The notes under the pieces: generated by a model
What the model was told of the DNA's origin: nothing
Databases searched by the model: none
Seen by the model: only the letters and a program-made list of their open reading frames with translations
Shown: piece after piece, positions 1-49,492 of the stretch
Layout: each line of letters opens with the position of its first letter
Numbering within the stretch: the stretch's first letter is position 1
Program-made: the position numbers and the translations under genes
Assembly (NCBI GenBank): GCA_029834535.1
Contig: JAQMWT010000509.1
Span: 1 to 49,492, forward strand
DNA length: 49,492 nt
Direction: 5' to 3'
From: Chrysophaeum taylorii
Lineage: Eukaryota > Sar > Pelagophyceae > Pelagomonadales > Pelagomonadaceae

Positions 1-2
1 TT

Positions 3-905
3 CGTTCAGTTACGTATTGCTATATGGAATTTATGGGACACATTTCTACCCCAGAAGGCTTGAAGCCGAATCCGAGACGCTGGAAGCACTGCAGAAGATG
101 CCGATTCAGGTACTTTACCGAATACTTCCCCGAGACCCAGATACGCTCTTTCATCGGCATGAGCAGTACTGCCGGCGATATGTGAAGGGCTACTCGAAGA
201 TTGTGGAACCGCTGAGACGATTATGCCTCGAAGGTGTAAAGTTCAGTGGACGCCCGAGTGTCAGAAAGCGGATACGATTATTGAAGCTTTGGTTGATTCC
301 CGTGGAGTCTACCACCCGATTATGATCTGCCTTTTCAGATCCGATCCGATGCTTCAAGGATGGACTTGGAGCATATCTCTTCCCGATTGTCGAAGTCAAG
401 GACGATGCCGGAAGAGTGACTCGAGAAGAACGAGTGATTGAATACTGGAGCCGAGCTGTGCCGAAGGAGATGCGGAATTATGAGCCCCGTCGGCTAGAGC
501 TGTTGGCCGTATACTTTCTCTAGAGCACTTTCGAGCCTACATCGAAGGGCACCGGACTGTTTTGGAGACCGATCACCGAAATTTGACGTTTTTACGTAAG
601 GCGACGCACTCGTCTGGGCAGCTTGCTCGTTGGGCGATGCGCCTCGCCAATTTTGACCCTGAACTTGGTTACAAGCCGGGAAAGTCACCGGGAATGAGTA
701 TCCCTGACTGTCTCTCCCGCAACCCGATAGATCATGTCATCGAGACTGACGAGTTTGGAGAACCTTTGAACCACGCGTATTTAGTGTTCCAAGAGCTTCC
801 CCGACCTGTTGATGACCGAGGGTTTGTCTCCGGCTGCCACTTCATAATGTCGTTTATTACGACCGAACTGCCGGAAGACGAGACGAAGACCCTGAAAAGG
901 ATCCG
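3..905 (+). pseudogene. Ty3/gypsy reverse transcriptase thumb and RNase H remnant
   Basis: Read across frames, this segment shows the end of RT (a YRRYVKGYSKIVEPL-like stretch near 165-215), then the tether and RNase H (VKFQWTPECQKA-like near 235-270, a GAYLFPIVEV-like strand near 370-400, and ETDHRNLTFL with HSSGQLARWAMRL near 562-650). The connection IPDCLSRNP (near 700-725) is the usual link between Ty3 RNase H and integrase. At least three frameshifts and an in-frame stop near 520 break it. The family call rests on the recognisable order and spacing; catalytic activity is excluded in this copy. Confidence 0.75.
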
Positions 906-910
906 ATGAA

Positions 911-1440
911 GTGGCTACGTCTCACGCTACGAGACAACGTCGGAAGAACCGTGCGCGCGATGAGCCACAGATCCAAGGACGCAGCCGCTTACAAAGATTA
1001 GAGTCTGATGCTACTTGCGAGGATATTCGCTACCGAATGGCCCAAGGTCAGACGCCGCGACGTTCCCGAGCGAACGAACGATTCGAAGTCGTTAAAGATG
1101 TTCTTTACCGCATTTCTGCTGATTCGCACCGATGATTGTTGCACCTGCTACGTTGCGCAAGCGCATTCGACTCTACCATGACACTCCGGTTAACGGTGGT
1201 CATATGGGACGTCACAGTGCCGTCAGGCTATCCAAGAACGATTTTGGTGGCCTCATGTCGAACAAGTTGGAGTCTTCATTGCTGAATGCTTAGTTTGCCA
1301 GAAAGCTCGTACGCCTGAGCCGAAACGAGCTGGACTCTTGCAGCAGCCCGTCTACGATGGTGATGGTGCTGTTCTTTGCATGGATTTATTTGGACCCTTG
1401 CCCAGCGCTGGTCCCGAGACGTATCTTCTAGTATTTTTGA
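911..1440 (+). pseudogene. Ty3/gypsy integrase N-terminal zinc domain remnant
   Basis: This stretch carries the HHCC zinc-binding part of a Ty3/gypsy integrase in shifted frames: the two histidines lie in HDTPVNGGHMGRHS (about 1177-1218) and the cysteines in CLVCQKA (about 1287-1307). It is followed by MDLFGPLPSAGPETYLL (about 1380-1430), which holds the first catalytic aspartate of the DDE core. A one-base loss in the T-run near 1433 puts this part out of frame with the rest of the core. It belongs to the same polyprotein as the next entry. Confidence 0.7.
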
Positions 1441-2674
1441 TCCGTTCTCGCATTTCTTGATTCTGGATGTTTTGAACGATAAGACTGCTGAGTCCGTTAT
1501 CGAGTCTTCTGTCATTAACATCCTCCTCAAGGGCTACTTGCCCCAGATGATTCGTACCGACAACGGTAAGGAGTTCGTGAACAAGTTGATGCGCGAGTTT
1601 TGCCATCTCTTCAACACACGATACCAAACTACGATTCCTTATCATGCCCAGTCGAACCCGGCTGAGCGTGTCAACCGATTTATCAAGGCCTTCCTCCGTG
1701 CTTGCCTTCAAGGCCGGAACATCACGGATTGGTCTGACTTTGCTCATTATATTGCGTTTTGCTACAACCGCAAGTTTATTCCAGGCACGCAGATTTCTCC
1801 CTTTATGCTGCGCCTGAACCGTCAGCCGATGCTACCGACTGACTACACGCTCATGGATTTTGATACACGATTATTGCCGAAGACTCGCTCTGATGCAGTC
1901 GCCGAGACTCGCGAACGATTGAAATATTATACAAAGATCGTCCGCGAGGCTCGTGATAAAGCTTTGAAGAAACAGCGATTGGCTTACAATGCTGATCAGG
2001 TTGATGTTGAATACAAGGAAGGATCGCACGTTTTGCTCTACATTCCTTTCCTTCAGAACAAACTTCGACCGGGTTGGCGAGGGCCGTTTATTATCAAGGA
2101 ACGCCTCTCCCCGGTCACCTATAGGATTGAGTCTCTCGACTCTCCGCCCGAAAAACGACGTGTTCATATTAGTCATATCACGCCTGTGATGGTGCCTCCG
2201 ATCGTTGATCAAACCATCCGCAAACCCGAAGAAACCTTCCGTGATAATTATAAACACGGTAAGTTTGTTGTTTTCCGGATTCCTGACCGGAAGCGCTCTG
2301 ATTGGCGCAAGAAGATTTATGTTGCCGAAGTTTACGAGCCTTACGATTACCAAAATGATCGTGTTGCTCTACATTCCTATTCCGATTTGGGTCCGAACGA
2401 TGATGTCGCTTATTTCAAGCCGACCTCTCACCTTTCGCACCGCAAGCTCAAGCCCGAGTTCAAGGACGTTGAAGGTCGAAGTTTCACCGACAAGTCCCGA
2501 ATTTCCTCCAATACAACTCCTTGTGTCTCGGATTTCGCTCCGCACGAAATTGATGTGTTGATACCCAAGTTTACTTTGCGCAGTGGTCGAGTTCCTGAAC
2601 CGATCATCACCCGCGTTTACCAGAAGATTCGTTCACGAGATGCTCGTAAGGCGAAGCCGCGCTCCTCGCGCTAG
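1376..2674 (+). pseudogene. Ty3/gypsy integrase core and C-terminal region
   Basis: The open frame reads 432 residues. After about 20 residues of out-of-frame sequence it enters the DDE core: the second aspartate is in IRTDNGKEF (near 1550-1576), and the glutamate about 35 residues later is in SNPAERVNRF (near 1650-1682), with PYHAQSNP just before it as is usual for Ty3 integrases. A GPY/F-type module follows (RPGWRGPFIIKERL, near 2068-2110), then about 170 residues of a basic C-terminus (DRKRSDWRKKIYVAEVYEPY) that I do not recognise as a standard chromodomain. The first catalytic aspartate lies upstream in another frame, so this copy cannot make a whole integrase. The stop at 2674 is followed by a short leader to the putative LTR. 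Confidence 0.8.
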
Positions 2675-2714
2675 CACCTCGCTGGGGCAGCTCGAATTCT
2701 TACCAGGGGAGTCC

Positions 2715-2889
2715 TGTGGCGGCAAATCCCGCCTCCTAAGGCTTACCCCTCTTTTAGCCCCCCCCCTTATCAGGGGCACCCTACTCCGTTCTGATGATGT
2801 CAGTGTTCTTTATGACATCATCTCCCTTTTCCGTGACATGCGTCACCCTGATTTCTGATTTTCGATATATCCTTGATCATAAAGCAACA
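2715..2889 (+). repeat. putative 3' LTR of the Ty3/gypsy element
   Basis: About 40 bases after the integrase stop, a purine-rich stretch (CAGGGGAG) precedes TGTGGCGG, and a canonical CA end can be set at AAGCAACA (2889). TG...CA ends and the position after pol fit an LTR of about 175 bp. No second copy of this sequence is visible in the window, so the boundaries are a guess. Confidence 0.4.
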
Positions 2890-3645
2890 GCCGGTCCTCA
2901 AGTTGAGAGGACCAGGCGCGGGAGTTGTTTGTGGTCGGGTGGCGGGAGAACGGCCATCCTCGTCCAGTGACCCCACCAAGGGCACGGACGCGAGCGGCGA
3001 GCCAGGATTCGAAGGCACGCCAGGTAGCCCCTAAAATTTCTCCTTACGCCACAATACTCTCGAACCAGTAACGATGTCTACCACCTCAGATAATCCTAAC
3101 ACCCTGTCTGTTATACCAGTGTTTCGTAATGCTCTGTTCAAAAGTGTCAAGTCGACTCTCAGCTCCACCAAATCCAAGTTCTAATACATGTCTTACACTC
3201 TTGATGCTTCGTATGTGACCTCTGTGACCATCAAAACTGCATCCCCTTTTTTTTCTTTTTCTTCTCTTTCCTTCATCATCATCTTCCTCAAGAGATGCTG
3301 TATAGTCGCACCTTGCGCTTACGACATCTCGAGGGGGTGCAGCGAAATCTGCTGCCTCTTACCTTTATCCGTCCGTTGAGAACGTGATCTCTTCCTTACC
3401 CTTCTTCCTCCTTTCTACACAATCTACACAATCAAATAGTCCTCTGATTTGTGCTTAAGCTCATCATCATGGTCTAGCGCGTCCCGAGGTATGTCGCACT
3501 ATACACTTTACCTTTCTCGTGTAGTTCTAGATGCCGCCTGTCGTGTTCTGAGGATATAGGGAACATACCTTTTCATTCCCCGAATTAAATACTTCCAGAC
3601 GTTCATGATGAGACGGGATGGTTTCCCAGGTGACTTACCACTGCT
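2890..3645. other. intergenic or retroelement leader sequence with one short ORF
   Basis: No convincing gene. It contains an inverted repeat GGTCCTC/GAGaGGACC (near 2894-2915) and a 36-codon plus-strand ORF (3074-3184, Ser/Thr-rich) that might be the start of a gag or mere chance. At 3329-3338 lies TCGAGGGGGT, the same string as the polypurine tract of the copia element at 32368. It may mark the 3' end of another, otherwise lost, copia-type element. The remainder is pyrimidine-rich, unremarkable sequence. Confidence 0.4.
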
Positions 3646-3647
3646 TG

Positions 3648-4322
3648 CTAAATGCTCTGCAGTAGCGGTTGAGGAATATTATCGATTTCATCACCTTTGA
3701 TAGATAGAAAAGTATGAAACATCTTTTCTGTTTCAGCAGTCCCCCTCTGCTCCGCATCACCGGGGGACGCTGCAGGAGCAGAAATTTCAACTTGATCCTT
3801 TTCTTCTACGATGTGAGACTCTTTATCTGTCTCTAGAAGGTTCGAATTGGTGTTGGACATTGTATCAACTCGTGATTGGTATAGGTGAACTTGGGTGGCT
3901 TCTTCTGGATCGAGAGACTGTGTAGAAGCTTGAGAAGCAGTTGTCCAAAGAGTACTTAGTAAGCTCTTCATTTCTTCTTGCACTATTTTAGAGTCGGTAG
4001 AGGGATTGGGATTCGCTTCCTGTAATTTACCAAACGGATGACGAAGACGGTCTACTTGGTAAGTAGCTCGATCCATTAACGACATGTTGGAGCGCGAGTT
4101 GCGATTAGTAGATTGTGAGTAGACAGGACGATCAAAACTGGTACCTTTGACATTATAATTAGAAGGTGGGCGACAGTAGGATGCGTCTCGAGGTGAAATT
4201 GTCGACACTTTATCTTTTGCATTACGAAGCTTACGAGCATTAAAGCCAGACTGTCCAGCGACGGTAGCTAACAATGAATAAGCGTTGTTTAGAGAATCTT
4301 GGGACTGATGAATGGTGTCCAT
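3648..4322 (-). pseudogene. copia-family gag fragment
   Basis: This 224-residue open frame is a fragment of the gag region of the copia element at 20.6-32.8 kb: residues from DTIHQSQDSLNNAYSLLA through NIPQPLLQ match the protein encoded at about 22680-23330 closely along the whole length. The fragment reads through without a break exactly where the large copy has a frameshift (near 22780), so it shows the ancestral frame. It ends abruptly on both sides and interrupts the LTR-X gag-like gene at about 4322-4345. No zinc knuckle is present in this part. Confidence 0.8.
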
Positions 4323-6931
4323 CAGTAGTACTTTCGGTGTACTGCAGCCATGGGGAAGGCTTTCCAGAAGCTTGGTCGCGGTGAGACATAAGGATCGGCA
4401 GCCGAAAGGATTGCGTCCTCTGACTGAAAGTTGGGGAGCGGGTGATTATGTGCTGCGACTGGTGCTCGTGCGAAGACATCCATCGAATCGTCACATGGTG
4501 ATCGCAGATGGGTCCATGCAACCTGCTGAGCTGTGTCATCCAGTGCATCCGGCCGAGAAGGTGGATGGTGGGTGCAGCAGCGAGCGCCGGTGAGCGGCAG
4601 TGCGCGCCTGTCTTCGGGGAGAGAAGGCGGCGAGGTGGAACCAGCTTCGAAGTGATCGGGAGCTGCTGATCGAGAGATATCGAACAAGGCGGGAGTGCCT
4701 GGTGAGTCTGAGCTGATACCAGCAGGTGCGGTGAGTGCCTGCGAGTATGTTGACCGTGGGACCGTCGACAGCGTGTCTTGTCCTTGTGGATACGGCATTG
4801 CGGGGGCATTGATGGTGATTGGATCAGGCGGTTGATCTGGAATGGTCGGGGAGACCATCTTCGAGGCTAGTGAAGTGGGTCTTGCTTCTTCGCTGTATGC
4901 ATCATACCAGGGGGGCTGAATCCGAGGGGATGTTGTCAGCAGCCGGCGGCTCTTGTGACTGGGGCATAGAGTACGGCGGAGCCTTGGGTCCTCGAGTGTG
5001 GTTGCCATAGTCGATGTAGGCGTAATACTCGGGAACATCTCGAGGTGTTTTGTTCTTTTACTTGTCGAAAGTGAGAGCGAGGTGGCTTGGTGTTCCTTCG
5101 ACAAGACTGCTTCCTGGGCCGTTGTGCCCGAAGAGAGAAGAAGCCCTTGTGCATGTTTTGGTAGCGTGATGGTGAGCATGAAAAGAGCGGTCTTTCGACA
5201 ATTCGGAATTTGTCGACTCTTGATGTTGGTGGTCTTGTTTCTTGATGGGACTTTGCACGTGGTGATCGTCGCTGGTGGTAGGGGTGCGGTCGCCGGTGTT
5301 GGATGTACGCCCTCGCAACTCGGACGCGGGGATGTGGTCGAGTTGGAATGAACCAGGTGGCTGATAAGGCGAGCGGGTGCAAAGGGGTTCAGGGGGTGCC
5401 AGAGAGGCGAAGAGTGAGTTGGCAGAGGAGGAGGGGCCAGAGATGGCGGGGGGTTGAGAACAGAGAGACGGAGTGGGTGGTGAACCAGGAGAACCAGGTC
5501 CGGGGCATCCGTGGAGGTGGTGATGATACTCGGGGAGAATCGGCGGAGAGGTATTGGAGATTGGTTCGGAAGGGGAGGAAGGTAGGTTGTGGATGGGGAA
5601 GGAGGTGGAAGATGCGATGCAGCATCTTTGGTTCGGTGGGTGGCATCTAATGAGTTGAGGATGGTGTTGAGGACGGCGTTGGTTTCAAAGTGGGAGTTGC
5701 GGATGTCAGCGTGGGCAGTTTCGAGTGCCTTGAACTGTGTGTGGGTGAGATGGAGTTCCGCGTGGGTGGAGACCAGTTCGTCGGCTTGGATGGCGAGCTG
5801 GGCAGTGGCGAAAGCCAGGGCGGCGTCGGTGATGGTGAGTTTGGCGGCTGTGGAGGACAAATCGTTGTCATTGCGAATGAGCATGGCCTTGGTTGCGGCC
5901 AAGTCAGCGGTTTGGGAGCGAAATGCAGCCTGAGTGGTGGCCAACTCGCGTTGGAGCGCAGACGGAGGTGCATTGGAACTTTGAGAAGGGAGGTGGAGTG
6001 TTGCTTGGGTGGAGACGGGGGAATGGTCGTAGCCGTGGAGTGCGTAGGCACGCTGGTGGAGATGAAAATCGGGGGAACAGCGACTTTCGAAAGGTGATGA
6101 AGGTCGGTCAGGATGGTCCGATGGTTGGGCGGCAGGAGCCCGAGCCGCGGAAGGAGCTGGGGTAGGAATGGAAGTGCCGGGGCCGTCGTGGCCGTAGGTG
6201 GCATGATCGTCAGGAAGGGGATGAGTAGTGCGGCGAGGGGGTTGACGAGGATGTTGGGGAACTTGAATAGATGGTGAAGGGAGAGTCGCCGATAGTGGGG
6301 AGTTAGGCTCCAGTGAAGGAGGTGGAGGCTCCGGTGAGGTTGGTGGAGTGAAGGGAGTAATGTATTGTGGTGTTGGTGGTGGAGTGTTCATTATTGCTTG
6401 TGCGATATTGGAACAAGGTGGAGTGTCCTCGTGAATGTGGGGTTTGCCAGGTTGTGGAGTAACCTTGGCGATGCCTGGGTCCGGAGGGAAGGCAGTGGGG
6501 TCTGAGACTTTGCCGTGGGGTGTTTGACATCCGGCGGAGTTGTCGGCATGATGGGGGATGACCATCGAGATGATCGGGTCTTGGGTCGCGGCTTCATTTT
6601 TCTTGAGGGGGGTTGCCGTGAGAACAGCTGTTGTGGAAGCTTGTTCGAATTGCTCGTCTTGATCGAGTTGCACGTCTTGATCAAATTGCTCGTATCGAGC
6701 TTCGATTGCGGCAGTGATTTTGGCTCTGAGATCAGCGTAACCAGCGGCGATTTTGGCTTGTAAGGCAGCGTTATCAGCGGCGAGTTGATCTAAGAAATTA
6801 GCTTTGCGCCGTTGGCAATCAGCGACGAAGTGATCAAGGAAATCGGCTTTGAACTGTTGCATGGGAGCTTCTTGTGTAGCGAATTGCGTCGCTACTTCCA
6901 GACTCCGGACTTGTGGGTCGTGAGTCGCCAT
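4322..6931 (-). CDS. LTR-X gag-like ORF, N-terminal part
   Basis: A minus-strand open frame of about 869 codons from the first ATG at 6931 (an in-frame GTG lies at 6973). It begins 208 bases after a primer-binding site and LTR (7139-7337), which makes it the first ORF of an LTR element. Residues 1-90 are Ala/Gln-rich and charged, likely helical. Then comes a long Pro/Ser/Thr-rich section, and near the middle a helical stretch with heptad-like Ala/Leu/Thr spacing (AATKAMLI to ALETAHADIRN, roughly residues 340-430) suggests a coiled coil. The C-terminal part (near NAPAMPYPQGQDTLSTV) matches copy A at 33.5-34.0 kb. The last residues (from about 4345) are out of family, because a copia fragment is joined there. 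No RT, protease or zinc knuckle is visible. Gag-like is inferred from position only. Confidence 0.6.
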   Translation of the reverse strand: MATHDPQVRSLEVATQFATQEAPMQQFKADFLDHFVADCQRRKANFLDQLAADNAALQAKIAAGYADLRAKITAAIEARYEQFDQDVQLDQDEQFEQASTTAVLTATPLKKNEAATQDPIISMVIPHHADNSAGCQTPHGKVSDPTAFPPDPGIAKVTPQPGKPHIHEDTPPCSNIAQAIMNTPPPTPQYITPFTPPTSPEPPPPSLEPNSPLSATLPSPSIQVPQHPRQPPRRTTHPLPDDHATYGHDGPGTSIPTPAPSAARAPAAQPSDHPDRPSSPFESRCSPDFHLHQRAYALHGYDHSPVSTQATLHLPSQSSNAPPSALQRELATTQAAFRSQTADLAATKAMLIRNDNDLSSTAAKLTITDAALAFATAQLAIQADELVSTHAELHLTHTQFKALETAHADIRNSHFETNAVLNTILNSLDATHRTKDAASHLPPPSPSTTYLPPLPNQSPIPLRRFSPSIITTSTDAPDLVLLVHHPLRLSVLNPPPSLAPPPLPTHSSPLWHPLNPFAPARLISHLVHSNSTTSPRPSCEGVHPTPATAPLPPATITTCKVPSRNKTTNIKSRQIPNCRKTALFMLTITLPKHAQGLLLSSGTTAQEAVLSKEHQATSLSLSTSKRTKHLEMFPSITPTSTMATTLEDPRLRRTLCPSHKSRRLLTTSPRIQPPWYDAYSEEARPTSLASKMVSPTIPDQPPDPITINAPAMPYPQGQDTLSTVPRSTYSQALTAPAGISSDSPGTPALFDISRSAAPDHFEAGSTSPPSLPEDRRALPLTGARCCTHHPPSRPDALDDTAQQVAWTHLRSPCDDSMDVFARAPVAAHNHPLPNFQSEDAILSAADPYVSPRPSFWKAFPMAAVHRKYY

Positions 6932-7138
6932 CGTTTTGGGGTTGCGTTTTGCGCGTTGTTGGTTGCCTTTCACACTGTTTCACACTTGTTCACCAGTAGC
7001 AAGCGATGAGAGTTGACTACAGTCCTAAAACTTCCAGGAACTTCAGGAGATTGCTCTTACCTGGAAATCCTGCGTCTTTGTCCGAGACGTCGATCGAGAT
7101 CGATGTCTTGAGGAGGACGTTTCTCTACCAGTACCGGA

Positions 7139-7152
7139 CTGGGTCCATACCC
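7139..7152 (-). promoter_or_regulatory. putative primer-binding site of LTR-X (half initiator tRNA-Met)
   Basis: On the minus strand, GGGTATGGACCCAG follows the LTR end directly. It matches the copia primer-binding site of this window (GGTTATGGGCCCAG) at 12 of 14 positions without a gap. That sequence is complementary to the anticodon arm of initiator tRNA-Met. Confidence 0.6.
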
Positions 7153-7337
7153 AGATAACAGTAAAAATAACTGTGCCCCTGGTAGAGAATGGTGGCGGTG
7201 GTAGTGCCACTCTTATTGCCCTGTCTCTAACGACACAAAGAGCAGCACGGTGTTCGACACAGCGATTTTGGGTGTTTAGGTGTGAGCGTGAGACCAAAGG
7301 GGGGGGGTCCTAACCCTAAATGGAATTTTCTATCTCT
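7153..7337 (-). repeat. LTR-X 5' LTR, copy 1
   Basis: A 185-bp repeat found again at 10508-10682, 35570-35753 and (inverted) 42947-43140, always on the same side of LTR-X sequence. On the minus strand it starts AGAGATAGAAAAT and ends ATTTTTACTGTT[A/C]TCT, giving AGAGA/TCT(CT) inverted ends. It contains a run of eight or more C and the telobox-like TTTAGGGTT. Here it is followed by the primer-binding site and the gag-like ORF, so it is a 5' LTR. The other copies follow the C-terminal ORF, so they are 3' LTRs. It is inserted in the retroelement fragment to its right. Confidence 0.75.
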
Positions 7338-8620
7338 AGGGTGCTTGGATACGGGCTGGCGCATGACGTCTGGGTGGGATGGGTCGGCGATGCCCAGGCT
7401 GGTGAGAATACGGCATGCCCGAGAGAGGCCGCCGGATTCAGTGAGTCGCAATGCATGAAGTGCGTCCGCGTCATCGTCAGGGGCCGCCCGTGAGCGTACA
7501 TGGGAGCGCACGCGAGTCACGTCGTGGAGGTAACCGTCAATGAGGAGGTCGTAACGTCCAGCGGCGAAGGCTGCAAAACGGTCAGTGAGCACGTCGGGCC
7601 GACGGGCGCCGCCTCGCCGAAGAAGTAGGCTGTGAAGGCTCATGTACCAAAGGAGGGCACGGTCACGAGCGTCATCGGAAGTGGCGTCTTCAAACCACGA
7701 ACACACATCGGCCATGCGCACGCCCATGCCACGCGGAATTGGGCGGGAATGTTGCGAATGCACGAGCACGGCGATATAATGAGGTATTTGATGGAGACCT
7801 CGTCGATCGCAGTGCGCAAATCGCCCAGGTCACTTGGACGGCGTGTCGGGAGGGAGGGGGCTGGCCCGGATGGCGTAGAGTGGACGGGGGCGGCAGACCG
7901 TGGCGCCGAATGCGACCGTGGCCCAATGTGAGAAGTGCGAGGCGACGCGCTAGAGGAGGCTGCTGCCGTGACAGGGGTGTTGCGGTGGCTGGTGGCAGGG
8001 GCAGGGGCGCGGCGGTTGCCAGCGGCAGCGGCGGGGTGGTGGGGGTGCTAGTAGTAGGGGTGTTGCGGCTGCCAGCGGCAGGGGTGTTGCGGTTGCCTGT
8101 TGCATGGGCAGTGCGGTTACTAGAGGCAGTGGTGCGGCGGTTGCCAGCGGGAGGGGTGGTAGGGGTGTTGCGGTGCCAGTGGATCGCGTGCGGGCGCCAA
8201 TGTGGGAGAGGCGGGCAGCACGGGCAGCTTAGGCAGCGTGGGCGGCAGCTCGATGGGCGACGTAAGCGTCGGCGCTGGCAGCAGCAGCGGCAGCGTGTAT
8301 AGCGGCGAGTTGGCGTTCCGCAGCAGCAGCGGCTCGAGCGGCAAGAGCAGCGTCGCGCATGCGCTCGAATGCGATATCGGGCGGTGGTGGGGGCAAGAGC
8401 TGCAGCAATAGGGAAAATGCGATGGGGTGCGGCATCGCGGACTTGGGGAAGAGAGTGCACAGACACCCAGCGTTAATGAGGGCGGACCAAGCGTATAGGA
8501 CGGCGGCAGTTGGGGCACGGCGGAAGGCGCGCGCGGTTGGTGGGCGCCACGTCAGGGTCGCCTTGGTCGCCGGCGAGGTTGCTTAGCGCCCACGGACCAA
8601 CGCAGGCGTGGTGTAGGACC
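7338..8620 (-). pseudogene. non-LTR-type retroelement ORF, N-terminal region, truncated
   Basis: Minus-strand frames in this GC-rich stretch carry Cys/Pro-rich then Ala-rich and Pro/Ser/Thr-rich low-complexity sequence. A conserved-looking section follows at about 7695-7340: WFEDATSDDARDRALLWYM, then LLLRRGGARRPDVLTDRF and GGLSRACRILTSLGIADP. The last motif (R-x-x-R-x-L-T-S-x-G-x-A-D-P) is typical of the region just upstream of the RT domain in a group of algal and protist reverse transcriptases. That comparison is from memory and unsearched. The RT itself is absent because LTR-X is inserted at 7337. At least one frameshift lies around 7770. The upstream tandem repeats fit a 5' UTR. Confidence 0.5.
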
Positions 8621-8729
8621 ACGCGACAGCAGCGGACTTGGCAACGGGTAAAGCATGGGCTGGAGCATATAGGACAAGTGCGGTCCCGTAGGTAGCTGAC
8701 ATAGCGGCCAGCCGTGTGGCGCAGGAAGC

Positions 8730-9535
8730 GACGACTTATTGCCAGGGACCGACGAGCACGGTATCGCTTCCAGGCTCGAAATTTGCGCTGAAGAAGGGCC
8801 GCTGCGTAGTGGAGTGGCGGGCCAGGAGTCTGGCGCAGGGCCGCGACGCGGTTCGCCGGGCTGCACGTGCTTGAGCGTGTTGAGCGCGGGTGCGTATAAC
8901 GCGGGCGACATCTGGATGTGCAGAGTTTGTGTGTGCGCGTGAAGGTGAGGCAGGTAGCGGCGGCTGAGGGGTAGGTGACGGGCCCGAGGGCGGCGAGGAA
9001 GTTGGCGTGGGTGTGGCAATTATCGGTGTCAGTGGGTGCGACGGACCGTGTGGGCGTAGCAGGTGAGCGACGGGCACGGTGTTGCTACCGAGCACGAACA
9101 AAGCGCGGAAGACGGATCGCGGCGGTGTGACGTGGCTGATCAGGAGCGCGGCGCAGGGCCGCAACGAGGTTCTGTCGGGCACCACGTGCCAGAGTATGCT
9201 GAGCGCGACGTCGGGCAGCACAAGCGGTGGACGAGAGAGTAGCGTGCTGAGCAGGGGCCGAAGGCAGGCCGGTTGTGGTGGCTGAGGGGTAGTTGACGAG
9301 CTCGGGGCCGCGAAGGCGGGCGGCGAGTGAGCTGGCGTGGCTGCAGCAGACGACAGAGGGCTGTCGGTAGCGAGAGGTGTCCGGTGTTGAGTCCATGCGC
9401 GAAACTGGCGCTGAAGAAGATTTGCAGCGTGGTGGCGAGACTGACCATGATCATGGCGCCGAGCTGCGACAAGGTTCAGCCGGGCTGCACGCGCCTGAGC
9501 GTGTAGATTTTGGGTGCGTGCAGCGCGGGCGACCG
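8730..9535 (-). repeat. three degenerate ~320-bp tandem repeats
   Basis: Three related blocks start near 8745, 9070 and 9385. Each holds GCACGGT[A/G]T-like or related starts, (G/A)GCGCTGAAGAAG or its variants, a GCGCAGGGCCGC-type core, a block like CGGGCTGCACG[T/C]G, and GAGCGCG. Between the blocks is another shared section (GGCTGAGGGGTAG near 8965 and 9283). Spacing is about 315-325 bp. On the minus strand the array ends about 100-150 bases before the retroelement ORF region, the position of 5' UTR monomers. Long frames here change from repeat to repeat and look fortuitous. Confidence 0.65.
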
Positions 9536-9565
9536 CTGTTGTCTGTCTGTCTTTAAAGGTCGACT
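9535..9565 (-). repeat. retroelement 3' tail and target microsatellite
   Basis: On the minus strand CCCCCTCTTAGCAGTCGAC is followed by CTTTAAAGACAGACAGAC. The same tail plus (GAC/AAC)-type microsatellite recurs at 17530-17680, and tail-like strings occur near 18672 and 19728. The string ACAGACAGACAAC also flanks the 5' end of the insert (10366-10378), so it looks like a target-site duplication of about 11-13 bases. Confidence 0.55.
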
Positions 9566-9649
9566 GCTAAGAGGGGGTGCATGAAGGATGTGTGTGGTTT
9601 TGTGGGGTAGGAGGGATGTGCCTGACGGGCGTAGATAGGTATGCGGGAC

Positions 9650-10366
9650 CTAGTTGGGGTCATCGCCGAGTCGTGGGGCAGGCGAAGAGAGGACAGGCCC
9701 CGCCCGTAGGTCGTACGCATGCTGCCGCCGGACGTATGTGCGACGAAGGGTGGCGTCCTGCTGGGATCGGGCCGCCTGGGTGGGGTTCCCCGAGGCGGCG
9801 ACATGGGTGAGGGCGGTGAGGGCACAGCGCGCCCGGCCCAATGCGTTGGCGACCCCCCACTCACGGTAGATACGTCGAGTTTGGGCCGCCTTTGCCTCGG
9901 TGAAGTTGGCGCAGCCGCTTTCCACCCAGGTTCGCGCAGCGATGCGCTCTGCGCATGAGTGGGCGAGGGCGTGGCACGCCGCGCTGGCCTCACCGAAGGC
10001 ACCAAAGACGACGCCGGCAACGGTGCCGTAGCTACGTAGCCGCTGTTCGACAGGGCCCAAGAAGCCAGGCGGTGGTGCTGTACCCGGCTGGGGGATGATG
10101 GCGTCGATGCCGCGGGCGTGAGCGAGGTATTCGGAGTGGACTTGCGCTGCGCGCCGATCGACAGGCGACGGGTGGGAGGGATGGAGGGCGTGGGCGGTGT
10201 ATGACGAACCCCAAGCGAGGGTTTTGAGGTCGGAGAGTTGCTCCTTGTTGTCGAGTAGGGTGGGGATGTCTGGGACGACTTGGCGTCGGGCGAGATTGCC
10301 TCGGTACCGGCCGTAGAGGTGCGTGCGAATGGTAGGGGCGACGACGTCAGCAAAGATGCCGAAAAC
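9650..10366 (-). pseudogene. retroelement C-terminal region with PD-(D/E)XK-like nuclease motif, 5'-truncated
   Basis: An uninterrupted minus-strand frame of about 238 codons without its own start. Near its beginning, PDIPTLLDNKEQLSDLK gives PD, twelve residues, then DLK, the spacing of restriction-like endonuclease (PD-(D/E)XK) domains that follow RT in early-branching non-LTR elements. Further on, a helical region contains GTVAGVVFGAFGEAS and RRIYREWGVANALGRARCALTAL. The A/G-F-G-E-A element recalls the end of algal RT polyproteins (recognition from memory). It stops at 9650 and runs into a short 3' UTR ending CCCCCTCTTAGCAG. The 5' end is cut off at a GTCTGTCTGT microsatellite, as expected of a 5'-truncated target-primed insertion. 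Nuclease function is an inference from one motif. Confidence 0.5.
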
Positions 10367-10379
10367 GTTGTCTGTCTGT

Positions 10380-10507
10380 TCCCCAAATCAGGGTTTAGAC
10401 TCAGGTAGGCGCGAGCCAGACCTGAGGTCCAAGCCGTATACGGCGACCTCGCATGCGATTTCCACTACCCGCGATGGCTCTTCCAGCCAGCGCGCCATTC
10501 TCACGCT
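10380..10507 (+). pseudogene. Helitron/Pif1-type helicase fragment
   Basis: This 128-bp stretch matches 17725-17845 (GAGCCAGAC, CAAGCCGT[A/C]TACGGCGACCTCGC, CAGCGCGCCATTCTCACGC) and so encodes the AVYGDLA to AILTP section of the helicase described at 17752. It is cut on the right by the LTR-X 3' LTR at 10508 and on the left by the retroelement tail piece. Confidence 0.7.
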
Positions 10508-10682
10508 AGAGAACAGTAAAAATGACTGTGTCTCTGGTAGAGAATGGTGGCAGTGGTAGTGCTGCCCTTAACGCCCTGTCACCAACGACACAAAGAGCAG
10601 CACGGTGATCGACACAGCGATTTCTTGTTTTTACTAGTGTGAGAGGGGGGGGTACTAACCCTGAATGGAATTTTCTATCTCT
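10508..10682 (-). repeat. LTR-X 3' LTR, copy A
   Basis: A 175-bp copy of the repeat at 7153-7337, with the same ends. On the minus strand it follows LTR-X coding sequence and the purine tract TGCGAGGGCGT. The flank beyond it (10507 downward) is unrelated to the flank of copy B, which fixes this end of the element. Confidence 0.75.
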
Positions 10683-11145
10683 ACGCCCTCGCAGATTGAA
10701 CTCGGGAAGAGCGAAATCAGGAACAAACAAAACAAATTTCAGGCCAAAGACAAGACGAAGTTGAGTTCCGAGGAAGCGTGTGGTGAGAGGTGTGCGAAGT
10801 GCACGTGCGAAGTGTGAGAGTGAGATAGAGAGAGAGGGGGCAGGTGAGGATTGGCAAGAAAGGGGGAAGTGCGCAAAGTAGAAAGCGAAACAATTTGTAA
10901 GAGGTGACAATGTGAGGAGGAGAACGCAAGAAGAGGATGCGAGCTAATATATAGGGGAAAAGCATCGATCGCAAAGAGGGGGAAATGTGAAAGAAGATGC
11001 TATATGGGCTAAGTGTGGAATATGGCGAATAGAGTAATAGAGGTCAGATCATCATCTTGTCCAGTGACTAACGAAGGATGGATTGAAATGACAACATCGT
11101 GAACATGATGCTAGATGCAATGTGGACAGAATGGTTATGGTGTGT
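10683..11145 (-). other. LTR-X copy A 3' untranslated region
   Basis: No ORF. The sequence aligns with 35754-36308 of copy B (shared GAACTCGG, AAACAAAACAAAT, GAAAAGCATCGATCG and ATGGCGAAT strings), so it is the 3' untranslated part between the last ORF and the 3' LTR. CGCCCTCG at 10684-10691 is the polypurine tract on the minus strand. Confidence 0.6.
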
Positions 11146-12236
11146 TTAGAAATAAGAGAGTGCACCAGTATCATCGTCGAATACGAGGGTTGCATGCATT
11201 AAGTCGTGGATGTTCCACGATATAGAACGACTGTGTGTGCGGTTGGATGTATCCCAATTGGCTGAGGGATCTTCGTAGTAGAACGGGTGGTCTAACTGGT
11301 AGCGATGGCAGGGATCATAGGCCAAGCAGTCGTGAAGTGTACAGCAGGCCAATGATTGATCGAAAGGCGAATACCGAGTGTGGTCATAATAGTGAGATTC
11401 TACTGTGACTGAAGGTGGGCTAGTAAGGGTGCGACGATGTGACTGAGCGGCAGCGTTATCCCATGAAGAGATATGTCCATTTAACCAAGTCGGTGTCGAC
11501 ATGGCAAGGTAATCGTCGTCGCGACAACGAGTAATGCGGAGCTGTGCCTGGAAGATGTGAGAACCAGAATTGTCCGTCACATACGTGTCGAAGCTGTTGT
11601 CCTGAGTACAGCTTGGTGCAGTTGAGGTTGTCCTAGGAGTGTCTAAAATATCATTTGAAAATTCATCGCGTGACGTCGATATCGGAATAAAGTCGTATGG
11701 GGGTGGCCAGTAGAGCAGAAGCAATTCTAAAAGTAATTTTAATGGGTTGAAGTCTTGTTGGTGGTCCTGGATCTCGACTGTAGACCTGGGATTGTGGTCT
11801 GGTGGAGGTTTCCATTTGCTATCATCAAAATATGATTCGACTGGGTCTGAGGTTTGCGAGAGTACCATGTGTGATGGTGCAGAAGATGCAGTCGTCAGGG
11901 GCAAATGCCTGAAAGCGATGGACGGTGCGAAGGCATTGGCCTTGCCTGGGGGAGAGCTGACTTCGAAGGCATGGTCGGAGTCGTATCCTGCGTGTTCGAC
12001 TGGAGGGTGGTGTTATATTCGGCAAAGTAGTCCTGAGTCGGGACAATTGACTGGCCCTGAATTTAATTCATATCCGGAGTCGTTTTCACCAGAGTCAAAC
12101 TTCCCTTGATGTACATGCGCGAGCGAGCGCGGTGCATCCCTGGTGAATTGTGCAGCGACTGAAAGTTGAGACATTCGACAGATGGGTGATGTCGATATGC
12201 GAGAGCTGTACAGGATACAACGTGGAGGGAGCTGGG
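11146..12236 (-). pseudogene. LTR-X copy A, C-terminal part of the last ORF
   Basis: The 252-residue frame at 11904-11146 aligns with the end of the 799-residue ORF of copy B: DFIPISTSR versus SFIPISSSR, SFDTYVTDNSGSHIFQAQLRITR versus SSDTYVTGNSGSLIFQEKLRLTR, and PTWLNGHISSWD versus PIWLNGHVSS. Copy B stops after HVSS, while copy A reads about 85 residues further, so their ends differ. The section 11905-12236 matches copy B at 36700-37120 in other frames, so it holds frameshifts. Composition is Ser/Thr/His/Asp-rich with no recognisable domain. Confidence 0.6.
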
Positions 12237-12404
12237 ATGAGGGCGGGCGACGAGGACGCGGGGGAGGAGGAAGAGGAGGACGAGGCCGAAGTGGGGTGCA
12301 AGCGCAAGGCCAGGCCGCGGCGGTGGACGGACGCGGAGGACGCGGCGTTGTGCGAGGGCGTGCGCAAGTTCGGCGAACGGACGTGGAAATCGATTGCCCT
12401 CGTT
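12237..12404 (+). pseudogene. captured MYB/SANT domain fragment
   Basis: On the strand opposite to its neighbours, a very GC-rich stretch encodes an acidic run (EEEEEDEAE), a basic patch (CKRKARPRR) and then RRWTDAEDAALCEGVRKFG followed by ERTWKSIA. W-T-x-x-E-D...L...V-x-K-[FY]-G...W-K-x-I-A is the first two helices of a MYB/SANT repeat. The recognition helix is missing: the frame passes at about 12404 into copia sequence read backwards. The base composition differs sharply from both sides. It looks like a piece of a host gene carried into the nest. It could be a telobox-type or a general MYB-like protein; the fragment is too short to tell. Confidence 0.7.
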
Positions 12405-13570
12405 TTCAGGCGACAAACCGTGGAGGCACTTAAGTTTATATTCGTCAATGGAAACGTCCGCTTCTTGGACCTTATATTCGTCAGGACCAACAATGGCTGG
12501 TGAATTATAGTTTAGCGACGTTGCGGTTTTACCTTCTCTTCGGTGACGATGCCTATGCTGACGGACAGCGGACCCACCGCAGCTATGGTAGCAGTTAGTA
12601 CGCGACAGAACGTACAACCGCCTCAATTCTCGTACGAGTCTGAGCCAGTTGACTCCGTCGAACGTCTCCCTTTTGCGGATCAAGCGGAGGATGAGATCAC
12701 TCTCGATGAGATAGCGAAAGAACAAGCTGACGGATTACTACTCGAACGTCGAGCGGATTTTTGTGCGTCTCAAGACAAAAAAGCGAGCCCAGGAGACCAC
12801 CCACAGTCTCGCGGTCAAGCAGTTGCTGGAAATAGACATCATAAAAGCTTGTGCTAAGGGCAAGGTATCTGTGCTGCACGTGGTGGAAGCTTGATTAATG
12901 GTCATGAAATTGGATACATAGGATTTCTTAGTCACTGCAGCAGTATGTTGAAAGTTAGTGTCCAACATAAGGGATTTAATATCGGCAACGAGGAGCGAAA
13001 GGTGCTTGTACAGAGTGCTGTACGTACCGGCAGGCAGAGCATTGCTGAGCATGTCACAGCAAAGGTCATGGCGTAGAGACAATAGGAAGGATTCCTGTTG
13101 TTTGGTGTGGTTGTTAGCACGAATCATCTCCGGTCGAGTGGGGTAGCGTAATTTCCCGCTGCGAGGGTCGAGTAAAATAATATTGGCATACCCTCGGACG
13201 GTTGGCAATGGAGCAAGCATTGAGTGGATTTTAGAGCCGAGTTTGCGGTCACTTCCACGAAGGTACCCTATATAGCGACTGTGAGATAGGTGATGATCTT
13301 CCAGAGCAAAAAGAGAATCCTTGTAATTGAAAGAGTTGTCGGTGGCCTTGTAGGTAAGGCAGCCAGGCATCACGAGAGCGCATCTGGACACGAGGTTTTG
13401 TATGGCGGTGCCATAGGTGGTAGCGGAGCCAACTTGGGGAAGGGCTTGGACTATCCACAAGTAACCCATAAACGGCTCCAGATATATGGACCTGTCCCGG
13501 TGGCGGGGGATGTCGGAAGCAGTGAACGTATACGTGGTTCCAAAGGCGTTGATGGGGGTCAATTCAAGAG
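12405..13570 (-). pseudogene. copia fragment: methyltransferase C-terminal half joined to pre-RT region
   Basis: The minus-strand frame at 13562-12738 encodes about 275 residues that align with residues 389 to about 640 of the methyltransferase ORF at 24252. Shared features include INAFG.TYTF, SRY[IL]G[YF], SGDRK-type GSDRK, P.PT[VI]RG[YF]AN, RANN, LLSL..DLCCD and NA[LI]PAGTY. By eye the two are roughly 40-50% identical, so this is an older or different family member. Motif IX is weakened (RPEMIRANN) and motif X is SNALPAGTY. After a break, 12545-12405 encodes VGPDEYKVQEADVSIDEYK, which matches the linker before RT at about 28320-28390. Integrase is missing between them, so an internal deletion has occurred. 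Confidence 0.75.
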
Positions 13571-16075
13571 AGAAAGCAGCTGTGGACGGGAGATGTCCGA
13601 AGAGTGAGTCTGACGTGAGAGAATTGGCAGATAGTGAAGACTGTCCGACAATAGTGAGTCATGCGAGTCTGTGGCTTGCAGCGAGCTTGAGGGGATAAAG
13701 GAAGAGATAGAAATGGAAAGTGACTTCCCGTGATTCAAAACACAGCGGAGTGGGGCATGCGACGTGCGGCAGTGACGGTCGGTAGAATGCTGATGGCAGA
13801 GCGCGCATCCAACCTGAAGAGGCTGCGGGTTATCCTCGCGGGTACTACATAGAATATCGACTGGGTGCGAATCGCAATAGCAGCCGGTGAGCTCGGAGTT
13901 CAGCTGAGGTTGCAAAGTTGAGAACGTGCAGCATGAACGGAGAGGGGCGAGCCGGGTGCATCACAAGTGCATAAAATGCGTGTGCAGTTTGAATTGTGTC
14001 CTGAGTGGAATTCTGGCGGTAATGTCGACAGATGCGAATCGTGGACAGAACTGGGCGAGGATGTCGCGTGAAGTGGCGCTGTAACCGAATCATAGAGGTG
14101 CGGATCTTCAACGTCAAGCATAGTGCTGGGAGGGACGTTAGAAGAGACGAGGAAAGGACGATGCGTGCGGCTATCTTTTAGTGGCGGGCATATGTTGCGC
14201 GGGACTGGCGATAACTGCGACATGTGGCGTTGGCATGACAGAACTTCATTTGCATATGGCAGCATGCAGGGTGAAACCAAGTGAGCTGAAACGTGAGGGT
14301 GTGACGTGTGAAAGGCTGACAGAAGAGCGTGGGAGCTCAGAATTGCATTGATGATGAAGTATAGTATCATCACAAATCGTCGGGAATCGAATCGTCGGGA
14401 ATCGCGCCGAAGCCTTAAGGTGAGTTCCGATGTAGCCAGAGTAGCCATACGAGGCGTGACTGATATGAGTCGTAACAGGTCTCGTTGGCGGTGGAAAGCG
14501 AATGCGCCCTCGTAATTCTAACTTGGTGGAATCTTCGAATTGCCGGTGAGGCGGAGAGACCGTGGTTGCGGAACGAGCGCAGAACCGGGCGGCGGTCGGA
14601 GGGGGCGCGTGAGCGATGACTGGAAAAGCAGTGTTGTGTTGAACCCGAAACGAAGGATGTTCGGGTATCTTACTGTGCAACAAGCGATCGTGCATCTCAG
14701 TTGACTGCGAGTGTACCATGAAGATGGCGCTATGTAGGTAGTCTAAACCGAGAGAGGTGGCGATCGTGCCGTCGCGAGTGCGCAGGAGCCTGTGCGGTGT
14801 CTGGGCTGTAGTCGGAATATGACGTATGGCGTCATACAATGCGATGGGAGCTGAATCAGACGTGATAGAGCTGGCTAACTGTGCGGGGAGCGGCATGTCG
14901 GGGGCAACACTCGAAGAGGAGGGTGGAATGAAGTCCGCGTCGATTTTGGTTACCGTATATGGCGGTACCATGAGCGTAAACATCTGACATGAAGGAAATG
15001 CTTGTGTCCCAAACGAGAATGCGGGTATAGTCGCATGGGAATGGTTGCATCTTGTCTCTGCTGAAGTCAAGAGCTATGGAGGTGAGCTATGGAGGAAGCC
15101 AACGGAGAAGCCATGAGCATATGGGTAGCGTCTGGTGGCCAAGGTTCCTGTGGGATTGACTGAGTTGGATCCGAAATAGGGTTCCTGCTCGGAGATGACT
15201 CAATCGGTGCGAAGGGTGCGTGCTCGAGATCAAAGTCGTCCAGTAGGCGACATGAAGTGATCGCTAAGGAGCGATTCATCGACCGAGTATCAGGGAAGAC
15301 CGAGGTGGTACGATGATCTGCCTCGCTGAGGTAGCCGTGCTGGTAAGATTCCAGTGGGTGCGCATGACTCTGGCGAGTGCTGACATTGGCTAGTCCCTGA
15401 TCTGTAGTCGTGTAGGGAAGCGAGATCATCTGCGCCGACGTGGATTGCGACAGTAGGGGCGGATCAGGTGCCTGGGGGGCTGGAAGGCGGCCTTTGTCTT
15501 CCAGAGGCGAAGAGAGCGAACGTAGCTGTAGCTTCATTTCGTCGTGATCGGATATGCGCAATACGCTAGTGCGCGTAGTCGCGGTGCGCTTACCTGTGTC
15601 TTCATGATGTGCCTGAGCGTTCTGCGGTGGTGCTTCTGCGAGCGAGACATGTCTGAAGGACTGGTCGATCGGATGGGGTGCGTCAGCTATGAGTGAGACA
15701 GGAGCCTGTAGCAGTGCAAGGTCGAGCGACTGAACGTTGGACCTGGGCATCGTCTTCTTAGTCTGGAGCGGTGCAGTGCAGTGGGTGTGCTTTGCCTCGT
15801 CTGCTACATCGATGGGCTGACTGGTGTAGCTAGCCGTTGTGGTCTTATCTTTCTTTTCGTCCATGAGGGACTGCGAGATAGTAGTCGTTGCTATGTGCGA
15901 GACGAGAAGTAGCTGTTGAGCAGCTGTGGGGAGCTGAATGCTTACTCGGCTGGCAGTTTCTGCGGATTGCTTACTTGGCTGGCAGTTTCTGTGGACTTAA
16001 AGTTCCAAGGACATGGATGCGTAGCGTCAGACGTCTTTTCATTGGGGATTGCCATAAAGTGACTCGCAAGTTCAA
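13571..16075 (-). pseudogene. LTR-X copy A, middle part of the coding region
   Basis: Overlapping minus-strand frames (13915-13559, 14448-13900, 15070-14246, 15864-15067) align in order with copy B at 37140-39720. Examples are IPAFSFGTQAF versus IAAFSFGTQAF, TSDSAPIALYDAI in both, MVHSQSTE in both, FEDSTKLELRGRI versus FEDSTQFELRGRI, and ISHASYGYSGYIGT in both. The frame changes at least three times, so this copy is dead, while copy B keeps 799 codons open here. The upstream piece (15864-15067) is Ser/Thr/Gln-rich. The segment ends at the TTCAA duplication at 16071-16075. Confidence 0.65.
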
Positions 16076-16099
16076 ACGAGCCACGGCGTCTCGTGCGTA

Positions 16100-16370
16100 A
16101 AGAGCGCCGCGACACCGAGAGACACGCGCGGCTTGCGCGGCACCGCCCGAGCGAAGCTGAGAAGCAGCAGAAGCACCGCGACCTCGACGCGGACCGAAAA
16201 CGATAACGCGTGCGAGCGTGCGGCAAGACTAGGAACAGGAGCGCGACCGACCGCGACGGCGTCGTGCTACCGCGCGCCCGCAACACGAGGAAAAGCGACG
16301 CGACCAAGCGCGAGAGCCTCGCTACGCGCAGCCGCAACACGAGGAATACGACTCGCGCGGAAGAGAACAT
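16100..16370. repeat. GC-rich degenerate tandem repeat (about 60 bp)
   Basis: The string CGCAACACGAGGAA recurs at 16280 and 16330, with related versions earlier (GCGGCAAGACTAGGAACAG near 16222). Each is preceded by GCGCG/CGCGAC-rich sequence, giving a period of about 50-65 bases. A single related unit (GGCGTCGTGCTACCGCGCG) occurs again at 20040. Open frames here are by-products of the repeat. Confidence 0.5.
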
Positions 16371-16371
16371 G

Positions 16372-16414
16372 GAAACTTCTGGAAATGGATTTTCCCAGAG
16401 ATTTCTAGAAGTTC
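16372..16414. promoter_or_regulatory. heat-shock-element-like motifs
   Basis: GAAACTTCTGGAA (16372-16384) and TTCTAGAAGTTC (16403-16414) are each three perfect alternating nGAAn/nTTCn units, the consensus for heat shock factor. TTCCGGAAATTTC at 19912-19924 and GAAACTTCCGGAC at 19945-19957 repeat the pattern at the other side of the insertion. Function is inferred from the motif only. Confidence 0.4.
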
Positions 16415-16489
16415 CCAAGTGCCTCTCGGAGGCTGGAAAAGTGCGTCAAATCATGAATATTCCGTTTGTGTAGTACAAGTGCAGGCCAG

Positions 16490-16860
16490 TAAGTTCACCT
16501 AGTCCCAATCTCTAACCCCCGCAAGTTCACCTGTTCCCGTTAAGTTCACCTAGTCCCAATCTCTAACCCCAGTAAATTCGGCGTAAACCCAATCTCTAAC
16601 CCCAGTAAGTTCGGCGTAAACCCGCACCCACTCACCCCACTCTCCTTCGAGCTCGTCGCTCTCACCCCCGCCAATCTAAGCTGCCTTGATCCGCACACGC
16701 CGCTAAGCTTTGAGTTTACTCTAAAAGCCCCAGTAAGTTCACACTTGGTCTCAGTAAGTTCACCTGGTCACTAAGTTCACCTAGTCCCAATCTCCAACCC
16801 CAGTAAGAGATTGGTTCCAGTAAGTTCATCTGGTCCCAGTAAGTTAACCTATAGTGCGCG
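16490..16860. repeat. minisatellite with GTTCACCTAGTCCC units
   Basis: Variable-length repeats of AAGTTCACCT[AG]GTCCC, AATCTCTAACCCC and CAGTAA run through this stretch. The inverted partner lies at 18350-18660. It is the outer part of each inverted-repeat arm. Confidence 0.75.
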
Positions 16861-16861
16861 T

Positions 16862-17452
16862 GTAGACGCCGGGAGGGGGCTTATCGGTATTGCGCAGCAC
16901 GTGTGGAGTAGGGTGGAGTCGTCGACCAAGAAGAGGATATCCTCGGGGTTGCCGATCGACAGAGAGCCACGTAGAGCTGGACGTGGCAGAAGACGGGCTT
17001 CGCCAAGAGGACACCGACCTCGCGGGGCGTCTGGCCCTGGCTCTTGGTGATCGTTTGGCGTCGGCGGGCCTTAAGGGATACAGGTTGGAGGAGCCTCGGT
17101 GACAACGACACGATCGATCATGTATCTGGTACCGTTGCAGTGGCCGTGCGACGGGTCGAGGTTGCGAAGACTTTAAGCTCGCGATCAAAGTCAGCATGCC
17201 GTTGGTTGTCAGGGAGTTCAAAACTCGACTTTCGAGAGCGAGGCGTCGTCTTCCGATCCAACCTAGTCGGCCGAAAAGAACTCCGACGCCTCGTCTCCGG
17301 GAAAAAAAGGCCGCGGTCATGCGCGCGTTGTCAGCATCGACAACATCGTTTCGACGGGGCGTGAGAATGGCGCGCTGAAAGAGCCGCCGCGGGTCGTGGA
17401 AATAGTCTGCGAGGTCGCCGTAGACGGCTTGGAGGATCAATGGCCGGCTGGC
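16862..17452 (-). pseudogene. Helitron/Pif1-type helicase C-terminal fragment, left arm
   Basis: Read on the minus strand with frame changes. It starts ILQAVYGDLADYFHDP, then RAILTPRRNDVVDADN, which resembles the AILTP-x-N-x-x-V-D-x-x-N motif of Helitron helicases, then FLNSLTTNGM-like sequence, and finally TITKSQGQTPREVGV followed by VQLYVALCRSATP. The last two are the TKSQGQT and QLYVALSR motifs (V and VI) of Pif1-family helicases, with Ser to Cys in the latter. Only the C-terminal third of a helicase is present. There is no Rep domain. At least three frameshifts make it a pseudogene. Confidence 0.75.
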
Positions 17453-17488
17453 TCGCGGGCCTACCTGATCCTTACCCTAAATCGAGGG

Positions 17489-17716
17489 ACAAACACCAAC
17501 ACACACCCACCCACATCCTTCATGCTCCCCACACACAACCCCCTCTTAGCAGTCGACATTTAAAGACAAACACCACAAACCTCTTAGCAGTCGACATTTA
17601 AAGACAAACACCACAAACACACCCACATCCTTCATGCTCCCCACACACTCCCCCCTCTTAGCAGTCCTAACTACTAATCGACAGATGTTTGTCTGTCTGT
17701 TTGTTTGTCTGTTTGT
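17489..17716. repeat. palindrome spacer with clustered retroelement 3' tails and GTTT/GTCT microsatellite
   Basis: Three copies of the tail CTCTTAGCAG (near 17534, 17581 and 17657) occur here. The first two are followed by TCGACATTTAAAGACAAAC, and the third by a GTTTGTCTGTCTGTTT microsatellite. CCACATCCTTCATGCTCCCC precedes two of them. These look like successive, strongly 5'-truncated insertions of the retroelement of 9650-10366 into one microsatellite target. Confidence 0.6.
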
Positions 17717-17751
17717 CCCTCGATTTAGGGTGAGGATCAGGTTGACCCGCG

Positions 17752-18325
17752 AGCCAGACAGTGATCCTCCAAGCCGTCTACGGCGACCTCGCAGACTATT
17801 TCCACGACCCGCGGCGGCTCTTTCAGCGCGCCATTCTCACGCCCCGTCGAAACGATGTTGTCGATGCTGACAACGCCGCGCGCATGACCGCGGCCTTTTT
17901 TTCCCAGAGACGAGGCGTCGGAGTTCTTTTCGGCCGACTAGGTTGGATCGGAAGACGACGCCTCGCTCTTTACAGTCGAGTTTTCAACTCCCTGACAACC
18001 AACGGCATGCTGACTTTGATCGCGAGCTTAAAGTCTTCGCAACCTCGACCCGTCGCACGGCCACTGCAACGGTACCAGATACATGATCGATCGCGTCCTG
18101 TCACCGAGGCTCCTCCAACCTGGATCCCTTAAGGCCCGCCGACGCCAAACGATCACCAAGAGCCAGGGCCAGACGCCCCGCGAGGTCGGCGTCCTCTTGC
18201 CCAAACCCGTCTTCTGCCTCGTCCAGCTCTACGTGGCTCTCTGTCGATCGGCAACCCCGAGGATAAACTCATCTGGGTCGACGACTCCACCCTACCCCAC
18301 ACGTGCTGCGCAATACCGATAAGCC
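17752..18325 (+). pseudogene. Helitron/Pif1-type helicase C-terminal fragment, right arm
   Basis: The inverted partner of 16862-17452. A 123-residue frame from 17761 carries ILQAVYGDLADYFHDP, RAILTPRRNDVVDADN and NSLTTNGM. After a frame change TITKSQGQTPREVGV and VQLYVALCRSATP follow (18140-18260). The fragment begins at the same residue as the left arm and as the 10380 fragment, next to the same GTCTGT-type microsatellite, so all three derive from one truncated template. It differs from the left arm by few bases and has an extra Ala codon in the DADN region. Confidence 0.75.
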
Positions 18326-18349
18326 CCCTCCTGGCGTCTACACACGCAC

Positions 18350-18660
18350 TGTAGGTGGACTTACTGGGACCAGGTGAACTTACTGGGGTTTGCGATTGGG
18401 ACTAGGTGAAGTGAGTGACCAGGTGAAACTGGGACCAGGTGAGCATACTGGGGTTTTTAGAGTAAAGGGTTTTTAGAGTAAACTCAAAGGTTGGCGGCGC
18501 GTGCGGATCAAAGCAGCTTAGATTGGCGGAGGCGAGAGCGACGAGCTCAAAGGAGTGGGTGTGAGCTAGGTGAACTTCCTGACCAGGTGAACTTATATGA
18601 AACTTACTGGGACCAGGTGAACTTACTGGGGTTAGAGATTGGGACTAGGTGAACTTACTG
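18350..18660. repeat. minisatellite, right arm
   Basis: The inverted counterpart of 16490-16860, with GACCAGGTGAACTTACTGGG-type units and fewer repeats than the left arm. Confidence 0.75.
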
Positions 18661-18699
18661 GCCTGCACTTGTCGACATTTAAAGACAAACAAACAAACA

Positions 18700-19620
18700 A
18701 ACAGACGAACATCTGTCGATTAGTAGTAAGGACGCGCGCAAGGCCTCCATGCTCGCCGACTGTGAGACCGCTTAGTGAGAGCCCCAGCGTGCACGTTCGT
18801 GTTGGTGGCATGGGCCACACGCTCGAGTGGGATGGGCGGGAGGTCCCCCCCGCGGTTCACAAGGCGCTGAGTAAACCTTACGGGGGTCAACCTTTCAGAG
18901 ACAAATGGCTGAAAGTGTTGGCGTTCTTTAGTGAAGAGCCGGTGCTGGACGCCCCTGGAACCTTTACACGGGCGACCCCGTCGAAGTTGACGGTCGCGGC
19001 GAACGTCAAGACAAAGCTGACGCTCAAGGCGGACCCATTGTGGTCTAGAGTTTCAACGCGCGAACATCGGGGACTATCTGCCGGGTGAGAGCCACGATGA
19101 CGACAATGGCCGCAAGGACGACGAAGATCTTGATTTGGAAGACGGCGATGACGGGAGAGACGAAGAGCAAGATGGTACGGTCTACTTCGATGAGCTTGAA
19201 GTTCCTCCAGGCTTCTTGTTCATCGACAAGACGGCTTCCTATCTCCGCGAGGACGAAAAGATCCCGCTTTACGTTATACTTTGCTGCTTGGACACCTCGA
19301 CGACGACCTCTGAGAGCCATCATGGTGGTCCGGGAGGGTTGTCAAATTCAAGCCGCGGGCCCGGGTCTACAACTACGACGTTCAGTGGAACAGCAACGCC
19401 CCTTGTCAGCAGGGGCATAAACTCGATAACAATGTGGACGACAGTCGAACTCCGACTGTTAAGGCTGGTTGCTGGTGCTAGAAGAAGACACTCTCCTCTG
19501 CCTCTGCTGCCTCTTCCCGCCGACCGCTTATCCTAGATGGTGACGACGTCGACGAGACTCCTCGCCAGCGCTGCCGCATCGACGACAGCCTTTTCGACGA
19601 CTGAGGTTCGCAGCTCTCAA
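18700..19620 (+). pseudogene. unidentified decayed ORF with acidic stretch
   Basis: Two plus-strand frames (to 19088 and 19135-19536) seem to be one broken reading frame. The first carries GREVPPAVHKALSKPYGG and FRDKWLKVLAFFSEEP. After the shift comes a strongly acidic section (DDDNGRKDDEDLDLEDGD), then YFDELEVPPGFLFIDKTASY, and in another frame KFKPRARVYNYDVQW. The combination of a folded-looking start, an Asp/Glu linker and a basic-aromatic end could be a transposase of an unrecognised type or a Helitron accessory protein. I do not recognise it. Upstream is an AAAC microsatellite (18684-18705). Confidence 0.35.
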
Positions 19621-20294
19621 AGCCTCAGGCGTTGCGACTGAAACGCTGCTAGCGTTGCAATCAAAGTTAAACGAAACACTCAAGCTACCCACCGAGCGCC
19701 CCGCATGCTCACGTTCGCACTCCCCCCCTCTTATTAGCAGTTACCTTGAAAGACTTTCCTAAAACCACTGAACGCCTTGCGCGCTCACACCACCGCACTC
19801 CCCGCGATGGTGGCGGTCGCAGACACCTCAGTGGACACCCACGTCTCTATATTGAGCGTTGTGGCCACTTTGGGCTCAGTCCTCCAGGTGGCCGAAAATC
19901 TCCTCTCCAGTTTCCGGAAATTTCCACGGATATGGGAAAATATGGAAACTTCCGGACATTTCCAGGTTGGCTGTTCAGCTGTTCGCTTTTCCGGAAATAC
20001 GCGAGTCATAACGAGGAAAAGGACCGCGAGCGGACGCGATGGCGTCGTGCTACCGCGCGGTCGCAACACTATCGAACGGCCGTCCATGTTCCACCGTCTG
20101 TCTACTATTCCTCCGTCCGTCCATATATCTCCGTCCGTCTACTAAAGAATAATCGTCCATCCATTTACTATATAATATTCAAATACTCATATTCGAGGGA
20201 AGGTTGCAGAGTTGAACATGTTAGAGCAAGGGATGAAGAATTAAATGTTCAATGCAAGGGTTGAAGAATAAATGTTCAACGAAGCTCGAAACCC
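19621..20294. other. right part of composite insertion, no gene seen
   Basis: Contains a tail-like CCCCCCCTCTTATTAGCAG (19725-19743), the heat-shock-like motifs, one unit of the GC-rich repeat near 20040, short CCGTCCGTC runs (20090-20160), and an imperfect direct repeat of AAGGGNTGAAGAA followed by AATGTTCAA (20226-20278). No open frame here has support. Confidence 0.5.
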
Positions 20295-20299
20295 TTCAA

Positions 20300-20604
20300 C
20301 AGTCGGACGTCGGGAAATGCGTCGAAAGACCTGTGAGGTCGCCAATTGAAATACGCCCTCGTAAGGCGTGCGCGACTAGGTGTGGGCGCGAGCGGCTTAT
20401 GTTGGTGAGCGGAAGGTCGAGAGGCACACGGCGGCGCGGAGTATCTGTGGAAAAGACAAGTGTCTTGATATTAAAGGCGGTGATGCGGGGAGCATCGAGA
20501 AGCGGGTCATGCTCAAGAGCAAAGTTGCGTAGTGCGAGTCGTCCTAAATCAGTGCCAAAAGGGGTGTGGCGCGCAGCTGACCTGTCTACAAGGTAGTACA
20601 GATG
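20300..20604 (-). pseudogene. LTR-X copy A, internal coding piece
   Basis: Minus-strand frame with TPRRRVPLDLPLTNI, HLVAHALRGRISIGDL and GLSTHFPTSD, matching copy B at 39950-39715 (TPRRNVSHDLQITNI and related). It is cut on one side by the copia insertion (GGTGC at 20605) and on the other by the composite insertion (TTCAA at 20299). The purine-rich string ACGAGGGCG occurs at 20362-20354. Confidence 0.65.
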
Positions 20605-20609
20605 GGTGC

Positions 20610-21015
20610 TCCAGAGAGCTACACTATTATGTGTGCGACACTGGAACATTTCACACCTATCTCTAAACGAGGGGTTTCTCTCCGTAATACGGCTTTCCCT
20701 CGTTCCTCCTGTCCTTCATTCCTTACCCTTCCGCAATTATATTTTCATGACTATGAAGAACCCAGTCTGAAGCTCTTTTCCAACATGGAGTATGCCTCCA
20801 GGTGCGTACCGTCAGGTACGGGGTTTTCTGTTTAATTAACAGAGGCTTCGTTCCTCGTTGTCAGTGTAAGCGCTTCTATGGGACCTAATGTCCTTAAGGA
20901 GCTAGGGCTTAAATCCCTACCTTGTGTAGTAGCATGTGGCAAGCGGAATGGTCTGTACACGCCTAAGACTGCACGCAGTCTCTACCATGTACCCGGAGAG
21001 TGTCAAATCTCTCCA
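20610..21015 (+). repeat. 5' LTR of the copia element
   Basis: 406 bp, starting TCCAGAGAG and ending CTCTCCA (not the usual TG...CA at the start). It matches 32377-32782 over its full length. It contains the inverted repeat CGTACC(GTCA)GGTACG and a TTAATTAA string, plausible parts of the transcription start or poly(A) region. Confidence 0.9.
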
Positions 21016-21034
21016 GGTTATGGGCCCAGATGCG
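21016..21034 (+). promoter_or_regulatory. primer-binding site, half initiator tRNA-Met
   Basis: GGTTATGGGCCCAGATGCG begins directly after the LTR. Its complement reads through the anticodon loop (CCCAUAA) and 5' stem of a eukaryotic initiator tRNA-Met, not the tRNA 3' end. Drosophila copia is known to use an internally cut initiator tRNA-Met in the same way. Confidence 0.85.
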
Positions 21035-21498
21035 TAGGTGTGTCGGCCCAACTGTGTTGTACGTATAAATGGAGTGATCAATTTACGCCTGATCACGAGT
21101 ACAATGCGACAATGTGTTTGGCGGTAGTCTACTGTACATATTTGTTATGTGACGGTATATGCCCACCAGTTAATTTGGTTTGTGACCGAGTTGGGTCGGT
21201 CACTGGTCATATGCACTCGCATAGCTAATAAAATTAAAATTTTTCCTATACAAGCCGCGGAAACTTGTACGGGTTTTTCCTTCCATTCCCCAACAAAAGA
21301 CTGACTGCTCGAGAATTAATCCATTCTTCAGTCTCAAGTCATCTTGTTTAAATAGCATGCTGATTTGTTTGGTCTTGTAAATAAGCCCACGTTTAAAATA
21401 GCGTACTGTACATAGAACCCGCACTCGAGAAACCCTTCATTCTTATGTGTCGAATATGTCTATCAATCCTATAACCTATTTCTTAATAGGTCACAATC
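21035..21498 (+). other. copia 5' leader
   Basis: Untranslated leader without an ORF of note. A perfect 8-bp stem with a 6-base loop, GTGACCGA/TCGGTCAC (21181-21202), may be a packaging or dimerisation signal. The gag ATG at 21499 is preceded by CACAATC. Confidence 0.5.
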
Positions 21499-22790
21499 AT
21501 GTCAAAACAAAAGCCAATATCCACTACGGATATCTACAAACAAGAACAAATCCTCGTTGATAAAATTAACGCAGGATTGCGTTTCCAAGACAACTCAACC
21601 AAGGTGAGCTTGCAAATTGAGGTGCTTCGCAGGCATATGACAAGTCCATATGTGGACGCGTTATTCTGCTTCGATTCATATGAAGCTTACACCCGGAATG
21701 CTCCGGAGTATAATCAACTTCTTGAACAAGAAGTTGATATCATCTTCGCTCAATGGAAAGCTGAACAAGTAAACGATTTAAACTTACCTGATGAAGATGC
21801 CCTGCCTGATCATTTTAAAACTTGGCACGTCAATTCATCACATCAACTAACAGTTGATGTCCGTAATAATCTCGAACGACTTTATTACCAAGAGTCCTAT
21901 AATCTCGTTCGTCCCGAATTAAATGAGGATGTTAAACGTGTCCTCAATCTATTAGATACCCGATTCCCTAAATCAATTGTGTATGATTCATCTCTAACTA
22001 ACATATCCTTTACAGGTCTCTCTAATACCGACTGGATCAAACACTGCGAAACTTATGCTGGTTTCTTGTACACATTTTTAAACTTGGAATCACAAGACAA
22101 ACCAGCACTCGCTATGTGGCCTCAATTAAAGAAGATATATGCACTTACTGCACATCCTAATAAACTACGTGCAGTAATGCTTTTAGCTTACCATTACTAT
22201 GAGACAGTGTCTTGTACAGATGTTACTGAGCTTAAATCTCAGTTTAATCGAATGTCTTTAAATGTTAATTGGTATGCCCATGTATTTGTCGAACAACTCC
22301 TTGCTTTCCAATCTCAGGCAAAGCAATTAAATAATGATGAAGCATCAATCCAATTTAATAACTCCATAATCACTCTTAAAGCTCACGAGGAGATCTACCG
22401 TCTATATGCTAATCCCTCGGATCACGAGCGCTATTCTCAATCTTTATTGGAATGGTGTAAACTCTACGAGACACGCTCTGGGAACAACTCGATTCACGAT
22501 CCTGAATTGTTAAAGCTAGTTGATCCTAACGACGTTCGTCCGTTACTGGAATTCTTGTTAAAGATGTACAATGAAACAAAGTTTTCCTCTAACCGACGCT
22601 TGGATAAACCCGCTTCCTGGATCCCTTACATCCCTGGTACTACCGCTACCAAGCCACCTAATGTATTATTGATGGATACTTTTCATCAATCCCACGACTC
22701 TTTAAACAACGCTTACTCGTTGTTAGCTACTGTAGCTGGACAGTCTGGCTTCAACGCTCGTAAGCTTCGTAATGTAAAGCATCGGCAATT
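21499..22790 (+). pseudogene. copia gag, first part (frameshifted)
   Basis: Gag forms the particle in which reverse transcription takes place. From ATG 21499 the frame encodes a mostly helical, charged protein of about 430 authentic residues (to RKLRN near 22770), with EQEVDIIFAQWKAEQ and TDWIKHCETYAGFLY as typical stretches. After that it is read out of frame to a stop at 23019. The homologous fragment at 3648-4322 continues in frame past this point, so the break is a mutation and not a programmed shift. No Cys/His zinc knuckle is visible. The gag assignment comes from position and from the protease that follows. Confidence 0.75.
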
Positions 22791-24233
22791 TTACCTCGTG
22801 ACACGTCGCACTATCGTCCACCTTCAAATTATAACGTCAAAGGTACCAGCTTCGATCGTCCTGTCCACTCACCCTCCTCTAACCGCAATGCACGCTCTAA
22901 TACGTCTCTTATGGACCGGGCTACTTATCAAGTTGATCGTCTTCGCCACTTGTTTGGTAAATTACAAGAAGCGAATCCCAAACCCTCTACCGACTCTAAA
23001 ATGGTGCAGGAGGAAATGAAAAGCTTACTGAGCACCCTCTGGACAGCCGCTTCTCAAGCTTCGACACAGTCCTTAGATCCTGACGAAGCCACCCAAGTTC
23101 ATCTCTACTTATCTCGAGTTGATACAATGTCCAATACTATTGTGAGCCTCTTAGAAGCCGATAATGAATCTCATGTTTCAGAAGAAAAGTATCAAACTGA
23201 ATCATCTGCTCCTGAAGCGTCCCCCAGTGATGCGGAGCAGAGGGGGGCTGCTGATACAGAGAAAATGTTCCACACTTTTCTGTCCATTAAAGATAATGAA
23301 ATCGATAACATCCCTCAGCCGCTATTGCAGCATATAAATGTTAAAGCTCAGAGTGCTATCGTTCGTCGTCAAGCTCGGGAAACTTCCTCACACTCTGAGC
23401 TCCCCAGTAATCTACCCAATGAAGATAATGAAGATGGTACAGATCCCCCTGTGTTGCTACCAAAATTAAACACTGGTTTTACACTCGTCGTTGTGCCTTC
23501 CGAACAAACGCAAAGTTTCATGACACAGTACGTGTTTGGTCAAAGCTCAACACATGCCTGTTATGCAACAATGCTTAAACTGTACAACGAGTACAATTTG
23601 CCGCTAATGACTACGCCAGGATATGCTGACACATGTGCTTCTCAACATGTAATTAACTTTAAACGTTATGCTGATCCTATCCACATCGTAAAGCTACCCG
23701 AGTCCTTATCACGTGCTATCCAGACTGCTACGGATACGCAGAGAATCACACATGCTATGATTATAAGGACCGTCATTCCCGCTCTCCCAAAGCATCCAAA
23801 TGTGGGATATGTAAAGCTAGACGTTGCGCTTTTTCTACCCAAGCAAAACGACCATAACGATCCCGATCTGCACATCATCAGTATGACTCAATGGGGAGAA
23901 GATAAACTTGGTATACATCTATATGGAGTTGAATTTAAAGGACAATCATCTATCCAGAGTAAAATTGATGATAATGTCAAAATTACTTTGTTTAGACTCA
24001 GTAACCTGCTGCCAACTCTACCAATTTATTCGCTACAACAAGCAAAAGCGCGTAAAATGGAACTTCGCTCACTACAGTTCAGACTATGTGCTTTTAATGA
24101 ACAACGCGAAATGCTTAAACTATATTCCACCCTCATGGAACGCGTAATTTACGTCCCATGGCTTAAAACCATCCTGGAGTCAATGCATTCGCAGCTGCCT
24201 TACATACGCAAGCATTTCCCACCTCCCGTATGA
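22790..24233 (+). pseudogene. copia gag C-terminal part and protease
   Basis: The second frame (open from about 22800; first ATG 22911) first gives the end of gag, with an acidic Ser/Glu-rich section (about 23160-23260). Around 23610-24100 lies an aspartic-protease-like region: GYADTCASQHV, with Asp at 23628-23630, corresponds to the D-[ST]-G-A-S of copia proteases but has Cys in place of Gly. Later KLDVALFLP and HIISMTQWGEDKLGIHLYGVEF match the strands and the LLS.SQL-like element of copia proteases. A TGA at 24231-24233 ends the frame, and the same frame continues directly into the methyltransferase. The DTCAS variant also occurs in an otherwise well-kept context, so it may be functional. 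Confidence 0.7.
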
Positions 24234-26567
24234 CGCAAGGTTACCACACGTTTGCTTCACACAGTAACTTCGTCTCCTAGCCCACGAACACCTACTGTAA
24301 CTCTACTTTGCTCTGGGATGTCCACTCCTGCATTCTTGGCTTGCGCTTCTAATGACTTGCAAATCAACATCAACGTTAAAGTTCTTGTTGAGAGCGACGA
24401 CAATATCACGCACATGCTACGAAGACGTTTTGGTAATTCCATCGAAGTTTTCCCATCCCTACCTAAGTTTCTGACATATCTCCATCGAGCATCGGACGTT
24501 GAACGTGCACGATATTACACCGATATAGTGGAATTGACATCACCATGCACAAATCGCAACATAATCAATGGGAGATCCATTTCCACCTTCGAGCGTGATA
24601 TGGATGATTCCTTGTTTCCAAGTGCTCTAAGTGTACTTGAGCTTTTAAAGCCGCTTGTTCTTTTCATGGAAATGACACCACCACACTCCGCATCGTATGA
24701 AGATCATATACGAGTTGCTAATCTCATCTTCTCAACGATGCACTATACGGTGGATATATGTGACCGATTTCCATGCTATCTATGTGGAGATTATCAAGCC
24801 AGAGAAAGATGGATCCTCGTTGCACGCAAATATAACACCGGCCCTCTTTATCTGCTTTCATGGCCTAATAAACGAGTCACTTCCTTTCTGGACATTGCAG
24901 ATCATGCTAATTCCATCAGTCGCAAGTTAATAGTCGATGAACCTTGGACGCAGGTCTTTCCTGACATACCATTCGTGTCCACACCTAAAACCTACAACAT
25001 GTTCAGTCGTACAGGATCCGTGCGCTTAACTGTGACTGAGCTTGAAACCTTAACTATGCTGTTCCTTCGTCTGCACTCTAATAAAACAGTCGAACATCCC
25101 AGTCAAGATGAAATGGAGGGCATTTCCAACTTTCGCCTGGGATTCTTGACTAATTCAAGAAAACCACTTGCTTGCATGAGACCCCCTATTGAACTCAAAG
25201 CTTTTGTGCTCCTCTATAATATTATGGGACACTTATTCCCTAAATCTATCACATTACCTGTGTCCTTTCGTATTACAACTATCGAATCTAACCAACCATC
25301 TCACAGGTTATTTTTAAATAAATCATATGCTTCCTCCATCATTTACATCACTGGTGGAAGACATACACGCGGAGACATAACAGTTTATAACTCCTCTTCT
25401 AATTACCAGGCACATATAAATGCTTTTGGCGAAACCTATACCTTCCTAACACATGATGCCGGAATCGATAAGACTGCTTCTCTCGAACCTGTTACTGGTT
25501 TTCTTTGGCTTTGCCAAGCATACCATCATAATAATGAAAATAGAGACACGCGTCGTCTAGTACAAGCACTGGTCACCTATACTTCTCCTGTATTTCACGA
25601 TTCCTTTGTCTTCTACCCTCAGGAAAATCGTCTCGAATTTATCGATAAAATGTTTGCTTTAAGTGACATGCATTTGTCCCAAAGCAGATATCTGGGCTTT
25701 ATTACATCAGGCGACAGGAAGATGGGTGCCAAAGTTCATTCCATATACACTCCTACTCCTACCATTCGTGGATTTGCTAATATGCTCGTGTACGATCCAC
25801 GACTCGATCGCATTCGACACTACTCAACTCGCGAATTGGCACGCGCCAATAACTTCACAGCGTACCAAATCAATTTTCTTTTGTCTTTGTCCCCGGACCT
25901 ATGCTGTGATATAATCGCGAATGCTATTCCAGCTGGAACATATCATATAATTTATAAACATTTGTGTCAGCTTGTCTATGACTTGCGTAAATTAACGCTA
26001 TCACCATCGTTTGACCCTGATCATGCCTCTCTAACCAAAAACTATAGGTCAACCTTCTTCACAAATATATTCCCAACAGATACATCCTTATTATTACACC
26101 AGAGTTCCATTACAATGTTCTACATCTCCAATAAAAAACTCTCATGTTGTGATAATCCTGCTTCTAACCACGAACTTCCATCTTTTCATCTCGATTCAGT
26201 AGCTCATGTCTTCCTCTCTAACACCTCATCCGCAGATACATCATCTCCTACTAAAGAAAAACAAATTCCTCTTATAACGCCAAGACAGCTCCATGAGAAG
26301 CATGCGCCCTTCGATAAGAAAGTTCATGCCAGGGGCACCCTTGCATTTCGAGATGCGCAACAACGAGCTACCAATTTTCACAACATCCACCATTCTAGTG
26401 ATTCTCAAGCTATAAAAGCTGTTCAGGTTATTGCCAGTCCTGGACACCACCCATCTGACGTACCCTACCGTAAGTTCTGTGTGGATTGTACGATTCATAA
26501 AAACGCTTTCCTCATCCACACCACCTTACCAAGCAACCATCATTCGAAAAATTTTTCAACCTGGTGA
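24234..26567 (+). CDS. copia polyprotein segment: C5-cytosine DNA methyltransferase domain and integrase zinc domain
   Basis: In frame with the preceding gag/protease after one TGA; the first usable non-ATG start is TTG 24252, and residues are counted from there. C5-methyltransferase motifs occur in order. Motif I is TLLCSGMSTPAFLAC (17-31, cofactor loop), followed by an acidic VESDD (46-50, motif II). Motif IV is ELTSPCTNRN (94-103) with the nucleophile Cys99 at 24546-24548. Motif VI is FMEMTPP with Glu140. Motif VIII is GDYQARERWILVARK (Gln182, Arg184, Arg186). A target-recognition-like region spans 200-500 and ends TPTIRGFANMLVYD. Motif IX is RHYSTRELARANNF (522-535), and motif X is DIIANAIPAGTY (553-564). 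The ORF ends with an integrase zinc region (FHNIHH...FCVDCTIH). These enzymes methylate DNA cytosines at carbon 5. All catalytic residues that I can identify are kept. An independent diverged copy at 12.4-13.6 kb supports real coding. Confidence 0.85.
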   Translation, partial: RKVTTRLLHTVTSSPSPRTPTVTLLCSGMSTPAFLACASNDLQININVKVLVESDDNITHMLRRRFGNSIEVFPSLPKFLTYLHRASDVERARYYTDIVELTSPCTNRNIINGRSISTFERDMDDSLFPSALSVLELLKPLVLFMEMTPPHSASYEDHIRVANLIFSTMHYTVDICDRFPCYLCGDYQARERWILVARKYNTGPLYLLSWPNKRVTSFLDIADHANSISRKLIVDEPWTQVFPDIPFVSTPKTYNMFSRTGSVRLTVTELETLTMLFLRLHSNKTVEHPSQDEMEGISNFRLGFLTNSRKPLACMRPPIELKAFVLLYNIMGHLFPKSITLPVSFRITTIESNQPSHRLFLNKSYASSIIYITGGRHTRGDITVYNSSSNYQAHINAFGETYTFLTHDAGIDKTASLEPVTGFLWLCQAYHHNNENRDTRRLVQALVTYTSPVFHDSFVFYPQENRLEFIDKMFALSDMHLSQSRYLGFITSGDRKMGAKVHSIYTPTPTIRGFANMLVYDPRLDRIRHYSTRELARANNFTAYQINFLLSLSPDLCCDIIANAIPAGTYHIIYKHLCQLVYDLRKLTLSPSFDPDHASLTKNYRSTFFTNIFPTDTSLLLHQSSITMFYISNKKLSCCDNPASNHELPSFHLDSVAHVFLSNTSSADTSSPTKEKQIPLITPRQLHEKHAPFDKKVHARGTLAFRDAQQRATNFHNIHHSSDSQAIKAVQVIASPGHHPSDVPYRKFCVDCTIHKNAFLIHTTLPSNHHSKNFSTW

Positions 26568-26960
26568 AGCCTGGGCATGTGACGGTGGTTACGTATCTGT
26601 GCTCTCGGAATGGGGATCCTTTCGACATATCATTGTTTTCAAGTGTCTCATTTCTAAATTTCTGTTAGTGTACTTTTGTCGTAGCACTAACTCCAGCGAA
26701 TTTTGTAACGCCCTTGAGTTTGTCCGCAATTTTTGCTCTACTTATGTTCATGTACAACTAAAACAAATCTATTGTGATTCCTTTAAACCCTATTTATCTC
26801 AGCATGTTACAACCCCCTTCCGTGTGGAACATGGTATTAATATGTCCGCGTTCCCCCTTACTTACATGTCTTTAATCATGAAGTAGAAGCCGCTGTTGGT
26901 CACATAGCCACTGCCGCGTCTACACGACTCCGGCATATGCTTAATGTATCCTATAAAGGT
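26540..26960 (+). pseudogene. copia integrase catalytic core (frameshifted)
   Basis: After a frameshift near 26560 the frame to 26886 reads FQPGEAWACDGGYVSVLSEWG (first Asp, in CDGG near 26580), then HIIVFKCLISKFLLVYFCRS, and QIYCDSFKPYLSQHV (second Asp, near 26775). A further shift near 26870 gives NHEVEAAVGHIATAASTRLR with the likely catalytic Glu. This is the D,D,E arrangement of a Ty1/copia integrase, with divergent motif surroundings (CDS in place of SDSG). At least two frameshifts kill this copy. Confidence 0.75.
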
Positions 26961-27566
26961 CACCCCTAACAGATCCGGCACCACACTACCCGTGGGCTGT
27001 TATACATGCCATCCAATCGTATAATCTCCTCCCTAACGTTTCCCTCGAACGTATTTACAATAAAGTCCTAAGCCCCCAACAAGTTTTGTTAGACCAATGT
27101 AATGTTCCCCAACAGGACTACCTCTGACCTTTTGGTTCTGTTTGTTATCTGCATTTGGAACCTAGCGAATTTCACAAATATGAGCCTCGATGTCGTCCTT
27201 ACATCTACTTATGTGTGCTAATGTTATAAACCCTTTAATAACACCCCATGTTAATCATTAAGCCGATTCTGTCCTTAATCCTGAAAACGGCCAAGTCCGT
27301 GTTTCCTCTAATCTGACTTTTCCTCATCTTATTTCTAAATCTCCACCTGATTATGAACAGCATCCACCTCCAGCACCTTCACCCGACATTCCCCTCTCTG
27401 TTCACCGCACCCCCAATGATGCGGCGCAGAGGGGGGATGCTATGCCTACCGACACTGACCACGAGAGGGGACTCCTTCTTCTCGTCTCCATGCTCCCTCT
27501 CCCGTTCCCGCATGTGCTCCAGCTGCTTCTGCACCCGCTACTTCCGCCACCACGCCTACATCTGAT
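26961..27566 (+). pseudogene. copia integrase C-terminal region
   Basis: Shifted frames give PFGSVCYLHLEPSEFHKYEP and RCRPYIYLC (27125-27215), the counterpart of the FG...Y...KF.P.....FLGY element that closes copia integrases. A Pro-rich linker follows (SPPDYEQHPPPAPSPDIP). CCCCCAATGATGCGGCGCAGAGGGG at 27411 resembles the gag stretch CCCCCAGTGATGCGGAGCAGAGGGG at 23221, an internal similarity I cannot explain. In-frame stops occur. Confidence 0.6.
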
Positions 27567-28640
27567 GTGTCTTCCAACACTTTGCCACTATTACCATCTT
27601 ATCGGTCTCTCTATTCCCAGGATGTCCTACGTCTCACCCGTGGTCCTCATCACCCTCAGCCTCGTCGCAAAACCAATCTCAAGGATGTTCTTACTCGTAT
27701 TGCCTCGCCTACTGTTGCCGCTTATAAACAAGCCGGTGGTACGCTTGCCGACTTCAAGTATGACCTCTCCAAGCAGTACATAACTTTCTGCGACCCCACC
27801 CTCCACTCCCTTCATCTTGCTCATGGCATCCACTTGACGGCTATACCTCCAGAGGAAGAATTTACACCATCACTTCATCACCATGTGCACCAAGCGATTT
27901 CACAGTTCTCTTCAGTTATGTGCCATAGGAGCCATAGCCACCCATCGCCTGATGCTCCTCATGTTCACTTCTGCGACGACGTCAACCTTGCAGACTTTCA
28001 CCTTCCTCAAGCTCTCGTTCATTTAATTTCTGAACATGCTCACGCCTTTCAAGTTCCTCCCGCTCAATATGTTTATGCTTTGTTCACGCCCCACTCCATT
28101 TTGGATCATAATGACGCTTCTTATGGTGCCTCCGAGCCTCATCTCTCCGCCATCGAAGACTATATCACCGTGCAATCGCATTACATTGAGGCCCACCTTG
28201 GTGATGCTCCTCTACTAGTTGTTCAACTCGTCGAAGATCCCGATCACGCTCATCTGCACGATAATGTCGCTTCTTACGCAATTACTCATCTGACGACGAC
28301 TCATGACCCCAGCACGGTTGGTTCGGACGAATACAAGATTCAAGCCAAAGATATCAAAATTGATGAATATGAGTTGAACTGCCTCAAAGGTCTCTCAGAC
28401 GCTGATCGCAAAGCTTATGTTGCTGCCATCTCCAAAGAGATTTTTGATATTGTTAAGTTTGGCTGCTTTAAACTAGCGCTGCCAATGGTCAACTCAAAGC
28501 CTATTGACACCCGCCTCGTCCTACGTATAAAAACCAACGCTGCTGGTCAGTACATTAAACATAAAGCACGCCTGGTCCTACGAGGATTCTTAGCCTCTCT
28601 GGGCACCGATTTTTCAACACATTCAGCCCTATGGCACAGC
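27567..28640 (+). pseudogene. copia linker and reverse transcriptase N-terminal part
   Basis: From ATG 27567 about 350 codons are open. The first 250 residues are a His/Pro/Ser-rich linker, longer than usual for copia. The RT starts near VGSDEYKIQAKDIKIDEYE, with ISKEIFDIVKFGCFKLA (the W...M..E...L..N.TW..V counterpart) and KHKARLVLRGFLASLGTDF (the KARLVA+G+ motif). A frameshift at about 28625 follows; the next motif, SPMAQLTGIRCVLALAA, is in the other frame. The element at 12405-12545 has the same linker end. Confidence 0.75.
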
Positions 28641-28653
28641 TTACTGGCATCCG

Positions 28654-29305
28654 TTGTGTTCTGGCGCTAGCAGCTCATCTGCGACTTCCGTCTACCATGT
28701 CGACGTCCCTAACGCTTTTGTTCAAGCTCCCATCGATTCTCATGTCTATGTCAAACTGCCACAAGGCATTTACCTTCTCGATCCCGAAGATACTAAATAC
28801 CAAGGCCGTCGTCTCCCAAAGCTACTTAAATCTCTCTATGGATTACGTCAGAGCCCTGCCCTTTGGAATCAAACCATAAACGGCTTCTTTGATTCATTAG
28901 GCTATACACGATTTCGAACAGACACATGCATTTACGCTAAAGTCCAAGCTGACGCTACATTTCTAATTTGCACGCTCTCAGTAGACGACGTCGTCATTAC
29001 TTGCACTTCGGAAACTCTACGTCGTGAGTTCCAGCAAGCCCTGAAAAAGGAATACTCAGTCGACACCTTCGAGGAAGTCCATACTCTCTTAGGCATGCGC
29101 ATAACGCGTACAACTGATGGTTCTATATCACTGGACTGTCAGGCTAAACTTGATGCATTGTTCGAAGAGTACCCCATTTTAATGCAGTTACGTCCCACTT
29201 CCACACCGATGTCACCATCAACCACGTATAAAACTGGAGAGCCATCTTCTGATATGGACAAGTTTATCCTTCATACATTCTCCACTCTACTCGGCAAGCT
29301 CACGT
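28654..29305 (+). pseudogene. copia reverse transcriptase catalytic part
   Basis: This frame has YHVDVPNAFVQAP (first catalytic Asp), KLPQGIYLLDPED, LLKSLYGLRQSPALWN (LKKALYGLKQ motif) and TLSVDDVVITC. The last is the YVDD box with Ser in place of Tyr (near 28978-28995), followed by LLGMRI and the thumb. The order is that of a Ty1/copia RT and the catalytic Asp residues are kept. The frame is lost near 29300, where the copy in the right palindrome arm has about eight more bases and stays open. Confidence 0.85.
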
Positions 29306-30133
29306 TTGTCCTGTCGCCCTGATATATCCCAAAGTCTTAGTCGTTGCTCTCGAGGAATGCATAATCCAGCATTTCTACATGTTCAAGTACTAACAGGAAC
29401 GCTCCGCTACTTGCGCAAGCCCGAAAATCGCAATCTTCGCCTCTGGTACTACTCTGGTTCTTCCGCTCTAATGGACCATCTTCGACTTCTTATCGGTAAT
29501 CGTACTGACATGGCCACCATGTTGGATTACACTAAAGAACAAGTAAATTCAGGTAATTTTGATCCACTGGTCGCGTTCGTAGATGCCGATAATGCACCCT
29601 CTTATGAACAAGACCGCAAATCTACAACCGGTTACGCTATCTTTTTGTTTGGTTCTCTCATCACTTGGAAGTCTAAGTTGCAGCCTATTACAGCTACTTC
29701 TACGCATGAGAGTGAACTTATCGCCCTTAATATGTGTGCCGATGATGTGGTCTGGTTACGCAAATTGTTAACGGAAATGGCATTCGCTATAAATCCTCAC
29801 TTCTATCTCCGCCAACCTTCAGGGAAAGACTTGCTACTAGATTATGATGCTCACGACAATCCCCTCACATCGGACATGTCGTTCATACGTAACAGTCCTA
29901 TACTTGGCGACTCTGCCTCTGCTATTCATTTATCTAATAATCCCGACAGTGCGACTAAGGCCAAAGCTATCAGCACACGCTGGTTCCGTATTCGCGACTA
30001 CGTACAGTTAAAACGCATACGTCTACATCATGTTATCGCCGATGGATTTACTAAACCCTTTGGAGCTCCGCTCTTCAGCAGATTTCGCACGTTACTCGGC
30101 TTACAACAACCCATAGCTCAACAAGATGGTTAA
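29306..30133 (+). pseudogene. copia RNase H
   Basis: RNase H removes the RNA template. The motifs are the standard ones for Ty1/copia: CRPD...LSRC, FVDADNAPSYEQDRKSTTGY (first Asp), LITWKSKLQPITATSTHESELIAL (Glu), ILGDSASAIHL (Asp) and ADGFTKPF at the end. In the right-arm copy the stretch before ADGFTKP is five residues longer and keeps the family motif HHVSGTQNIADGFTKP; here an in-frame deletion near 30033 has removed it. The stop at 30133 is followed by 116 bases and then a separate ORF. Confidence 0.88.
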
Positions 30134-30249
30134 TCCTTACCCTTCATTATGTCCGAAATGACTTTAAACTAACCCTGCTATGTAAAGGAATACTGGCTCG
30201 CTAAAATGTGAAATGCAATGAAAGATGTGATGTGGATATTCTTTTTACG

Positions 30250-32259
30250 ATGAATCCCACTAAAAACAAAGATGCTGCGAGCCGGCGCCATTCTACCCTG
30301 AACCGTGGTCGTGGTGGTGCACTGTCACTATCCCCACCTTTTAATGCTCTAACTCCAAGCGTTGCACCGACTAGTTCCCCTAATCGGAAGCATCAAACCT
30401 ATTTGTCGGTGGCTCAAGGACATCAATCTACGCCCGTTACGCCTAAGGCACCCAAGGCAACTGTCCAACAACCGTCTAAATCGCAAACATCAAAGTCTGA
30501 GTATTTCCTGCTTAAACATTGCAAATTTGACGCACTTGCGATGATGTCAGGGAATATCTCTGCCCTTGGTGCGTCCCCGCCGAATTTTCTCATCCCTCAG
30601 CATAAGGATCCTCAGTGTTGGCTTAAGTCTTTGCAGCAGCTGCTTACCGAAGCACAACAGACAGACTTTGTGGACGATATCCAATATCTTAGTTCATTGC
30701 TGTGCGTCAAAGCAAAGCGCATTCGGAATGCCCCCGCTATATCTCCTAATGAAGGTATTCGCTTTCACCGCTTTCCACCCATTAAAGGGGTTGTCAAAGT
30801 ACATGTGGCGTGTACAAAGTGCTACAATAAAACTGATATGCCGGGTACACCCCTTGTGCTCATCATCTGTACTGAAGATGAGCTTAAAACTGACAGGATT
30901 CGCCAAATTATTGAGGATCATCTCGCGTCTGAGCAACATGCATCGCACTGCTTCGATGTACCGCGCCCTTTCTTTCTGTTGATTTGTGTGATGTGCAACT
31001 TGTCGAACCATGGGATAGCGTTAATTCGCAATAATCAGCATCCCTTCCAACTCTCTTGTTATAATGATCCAGCTGCCCACATAAGAGCTATAATCCTCCG
31101 CCTTGGAAAGTCCATTGCTATTAACAAGCTGCTCAAAGAGGCAATCATGCAGACTGCAACATCCCTTAACGTTGATGCTTCTAAAATTCTCGTCAACCCT
31201 GACGCTAACACCATGCTCTTACTGCAGCTGCCCTTCATTTCGAGTGTAAATCTTGAGATTCTTGTAGCAGCTTGGTCTTTGTTACAATCGGCTGAAGATA
31301 AAACCTGCGTAGTTACCAATCCTGAGGAGTTACTTAACGTGCTCATCGAACGCTTTGTTAACGATGTTTCTCATCAACTTGACGCAACTTCTTCCGAGAC
31401 GGTACCGCCAATGCTACACTACTTTTGCCAACTTCCACCTAATCAACAACTAGCATTTAAGAACGTGTCAATCCAAGTTGGCTACCCATCCCATATCATT
31501 GATACTTTCTATAATAATACCCCCTCTGAAGATGTGTCACCAGCGCCGATCGATAATCCACCCGCTGAGCCCACGCCAGATAAAGCTAACGACAATATGG
31601 CTGAATCTTTACACCAATTAAAAGAAGATATTCGGTCTTTATCCTTACGTCTCACTAACACCGAACAGCAATTGATGGCACGAGAACATCAACTATCGCT
31701 TGCTCTAACGTCTCTCACACAGATGCAAGAAACCTACGAAACCCTTAATACTCAAGTGACCGAGAACATTAAACATGTCTCTTTGTTAGATAACATTTCG
31801 TCGAGTCTTCAAATGCATCAGAACACCATAATACCGACCTCTGCTGTATTTGTCCATATCATTTCTCGGTCGCTTATCTCGTCTATTGGACAGCTCCCTC
31901 CAGATACGTATAATGAGGCACAGCGAGTTCAAATCGACGCAGCAGCTCATCACCTCCACACAGCTATGTCTGATGCACATGATCGTGTTATTCCTGCATT
32001 GGATCTACACGCTCTTACACCAGATGCTGCTATGTCTTTCCTTTCGTCTGTCATGTCACCCTTGGTCACCTTGAGTGATGCAATGACTACGCACAATACC
32101 AACACTGCTAACGACCTATCCTCCGATGATCATAATTCGTCTTCTCCAGAGTTAAAGGAACTGGACGATAATAGCGAGGATGAATTGGACCACACATCTG
32201 ATGTTGTGGATACCGATACAGCTTCTTTGCGCAACATCACAACACGCTCGACATCATAA
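30250..32259 (+). CDS. extra 3' ORF of the copia element, unknown function
   Basis: An uninterrupted 669-codon ORF after RNase H, in another frame. ATG 30250 is chosen over an upstream in-frame GTG (30208). The start is basic and Ser/Pro-rich (SRRHSTLNRGRGG; about residues 1-90). A folded-looking middle (90-430) includes CTKCYNK and RAIILRLGKSIAINKLLKEAI. A coiled-coil-like stretch runs from about 455 to 530 (LKEDIRSLSLRLTNTEQQLM), and the end is acidic (residues 640-669). I see no signal peptide, no membrane anchor and no furin-like site, so it does not look like an envelope protein. Sireviruses and some other copia elements also carry a 3' ORF, but similarity is not evident. A broken copy lies at 46352-48338. 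It might be a structural, nucleic-acid-binding or targeting protein. Confidence 0.75.
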   Translation: MNPTKNKDAASRRHSTLNRGRGGALSLSPPFNALTPSVAPTSSPNRKHQTYLSVAQGHQSTPVTPKAPKATVQQPSKSQTSKSEYFLLKHCKFDALAMMSGNISALGASPPNFLIPQHKDPQCWLKSLQQLLTEAQQTDFVDDIQYLSSLLCVKAKRIRNAPAISPNEGIRFHRFPPIKGVVKVHVACTKCYNKTDMPGTPLVLIICTEDELKTDRIRQIIEDHLASEQHASHCFDVPRPFFLLICVMCNLSNHGIALIRNNQHPFQLSCYNDPAAHIRAIILRLGKSIAINKLLKEAIMQTATSLNVDASKILVNPDANTMLLLQLPFISSVNLEILVAAWSLLQSAEDKTCVVTNPEELLNVLIERFVNDVSHQLDATSSETVPPMLHYFCQLPPNQQLAFKNVSIQVGYPSHIIDTFYNNTPSEDVSPAPIDNPPAEPTPDKANDNMAESLHQLKEDIRSLSLRLTNTEQQLMAREHQLSLALTSLTQMQETYETLNTQVTENIKHVSLLDNISSSLQMHQNTIIPTSAVFVHIISRSLISSIGQLPPDTYNEAQRVQIDAAAHHLHTAMSDAHDRVIPALDLHALTPDAAMSFLSSVMSPLVTLSDAMTTHNTNTANDLSSDDHNSSSPELKELDDNSEDELDHTSDVVDTDTASLRNITTRSTS

Positions 32260-32367
32260 TTAAATTGTCCTGTTCTGTTGTTGTTTGTTCCACTATTCAC
32301 TGTTCTCATGTATATTGCACAAGTTCCGCTTCAAGAACGTCTGAAATGCATAAACCGTTTTCATACG

Positions 32368-32376
32368 TCGAGGGGG
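32368..32376 (+). promoter_or_regulatory. polypurine tract of the copia element
   Basis: GTCGAGGGGG lies directly before the 3' LTR start (T at 32377), where plus-strand priming is expected. The core CGAGGG[G/C]G is shared with LTR-X. Confidence 0.7.
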
Positions 32377-32782
32377 TCCAGAGAGCTACACTATTATGTG
32401 TGCGACACTGGAACATTTCACACCTATCTCTACACGAGGGTTTTCTCTCCGTAATACGGCTTTCCCTCGTTCCTCCTGTCCTTCCTTCCTTACCCTTCCG
32501 CAATTATATTTTCATGACTATGAAGAACCCAGTCTGAAGCTCTTTTCCAACATGGAGTAGGCCTCCAGGTGCGTACCGTCAGGTACGGGGTTTTCTGTTT
32601 AATTAACAGAGGCTTCGTTCCTCGTTGTCAGTGTAAACGCTTCTATGGGACCTAATGTCCTTAAGGAGTTAGGGCTTAAATCCCTACCTTGTGTAGTAGC
32701 ATGTGGCAAGCGGAATGGTCTGTACACGCCTAAGACTGCACGCAGTCTCTACCATGTACCCGGTGAGGGTCAAATCTCTCCA
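32377..32782 (+). repeat. 3' LTR of the copia element
   Basis: 406 bp, the partner of 20610-21015 with about ten differences. It is followed by the target duplication GGTGC (32783-32787), after which LTR-X copy A resumes. Confidence 0.9.
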
Positions 32783-32787
32783 GGTGC

Positions 32788-33990
32788 GTGAGCTGAGATG
32801 CCGTTGTGGAGAATATCCGGCCTGAAACGCGTGGGGTCCAGTGCGGGAAATCGACAATGGGGATAGCGGAAGGAGAGTGCGAGTTCGCTGGGGTCATAGT
32901 GCGTGAATGCAGTAGAGCCAAGGGCGATGGAGGGGTCTGGCATACTGGTGGCAGCCTCAATGGCGGAGGTGCGGGGACCAGAGCGGCGAGTGCAAAAGCG
33001 GCTAGGGTTGCTCGTAGACGTGCAGTGCATGCGAAGATGCGGGCCGTACGTCCTCGAATGAGGGGTGACGTGCCGAGCGATAGGGCGCTGTTGAGAGAGG
33101 CATCGTGCGTGGCAATTCTGCGTATAGCGGTATAAAAGTGTGTATGGGCGGCTTCACCGGATTAGCCTATCTGGACCATACACTTCTCGCTACATAAAGC
33201 TGTAGTAACCGCCACACTGCGTGTCTGCGGTGGAGCCGACAGTTGGCGTCAAACATTCGTCGTGCATCCCTGTTATGCGAATATGCGGAAAAGAGAGGCT
33301 CGAGTATAGCGAGTCGGTGCAGTGCGCGTGGAGAATGTCTCCTGAGAGCGCAATAACGATTTTCTGGAGGCAGCGTAGGCGTGTGGCGTCCAGAAGAGGG
33401 CTACGAAGCTGACATAACGGACCGAAGTGGTCGCAATATGAGCGCACAGTTTGGGTGTGATCGGGGCGTTCACAACTCTCGAAATCTGTGTCCGTGACTA
33501 TGGCCATGGTGGAGGCTGGCCAAAAACTTGGTCGCGGTGAGACAGAAGGGTCGGCATCCGAAAGGAGTGCGTCCTCTGACTGAGAGTTGAAGAGCGGGTG
33601 AGCATGTGCTGCGATTTATGCATGTGCGGTGACATCCATTGAATCGAAACATGGTGATCGCAATTGGGTCCGTGCAACTTGCTGGGCATAGTCATCAAGC
33701 GCATCCGGCCGGGGAAGGTGGATGGCGGGGGAAGTAGCTGAGCATCAGTGCGTGCCTGTCTGCAGAGAGAGAAGACCGCGAGGTGGGACTAGCGTTGAAG
33801 TGTTCGGGCGCGGCTGATCGAGAGATATCGATTAAGGTAGGAGCACCTGGCGAATCCGAGCTGATACCTGCAGGTGCGTTGAGTTCCTGCGGGTATTGTG
33901 ACCTTGGGACCGTCGACAGCATGTCGTGTCCCTGTGGATGCGACATAGCAGGGGCATTGTTGATGGCGCATGGATCAGGTAGCGCCGCGG
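32788..33990 (-). pseudogene. LTR-X copy A, upstream coding piece
   Basis: Minus-strand frames carry PQGHDMLSTVPRSQYPQELN, APAGISSDSPGAPTLIDISR and SFGCRPFCLT-type sequence at 33500-33970, matching copy 1 (PQGQDTLSTVPRSTYSQALT, APAGISSDSPGTPALFDISR). Further downstream come FESCERPDHTQTVRSYCDH and SFRYPHCRFPALDPTRFRPD. Several shifts and stops exist. At about 33990 the similarity to copy 1 ends, so the 5' part and LTR are lost. The right-arm copy is at 44691-45834. Confidence 0.65.
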
Positions 33991-34925
33991 CTCTGGAGCG
34001 GGCTTAGCCAGCATGCGACGCGGTGCGCACTGTGCCCGGATGTTCTGGAAGTCCGTGGGATTCAACGCGTCTTTGAGCTCGCGCTCTCTCAAGCTCTGTT
34101 TCGGCGTCATACGGAGCGACTCCATCCGCACGCAGATGCTGCCTTACCTTCATGGTCTAGCGCTTCCGCTTCTAGCCCTTCTTGTCGAATTCCAGAAGCT
34201 GCGTCGGCACATCAATGCCCAAGTCTGGATGCGCGGTCCCGAAACGGTCCTGGATGAGATTGTCGAGAGTCGCTCAGTACTGCGTCATTGCCCGTCGTCC
34301 GCATCAGCGACTCCCTTTCTTTTAACGTGGCCATGACAGTGAACCAGCTGAACATCCGATGTGCGGTGGACTTGTCCTGGCTCTTCAAGTTTGCTGGATG
34401 CTGCCACCAAGCCCCATGCAGCGCACGAAGAACTCGGGCGCACTCACGCCGCAGTCGACTCGACTGTCGCCGTTGGTGGTCCCCGCATGGGCATAAGAAG
34501 AGCGCGAGGTGGCACTGGTGGAGCTTTTGAAGCCGGGCGATGCGGAGCCGTAGCAGGTGCGAGCGTGTTGGCATTGTCCCCTCGAGCCTCCACGCCAGCC
34601 GAGCCCACTGCTCACCGCCGTTGCGCGCGCTCTCGATCCGTCGCCATTGGCTCTGGTTTTATGGCACGATCTCTAGAAATTTTATTAAAAACGATGAGAA
34701 AAAAGAAAGAAGGGAGCTTCGTGTACTTACGCGCCACTCCGCGCGTCGGGCGCTGATTTTGTGGCGCGGCCTCAAGGGGCAACAAAAAAAGCAATCCTTA
34801 ACACCAAGTCGATTTTTTCAAAATCCGCCCTCCAGCACACGCTTGTTTCAGAACGCAAATTTCGGCGGCTTAGGGACAGCTCACATTTAAAACCCTCGTT
34901 CGCTTTTCCACCTTACCCTCTCCGA
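33991..34925. other. unassigned stretch, possibly a captured gene piece on the minus strand
   Basis: No long reliable frame. On the minus strand short open pieces alternate with splice-donor-like strings (GTAAGTACAC near 34730, GTAAGGCAGC near 34150). One piece holds MATDRERAQRR and others HRMFSWFTVMATLKERESL and EFFVRCMGLGGS. This pattern could be exons of a captured host gene, but I cannot identify it. A purine/T-rich low-complexity stretch lies at 34680-34710. The inverted copy is at 43760-44690. Confidence 0.3.
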
Positions 34926-35569
34926 CGATGCCTCGGCCTCCGACTCTAGCGCGACGTGTTAGGCGTCTTGGCGTCAGGTCCGCGCGCCCAACGCTGGCGG
35001 CGAGAGGGCCTGTTGTCCTGGAGGTCCTGCCGGCCCAGGACTTCGAGGCTTTGAGCGCCGACTCCCGCTTGCCGGCGCCCTTGGCGCATGCGCAGGGACG
35101 GTTCAGCTCGTTGGCGACCTTGTGATCGCCTCGCAGGCGTCCTCGGTGAAGAATCCGAACGTGCGCCAGCGTGTGGCGGCGTACTTGACATGATCATCGA
35201 TGATGTGGAGCTTGAGCTTCACGTGGATGGTCGGGTACACCATGCGCGCGTCGGTTGACACGGTGTCACAGGCGGCGCAGAGCCTCTCAACCTCGGAGTC
35301 GGTGAGGAGACGCGCAGCGCGAATGAGATGGAAGAGAGGCGCGTAGGCGCGCTAGAGGGGGTTGACGCGCTAGATGACGGCCTCGATCTCTTCCTTTGCC
35401 TTTGTCATCGTGTGACCATACGTCTCTATGCGCTCATCGGTGGGTAATCTAGTCCACATGCCGTCGATGTCATCCAGAAAGAGGCCTTCATGGTCGCTCA
35501 CGAGGCCACGCTGCAGTACGCCCGACGTGCAACCTGCGATGTATCAAATGAGATCAACGCAACTATTTC
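34926..35569 (-). pseudogene. transposase-like C-terminal fragment (tentative)
   Basis: In shifting minus-strand frames: MWTRLPTDERIETYGHTMTK, then CAACDTVSTDARMVYPTIH, VKLKLHIIDDHVKYAA, RTFGFFTEDACEAI and a basic end. A K-L-H-x-x-x-D/E-H-V...G-[FL]-F-[ST]-E-[QD] pattern is found near the end of several eukaryotic DNA-transposon proteins (recognised from memory). It stops at the LTR-X LTR (35570), which is inserted in or next to it. The right-arm copy is at 43141-43760. Confidence 0.35.
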
Positions 35570-35753
35570 AGAGAACAGTAAAAATCACTGTGCCTCTGGT
35601 AGAGAATGATGGCAGTGATAGTGCTGCCTTTCGTCCTGTCCTCTACTGACCACAAAGAGCAGCACGGTGTGCGACACAGCGATTTAGTGGTTGTAAGTGA
35701 GTGTGAGGTTGAGGGAGGGGGGTTCCTAACCCTAAATGGGATTTTCTATCTCT
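35570..35753 (-). repeat. LTR-X 3' LTR, copy B
   Basis: 184 bp with the same ends as the copies at 7153 and 10508. It is preceded on the minus strand by TGCGAGGGCGT, the polypurine tract. Confidence 0.75.
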
Positions 35754-36308
35754 ACGCCCTCGCAGATTGAACTCGGTGATGAGCGAAATCTGGGACAAAC
35801 AAAACAAATGTCTGGCCAGGGACAAATGGATGTCGAGTCGTGAGGAGGCGTTTAAGGAAAGTGTGCGAAGTGCATGAAAGAGATAGAGGAAAACGAAACG
35901 CAGGTAGTGTGTGAAGTGAGAAAAGAGAAAGAGCGGAAGATAAAAGAAAGGAAAAAGCATCGATCGTGAGTAAGAAGAAAAGTGGAGGAAGATGCTAAGT
36001 AGGCTAACGATGAAGTATGGCGAATGTTGTGCGAGAGATCAGATCGCCATCTTGCTCGGTGGCTAATTATATAGGGGACGGTGTGTGCCGGTGGATAAAT
36101 CCTAAGTGTCTGGGGAAGCATCTGAGTAGAGCGGGGAGTCTAACGAATAATAACAGGAGGGATCACGGGTCAGGCAGTCGGGGATTATGCAGCAGACCAA
36201 TGGTTGATCGGAAGGCGAATAGTGAAAGTGGTCGGGGGGATGAGATTCTATTGTGGCTAATGTTGGGCTAGTAAAGATTTGACGATGTGACGGAGCGCCA
36301 GCGTGATC
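35754..36308 (-). other. LTR-X copy B 3' untranslated region
   Basis: No ORF. It aligns with 10683-11145 of copy A. The minus-strand polypurine tract CGAGGGCG is at 35762-35755. Confidence 0.6.
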
Positions 36309-38708
36309 TCATGAAGAGACATGACCATTTAACCAAATCGGTTTCGACATGGTAAGGTAATCGTCGTAATGAGAGCGAGTAAGGCGGAGCTTTTCCTGGA
36401 AGATGAGAGAACCTGAGTTGCCTGTCACATACGTGTCAGAGCTGTCGTCCTGAGTGTAGCGTGGGACAGTTGAAGCTAGGCTATGAGCGTCTAAAATAAT
36501 ATGCGGATAATCGTAGCGCGATGAGGATATCGGGATAAAGCTGTCGGGAAGTGGCCATAAATATGAAAACTCTAAATTTGCTGTAGCTTTGGGTTCGTAC
36601 TCTAAATTTGCTGTAGGTTTGGGTTCGTAGTCTCGTGTAAGTCGCCAGTGACTATCATCTAAAGATGATTGGGCGGAGACTGAGGTTTGCGAGTGTGTCG
36701 CGTATGATGGTGGGTACAGGCGTGTGTCCTGTGCTGACGAGTCGGTGCTCTGTGCAGAAAACGCAGAAGAGCTGGGCAATAAAAGAGAATGCCTGAAGGC
36801 GATGGACTGCTTGAAGATAGTGTCCGTGCCAGGGGGAGAGTTGACTTCGAGAGTATGGTAAAAGTCGCATCTTTCGTGTTCTATGTTGCAAAGTGATCCT
36901 GAACTGTGAAAATCGACTGATCTATTCATTTCATGTCCGGAGTCGTTTTCATTTTCATCAGAATCAAACAAAGCGTTTTCACCAGAATCAAACTTCCCTT
37001 GATGTACAAGCGCGAGGGAGCGTGGTGCATCCCTGGTGAATCGAGCAGTGACTGAAAGGGGATACATTCGACAGAGGGGTGTTGTCGATATGCGAGAGCT
37101 GTACAGTTTACAACGTGTAGGGAGCGTATGTTGCAAGAGAGGATTAATCTGTGGACGGGGGATGTCCGAAGAATGAACATGATGTGAGGTCCTGTCCATA
37201 ATGCGAGAACTGTCCGATAATGAGTCATGCGAGACTGTGGCTAGCAGCGAGTGTGTGGGAATGAAGAAGTGAATATTCATGGCAGTTAACTTCCCTTGAT
37301 TCGTAACACAACTGGGTGGGGTAACACAACTGGGTGGGGTTAGCGGTGTGCGGCGATGCGATGCGGTGGAATGCTTAGAGCAGAGCGCGTGACCAACCTG
37401 TGGAGATTGGGGGTTATCCTCGTGGGTGCTACAGAAAGCGTCTTCTGGGTGCGAATCGCAATGGCGGCTGTTGGGCTCAGAGTTCTGGAAGATGGAACCT
37501 GCAGTGCGAACGGAGAGGAGCGAACCGAGTGCGTCATAAGAGCGTAATACGCTGGCGCTGTCTGAGCTGTGTCCGAAGCATGATTCCGATAACAATGTCG
37601 ACAGATGCGAGATATGATCAGAACTGGACGAGGATTTCGCGTGAAGTTGTGTTGTAACCGAGCCATAGTGGTGCAGAGCTTCAACGTCAAGCATAGTGCT
37701 GGGAGGGACGTGAAGAGAGGTGAGTAAAGGACTCTGCGTGCGGCTATCATTTGGTGGCGGGCATTTATTGCGCGAGACTAGCGATAACTGCGAAGTGTGG
37801 CGTTGGCGCGACTGAACTTCGTTTGCATATGGCAGCATGCTGGATAAAATCGAGCGAGGGTGGAATGCTGAAACTTGAGAGGTCTGACCTGCGAGAGATT
37901 GACGGAAGAGCGTGGGAGGCTCTGAATTGCATTGATGACGGAACTTAGTGTCATCACAAATCGTCGGGGATTTGGTCGTCGGGAGTCGCGTTGAAGCGGG
38001 GAGGAACGACGAATACTCATCAGGTCTTGGCGTGTGACAGAGGTCCTTAGAAAGAGGGACTTCGGTACGTGCCTTGAATTGTGTTCCGATGTAGCCAGAG
38101 TAGCCATAGGAGGCATGACTGATACGAATCGAAACGAATCTTGTCGTCGGTGGAATACTAATGCGCCCTCGTAATTCGAACTGGGTGGAATCTTCGAATT
38201 GCCAGTGAGACCGAGAGACCATGATTGCGAAACGAGCGCGGAGCCGGGCGGCGGTCGGGGGAGGCGCTTCAGCGGTGGCTGAGACGACAGTGCTCTGCGT
38301 ATCATGAATCAAAAGGTGTTTGGGCATCGTACTGTGCGACAAGCGAGCGTGCGTCTCAGTTGACTGTGAGTGTACCATGGGTATGGCGCAATGTTTGTAG
38401 TCTGAACCGAGAGGGGCGGTGAGCGTGCCGTCGCGAGTGCATTGTAGCCTGTGCGGTGTCTGGGCTTTAATCGGAATATGACATATGGCGTCATACAAAG
38501 CGATGGGAGCTGAATCAGACGTGGTGGGACTGGCTAGTAGTGCCGGGAGCAGCATGTCGGGGGTGGCGCTCAGAGATGAGGGTGGAACGCAGTCCACTTC
38601 TATCTTGGTTGCCGTGTGTCGCGGTACTATGGGCGTAAACAAATGACATGAAGTAAATGCTTGTGTCCCAAACGAGAATGCGGCTATAGTCGCATGGGGA
38701 GGTTTCAT
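36309..38708 (-). CDS. LTR-X last ORF, 799 residues, unknown function
   Basis: A single minus-strand frame from ATG 38708 to the TGA at 36309. It is rich in Ser, Thr, Pro and His with few charged clusters. There is no signal peptide, membrane segment or known domain. Recognisable blocks shared with copy A are AAFSFGTQAF (8-17), TSDSAPIALYDAI (67-79), FEDSTQFELRGRI (about 173-185), ISHASYGYSGYIGT (about 197-210) and SSDTYVTGNSGSLIF near the end. Copy A is broken in this region, so an 800-codon frame here is notable and suggests recent coding. A tandem copy (CVTPPSCVT) occurs around residue 465, and a second (YEPKPTANLEYEPKATANLE) near 710. It could be a downstream part of one long Gag-like protein or a separate product; there is no polymerase. 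Confidence 0.55.
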   Translation of the reverse strand: MKPPHATIAAFSFGTQAFTSCHLFTPIVPRHTATKIEVDCVPPSSLSATPDMLLPALLASPTTSDSAPIALYDAICHIPIKAQTPHRLQCTRDGTLTAPLGSDYKHCAIPMVHSQSTETHARLSHSTMPKHLLIHDTQSTVVSATAEAPPPTAARLRARFAIMVSRSHWQFEDSTQFELRGRISIPPTTRFVSIRISHASYGYSGYIGTQFKARTEVPLSKDLCHTPRPDEYSSFLPASTRLPTTKSPTICDDTKFRHQCNSEPPTLFRQSLAGQTSQVSAFHPRSILSSMLPYANEVQSRQRHTSQLSLVSRNKCPPPNDSRTQSPLLTSLHVPPSTMLDVEALHHYGSVTTQLHAKSSSSSDHISHLSTLLSESCFGHSSDSASVLRSYDALGSLLSVRTAGSIFQNSEPNSRHCDSHPEDAFCSTHEDNPQSPQVGHALCSKHSTASHRRTPLTPPSCVTPPSCVTNQGKLTAMNIHFFIPTHSLLATVSHDSLSDSSRIMDRTSHHVHSSDIPRPQINPLLQHTLPTRCKLYSSRISTTPLCRMYPLSVTARFTRDAPRSLALVHQGKFDSGENALFDSDENENDSGHEMNRSVDFHSSGSLCNIEHERCDFYHTLEVNSPPGTDTIFKQSIAFRHSLLLPSSSAFSAQSTDSSAQDTRLYPPSYATHSQTSVSAQSSLDDSHWRLTRDYEPKPTANLEYEPKATANLEFSYLWPLPDSFIPISSSRYDYPHIILDAHSLASTVPRYTQDDSSDTYVTGNSGSLIFQEKLRLTRSHYDDYLTMSKPIWLNGHVSS

Positions 38709-39950
38709 TTGTCTCTGCTGCAGTCAAATGCTTTGGAGGAAACCAATGGAGAAACCACGAGCACATGGGTGGCGTCTGGTGGCCAAAGTTCCTGTGGGAG
38801 TGGTTGAGGTGACTCCAAAGTAGGATTCCTTCTTGGGTATGACTCAAGCGTTGCGATGATTTCATGCTCGAGATCATAGTCGTCCATTAGATGACTTGAG
38901 GTGGTCGCGAATGAGCGATACGTCGACCTGGTGTCAGGGAGACCGAGGTGGTGCAGTGACCTGATTGGCTGAGGTAGCCGTGCTGGTAAGATTCCAGCGG
39001 GTGCGCATAACTCTGCAGAGTGCTGACATTGGCTTGTGCCTGATCTGCAGTCGTGCAGGAGGCGAGATCGTCTGTGCTAATACGGATTGCAGCGACAGGG
39101 AAGGGTCAGGTGCCTGGGGGCTGAGAGGCGGCCTTTGTCTTCCAGAGGTGAAGGGGTCAAGCAAAGCTGTAGCTTCGTCTCGTCGTGATCGGATAGGCGC
39201 AATGAGCTTGTGCATGATCGCGGTGCGCTTACCTGTGTCTTCATGATGTACCTTTGTGTCCTGTGGTGGTGCTTCTGCGAGCGGGACATTCTTAGGGATT
39301 GGTCCATCGGATGGGGTGCATCAGCTATGAATGAGACAGGGCCAGTAGCAGTGCAAGGTCAGGTGACAGAACGTTTGCGTGGTCGAGTAATTGAGCGTTG
39401 GACCTGAGCATCGTCTGCATAGTCTGGAACCGTGCTGTGCAGTTGGTTTGCGTTGTCTCGTCTGCTACATCAATGAGCTGGCTGGTGTAGCTGGCCGTTG
39501 TGGTCTTATCTTTCGTCTTGTCGTCCAATAGAGACTGCGAGATAGTACTCGTTGCTATGTGCGAGACTTTAAGTAGCTGTTGAGCAGCTGTTGAGAGCTG
39601 AGTGCTCTCTTGTCTGGCAGTTTCTGTTGCTTTGGAGTTCCAGAGACATGATTGCGCAGCTTCAGACGTCTTGGCATTGGGGATTGCCATAAAGTAACTC
39701 GTAAGTTCAAAGTCGGACGTCGGAAAATGCATCGAAAGACCTGTGAGGTCACCAATTGAAATACGCCCTCGTAAGGCGTGCGCGACGTGGTGCGGGCGCG
39801 AGCGACAAGTATGTTGGTGATCTGAAGGTCGTGAGATACGTTGCGGCGCGGAGTGTCGATGGAAATGACGAGTGTCGTGGTATTAGAGTCGGTGACGGGG
39901 AGAGCATCGGAAAGCGTGTCATGCTCAAGACGAAGATAAGACCACAACGG
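38709..39950 (-). pseudogene. LTR-X copy B, upstream coding part, broken
   Basis: Minus-strand frames of 60-135 residues align with copy A at 15067-16075 and 20300-20530: SYFMAIPNAKTSEAAQ versus SHFMAIPNEKTSDATH, TTTASYTSQLIDVADE versus TTTASYTSQPIDVADE, and TPRRNVSHDLQITN versus TPRRRVPLDLPLTN. Frame changes occur about every 150-300 bases. The purine string ACGAGGGCG is at 39772-39764. Confidence 0.6.
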
Positions 39951-40027
39951 CCAGTACTGGCGCTTTCATTGTGGCTCGTACCTGTTCCATTTAGCAAGAC
40001 GTGCTGAGGTCCAACATATTCGACCCG
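39346..40027. repeat. palindrome spacer
   Basis: About 680 bp without an inverted partner. It holds the upstream part of LTR-X copy B and 80 bases of unassigned sequence (39950-40027). Confidence 0.6.
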
Positions 40028-42480
40028 CAACTCTGTCAGTGACCTGTCTCATTCTGGCAATCGTGGACAACAAATGTCCCGCTCAGAAGCCCCACTACAG
40101 GGTTACAAGGCACCACGATATGCACGCAATATTGCGCCTATCCCGTCACGGCTGAGACGAAACCCGGCGAGACAAGGCCGCCTCTGGCTTTGAACATTTC
40201 CTAATAAGCTGCAATCCGTATCGGCGATCTCGCCTCCCTGCGCGACCTCGGCGCAAGCCAATGTCGGCGCTGCGGGTTATGCGCCCGCGGAAGCGTGCTG
40301 CGAGCGCAGCTTACTCCGCCATTCGGGTCGATATCTAGCACCGGGTCATTATCGCTTTCAGTCGCGACCGCCTCGATAAATCGTTCTCGAGCACGTGAAT
40401 CATCTGGCGCTGAATCACAGAGAAGGAATCCTGCAGGTCACTTGCTCAACCGCTTCCGCAGAACGGCCGCCAGACGCCATGACCTTCATGGTTTCTCCGG
40501 TGGTTTCCTCCCAACGAAATGAAACCTCCCCATGCGACTATAAGCCCATTACTCGTTTAGTTTCCTAAAGCATTACTTCATGTCATTTATTTACGCCCAG
40601 CACGACGCACGGCAACCAAGTGGACTGCGTTTCATCTCTGAGCGCACCCCATGCTGCTCCCGCAGTCCCGTTCAGCTTCCCATCGCGTAATACCACACAG
40701 GCTGTACGCTGGACGGCACTCACCCTCTCGGTGACCGCCATGCGCCCATGGTAACTGAGACGCACGCTCGCTCTGCGGTGCCCAAACGCGCACGATTCAT
40801 GTGCAGAGCACTGTCGTCTCAGCCACCGCCTCCCCCGACCGCCCAGCTCCGCAGTCATGTCTCTCATTCTCACTGGCATTCCTTCCACCCAGTTCGAGCA
40901 TACGAGGCGCGATATCTTCCACCGACGGCAGATTCGTTTCGGTCGGCAATCATGCCTGCCTGGCCTGCAGCATTCAAAATGCCGAAGTCCTAACTAAGGA
41001 CCTCTGCGCTGGAGCTGATGGTGATGTTGCTCAACGACTCGATATCCCCGAGCGTTAACGATGTTGCAAGTTCCGGTCAATGTGCAATTCAGAGCACTCT
41101 AAGTAAATCTCTGCGGGTCATCCCAGTAAACCTCATCATTTTTATCGGCATGCTGCTGCAGAAGTTCGATCGCCTCAGCGCGTGTCGCCATAATGACAGC
41201 CGCAGTGCCCACTCCTCTCTTCGTCCCCTCCCGGCATCAGTGACGTTGAGCTCTGCACCCGCCAGTTTAACACAGCTTCGCAATCTGATCCAGTTGATCT
41301 CATCTGTCGATGGAATCATGCTTCGGTTAACTCAGACAGCGCCGGCATATTTCTTATGACACTCGGTCGCTTTCCTACTCCCATTCAACACCGATACATT
41401 CACACCAGGTACCTTTCTGTAGCGCCCCGCGGCCCCAATCTCCGGGTTGATCGCGGCTCTGTAAACATTCCGCATCGCGTCGCCGCGCACCGCACCCGGT
41501 GCAATTTATTGATGACCACGAAGGAGACCAGCGCCAGGTGATACTTCTTCATTCCCGCACGCTCTTTGCCCAGCCCGCGTCACGCCTGACCGACCATCAG
41601 ACGGTTCATTGACGGGACCTCGCGTCGCTGTTCATTCTTCGGATAATCACAGATTAATCTTCTCTTGCGGCATACGCTTCCTTACACGTTAGCAAGCTTT
41701 GTACGGCTCTCGCTATCGGCTGGCACCTGATTTTTCGGTCGCTGCTCGATTCAAAGGGATGCACCACGCTCTGCAGCATTTCGGGAAGTTTGATTCTGGT
41801 GGCGCTTTGTTGATTCTGATGAAAATGAGGCGACTCGGACATGAAATGAGATAGATCGTCGATTTTCACAGTTCAGGATCGCTTTGCAACATAAGAACAC
41901 GAAGATGCGACACCATACTCGAGTCAACCTCCCTGGCACGGACACTTGTCTTCAAGCGGTCCATCGCCTTCAGGCATTCTCTTTTATTGCCCGGCTCTTC
42001 TGCGTTTTCTGCGCAGAAACACCGACTCGTCGGCACAGGACACCTGTACCACCATCATACGCGTTCACACTTCTGAAACCTCACTTAATCTCTTTTAGAT
42101 GATAGTCACTGGCATTTTGAACTACGAACAGGCCTACGGCAAGCCCCAGAATTACGAGGCAAAGCAACATTGAGTTTTCTATTTATGGCCACTTCCGACA
42201 GCTATCCCGATATCTCATCGCACTATCCGCATATTAGACGCTCGCCAACAGCTTCAACTGTCCCCGCGCCCACTCGGGACGCAGCTCTCGGCGCGGCATG
42301 TGACCGGGGCAACTCGGGATGCTCTCATCTTCCAGGAAAAACTCCGCCTTCTCACTCATTACGACGATTACTACCTGTGTCGAAACCGGTGGCAAATGGT
42401 CATGTCTCTTTCATGGATCACGCTGGCGCTCCATCACATCGTCAAATCTACTAACGCTGACATTAACCGCAATCTCATCC
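40028..42480 (+). pseudogene. LTR-X, heavily eroded inverted copy
   Basis: Plus-strand counterpart of 36245-39345. Only patches survive, for example CAGAGCACTGTCGTCTCAGC (40804), CTGCAATCCGTATC (40211) and AATGTCCCGCTC (40072). Deletions of 5-15 bases occur every few tens of bases and no frame persists. The open frames present do not match the ORF of copy B over more than short runs. Confidence 0.65.
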
Positions 42481-42946
42481 CCGACCACTTTTCACTATTC
42501 GCGCCTTCCGATCAACCCCTATTCCCGACTGCCTGACCCGTGATCCCTCCTGTTATTATTCGTTAGACTCCCCGCTCTACTCAGATGCTTCCCCAGACAT
42601 AGGTTATCCACCGGCACACACCGTCCCTATATATAATTAGCCACCGAAGCAAGATGGCGATCTGATCTCTCGCACAACATTCGCCATACTTCATCGTTAG
42701 CCTACCCAGCATCTTCCTCCACTTTTCTTCTTACTCACGATCGATGCTTTTTCCTTTCTTTTATCTTCCGCTCTTTCTCTTTTCTCCCTTCACACTACCT
42801 GCGTTTCGTTTTCCTCTATCTCTTTCATGCACTTCGCACACTTTCCTTAAACGCCTCTCACGACTCGACATCCATTGTCCCTGGCCAGACATTTGTTTTG
42901 TTTGTCCCAGATTTCGCTCATCACCGAGTTCAATCTGCGAGGGCGT

Positions 42947-43140
42947 AGAGATAGAAAATCCCATTTAGGGTTAGGAACCCCCCCCCCCCCCCTCCCCTCA
43001 ACCTCACACTCACTTACAACCACTAAATCGCTGTGTCGCACACCGTGCTGCTCTTTGTGGTCAGTAGAGGACAGGACGAAAGGCAGCACTATCACTGCCA
43101 TCATTCTCTACCAGAGGCACAGTGATTTTTACTGTTCTCT
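42947..43140 (+). repeat. LTR-X LTR, inverted copy in right arm
   Basis: 194 bp counterpart of 35570-35753, with a longer C-run (about 19 C in the region 42979-42998). It is preceded by TGCGAGGGCGT. Confidence 0.75.
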
Positions 43141-43760
43141 GAAATAGTTGCGTTGTCTCATTTTGATACATCGCAGGTTGCGTCGGGCGTACTGCAGCGT
43201 GGCCTCGTGACGACCATGAGGCCTCTTTCTGGATGACATCGACGGCATGTGGACTAGATTACCCACCGATGAGCGCATAGAGACGTATGGTCACACGATG
43301 ACAAAGGCAAAGGGAAGAGATCGAGGCCGTCATCTAGCGCGTCAACCCCCTCTAGCGCCTACGCGCCTCTCTTCCATCTCATTCGCTGCGCGTCTCACCG
43401 ACTCCGAGGTTGAGAGGCTCTGCGCCGCCTGTGACACCGTGTCAACCGACGCGCGCATGGTGTACCCGACCATCCACGTGAAGCTCAAGCTCCACATCAT
43501 CGATGATCATGTCAAATACGCCGCACACGCTGGCGCACGTTCAGTTCTTCACCGAGGACGCCTGCGAGAAGCGATCACAAGGTCGCCAACGAGCTGAACC
43601 GTCCCTGCGCATGCGCCAGAACGCCGGCAAGCGGGAGTCGCTCCAAAGCCTCGAAGTCCAGGGCCAGCAGGACCTCAACAGGCCCTCTCGCCGCCAGCGT
43701 TGGGCGCGCGGACCTGACGCCAAGACGCCTAGCACGTCGCGCTAGAGTCGGAGGCCGAGG
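43141..43760 (+). pseudogene. transposase-like fragment, right-arm copy
   Basis: Inverted copy of 34926-35569. The frame at 43247-43597 stays open over MWTRLPTDERIETYGHTMTK to VKLKLHIIDDHVKYAA, longer than in the left arm. Small deletions shift it afterwards. The same tentative identity applies. Confidence 0.35.
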
Positions 43761-44690
43761 CATCGTTGGAGAGGGTAGGTGGAAGGCGACGAGGGTTTTA
43801 ATGTGAGCTGTCCTAAGCCGCCGAAATTTGCGTTCTGAAACAAGCGTGTGCTGGAGGGCGGATTTTGAAATCGACTTGGTGTTAAGGACGCTTTTTTGTT
43901 GCCCTTGAGCCGCGCCACAAAATCAGCGCCCGACGCGCGGGTGGCGCGTAAGTACACAAGCTCCCTTCTTTCTTTCTCATCGTTTTTAATAAAATTTCTA
44001 AGATCGTGCCATAAAACCAGAGCCAATGGCGACGGATCGAGCTTTAACGGCGGTGAGCAGTGGGCTCGGCTGGCGTGGAGCTCGAGGGGACAATGCCAAC
44101 ACGCTCGCACCTGCTACGGCTCCGCATCGCCCGGCTTCAAAGCTCCACCAGTGACCTGCGCTCTTCTTATGCCCATGCAGGGACCACCAACGGCGACAGT
44201 CGAGTCGACTGCGGCGTGAGTGCGCCGAGTTCTTCGTGCGCTGCATGGGGCTTGGTGGCAGCATCAGCAAACTTGAAGAGCCAGGACAAGTCCACCGCAC
44301 ATCGGATGTTCAGCTGGTTCACTGTCATGGCCACGTTAAAGAAAGGAGTCGCTGATGCGGACGACGGGCAATGACGCAGTACTAGGCGACTCTCGACAAT
44401 CATCAGGACCGTTTCGGGACCGCGCATCAGACTTGGGCATTGATGTGCCGACGCAGCTTCTGGAATTCGACAAGGGCTAGAAGCGGAAGCGCTAGACCAT
44501 GAAGGTAAGGCAGCATCTGCGTGCGGATGGAGTCGCTCGTATGACGCCGAACAGAGCTTGAGAGCGCGAGCTCAAAGACGCGTTGAATCCACGGACTTCC
44601 AGAACATCCGGGCACAGTGCGCACCGCGTCGCATGCTGGCTAAGCCCGCTCAGAGCCGCGGCGCTACCTGATCCATGCGCCATCAACAAT
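43761..44690. other. unassigned stretch, right-arm copy
   Basis: Inverted copy of 33991-34925 with many one- to three-base deletions (for example GAGAG against GAGAGAG, and GCCGAAC against GCCGAAAC). No gene can be supported. Confidence 0.4.
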
Positions 44691-45834
44691 GCCCCCTGCT
44701 ATGTCGCATCCACAGGGACGACATGCTGTCGACGGTCCCAAGGTCACAATACCCGCAGGAACTCAACGCACCTGCAGGTATCAGCTCGGATTCGCCAGGT
44801 GCTCCTACCTTAATCGATATCTCTCGATCAGCCGCGCCCGAACACTTCAACGCTAGTCCCACCTCGCGGTCTTCTCTCTGCAGACAGGCACGCACTGATG
44901 CTCAGCTACTTCCCCGCCATCCACCTTCCCGGCCGGATGCGCTTGATGACTATGCCCAGCAAGTTGCGGACAATTGCGATCACCATGTTTCGATTCAATG
45001 GATGTCACCGCACATGCATAAATCGCAGCACATGCTCACCGCTCTTCAACTCTCAGTCAGAGGACGCACTCCTTTCGGATGCCGACCCTTCTGTCTCACC
45101 GCGACCAAGTTTTTGGCCAGCCTCCACCATGGCCATAGTCACGGACACAGATTTCGAGAGTTGTGAACGCCCCGATCACACCCAAACTGTGCGCTCATAT
45201 TGCGACCACTTCGGTCCGTTATGTCGCTTCGTAGCCCTCTTCTGGACGCCACACGCCTACGCTGCCTCAGAAAATCGTTATTGCGCTCTCAGGAGACATT
45301 CTCCCACGCGCACTGCACCGACTCGCTATACTCGAGCCTCTCTTTTCCGCATATTCGCATAACAGGGATGCACGACGAATGTTTGACGCCAACTGTCGTA
45401 CCGCAGACACGCAGTGTGGCGGTTACTACAGCTTTATGTAGGCGAGGAAGTGTATGGTCCAGATAGGCTAATCCGGTGAAGCCGCCCATACACACTTTTA
45501 TACCGCTATACGCAGAATTGCCACGCACGATGCCTCTCAACAGCGCTATCGCTCGGCACGTCACCCCTCATTCGAGGACGTACGGCCCGCATCTGCATGC
45601 ACTGCACGTCTACGAGCAACCCTAGTTGCTTTTGCACTCGCCGCTCTGGTCCCCGCACCTCCGCCGTCGAGGCTGCCACCAGTATGCCAGACCCCTCCAT
45701 CGCCCTTGGCTCTACTGCATTCGCGCACTATGACCCCGGCGAACTCACTCTCCTTCCGCTATCCCCATTGTCGGTTCCGCACTGGACCCCACGCGTTTCA
45801 GGCCGGATATTCTCCACAACGGCATCTCAATCAC
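44691..45834 (+). pseudogene. LTR-X coding piece, right-arm copy
   Basis: Inverted copy of 32788-33990. The 163-residue frame from 44675 holds MLSTVPRSQYPQELNAPAG, ISRSAAPEHFNASPTSRSS and TDTDFESCERPDHTQTV. Frames differ from those of the left arm because of short indels. Confidence 0.65.
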
Positions 45835-45839
45835 GCACC

Positions 45840-46238
45840 TGGAGAGATTTGACCCTCTCCGGGTACATGGTAGAGACTGCGTGCAGTCTTAGGCGTGTAC
45901 AGACCATTCCGCTTGCCACATGCTACTACACAAGGTAGGGATTTAAGCCCTAACTCCTTAAGGACATTAGGTCCCATAGAAGCGTTTACACTGACAACGA
46001 GGAACGAAGCCTCTGTTAATTAAACAGAAAACCCCGTACCTGACGGTACGCACCTGGAGGCCTACTCCATGTTGGAAAGAGCTTCAGACTGGGTTCTTCA
46101 TAGTCATGAAAATATAATTGCGGAAGGGGAAGGAAGAAAGGAAGGAGCGAAGGAAAGCCGTATTACGGAGAAAACCCTCGTGTAGAGATAGGTGTGAAAT
46201 GTTCCAGTGTCGCACACATAATAGTGTAGCTCTCTGGA
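45840..46238 (-). repeat. copia LTR, inverted copy in right arm
   Basis: 399-bp counterpart of the 3' LTR 32377-32782, flanked by GCACC (45835-45839), the complement of the target duplication GGTGC. The duplication event therefore came after the copia insertion. Confidence 0.88.
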
Positions 46239-46351
46239 CCCTCTCAACGTGTGAAAACGGTTTATGCATTTCAGACGTTCTTGAAGCGGAACTTGTGCAA
46301 TATACATGAGAACAGTGAATAGTGGAACAAACAACAACAGAACAGGACAAT

Positions 46352-48338
46352 TTAATTATGATGTCGAGCGTGTTGTGATGTTGCGCAAAGAAGCTGTATC
46401 GGTATCCACAACATCAGATGTGTGGTCCAATTCATCCTCGCTATTATCGTCCAGTTTAACTCTGGAGAAGACGAATTATGATCATCAGAGGATAGGTCGT
46501 TAGCAGTGTTGGTATTGTGCGTAGTCATTGCATCACTCAAGGTGACCAAGGGTGATATGACAGACGAAAGGAAAGACATAGCAGCATCTGGTGTAAGAGC
46601 GTGTAGATCCAATGCAGGAATAACACGATCATGTGCATCAGACATAGCTGTGTGGAGGTGATGAGCTGCTGCGTCGATTTGAACTTGCTGTGCCTCATTA
46701 TACGTATCTGGAGGCTGTCCAATAGACGAGATAAGCGACCGAGAAATGATATGGACAAATACAGCAGAGGTCGGTATTATGGTGTTCTGATGCATTTGAA
46801 GACTTGACAAAATGTTCTCTAGTAAAGAGACATGTTTAATGTTCTCGGTCACTTGAGTATTAAGGGCTTCGTAGTTTTCTTGCGTCTGTGTGAGAGACGT
46901 TAGAGCAAGCGATAGTTGGTGTTCTTGTGCCATCAATTGCTGTTCGGTGTTAGTGAGACGTAGGGATAAGGACCGAATCTCTTCTTTTAATTGGTGTAAA
47001 GATGCAGCCATATTGTCGTTAGCTTTATCTGGCGTGGGCTCAGCGGGTGGATTATCGATCGGCGCTGGTGACACATCTTCAGAAGGGGTATTATTAGAGA
47101 AAGTGCCAATGATATGGGATGGGTAGCCAACCTGGATTAACACGTTTTAAATGCTAGTTGTTGACTAGGTGGAAGTTGGTGAGAGTAGTGTAGCATTGGC
47201 GGTACCGTCTCGGAAGAAGTTGCGTCAAGTTGATGAGACACATCGTTAACAAAGCGTTCGATGAGCACGTTAAGTAACTCCTCAGGATTGGTAACTACAG
47301 GTTTATCTTCCACAGATTGTAACAAAGACCAAGCTGCCACAAGAATCTCAAGATTTACACTCGATATGAAGGGCAGCTGCAGTAAGAGCATGGTGTTAGC
47401 GTCAGGGTTGACAATTTTAGAAGCATCAACGTTATGGGATGTTGCAGTCTGCATGATTGCCTCTTTGAGCAGCTTGTTAATAGCAATGGACTTTCCAAGG
47501 CGGAGGATTATAGCTCGTATGTGGGCAGCTGGATCATTATAACAAGAGAGTTGGAAGGGCTGCTGATTGTTGCGAATTAACGCTATCCATGATTCGACAA
47601 GTTGCACATCACACAAATCAACAAAAGAAAGGGCGCGGTACATCGAAGCAGTGCGATGCATGTTGCTCAGACGCGAGATGATCCTCAATAATTTGGCGAA
47701 TCCTGTCAGTTTTAAGCTCATCTTCAGTACAGATGATGAGCACGAAGGTGTGCCCGGCATCTCAGTTTTTGTAGCACTTTGTACACGCCATGCACTTTGA
47801 CAACCCCTTTAATGGGTGGAAAGCGGTGAAAGCGAATGCCTTCATTAGGAGATATAGCGGGGCATTCCGAATGCGCTTTGCTTTGACGCACAGCAATGAA
47901 CTAGATATTGGATATCGTCCACAAGGTCTGTCTGTTGTGCTTGGTAAGCAGCTGCTGCACAGACTTAAGCCAACACTGAGGATTATGTTGAGGGATGAGG
48001 AAGTTTGGCGGGGATGCACCAAGGGCAGATGTGTTCCCTGACATCATCGCAAGTGCGTCAAATTTGCAATGTTTAAGCAGGAAATACTCAGACTTTGATG
48101 GTTGCGATTTAGACGGTTGTTGGACAGTTGCCTTGGGTGCCTTAGGCGTAACGGGCGTAGATTGATGTCCTTGAGCCACCGACAAATAGGTTTGATGCTT
48201 CCGATTAGGGGAACTAGTCGGTGCAACGCTTGGAGTTAGAGCATTAAAAGGTGGGGATAGTGACGGTGCACCACCACGACCACGGTTCAGGGTAGAATGG
48301 CGCCGGCTCGCAGCATCTTTGTTTTTAGTGGGATTCAT
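46352..48338 (-). pseudogene. copia extra 3' ORF, right-arm copy, frameshifted
   Basis: Inverted copy of 30250-32259. The pieces 48338 to about 47905, 47760-47137 and 47143-46352 match the 669-residue protein in order. Small deletions near 47765-47830, 47905-47940 and 47143 break the frame, and the end is shifted so that the acidic tail is lost. The coiled-coil stretch (LKEEIRSLSLRLTNTEQQLM) is intact. Comparison with the left arm shows which indels are particular to this copy. Confidence 0.8.
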
Positions 48339-48471
48339 CGTGAAAAGAATATCCACATCACATCTTTCATTGCATTTCACATTTTAGCGAGTCAGTATTC
48401 CTTTGCATAGCAGGGTTAGTTTAAAGTCATTTCGGACATAATGAAGGGTAAGGATTAACCATCTTGTTGAG

Positions 48472-49452
48472 CTATGGGTTGTTGTAAGCCGAGTAACGTG
48501 CGAAATCTGCTGAAGAGCGGAGCTCCAAGGGTTTAGTAAATCCATCGGCGATATTTTGGGTACCGGAAACATGATGTAGACGTATACGTTTTAACTGTAC
48601 GTAGTCGCGAATACGGAACCAGCGTGTGCTGATAGCTTTGGCCTTAGTCGCACTGTCGGGATTGTTGGGAAGATGAATAGCAGAGGCAGAATCTCCCAGT
48701 ATAGGACTGTTACGTATGAACGACATGTCCGATGGGAGGGGATTGTCGTGAGCATCATAATCTAGTAGCAAGTCTTTCCCTGAAGGTTGGCGGAGATAGA
48801 AGTGAGGATTTATAGCGAATGCCATTTCCGTTAACAATTTGCGTAACCAGACCACATCATCGGCACACATATTAAGGGCGATAAGTTCACTCTCATGCGT
48901 AGAAGTAGCTGTAATAGGCTGCAACTTAGACTTCCAAGTGATGAGAGAACCAAACAAAAAGATGGCGTAACCGGTTGTAGATTTGCGGTCTTGTTCATAA
49001 GAGGGTGCATTATCGGCATCTACGAACGCGACCAGTGGATCAAAATTACCTGAATTAACTTGTTCTTTAGTGTAATCCAACATGGTGGCCATGTCAGTAC
49101 GATTACCGATAAGAAGTCGAAGATGGTCCATTAGAGCGGAAGAACCAGAGTAGTACCAGAGGCGAAGATTGCGATTTTCGGGCTTGCGCAAGTAGCGGAG
49201 CGTTCCTGTTAGTACTTGAACATGTAGAAATGCTGGATTATGCATTCCTCGAGAACAACGACTAAGACTTTGTGATAAATCGGGGCGACAGGCCAATTGG
49301 ACAAACGTGAGCTTGCCGAGTAGAGTAGAGAAGGTGTGAAGGATGAACTTGTCCATATCAGAAGATGGCTCTCCAGTTTTATACGTGGTTGATGGTGACA
49401 TCGGTGTGGAAGTGGGACGTAACTGCATTAAAATGGGGTACTCTTCGAACAA
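48472..49452 (-). CDS. copia RT thumb and RNase H, right-arm copy
   Basis: An open frame of 326 codons, entered inside pol (the rest lies beyond the window). It keeps FVQLACRPDLSQSLSRC and HHVSGTQNIADGFTKP, both of which are damaged in the left arm by deletions of about 8 and 15 bases. The RNase H residues (FVDADN, STHESELIAL, ILGDSASAIHL) are present. It shows the ancestral state of these motifs. Confidence 0.85.
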   Translation of the reverse strand: MFEEYPILMQLRPTSTPMSPSTTYKTGEPSSDMDKFILHTFSTLLGKLTFVQLACRPDLSQSLSRCSRGMHNPAFLHVQVLTGTLRYLRKPENRNLRLWYYSGSSALMDHLRLLIGNRTDMATMLDYTKEQVNSGNFDPLVAFVDADNAPSYEQDRKSTTGYAIFLFGSLITWKSKLQPITATSTHESELIALNMCADDVVWLRKLLTEMAFAINPHFYLRQPSGKDLLLDYDAHDNPLPSDMSFIRNSPILGDSASAIHLPNNPDSATKAKAISTRWFRIRDYVQLKRIRLHHVSGTQNIADGFTKPLELRSSADFARYSAYNNP

Positions 49453-49492
49453 TGCATCAAGTTTAGCCTGACAGTCCAGTGATATATAACCA

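Follow-up and report, generated by a model that had tools for sequence, protein, structure and literature searches.

A strongly diverged C5-cytosine methyltransferase domain in the Pol region of copia retrotransposons of Chrysophaeum taylorii

A strongly diverged C5-cytosine methyltransferase (C5-MTase) domain is, very probably, a constant component of Pol in a copia lineage of the C. taylorii genome, where it lies between the protease and the integrase. The assignment is supported by two segments of the domain that match C5-MTases separately and in the right order, with the catalytic cysteine aligned on cysteine. It is supported further by PF00145 being the commonest match of pieces of the domain, and by another copia family, in which an ordinary PF00145 domain occupies this position next to a homologous integrase. 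A fuller reading, in which an old Pol enzyme made by UGA read-through would methylate the nucleic acid of the element itself, has in our judgement somewhat better than an even chance of being correct.

Architecture of the element and of the methyltransferase frame

The window, by which we mean the whole 49,492-nucleotide stretch of DNA analysed, contains a Ty1/copia element of 12.2 kb (20610..32783) between two copies of the target-site duplication GGTGC (20605..20609 and, with the same five bases, 32784..32788). All features of the element are on the forward strand. The 5' LTR (20610..21016) and the 3' LTR (32377..32783) are 98.0% identical, with eight mismatches in 409 aligned bases when two flanking bases are counted in. 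Immediately 3' of the 5' LTR is a primer-binding-site-like sequence, GGTTATGGGCCCAG (21017..21030), which we take to resemble the initiator-tRNA half-molecule primer site of Drosophila copia.

A gag-like ORF without a Pfam match (21499..23019) is followed by a segment that comprises the 3' part of gag and a protease-like sequence (22773..24230), the latter read from the motif DTCAS in ADTCASQH; the ORF at 22911-24230 likewise has no Pfam match. A TGA stop (24231..24233), followed by CGC, stands in frame between the protease and methyltransferase parts. Beyond it is an open frame of 771 residues (24252..26567) that holds the C5-MTase domain and a spacer to the integrase. The integrase part (26431..26886), which in the window copy is in a different frame, matches PF00665 (rve) at E = 6e-4, below the cut-off. 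It is followed by a reverse transcriptase of the copia type (28654..29322; RVT_2, E = 4e-26), by a region assigned to the place of RNase H on position alone (29306..30133; no RNase H model matched) and by an extra ORF of 683 residues (30208..32259) for which no convincing Pfam match was found. We assign the element to Ty1/copia because the integrase precedes the RVT_2 reverse transcriptase; LTRs and a target-site duplication are both present.

Outside the methyltransferase frame the window copy is damaged, with the gag-like frame broken near its end and the gag, integrase and reverse transcriptase/RNase H stretches in changing frames. In another copy (L054) a single frame spans gag into protease. 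Where aspartic proteases have D[ST]G, the sequence reads ADTCAS in 27 of the 33 copies of the window's family that were compared and ADACAS in one; a search for the motif gave no match in the other five.

With residue 1 placed at 24252, the motifs of C5-MTases follow one another along the open frame. Motif I, LLCSGMSTPAFL (24303..24338), aligns with the motif I block of C5-MTases, and motif II, VLVESDD (24381..24401), has its Glu47 in all 33 copies. Motif IV, DIVELTSPCTNRN (24522..24560), contains Pro98 (24543) and Cys99 (24546-24548), which align with the catalytic PC and are present in 32 and 33 of the 33 copies, respectively. Motif VI, LVLFMEMTPPH (24654..24686), places Glu140 (24669; 31 of 32 copies) on the glutamate of ENV. 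In motif VIII, GDYQARERWILVARK (24786..24830), the glutamine of QARER (24795) and the first arginine are kept in 32 of 33 copies and the second arginine in every copy. A large variable region (24849..25748), without a profile match to C5-MTases, then occupies the place of a target-recognition domain. It is succeeded by motif IX, RIRHYSTRELARANNF (25809..25856; Glu at 25833, 31 of 32 copies), and motif X, IIANAIPAGTY (25911..25943; Asn at 25920, 31 of 32 copies, and Pro at 25929, 32 of 33), both of which are covered by a profile-profile match.

The initial annotation, made from the letters of the DNA and their translations, had placed motifs I, IV, VI, VIII, IX and X in this frame and had located the frame between protease and integrase. 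The motifs, with Pro98-Cys99 and Glu140, are where it put them, and the location agrees with the protease-like segment upstream and with the weak PF00665 and clear RVT_2 matches downstream. The catalytic residues are kept in 97-100% of the copies of the family; they do not stand out within it, because the whole core has a mean identity to the window of 97%.

Copies in the genome and related copia families

The genome searched comprises 70.8 Mb in 697 contigs. A search with the ORF gave at least 63 matches (58 of 1786 candidates scored), 20 of which cover the domain (residues 1-3 to at least 752) with no stop codon; a search with the reverse transcriptase gave at least 151 (150 of 1552 scored). 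Such counts are lower bounds, yet some rows are pieces of one copy. Two contigs, C10 and C297, seem to duplicate one another. The 33 copies of the window's family, here called family A, comprise 30 from the ORF search, with the window included, together with L049, L054 and L055. Copies with 100% identical reverse transcriptases that were missing from the domain matches were considered as close relatives without the domain. Both of those examined (L054 and L055) carry it, so it is the list of domain matches that is incomplete and not the elements.

A search of the genome with PF00145 produced 57 matches. Two are in apparent host genes that, by sequence, look DNMT2-like (L001) and DNMT5-like (L002). 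These two genes, and 84 matches to the chlorophyll-binding family, point to an alga as host. Six of the remaining 55 were examined (L003-L008) and share one common domain; for L003, L004 and L006 the E values of the PF00145 match are 5e-12, 1e-9 and 4e-9, and a DGGAS protease-like motif lies upstream of the domain in L005, L006 and L007. At locus L042 a single frame encodes DGGAS, a PF00145 domain and an integrase. We read these sequences as a third copia family, family B, whose PF00145 domain is an ordinary one and lies at the corresponding position. At least 79 matches to it were obtained in the genome (68 of 830 candidates scored), and identity to L042 ranges from 64 to 96% among its members. 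The integrases of families A and B are homologous (phmmer, 2e-19; 25% identity over 236 residues by BLASTP), and a weak collinear stretch of 2.5 bits connects the two families over motifs IX-X.

Family C was traced from a fragment in the window (12741-13658) that shares 43% identity with the C-terminal half of the domain in family A, and it has at least 129 matches (129 of 986 scored). Its whole domains are 48% identical to that of the window and keep PPC in motif IV, EMTPPH, and QSRER in motif VIII.

Domain-bearing copia elements are thus present in this genome in many copies and in at least three old families. The association of domain and copia is old, because two other copia families carry the domain at this place, one at 48% identity and one barely alignable. 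The suggestion in the initial annotation that the element represents another capture of a methyltransferase is not to be taken to mean a recent event of this element, since families B and C have the domain in the same place.

Comparison with C5-methyltransferases and selection on the domain

Family models recognize the window's domain poorly. The full ORF (24252-26567) has no Pfam match at E <= 5, and neither a 621-residue cut nor the C-terminal piece has one at E <= 10. For the N-terminal 220 residues PF00145 is the sole Pfam family at E <= 10 (E = 0.22, residues 117-197), at 11.3 bits against a cut-off of 22. The profile search advocated at the outset came out divided, with no match for the full ORF and a weak one for its N-terminal piece. 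Over pieces of 12 family A copies PF00145 was the commonest match (seven of 12), with a best E of 0.0074, which like the others stays below the curated cut-off that family B exceeds; Beta_helix_2 was matched in four of the 12 (best E = 0.082) and two further families once each. Two of three N-terminal pieces of family C match PF00145 alone (E = 0.22 and 0.11), and no Pfam match was found for the third, from a frame-broken copy, for a longer piece or for the C-terminal piece. NCBIfam gave no match for the window piece or for those of family C, and matched family B to the dcm superfamily at 7.5e-11 and 2.9e-8, below the cut-off of that model.

Among solved structures the window's family had no DNMT match at E <= 10, and the best match of family B was M.HhaI at E = 0.084. 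No homologous protein was found for the window ORF among 5422 candidates at E <= 0.01, or for family B among 7995 scored at E <= 0.001, and no relative was found in the viral contigs searched. A Dcm/DNMT alignment search gave 7998 matches, of which the 120 listed were Dcm-like and too similar to help. Two single-sequence AlphaFold2 runs returned mean pLDDT values of 33.5 and 37.5, too low for a usable model.

A further comparison was made between profiles. The query alignment combined family A with its 48%-identical sister family C (eight rows), and the reference set consisted of 14 C5-MTases, 12 bacterial and the host's two. It was drawn from 29 loci and the two host proteins by dropping rows without a motif-bearing frame of more than 220 residues or more than 70% identical to a row already kept. 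Over the whole length the combined query scored 36.2 (E = 8.7e-4), which none of 150 column shuffles reached, one of them coming close at 35.4. The N-terminal core scored 35.1 (E = 2.4e-4, 165 columns), against a best of 25.1 in 500 shuffles and 12.0 for the reversed profile. Taken singly, with the shuffles having been done on the combination, family A scored 25.1 (E = 0.008) and family C 34.9 (E = 2.2e-4) over the core; family A being the weaker, it is family C that contributes much of the signal. The segment with motifs IX-X scored 27.95 (E = 0.001, 54 columns), and none of 300 shuffles was as high (best 25.8). The middle region between them scored 13.9, a value equalled or exceeded by 178 of 300 shuffles; a target-recognition domain would be expected to behave in this way. 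Against the same 14 sequences family B scored 64.8 (E = 7e-8), with a best shuffle in 150 of 28.3.

In the unguided alignment of the combined query SPC coincides with PC, the motif VI glutamate with the glutamate of ENV, and QARERWILVAR with the block of motif VIII. Motifs I-VIII are thus in order with the catalytic Pro-Cys, Glu and Arg, and motifs IX and X follow the variable region in a segment match of their own. The initial annotation would have fallen had there been no profile match or had Cys99 lain off the catalytic cysteine; the core matches significantly, cysteine lies on cysteine, and its claim of a C5-MTase domain in copia pol is supported. Against the combined query five of ten family B rows scored 4.4-10.8 bits, the highest score in 1000 shuffles being 3.6. 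A search in the opposite direction, from B, and searches between the combined query and a six-sequence DNMT set were not separable from shuffles, and thin profiles of A against B and of A against the host's two DNMTs gave nothing significant. In the domain, motifs I, II, IV, VI, VIII, IX and X have the same order and register as in C5-MTases of the Dcm/HhaI kind (PF00145); it differs from them in having PCT in motif IV, EMT in motif VI and about 300 residues between motifs VIII and IX, and in falling below curated cut-offs.

Purifying selection has acted on the domain. Between the diverged copies (window, L036, L038 and L049) dN/dS is 0.02-0.10 at dS values of 0.5-2.3, with 0.02-0.05 for the core and 0.07-0.10 for motifs IX-X. 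The middle region (24849..25748) gives 0.08-0.23, and 0.09 in the diverged copies (three of four pairs, one being saturated). Nearer pairs are looser, at 0.08, 0.20 and 0.27 over the whole domain. Over 11 pairs the core ranges from 0.02 to 0.24, the integrase from 0.03 to 0.10 (eight computable pairs) and the spacer between them from 0.12 to 0.30 (eight pairs). Among the six nearest pairs, five give a higher value for the core than for the integrase, so the domain is under selection comparable to that on the integrase, and no stronger.

Expression, function and precedents

UGA-C, and above all UGA CUA, is a leaky stop context. TGA-C is in frame between protease and domain in 29 of the 30 copies from the ORF search, the exception (L010) being a local indel, and in L054, L055 and L049 as well, which makes 32 of 33 family A copies. 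L049 retains it at a dS of about 1.9 from the window, so that the stop has been kept in frame across saturated divergence. At the equivalent junction of family C, TGA CTA is in frame in three of the five loci compared, from a set of six; L085 has a broken frame at this point, and the sequence of L087 differs. The conserved TGA-C suggests that the domain may be expressed by read-through as part of Pol. In family A the first in-frame ATG after the TGA falls inside motif I. In family C an ATG lies just before motif I, and initiation or re-initiation there would be possible. No stable RNA structure was found 3' of the TGA, the z values of five folds (families A and C) lying between -1.04 and 0.44; a stimulating structure is not present in every known case of read-through. 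Family B has no stop at the junction of protease and domain in the frame L042:994-4818, and L042 and L044 have overlapping frames ahead of the protease part instead.

DNMTs linked to reverse transcriptase were reportedly treated by Iyer and co-workers in 2011, in work that may contain similar cases. Cytosine methyltransferases borne by retrotransposons of Symbiodinium and Klebsormidium, to which the first reading of this DNA had pointed, are indeed described by De Mendoza et al. (2018; PMC5890265) for LINE, DIRS and Gypsy elements, where Symbiodinium Copia is stated to be without a DNMT. KnitGypsy-Dnmt3 of Klebsormidium nitens is, like family A, an LTR retrotransposon with a cytosine methyltransferase in Pol under purifying selection (its Ka/Ks is under 0.2); unlike family A, it is a Gypsy element of few copies, with an enzyme of the DNMT3 type that PF00145 recognizes (PMC5890265). 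SymbioDIRS-Dnmt3 and SymbioLINE-Dnmt also comprise many retroelement copies with intact DNMT domains, in DIRS and LINE rather than copia elements (PMC5890265). A single sentence elsewhere places DNMT3 members in LTR Copia and DIRS elements (PMC12344493) and so counts Copia among the carriers; its source is the 2018 paper, where the LTR element described is Gypsy, and no element is described in the passage itself. Apart from that sentence, no published copia element with a cytosine methyltransferase was found in the sources consulted, which included PMC9998398, PMC3145265, PMC12477816 and PMC3537659. As far as these sources go, DNMT-bearing LINE, DIRS and Gypsy elements are already published and the copia carrier is a new variation.

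How might the enzyme serve the element? Gag-protease would end at TGA-C, and occasional read-through would yield Gag-PR-MTase-INT-RT, so that the enzyme would be made at the level of Pol and packed into the virus-like particle. There the domain would bind SAM and use Cys99, Glu140 and the motif VIII arginine, all of which are kept, in the manner of other C5-MTases. It may methylate the element's own cDNA or an RNA/DNA intermediate before or during integration, and the new copy might then pass as resident DNA or be protected. Such a benefit would hold the domain under purifying selection near that on the integrase, as is observed, and over the time of its retention two families have diverged to 48% identity. 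We favour self-methylation in the particle because of the position in Pol, the selection and the kept catalytic residues. The low dN/dS between diverged copies, the TGA-C of family A and the TGA CTA of family C add support. So does the precedent of the DIRS-borne DNMTs, for which CG methylation in yeast was shown and self-methylation of retrotranscripts proposed (PMC5890265).

Against this explanation we count that the full ORF falls below every family model tried, that motif VI has EMT and not ENV, that no RNA structure follows the stop, that family C has its ATG before motif I, that the catalytic residues do not stand out in family A, and the behaviour of CpG. Over all ordered pairs of 30 copies, differences of the C-to-T type affect 0.0719 of CpG sites and 0.0599 of other C, a 1.2-fold excess; the highest of 16 contexts is CCG (0.1275, with few sites). 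For CpG the observed/expected ratio of the element is 0.93, that of the window 1.02. Because the excess is only 1.2-fold and the ratio 0.93, these values speak against strong CpG methylation of the copies. Another target sequence, efficient repair, an RNA substrate or no activity would each fit them.

An enzyme that methylates cytosine in RNA, for example in the element's genomic RNA or its tRNA primer, in the way of DNMT2 with tRNA, would suit the weak CpG signal, and both RNA and the tRNA primer are contained in the particle. A LINE-borne DNMT was inactive on DNA in yeast, with RNA suggested as substrate (PMC5890265). We consider an RNA substrate doubtful, as the large region between motifs VIII and IX sits where a DNA target-recognition domain would, and no specific likeness to DNMT2 was found, the best hhalign anchor being a Dcm-like row. 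It is unlikely that the fold has lost catalysis and been kept as a nucleic-acid-binding or integrase-partner domain. That family models no longer recognize the domain and that motif VI is EMT would agree with such a loss, for which the inactive adenine methylases of DIRS1-type elements offer a parallel (PMC3537659); the near-invariance of Cys99, Glu140 and both motif VIII arginines in family A, and the persistence of PPC, EMTPPH and QSRER in family C at 48% identity, argue against it.

An enzyme directed at host chromatin or at rival elements, for instance to steer or hide integration sites, is improbable: the many copies, themselves lower bounds, could load the cell with enzyme, and a connection of element-borne DNMTs with the methylome of the host has been discussed for Symbiodinium (PMC5890265), but the location in Pol and the preceding stop point to a low-level, particle-borne enzyme. 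Least probable is an unrelated copia spacer domain with accidental motifs, which the inseparability of single-sequence and thin-profile searches from shuffles, the one close whole-length shuffle and the lower score of family A alone might favour, and against which stand the ordered matches of two segments, with a middle that does not match, and the recognized PF00145 domain at the corresponding position in family B.

Cytosine methylation is a usual means by which hosts silence retrotransposons. A family of elements that keeps a methyltransferase of its own under strong selection suggests that the parasite, too, benefits from the mark or from the enzyme, and the copia case would add a class of retroelement to LINE, DIRS and Gypsy. 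The domain survives beyond the reach of Pfam, and the open frame in many copies makes the function of the enzyme directly testable in yeast. We put at about even the prospect that this is a copia lineage with a C5-methyltransferase as a core, vertically inherited Pol enzyme, expressed by UGA read-through and diverged beyond family models. If so, such elements would have been overlooked in other genomes, and self-methylation of retrotranscripts would be an ancient replication strategy and not a late capture.

Protease motif and frame arrangement

The usual protease motif is D[ST]GA. In its place, the protease-like segment of family A, the copia family of the methyltransferase-bearing element in the window, has DTCAS in 27 of 33 copies and DACAS in one; the searched motif was unmatched in five of the 33. 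Family B, which carries a plain PF00145 (DNA_methylase) domain in the same slot, has a gag-like ORF that overlaps the protease–methyltransferase–integrase frame at two loci (L042, positions 994-1030; L044, positions 3792-3828). The overlapping frames look as though family B relied on a frameshift in the place of the stop seen in family A.

Host-like genes with PF00145 matches, and possible duplicates

Two PF00145 matches in the genome fall within proteins of host-like genes. One of these proteins, of 360 amino acids (locus L001), is DNMT2-like by our reading, and the other, a long protein (L002), we read as DNMT5-like. Since eight of the 57 matches were examined, there may be further host genes amongst the remainder.

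The genome searches with families A, B and C gave near-identical matches at almost equal positions on two contigs (C10 and C297 of assembly G000). The assembly may therefore include duplicates.

Other frames, repeats and element sequences in the window

A 683-residue ORF on the plus strand (30208-32259) sits behind the RNase H place of the family A element. A Pfam search with it gave no convincing match; the protein has a coiled-coil appearance. A second, broken copy lies on the minus strand at the window's right end (46359-48380), next to family A reverse transcriptase sequence, and a gag-region fragment of family A (3971-4337, minus strand) is held within a longer, unrelated-looking frame.

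Direct repeat blocks (14021-16076 and 37594-39711; 81-87% identity, about 23.6 kb apart) flank the family A element on both sides. The window also contains a large nested inverted repeat (16475-18733) with arms of 288, 221 and 128 bases and 94-97% complementarity, arranged as in a fold-back element. An 804-residue frame (36312-38723, minus strand) was without a match in the Pfam search, and a 436-residue frame (1364-2671, plus strand) resembles, by eye, a retroviral-type integrase of another element.

Finally, the window holds a fragment of family C, a second methyltransferase-bearing copia family (12741-13658, minus strand; 43% identity to the C-terminal half of the family A domain). The genome copies of family C, found by way of this fragment, provide a bridge for the methyltransferase argument.
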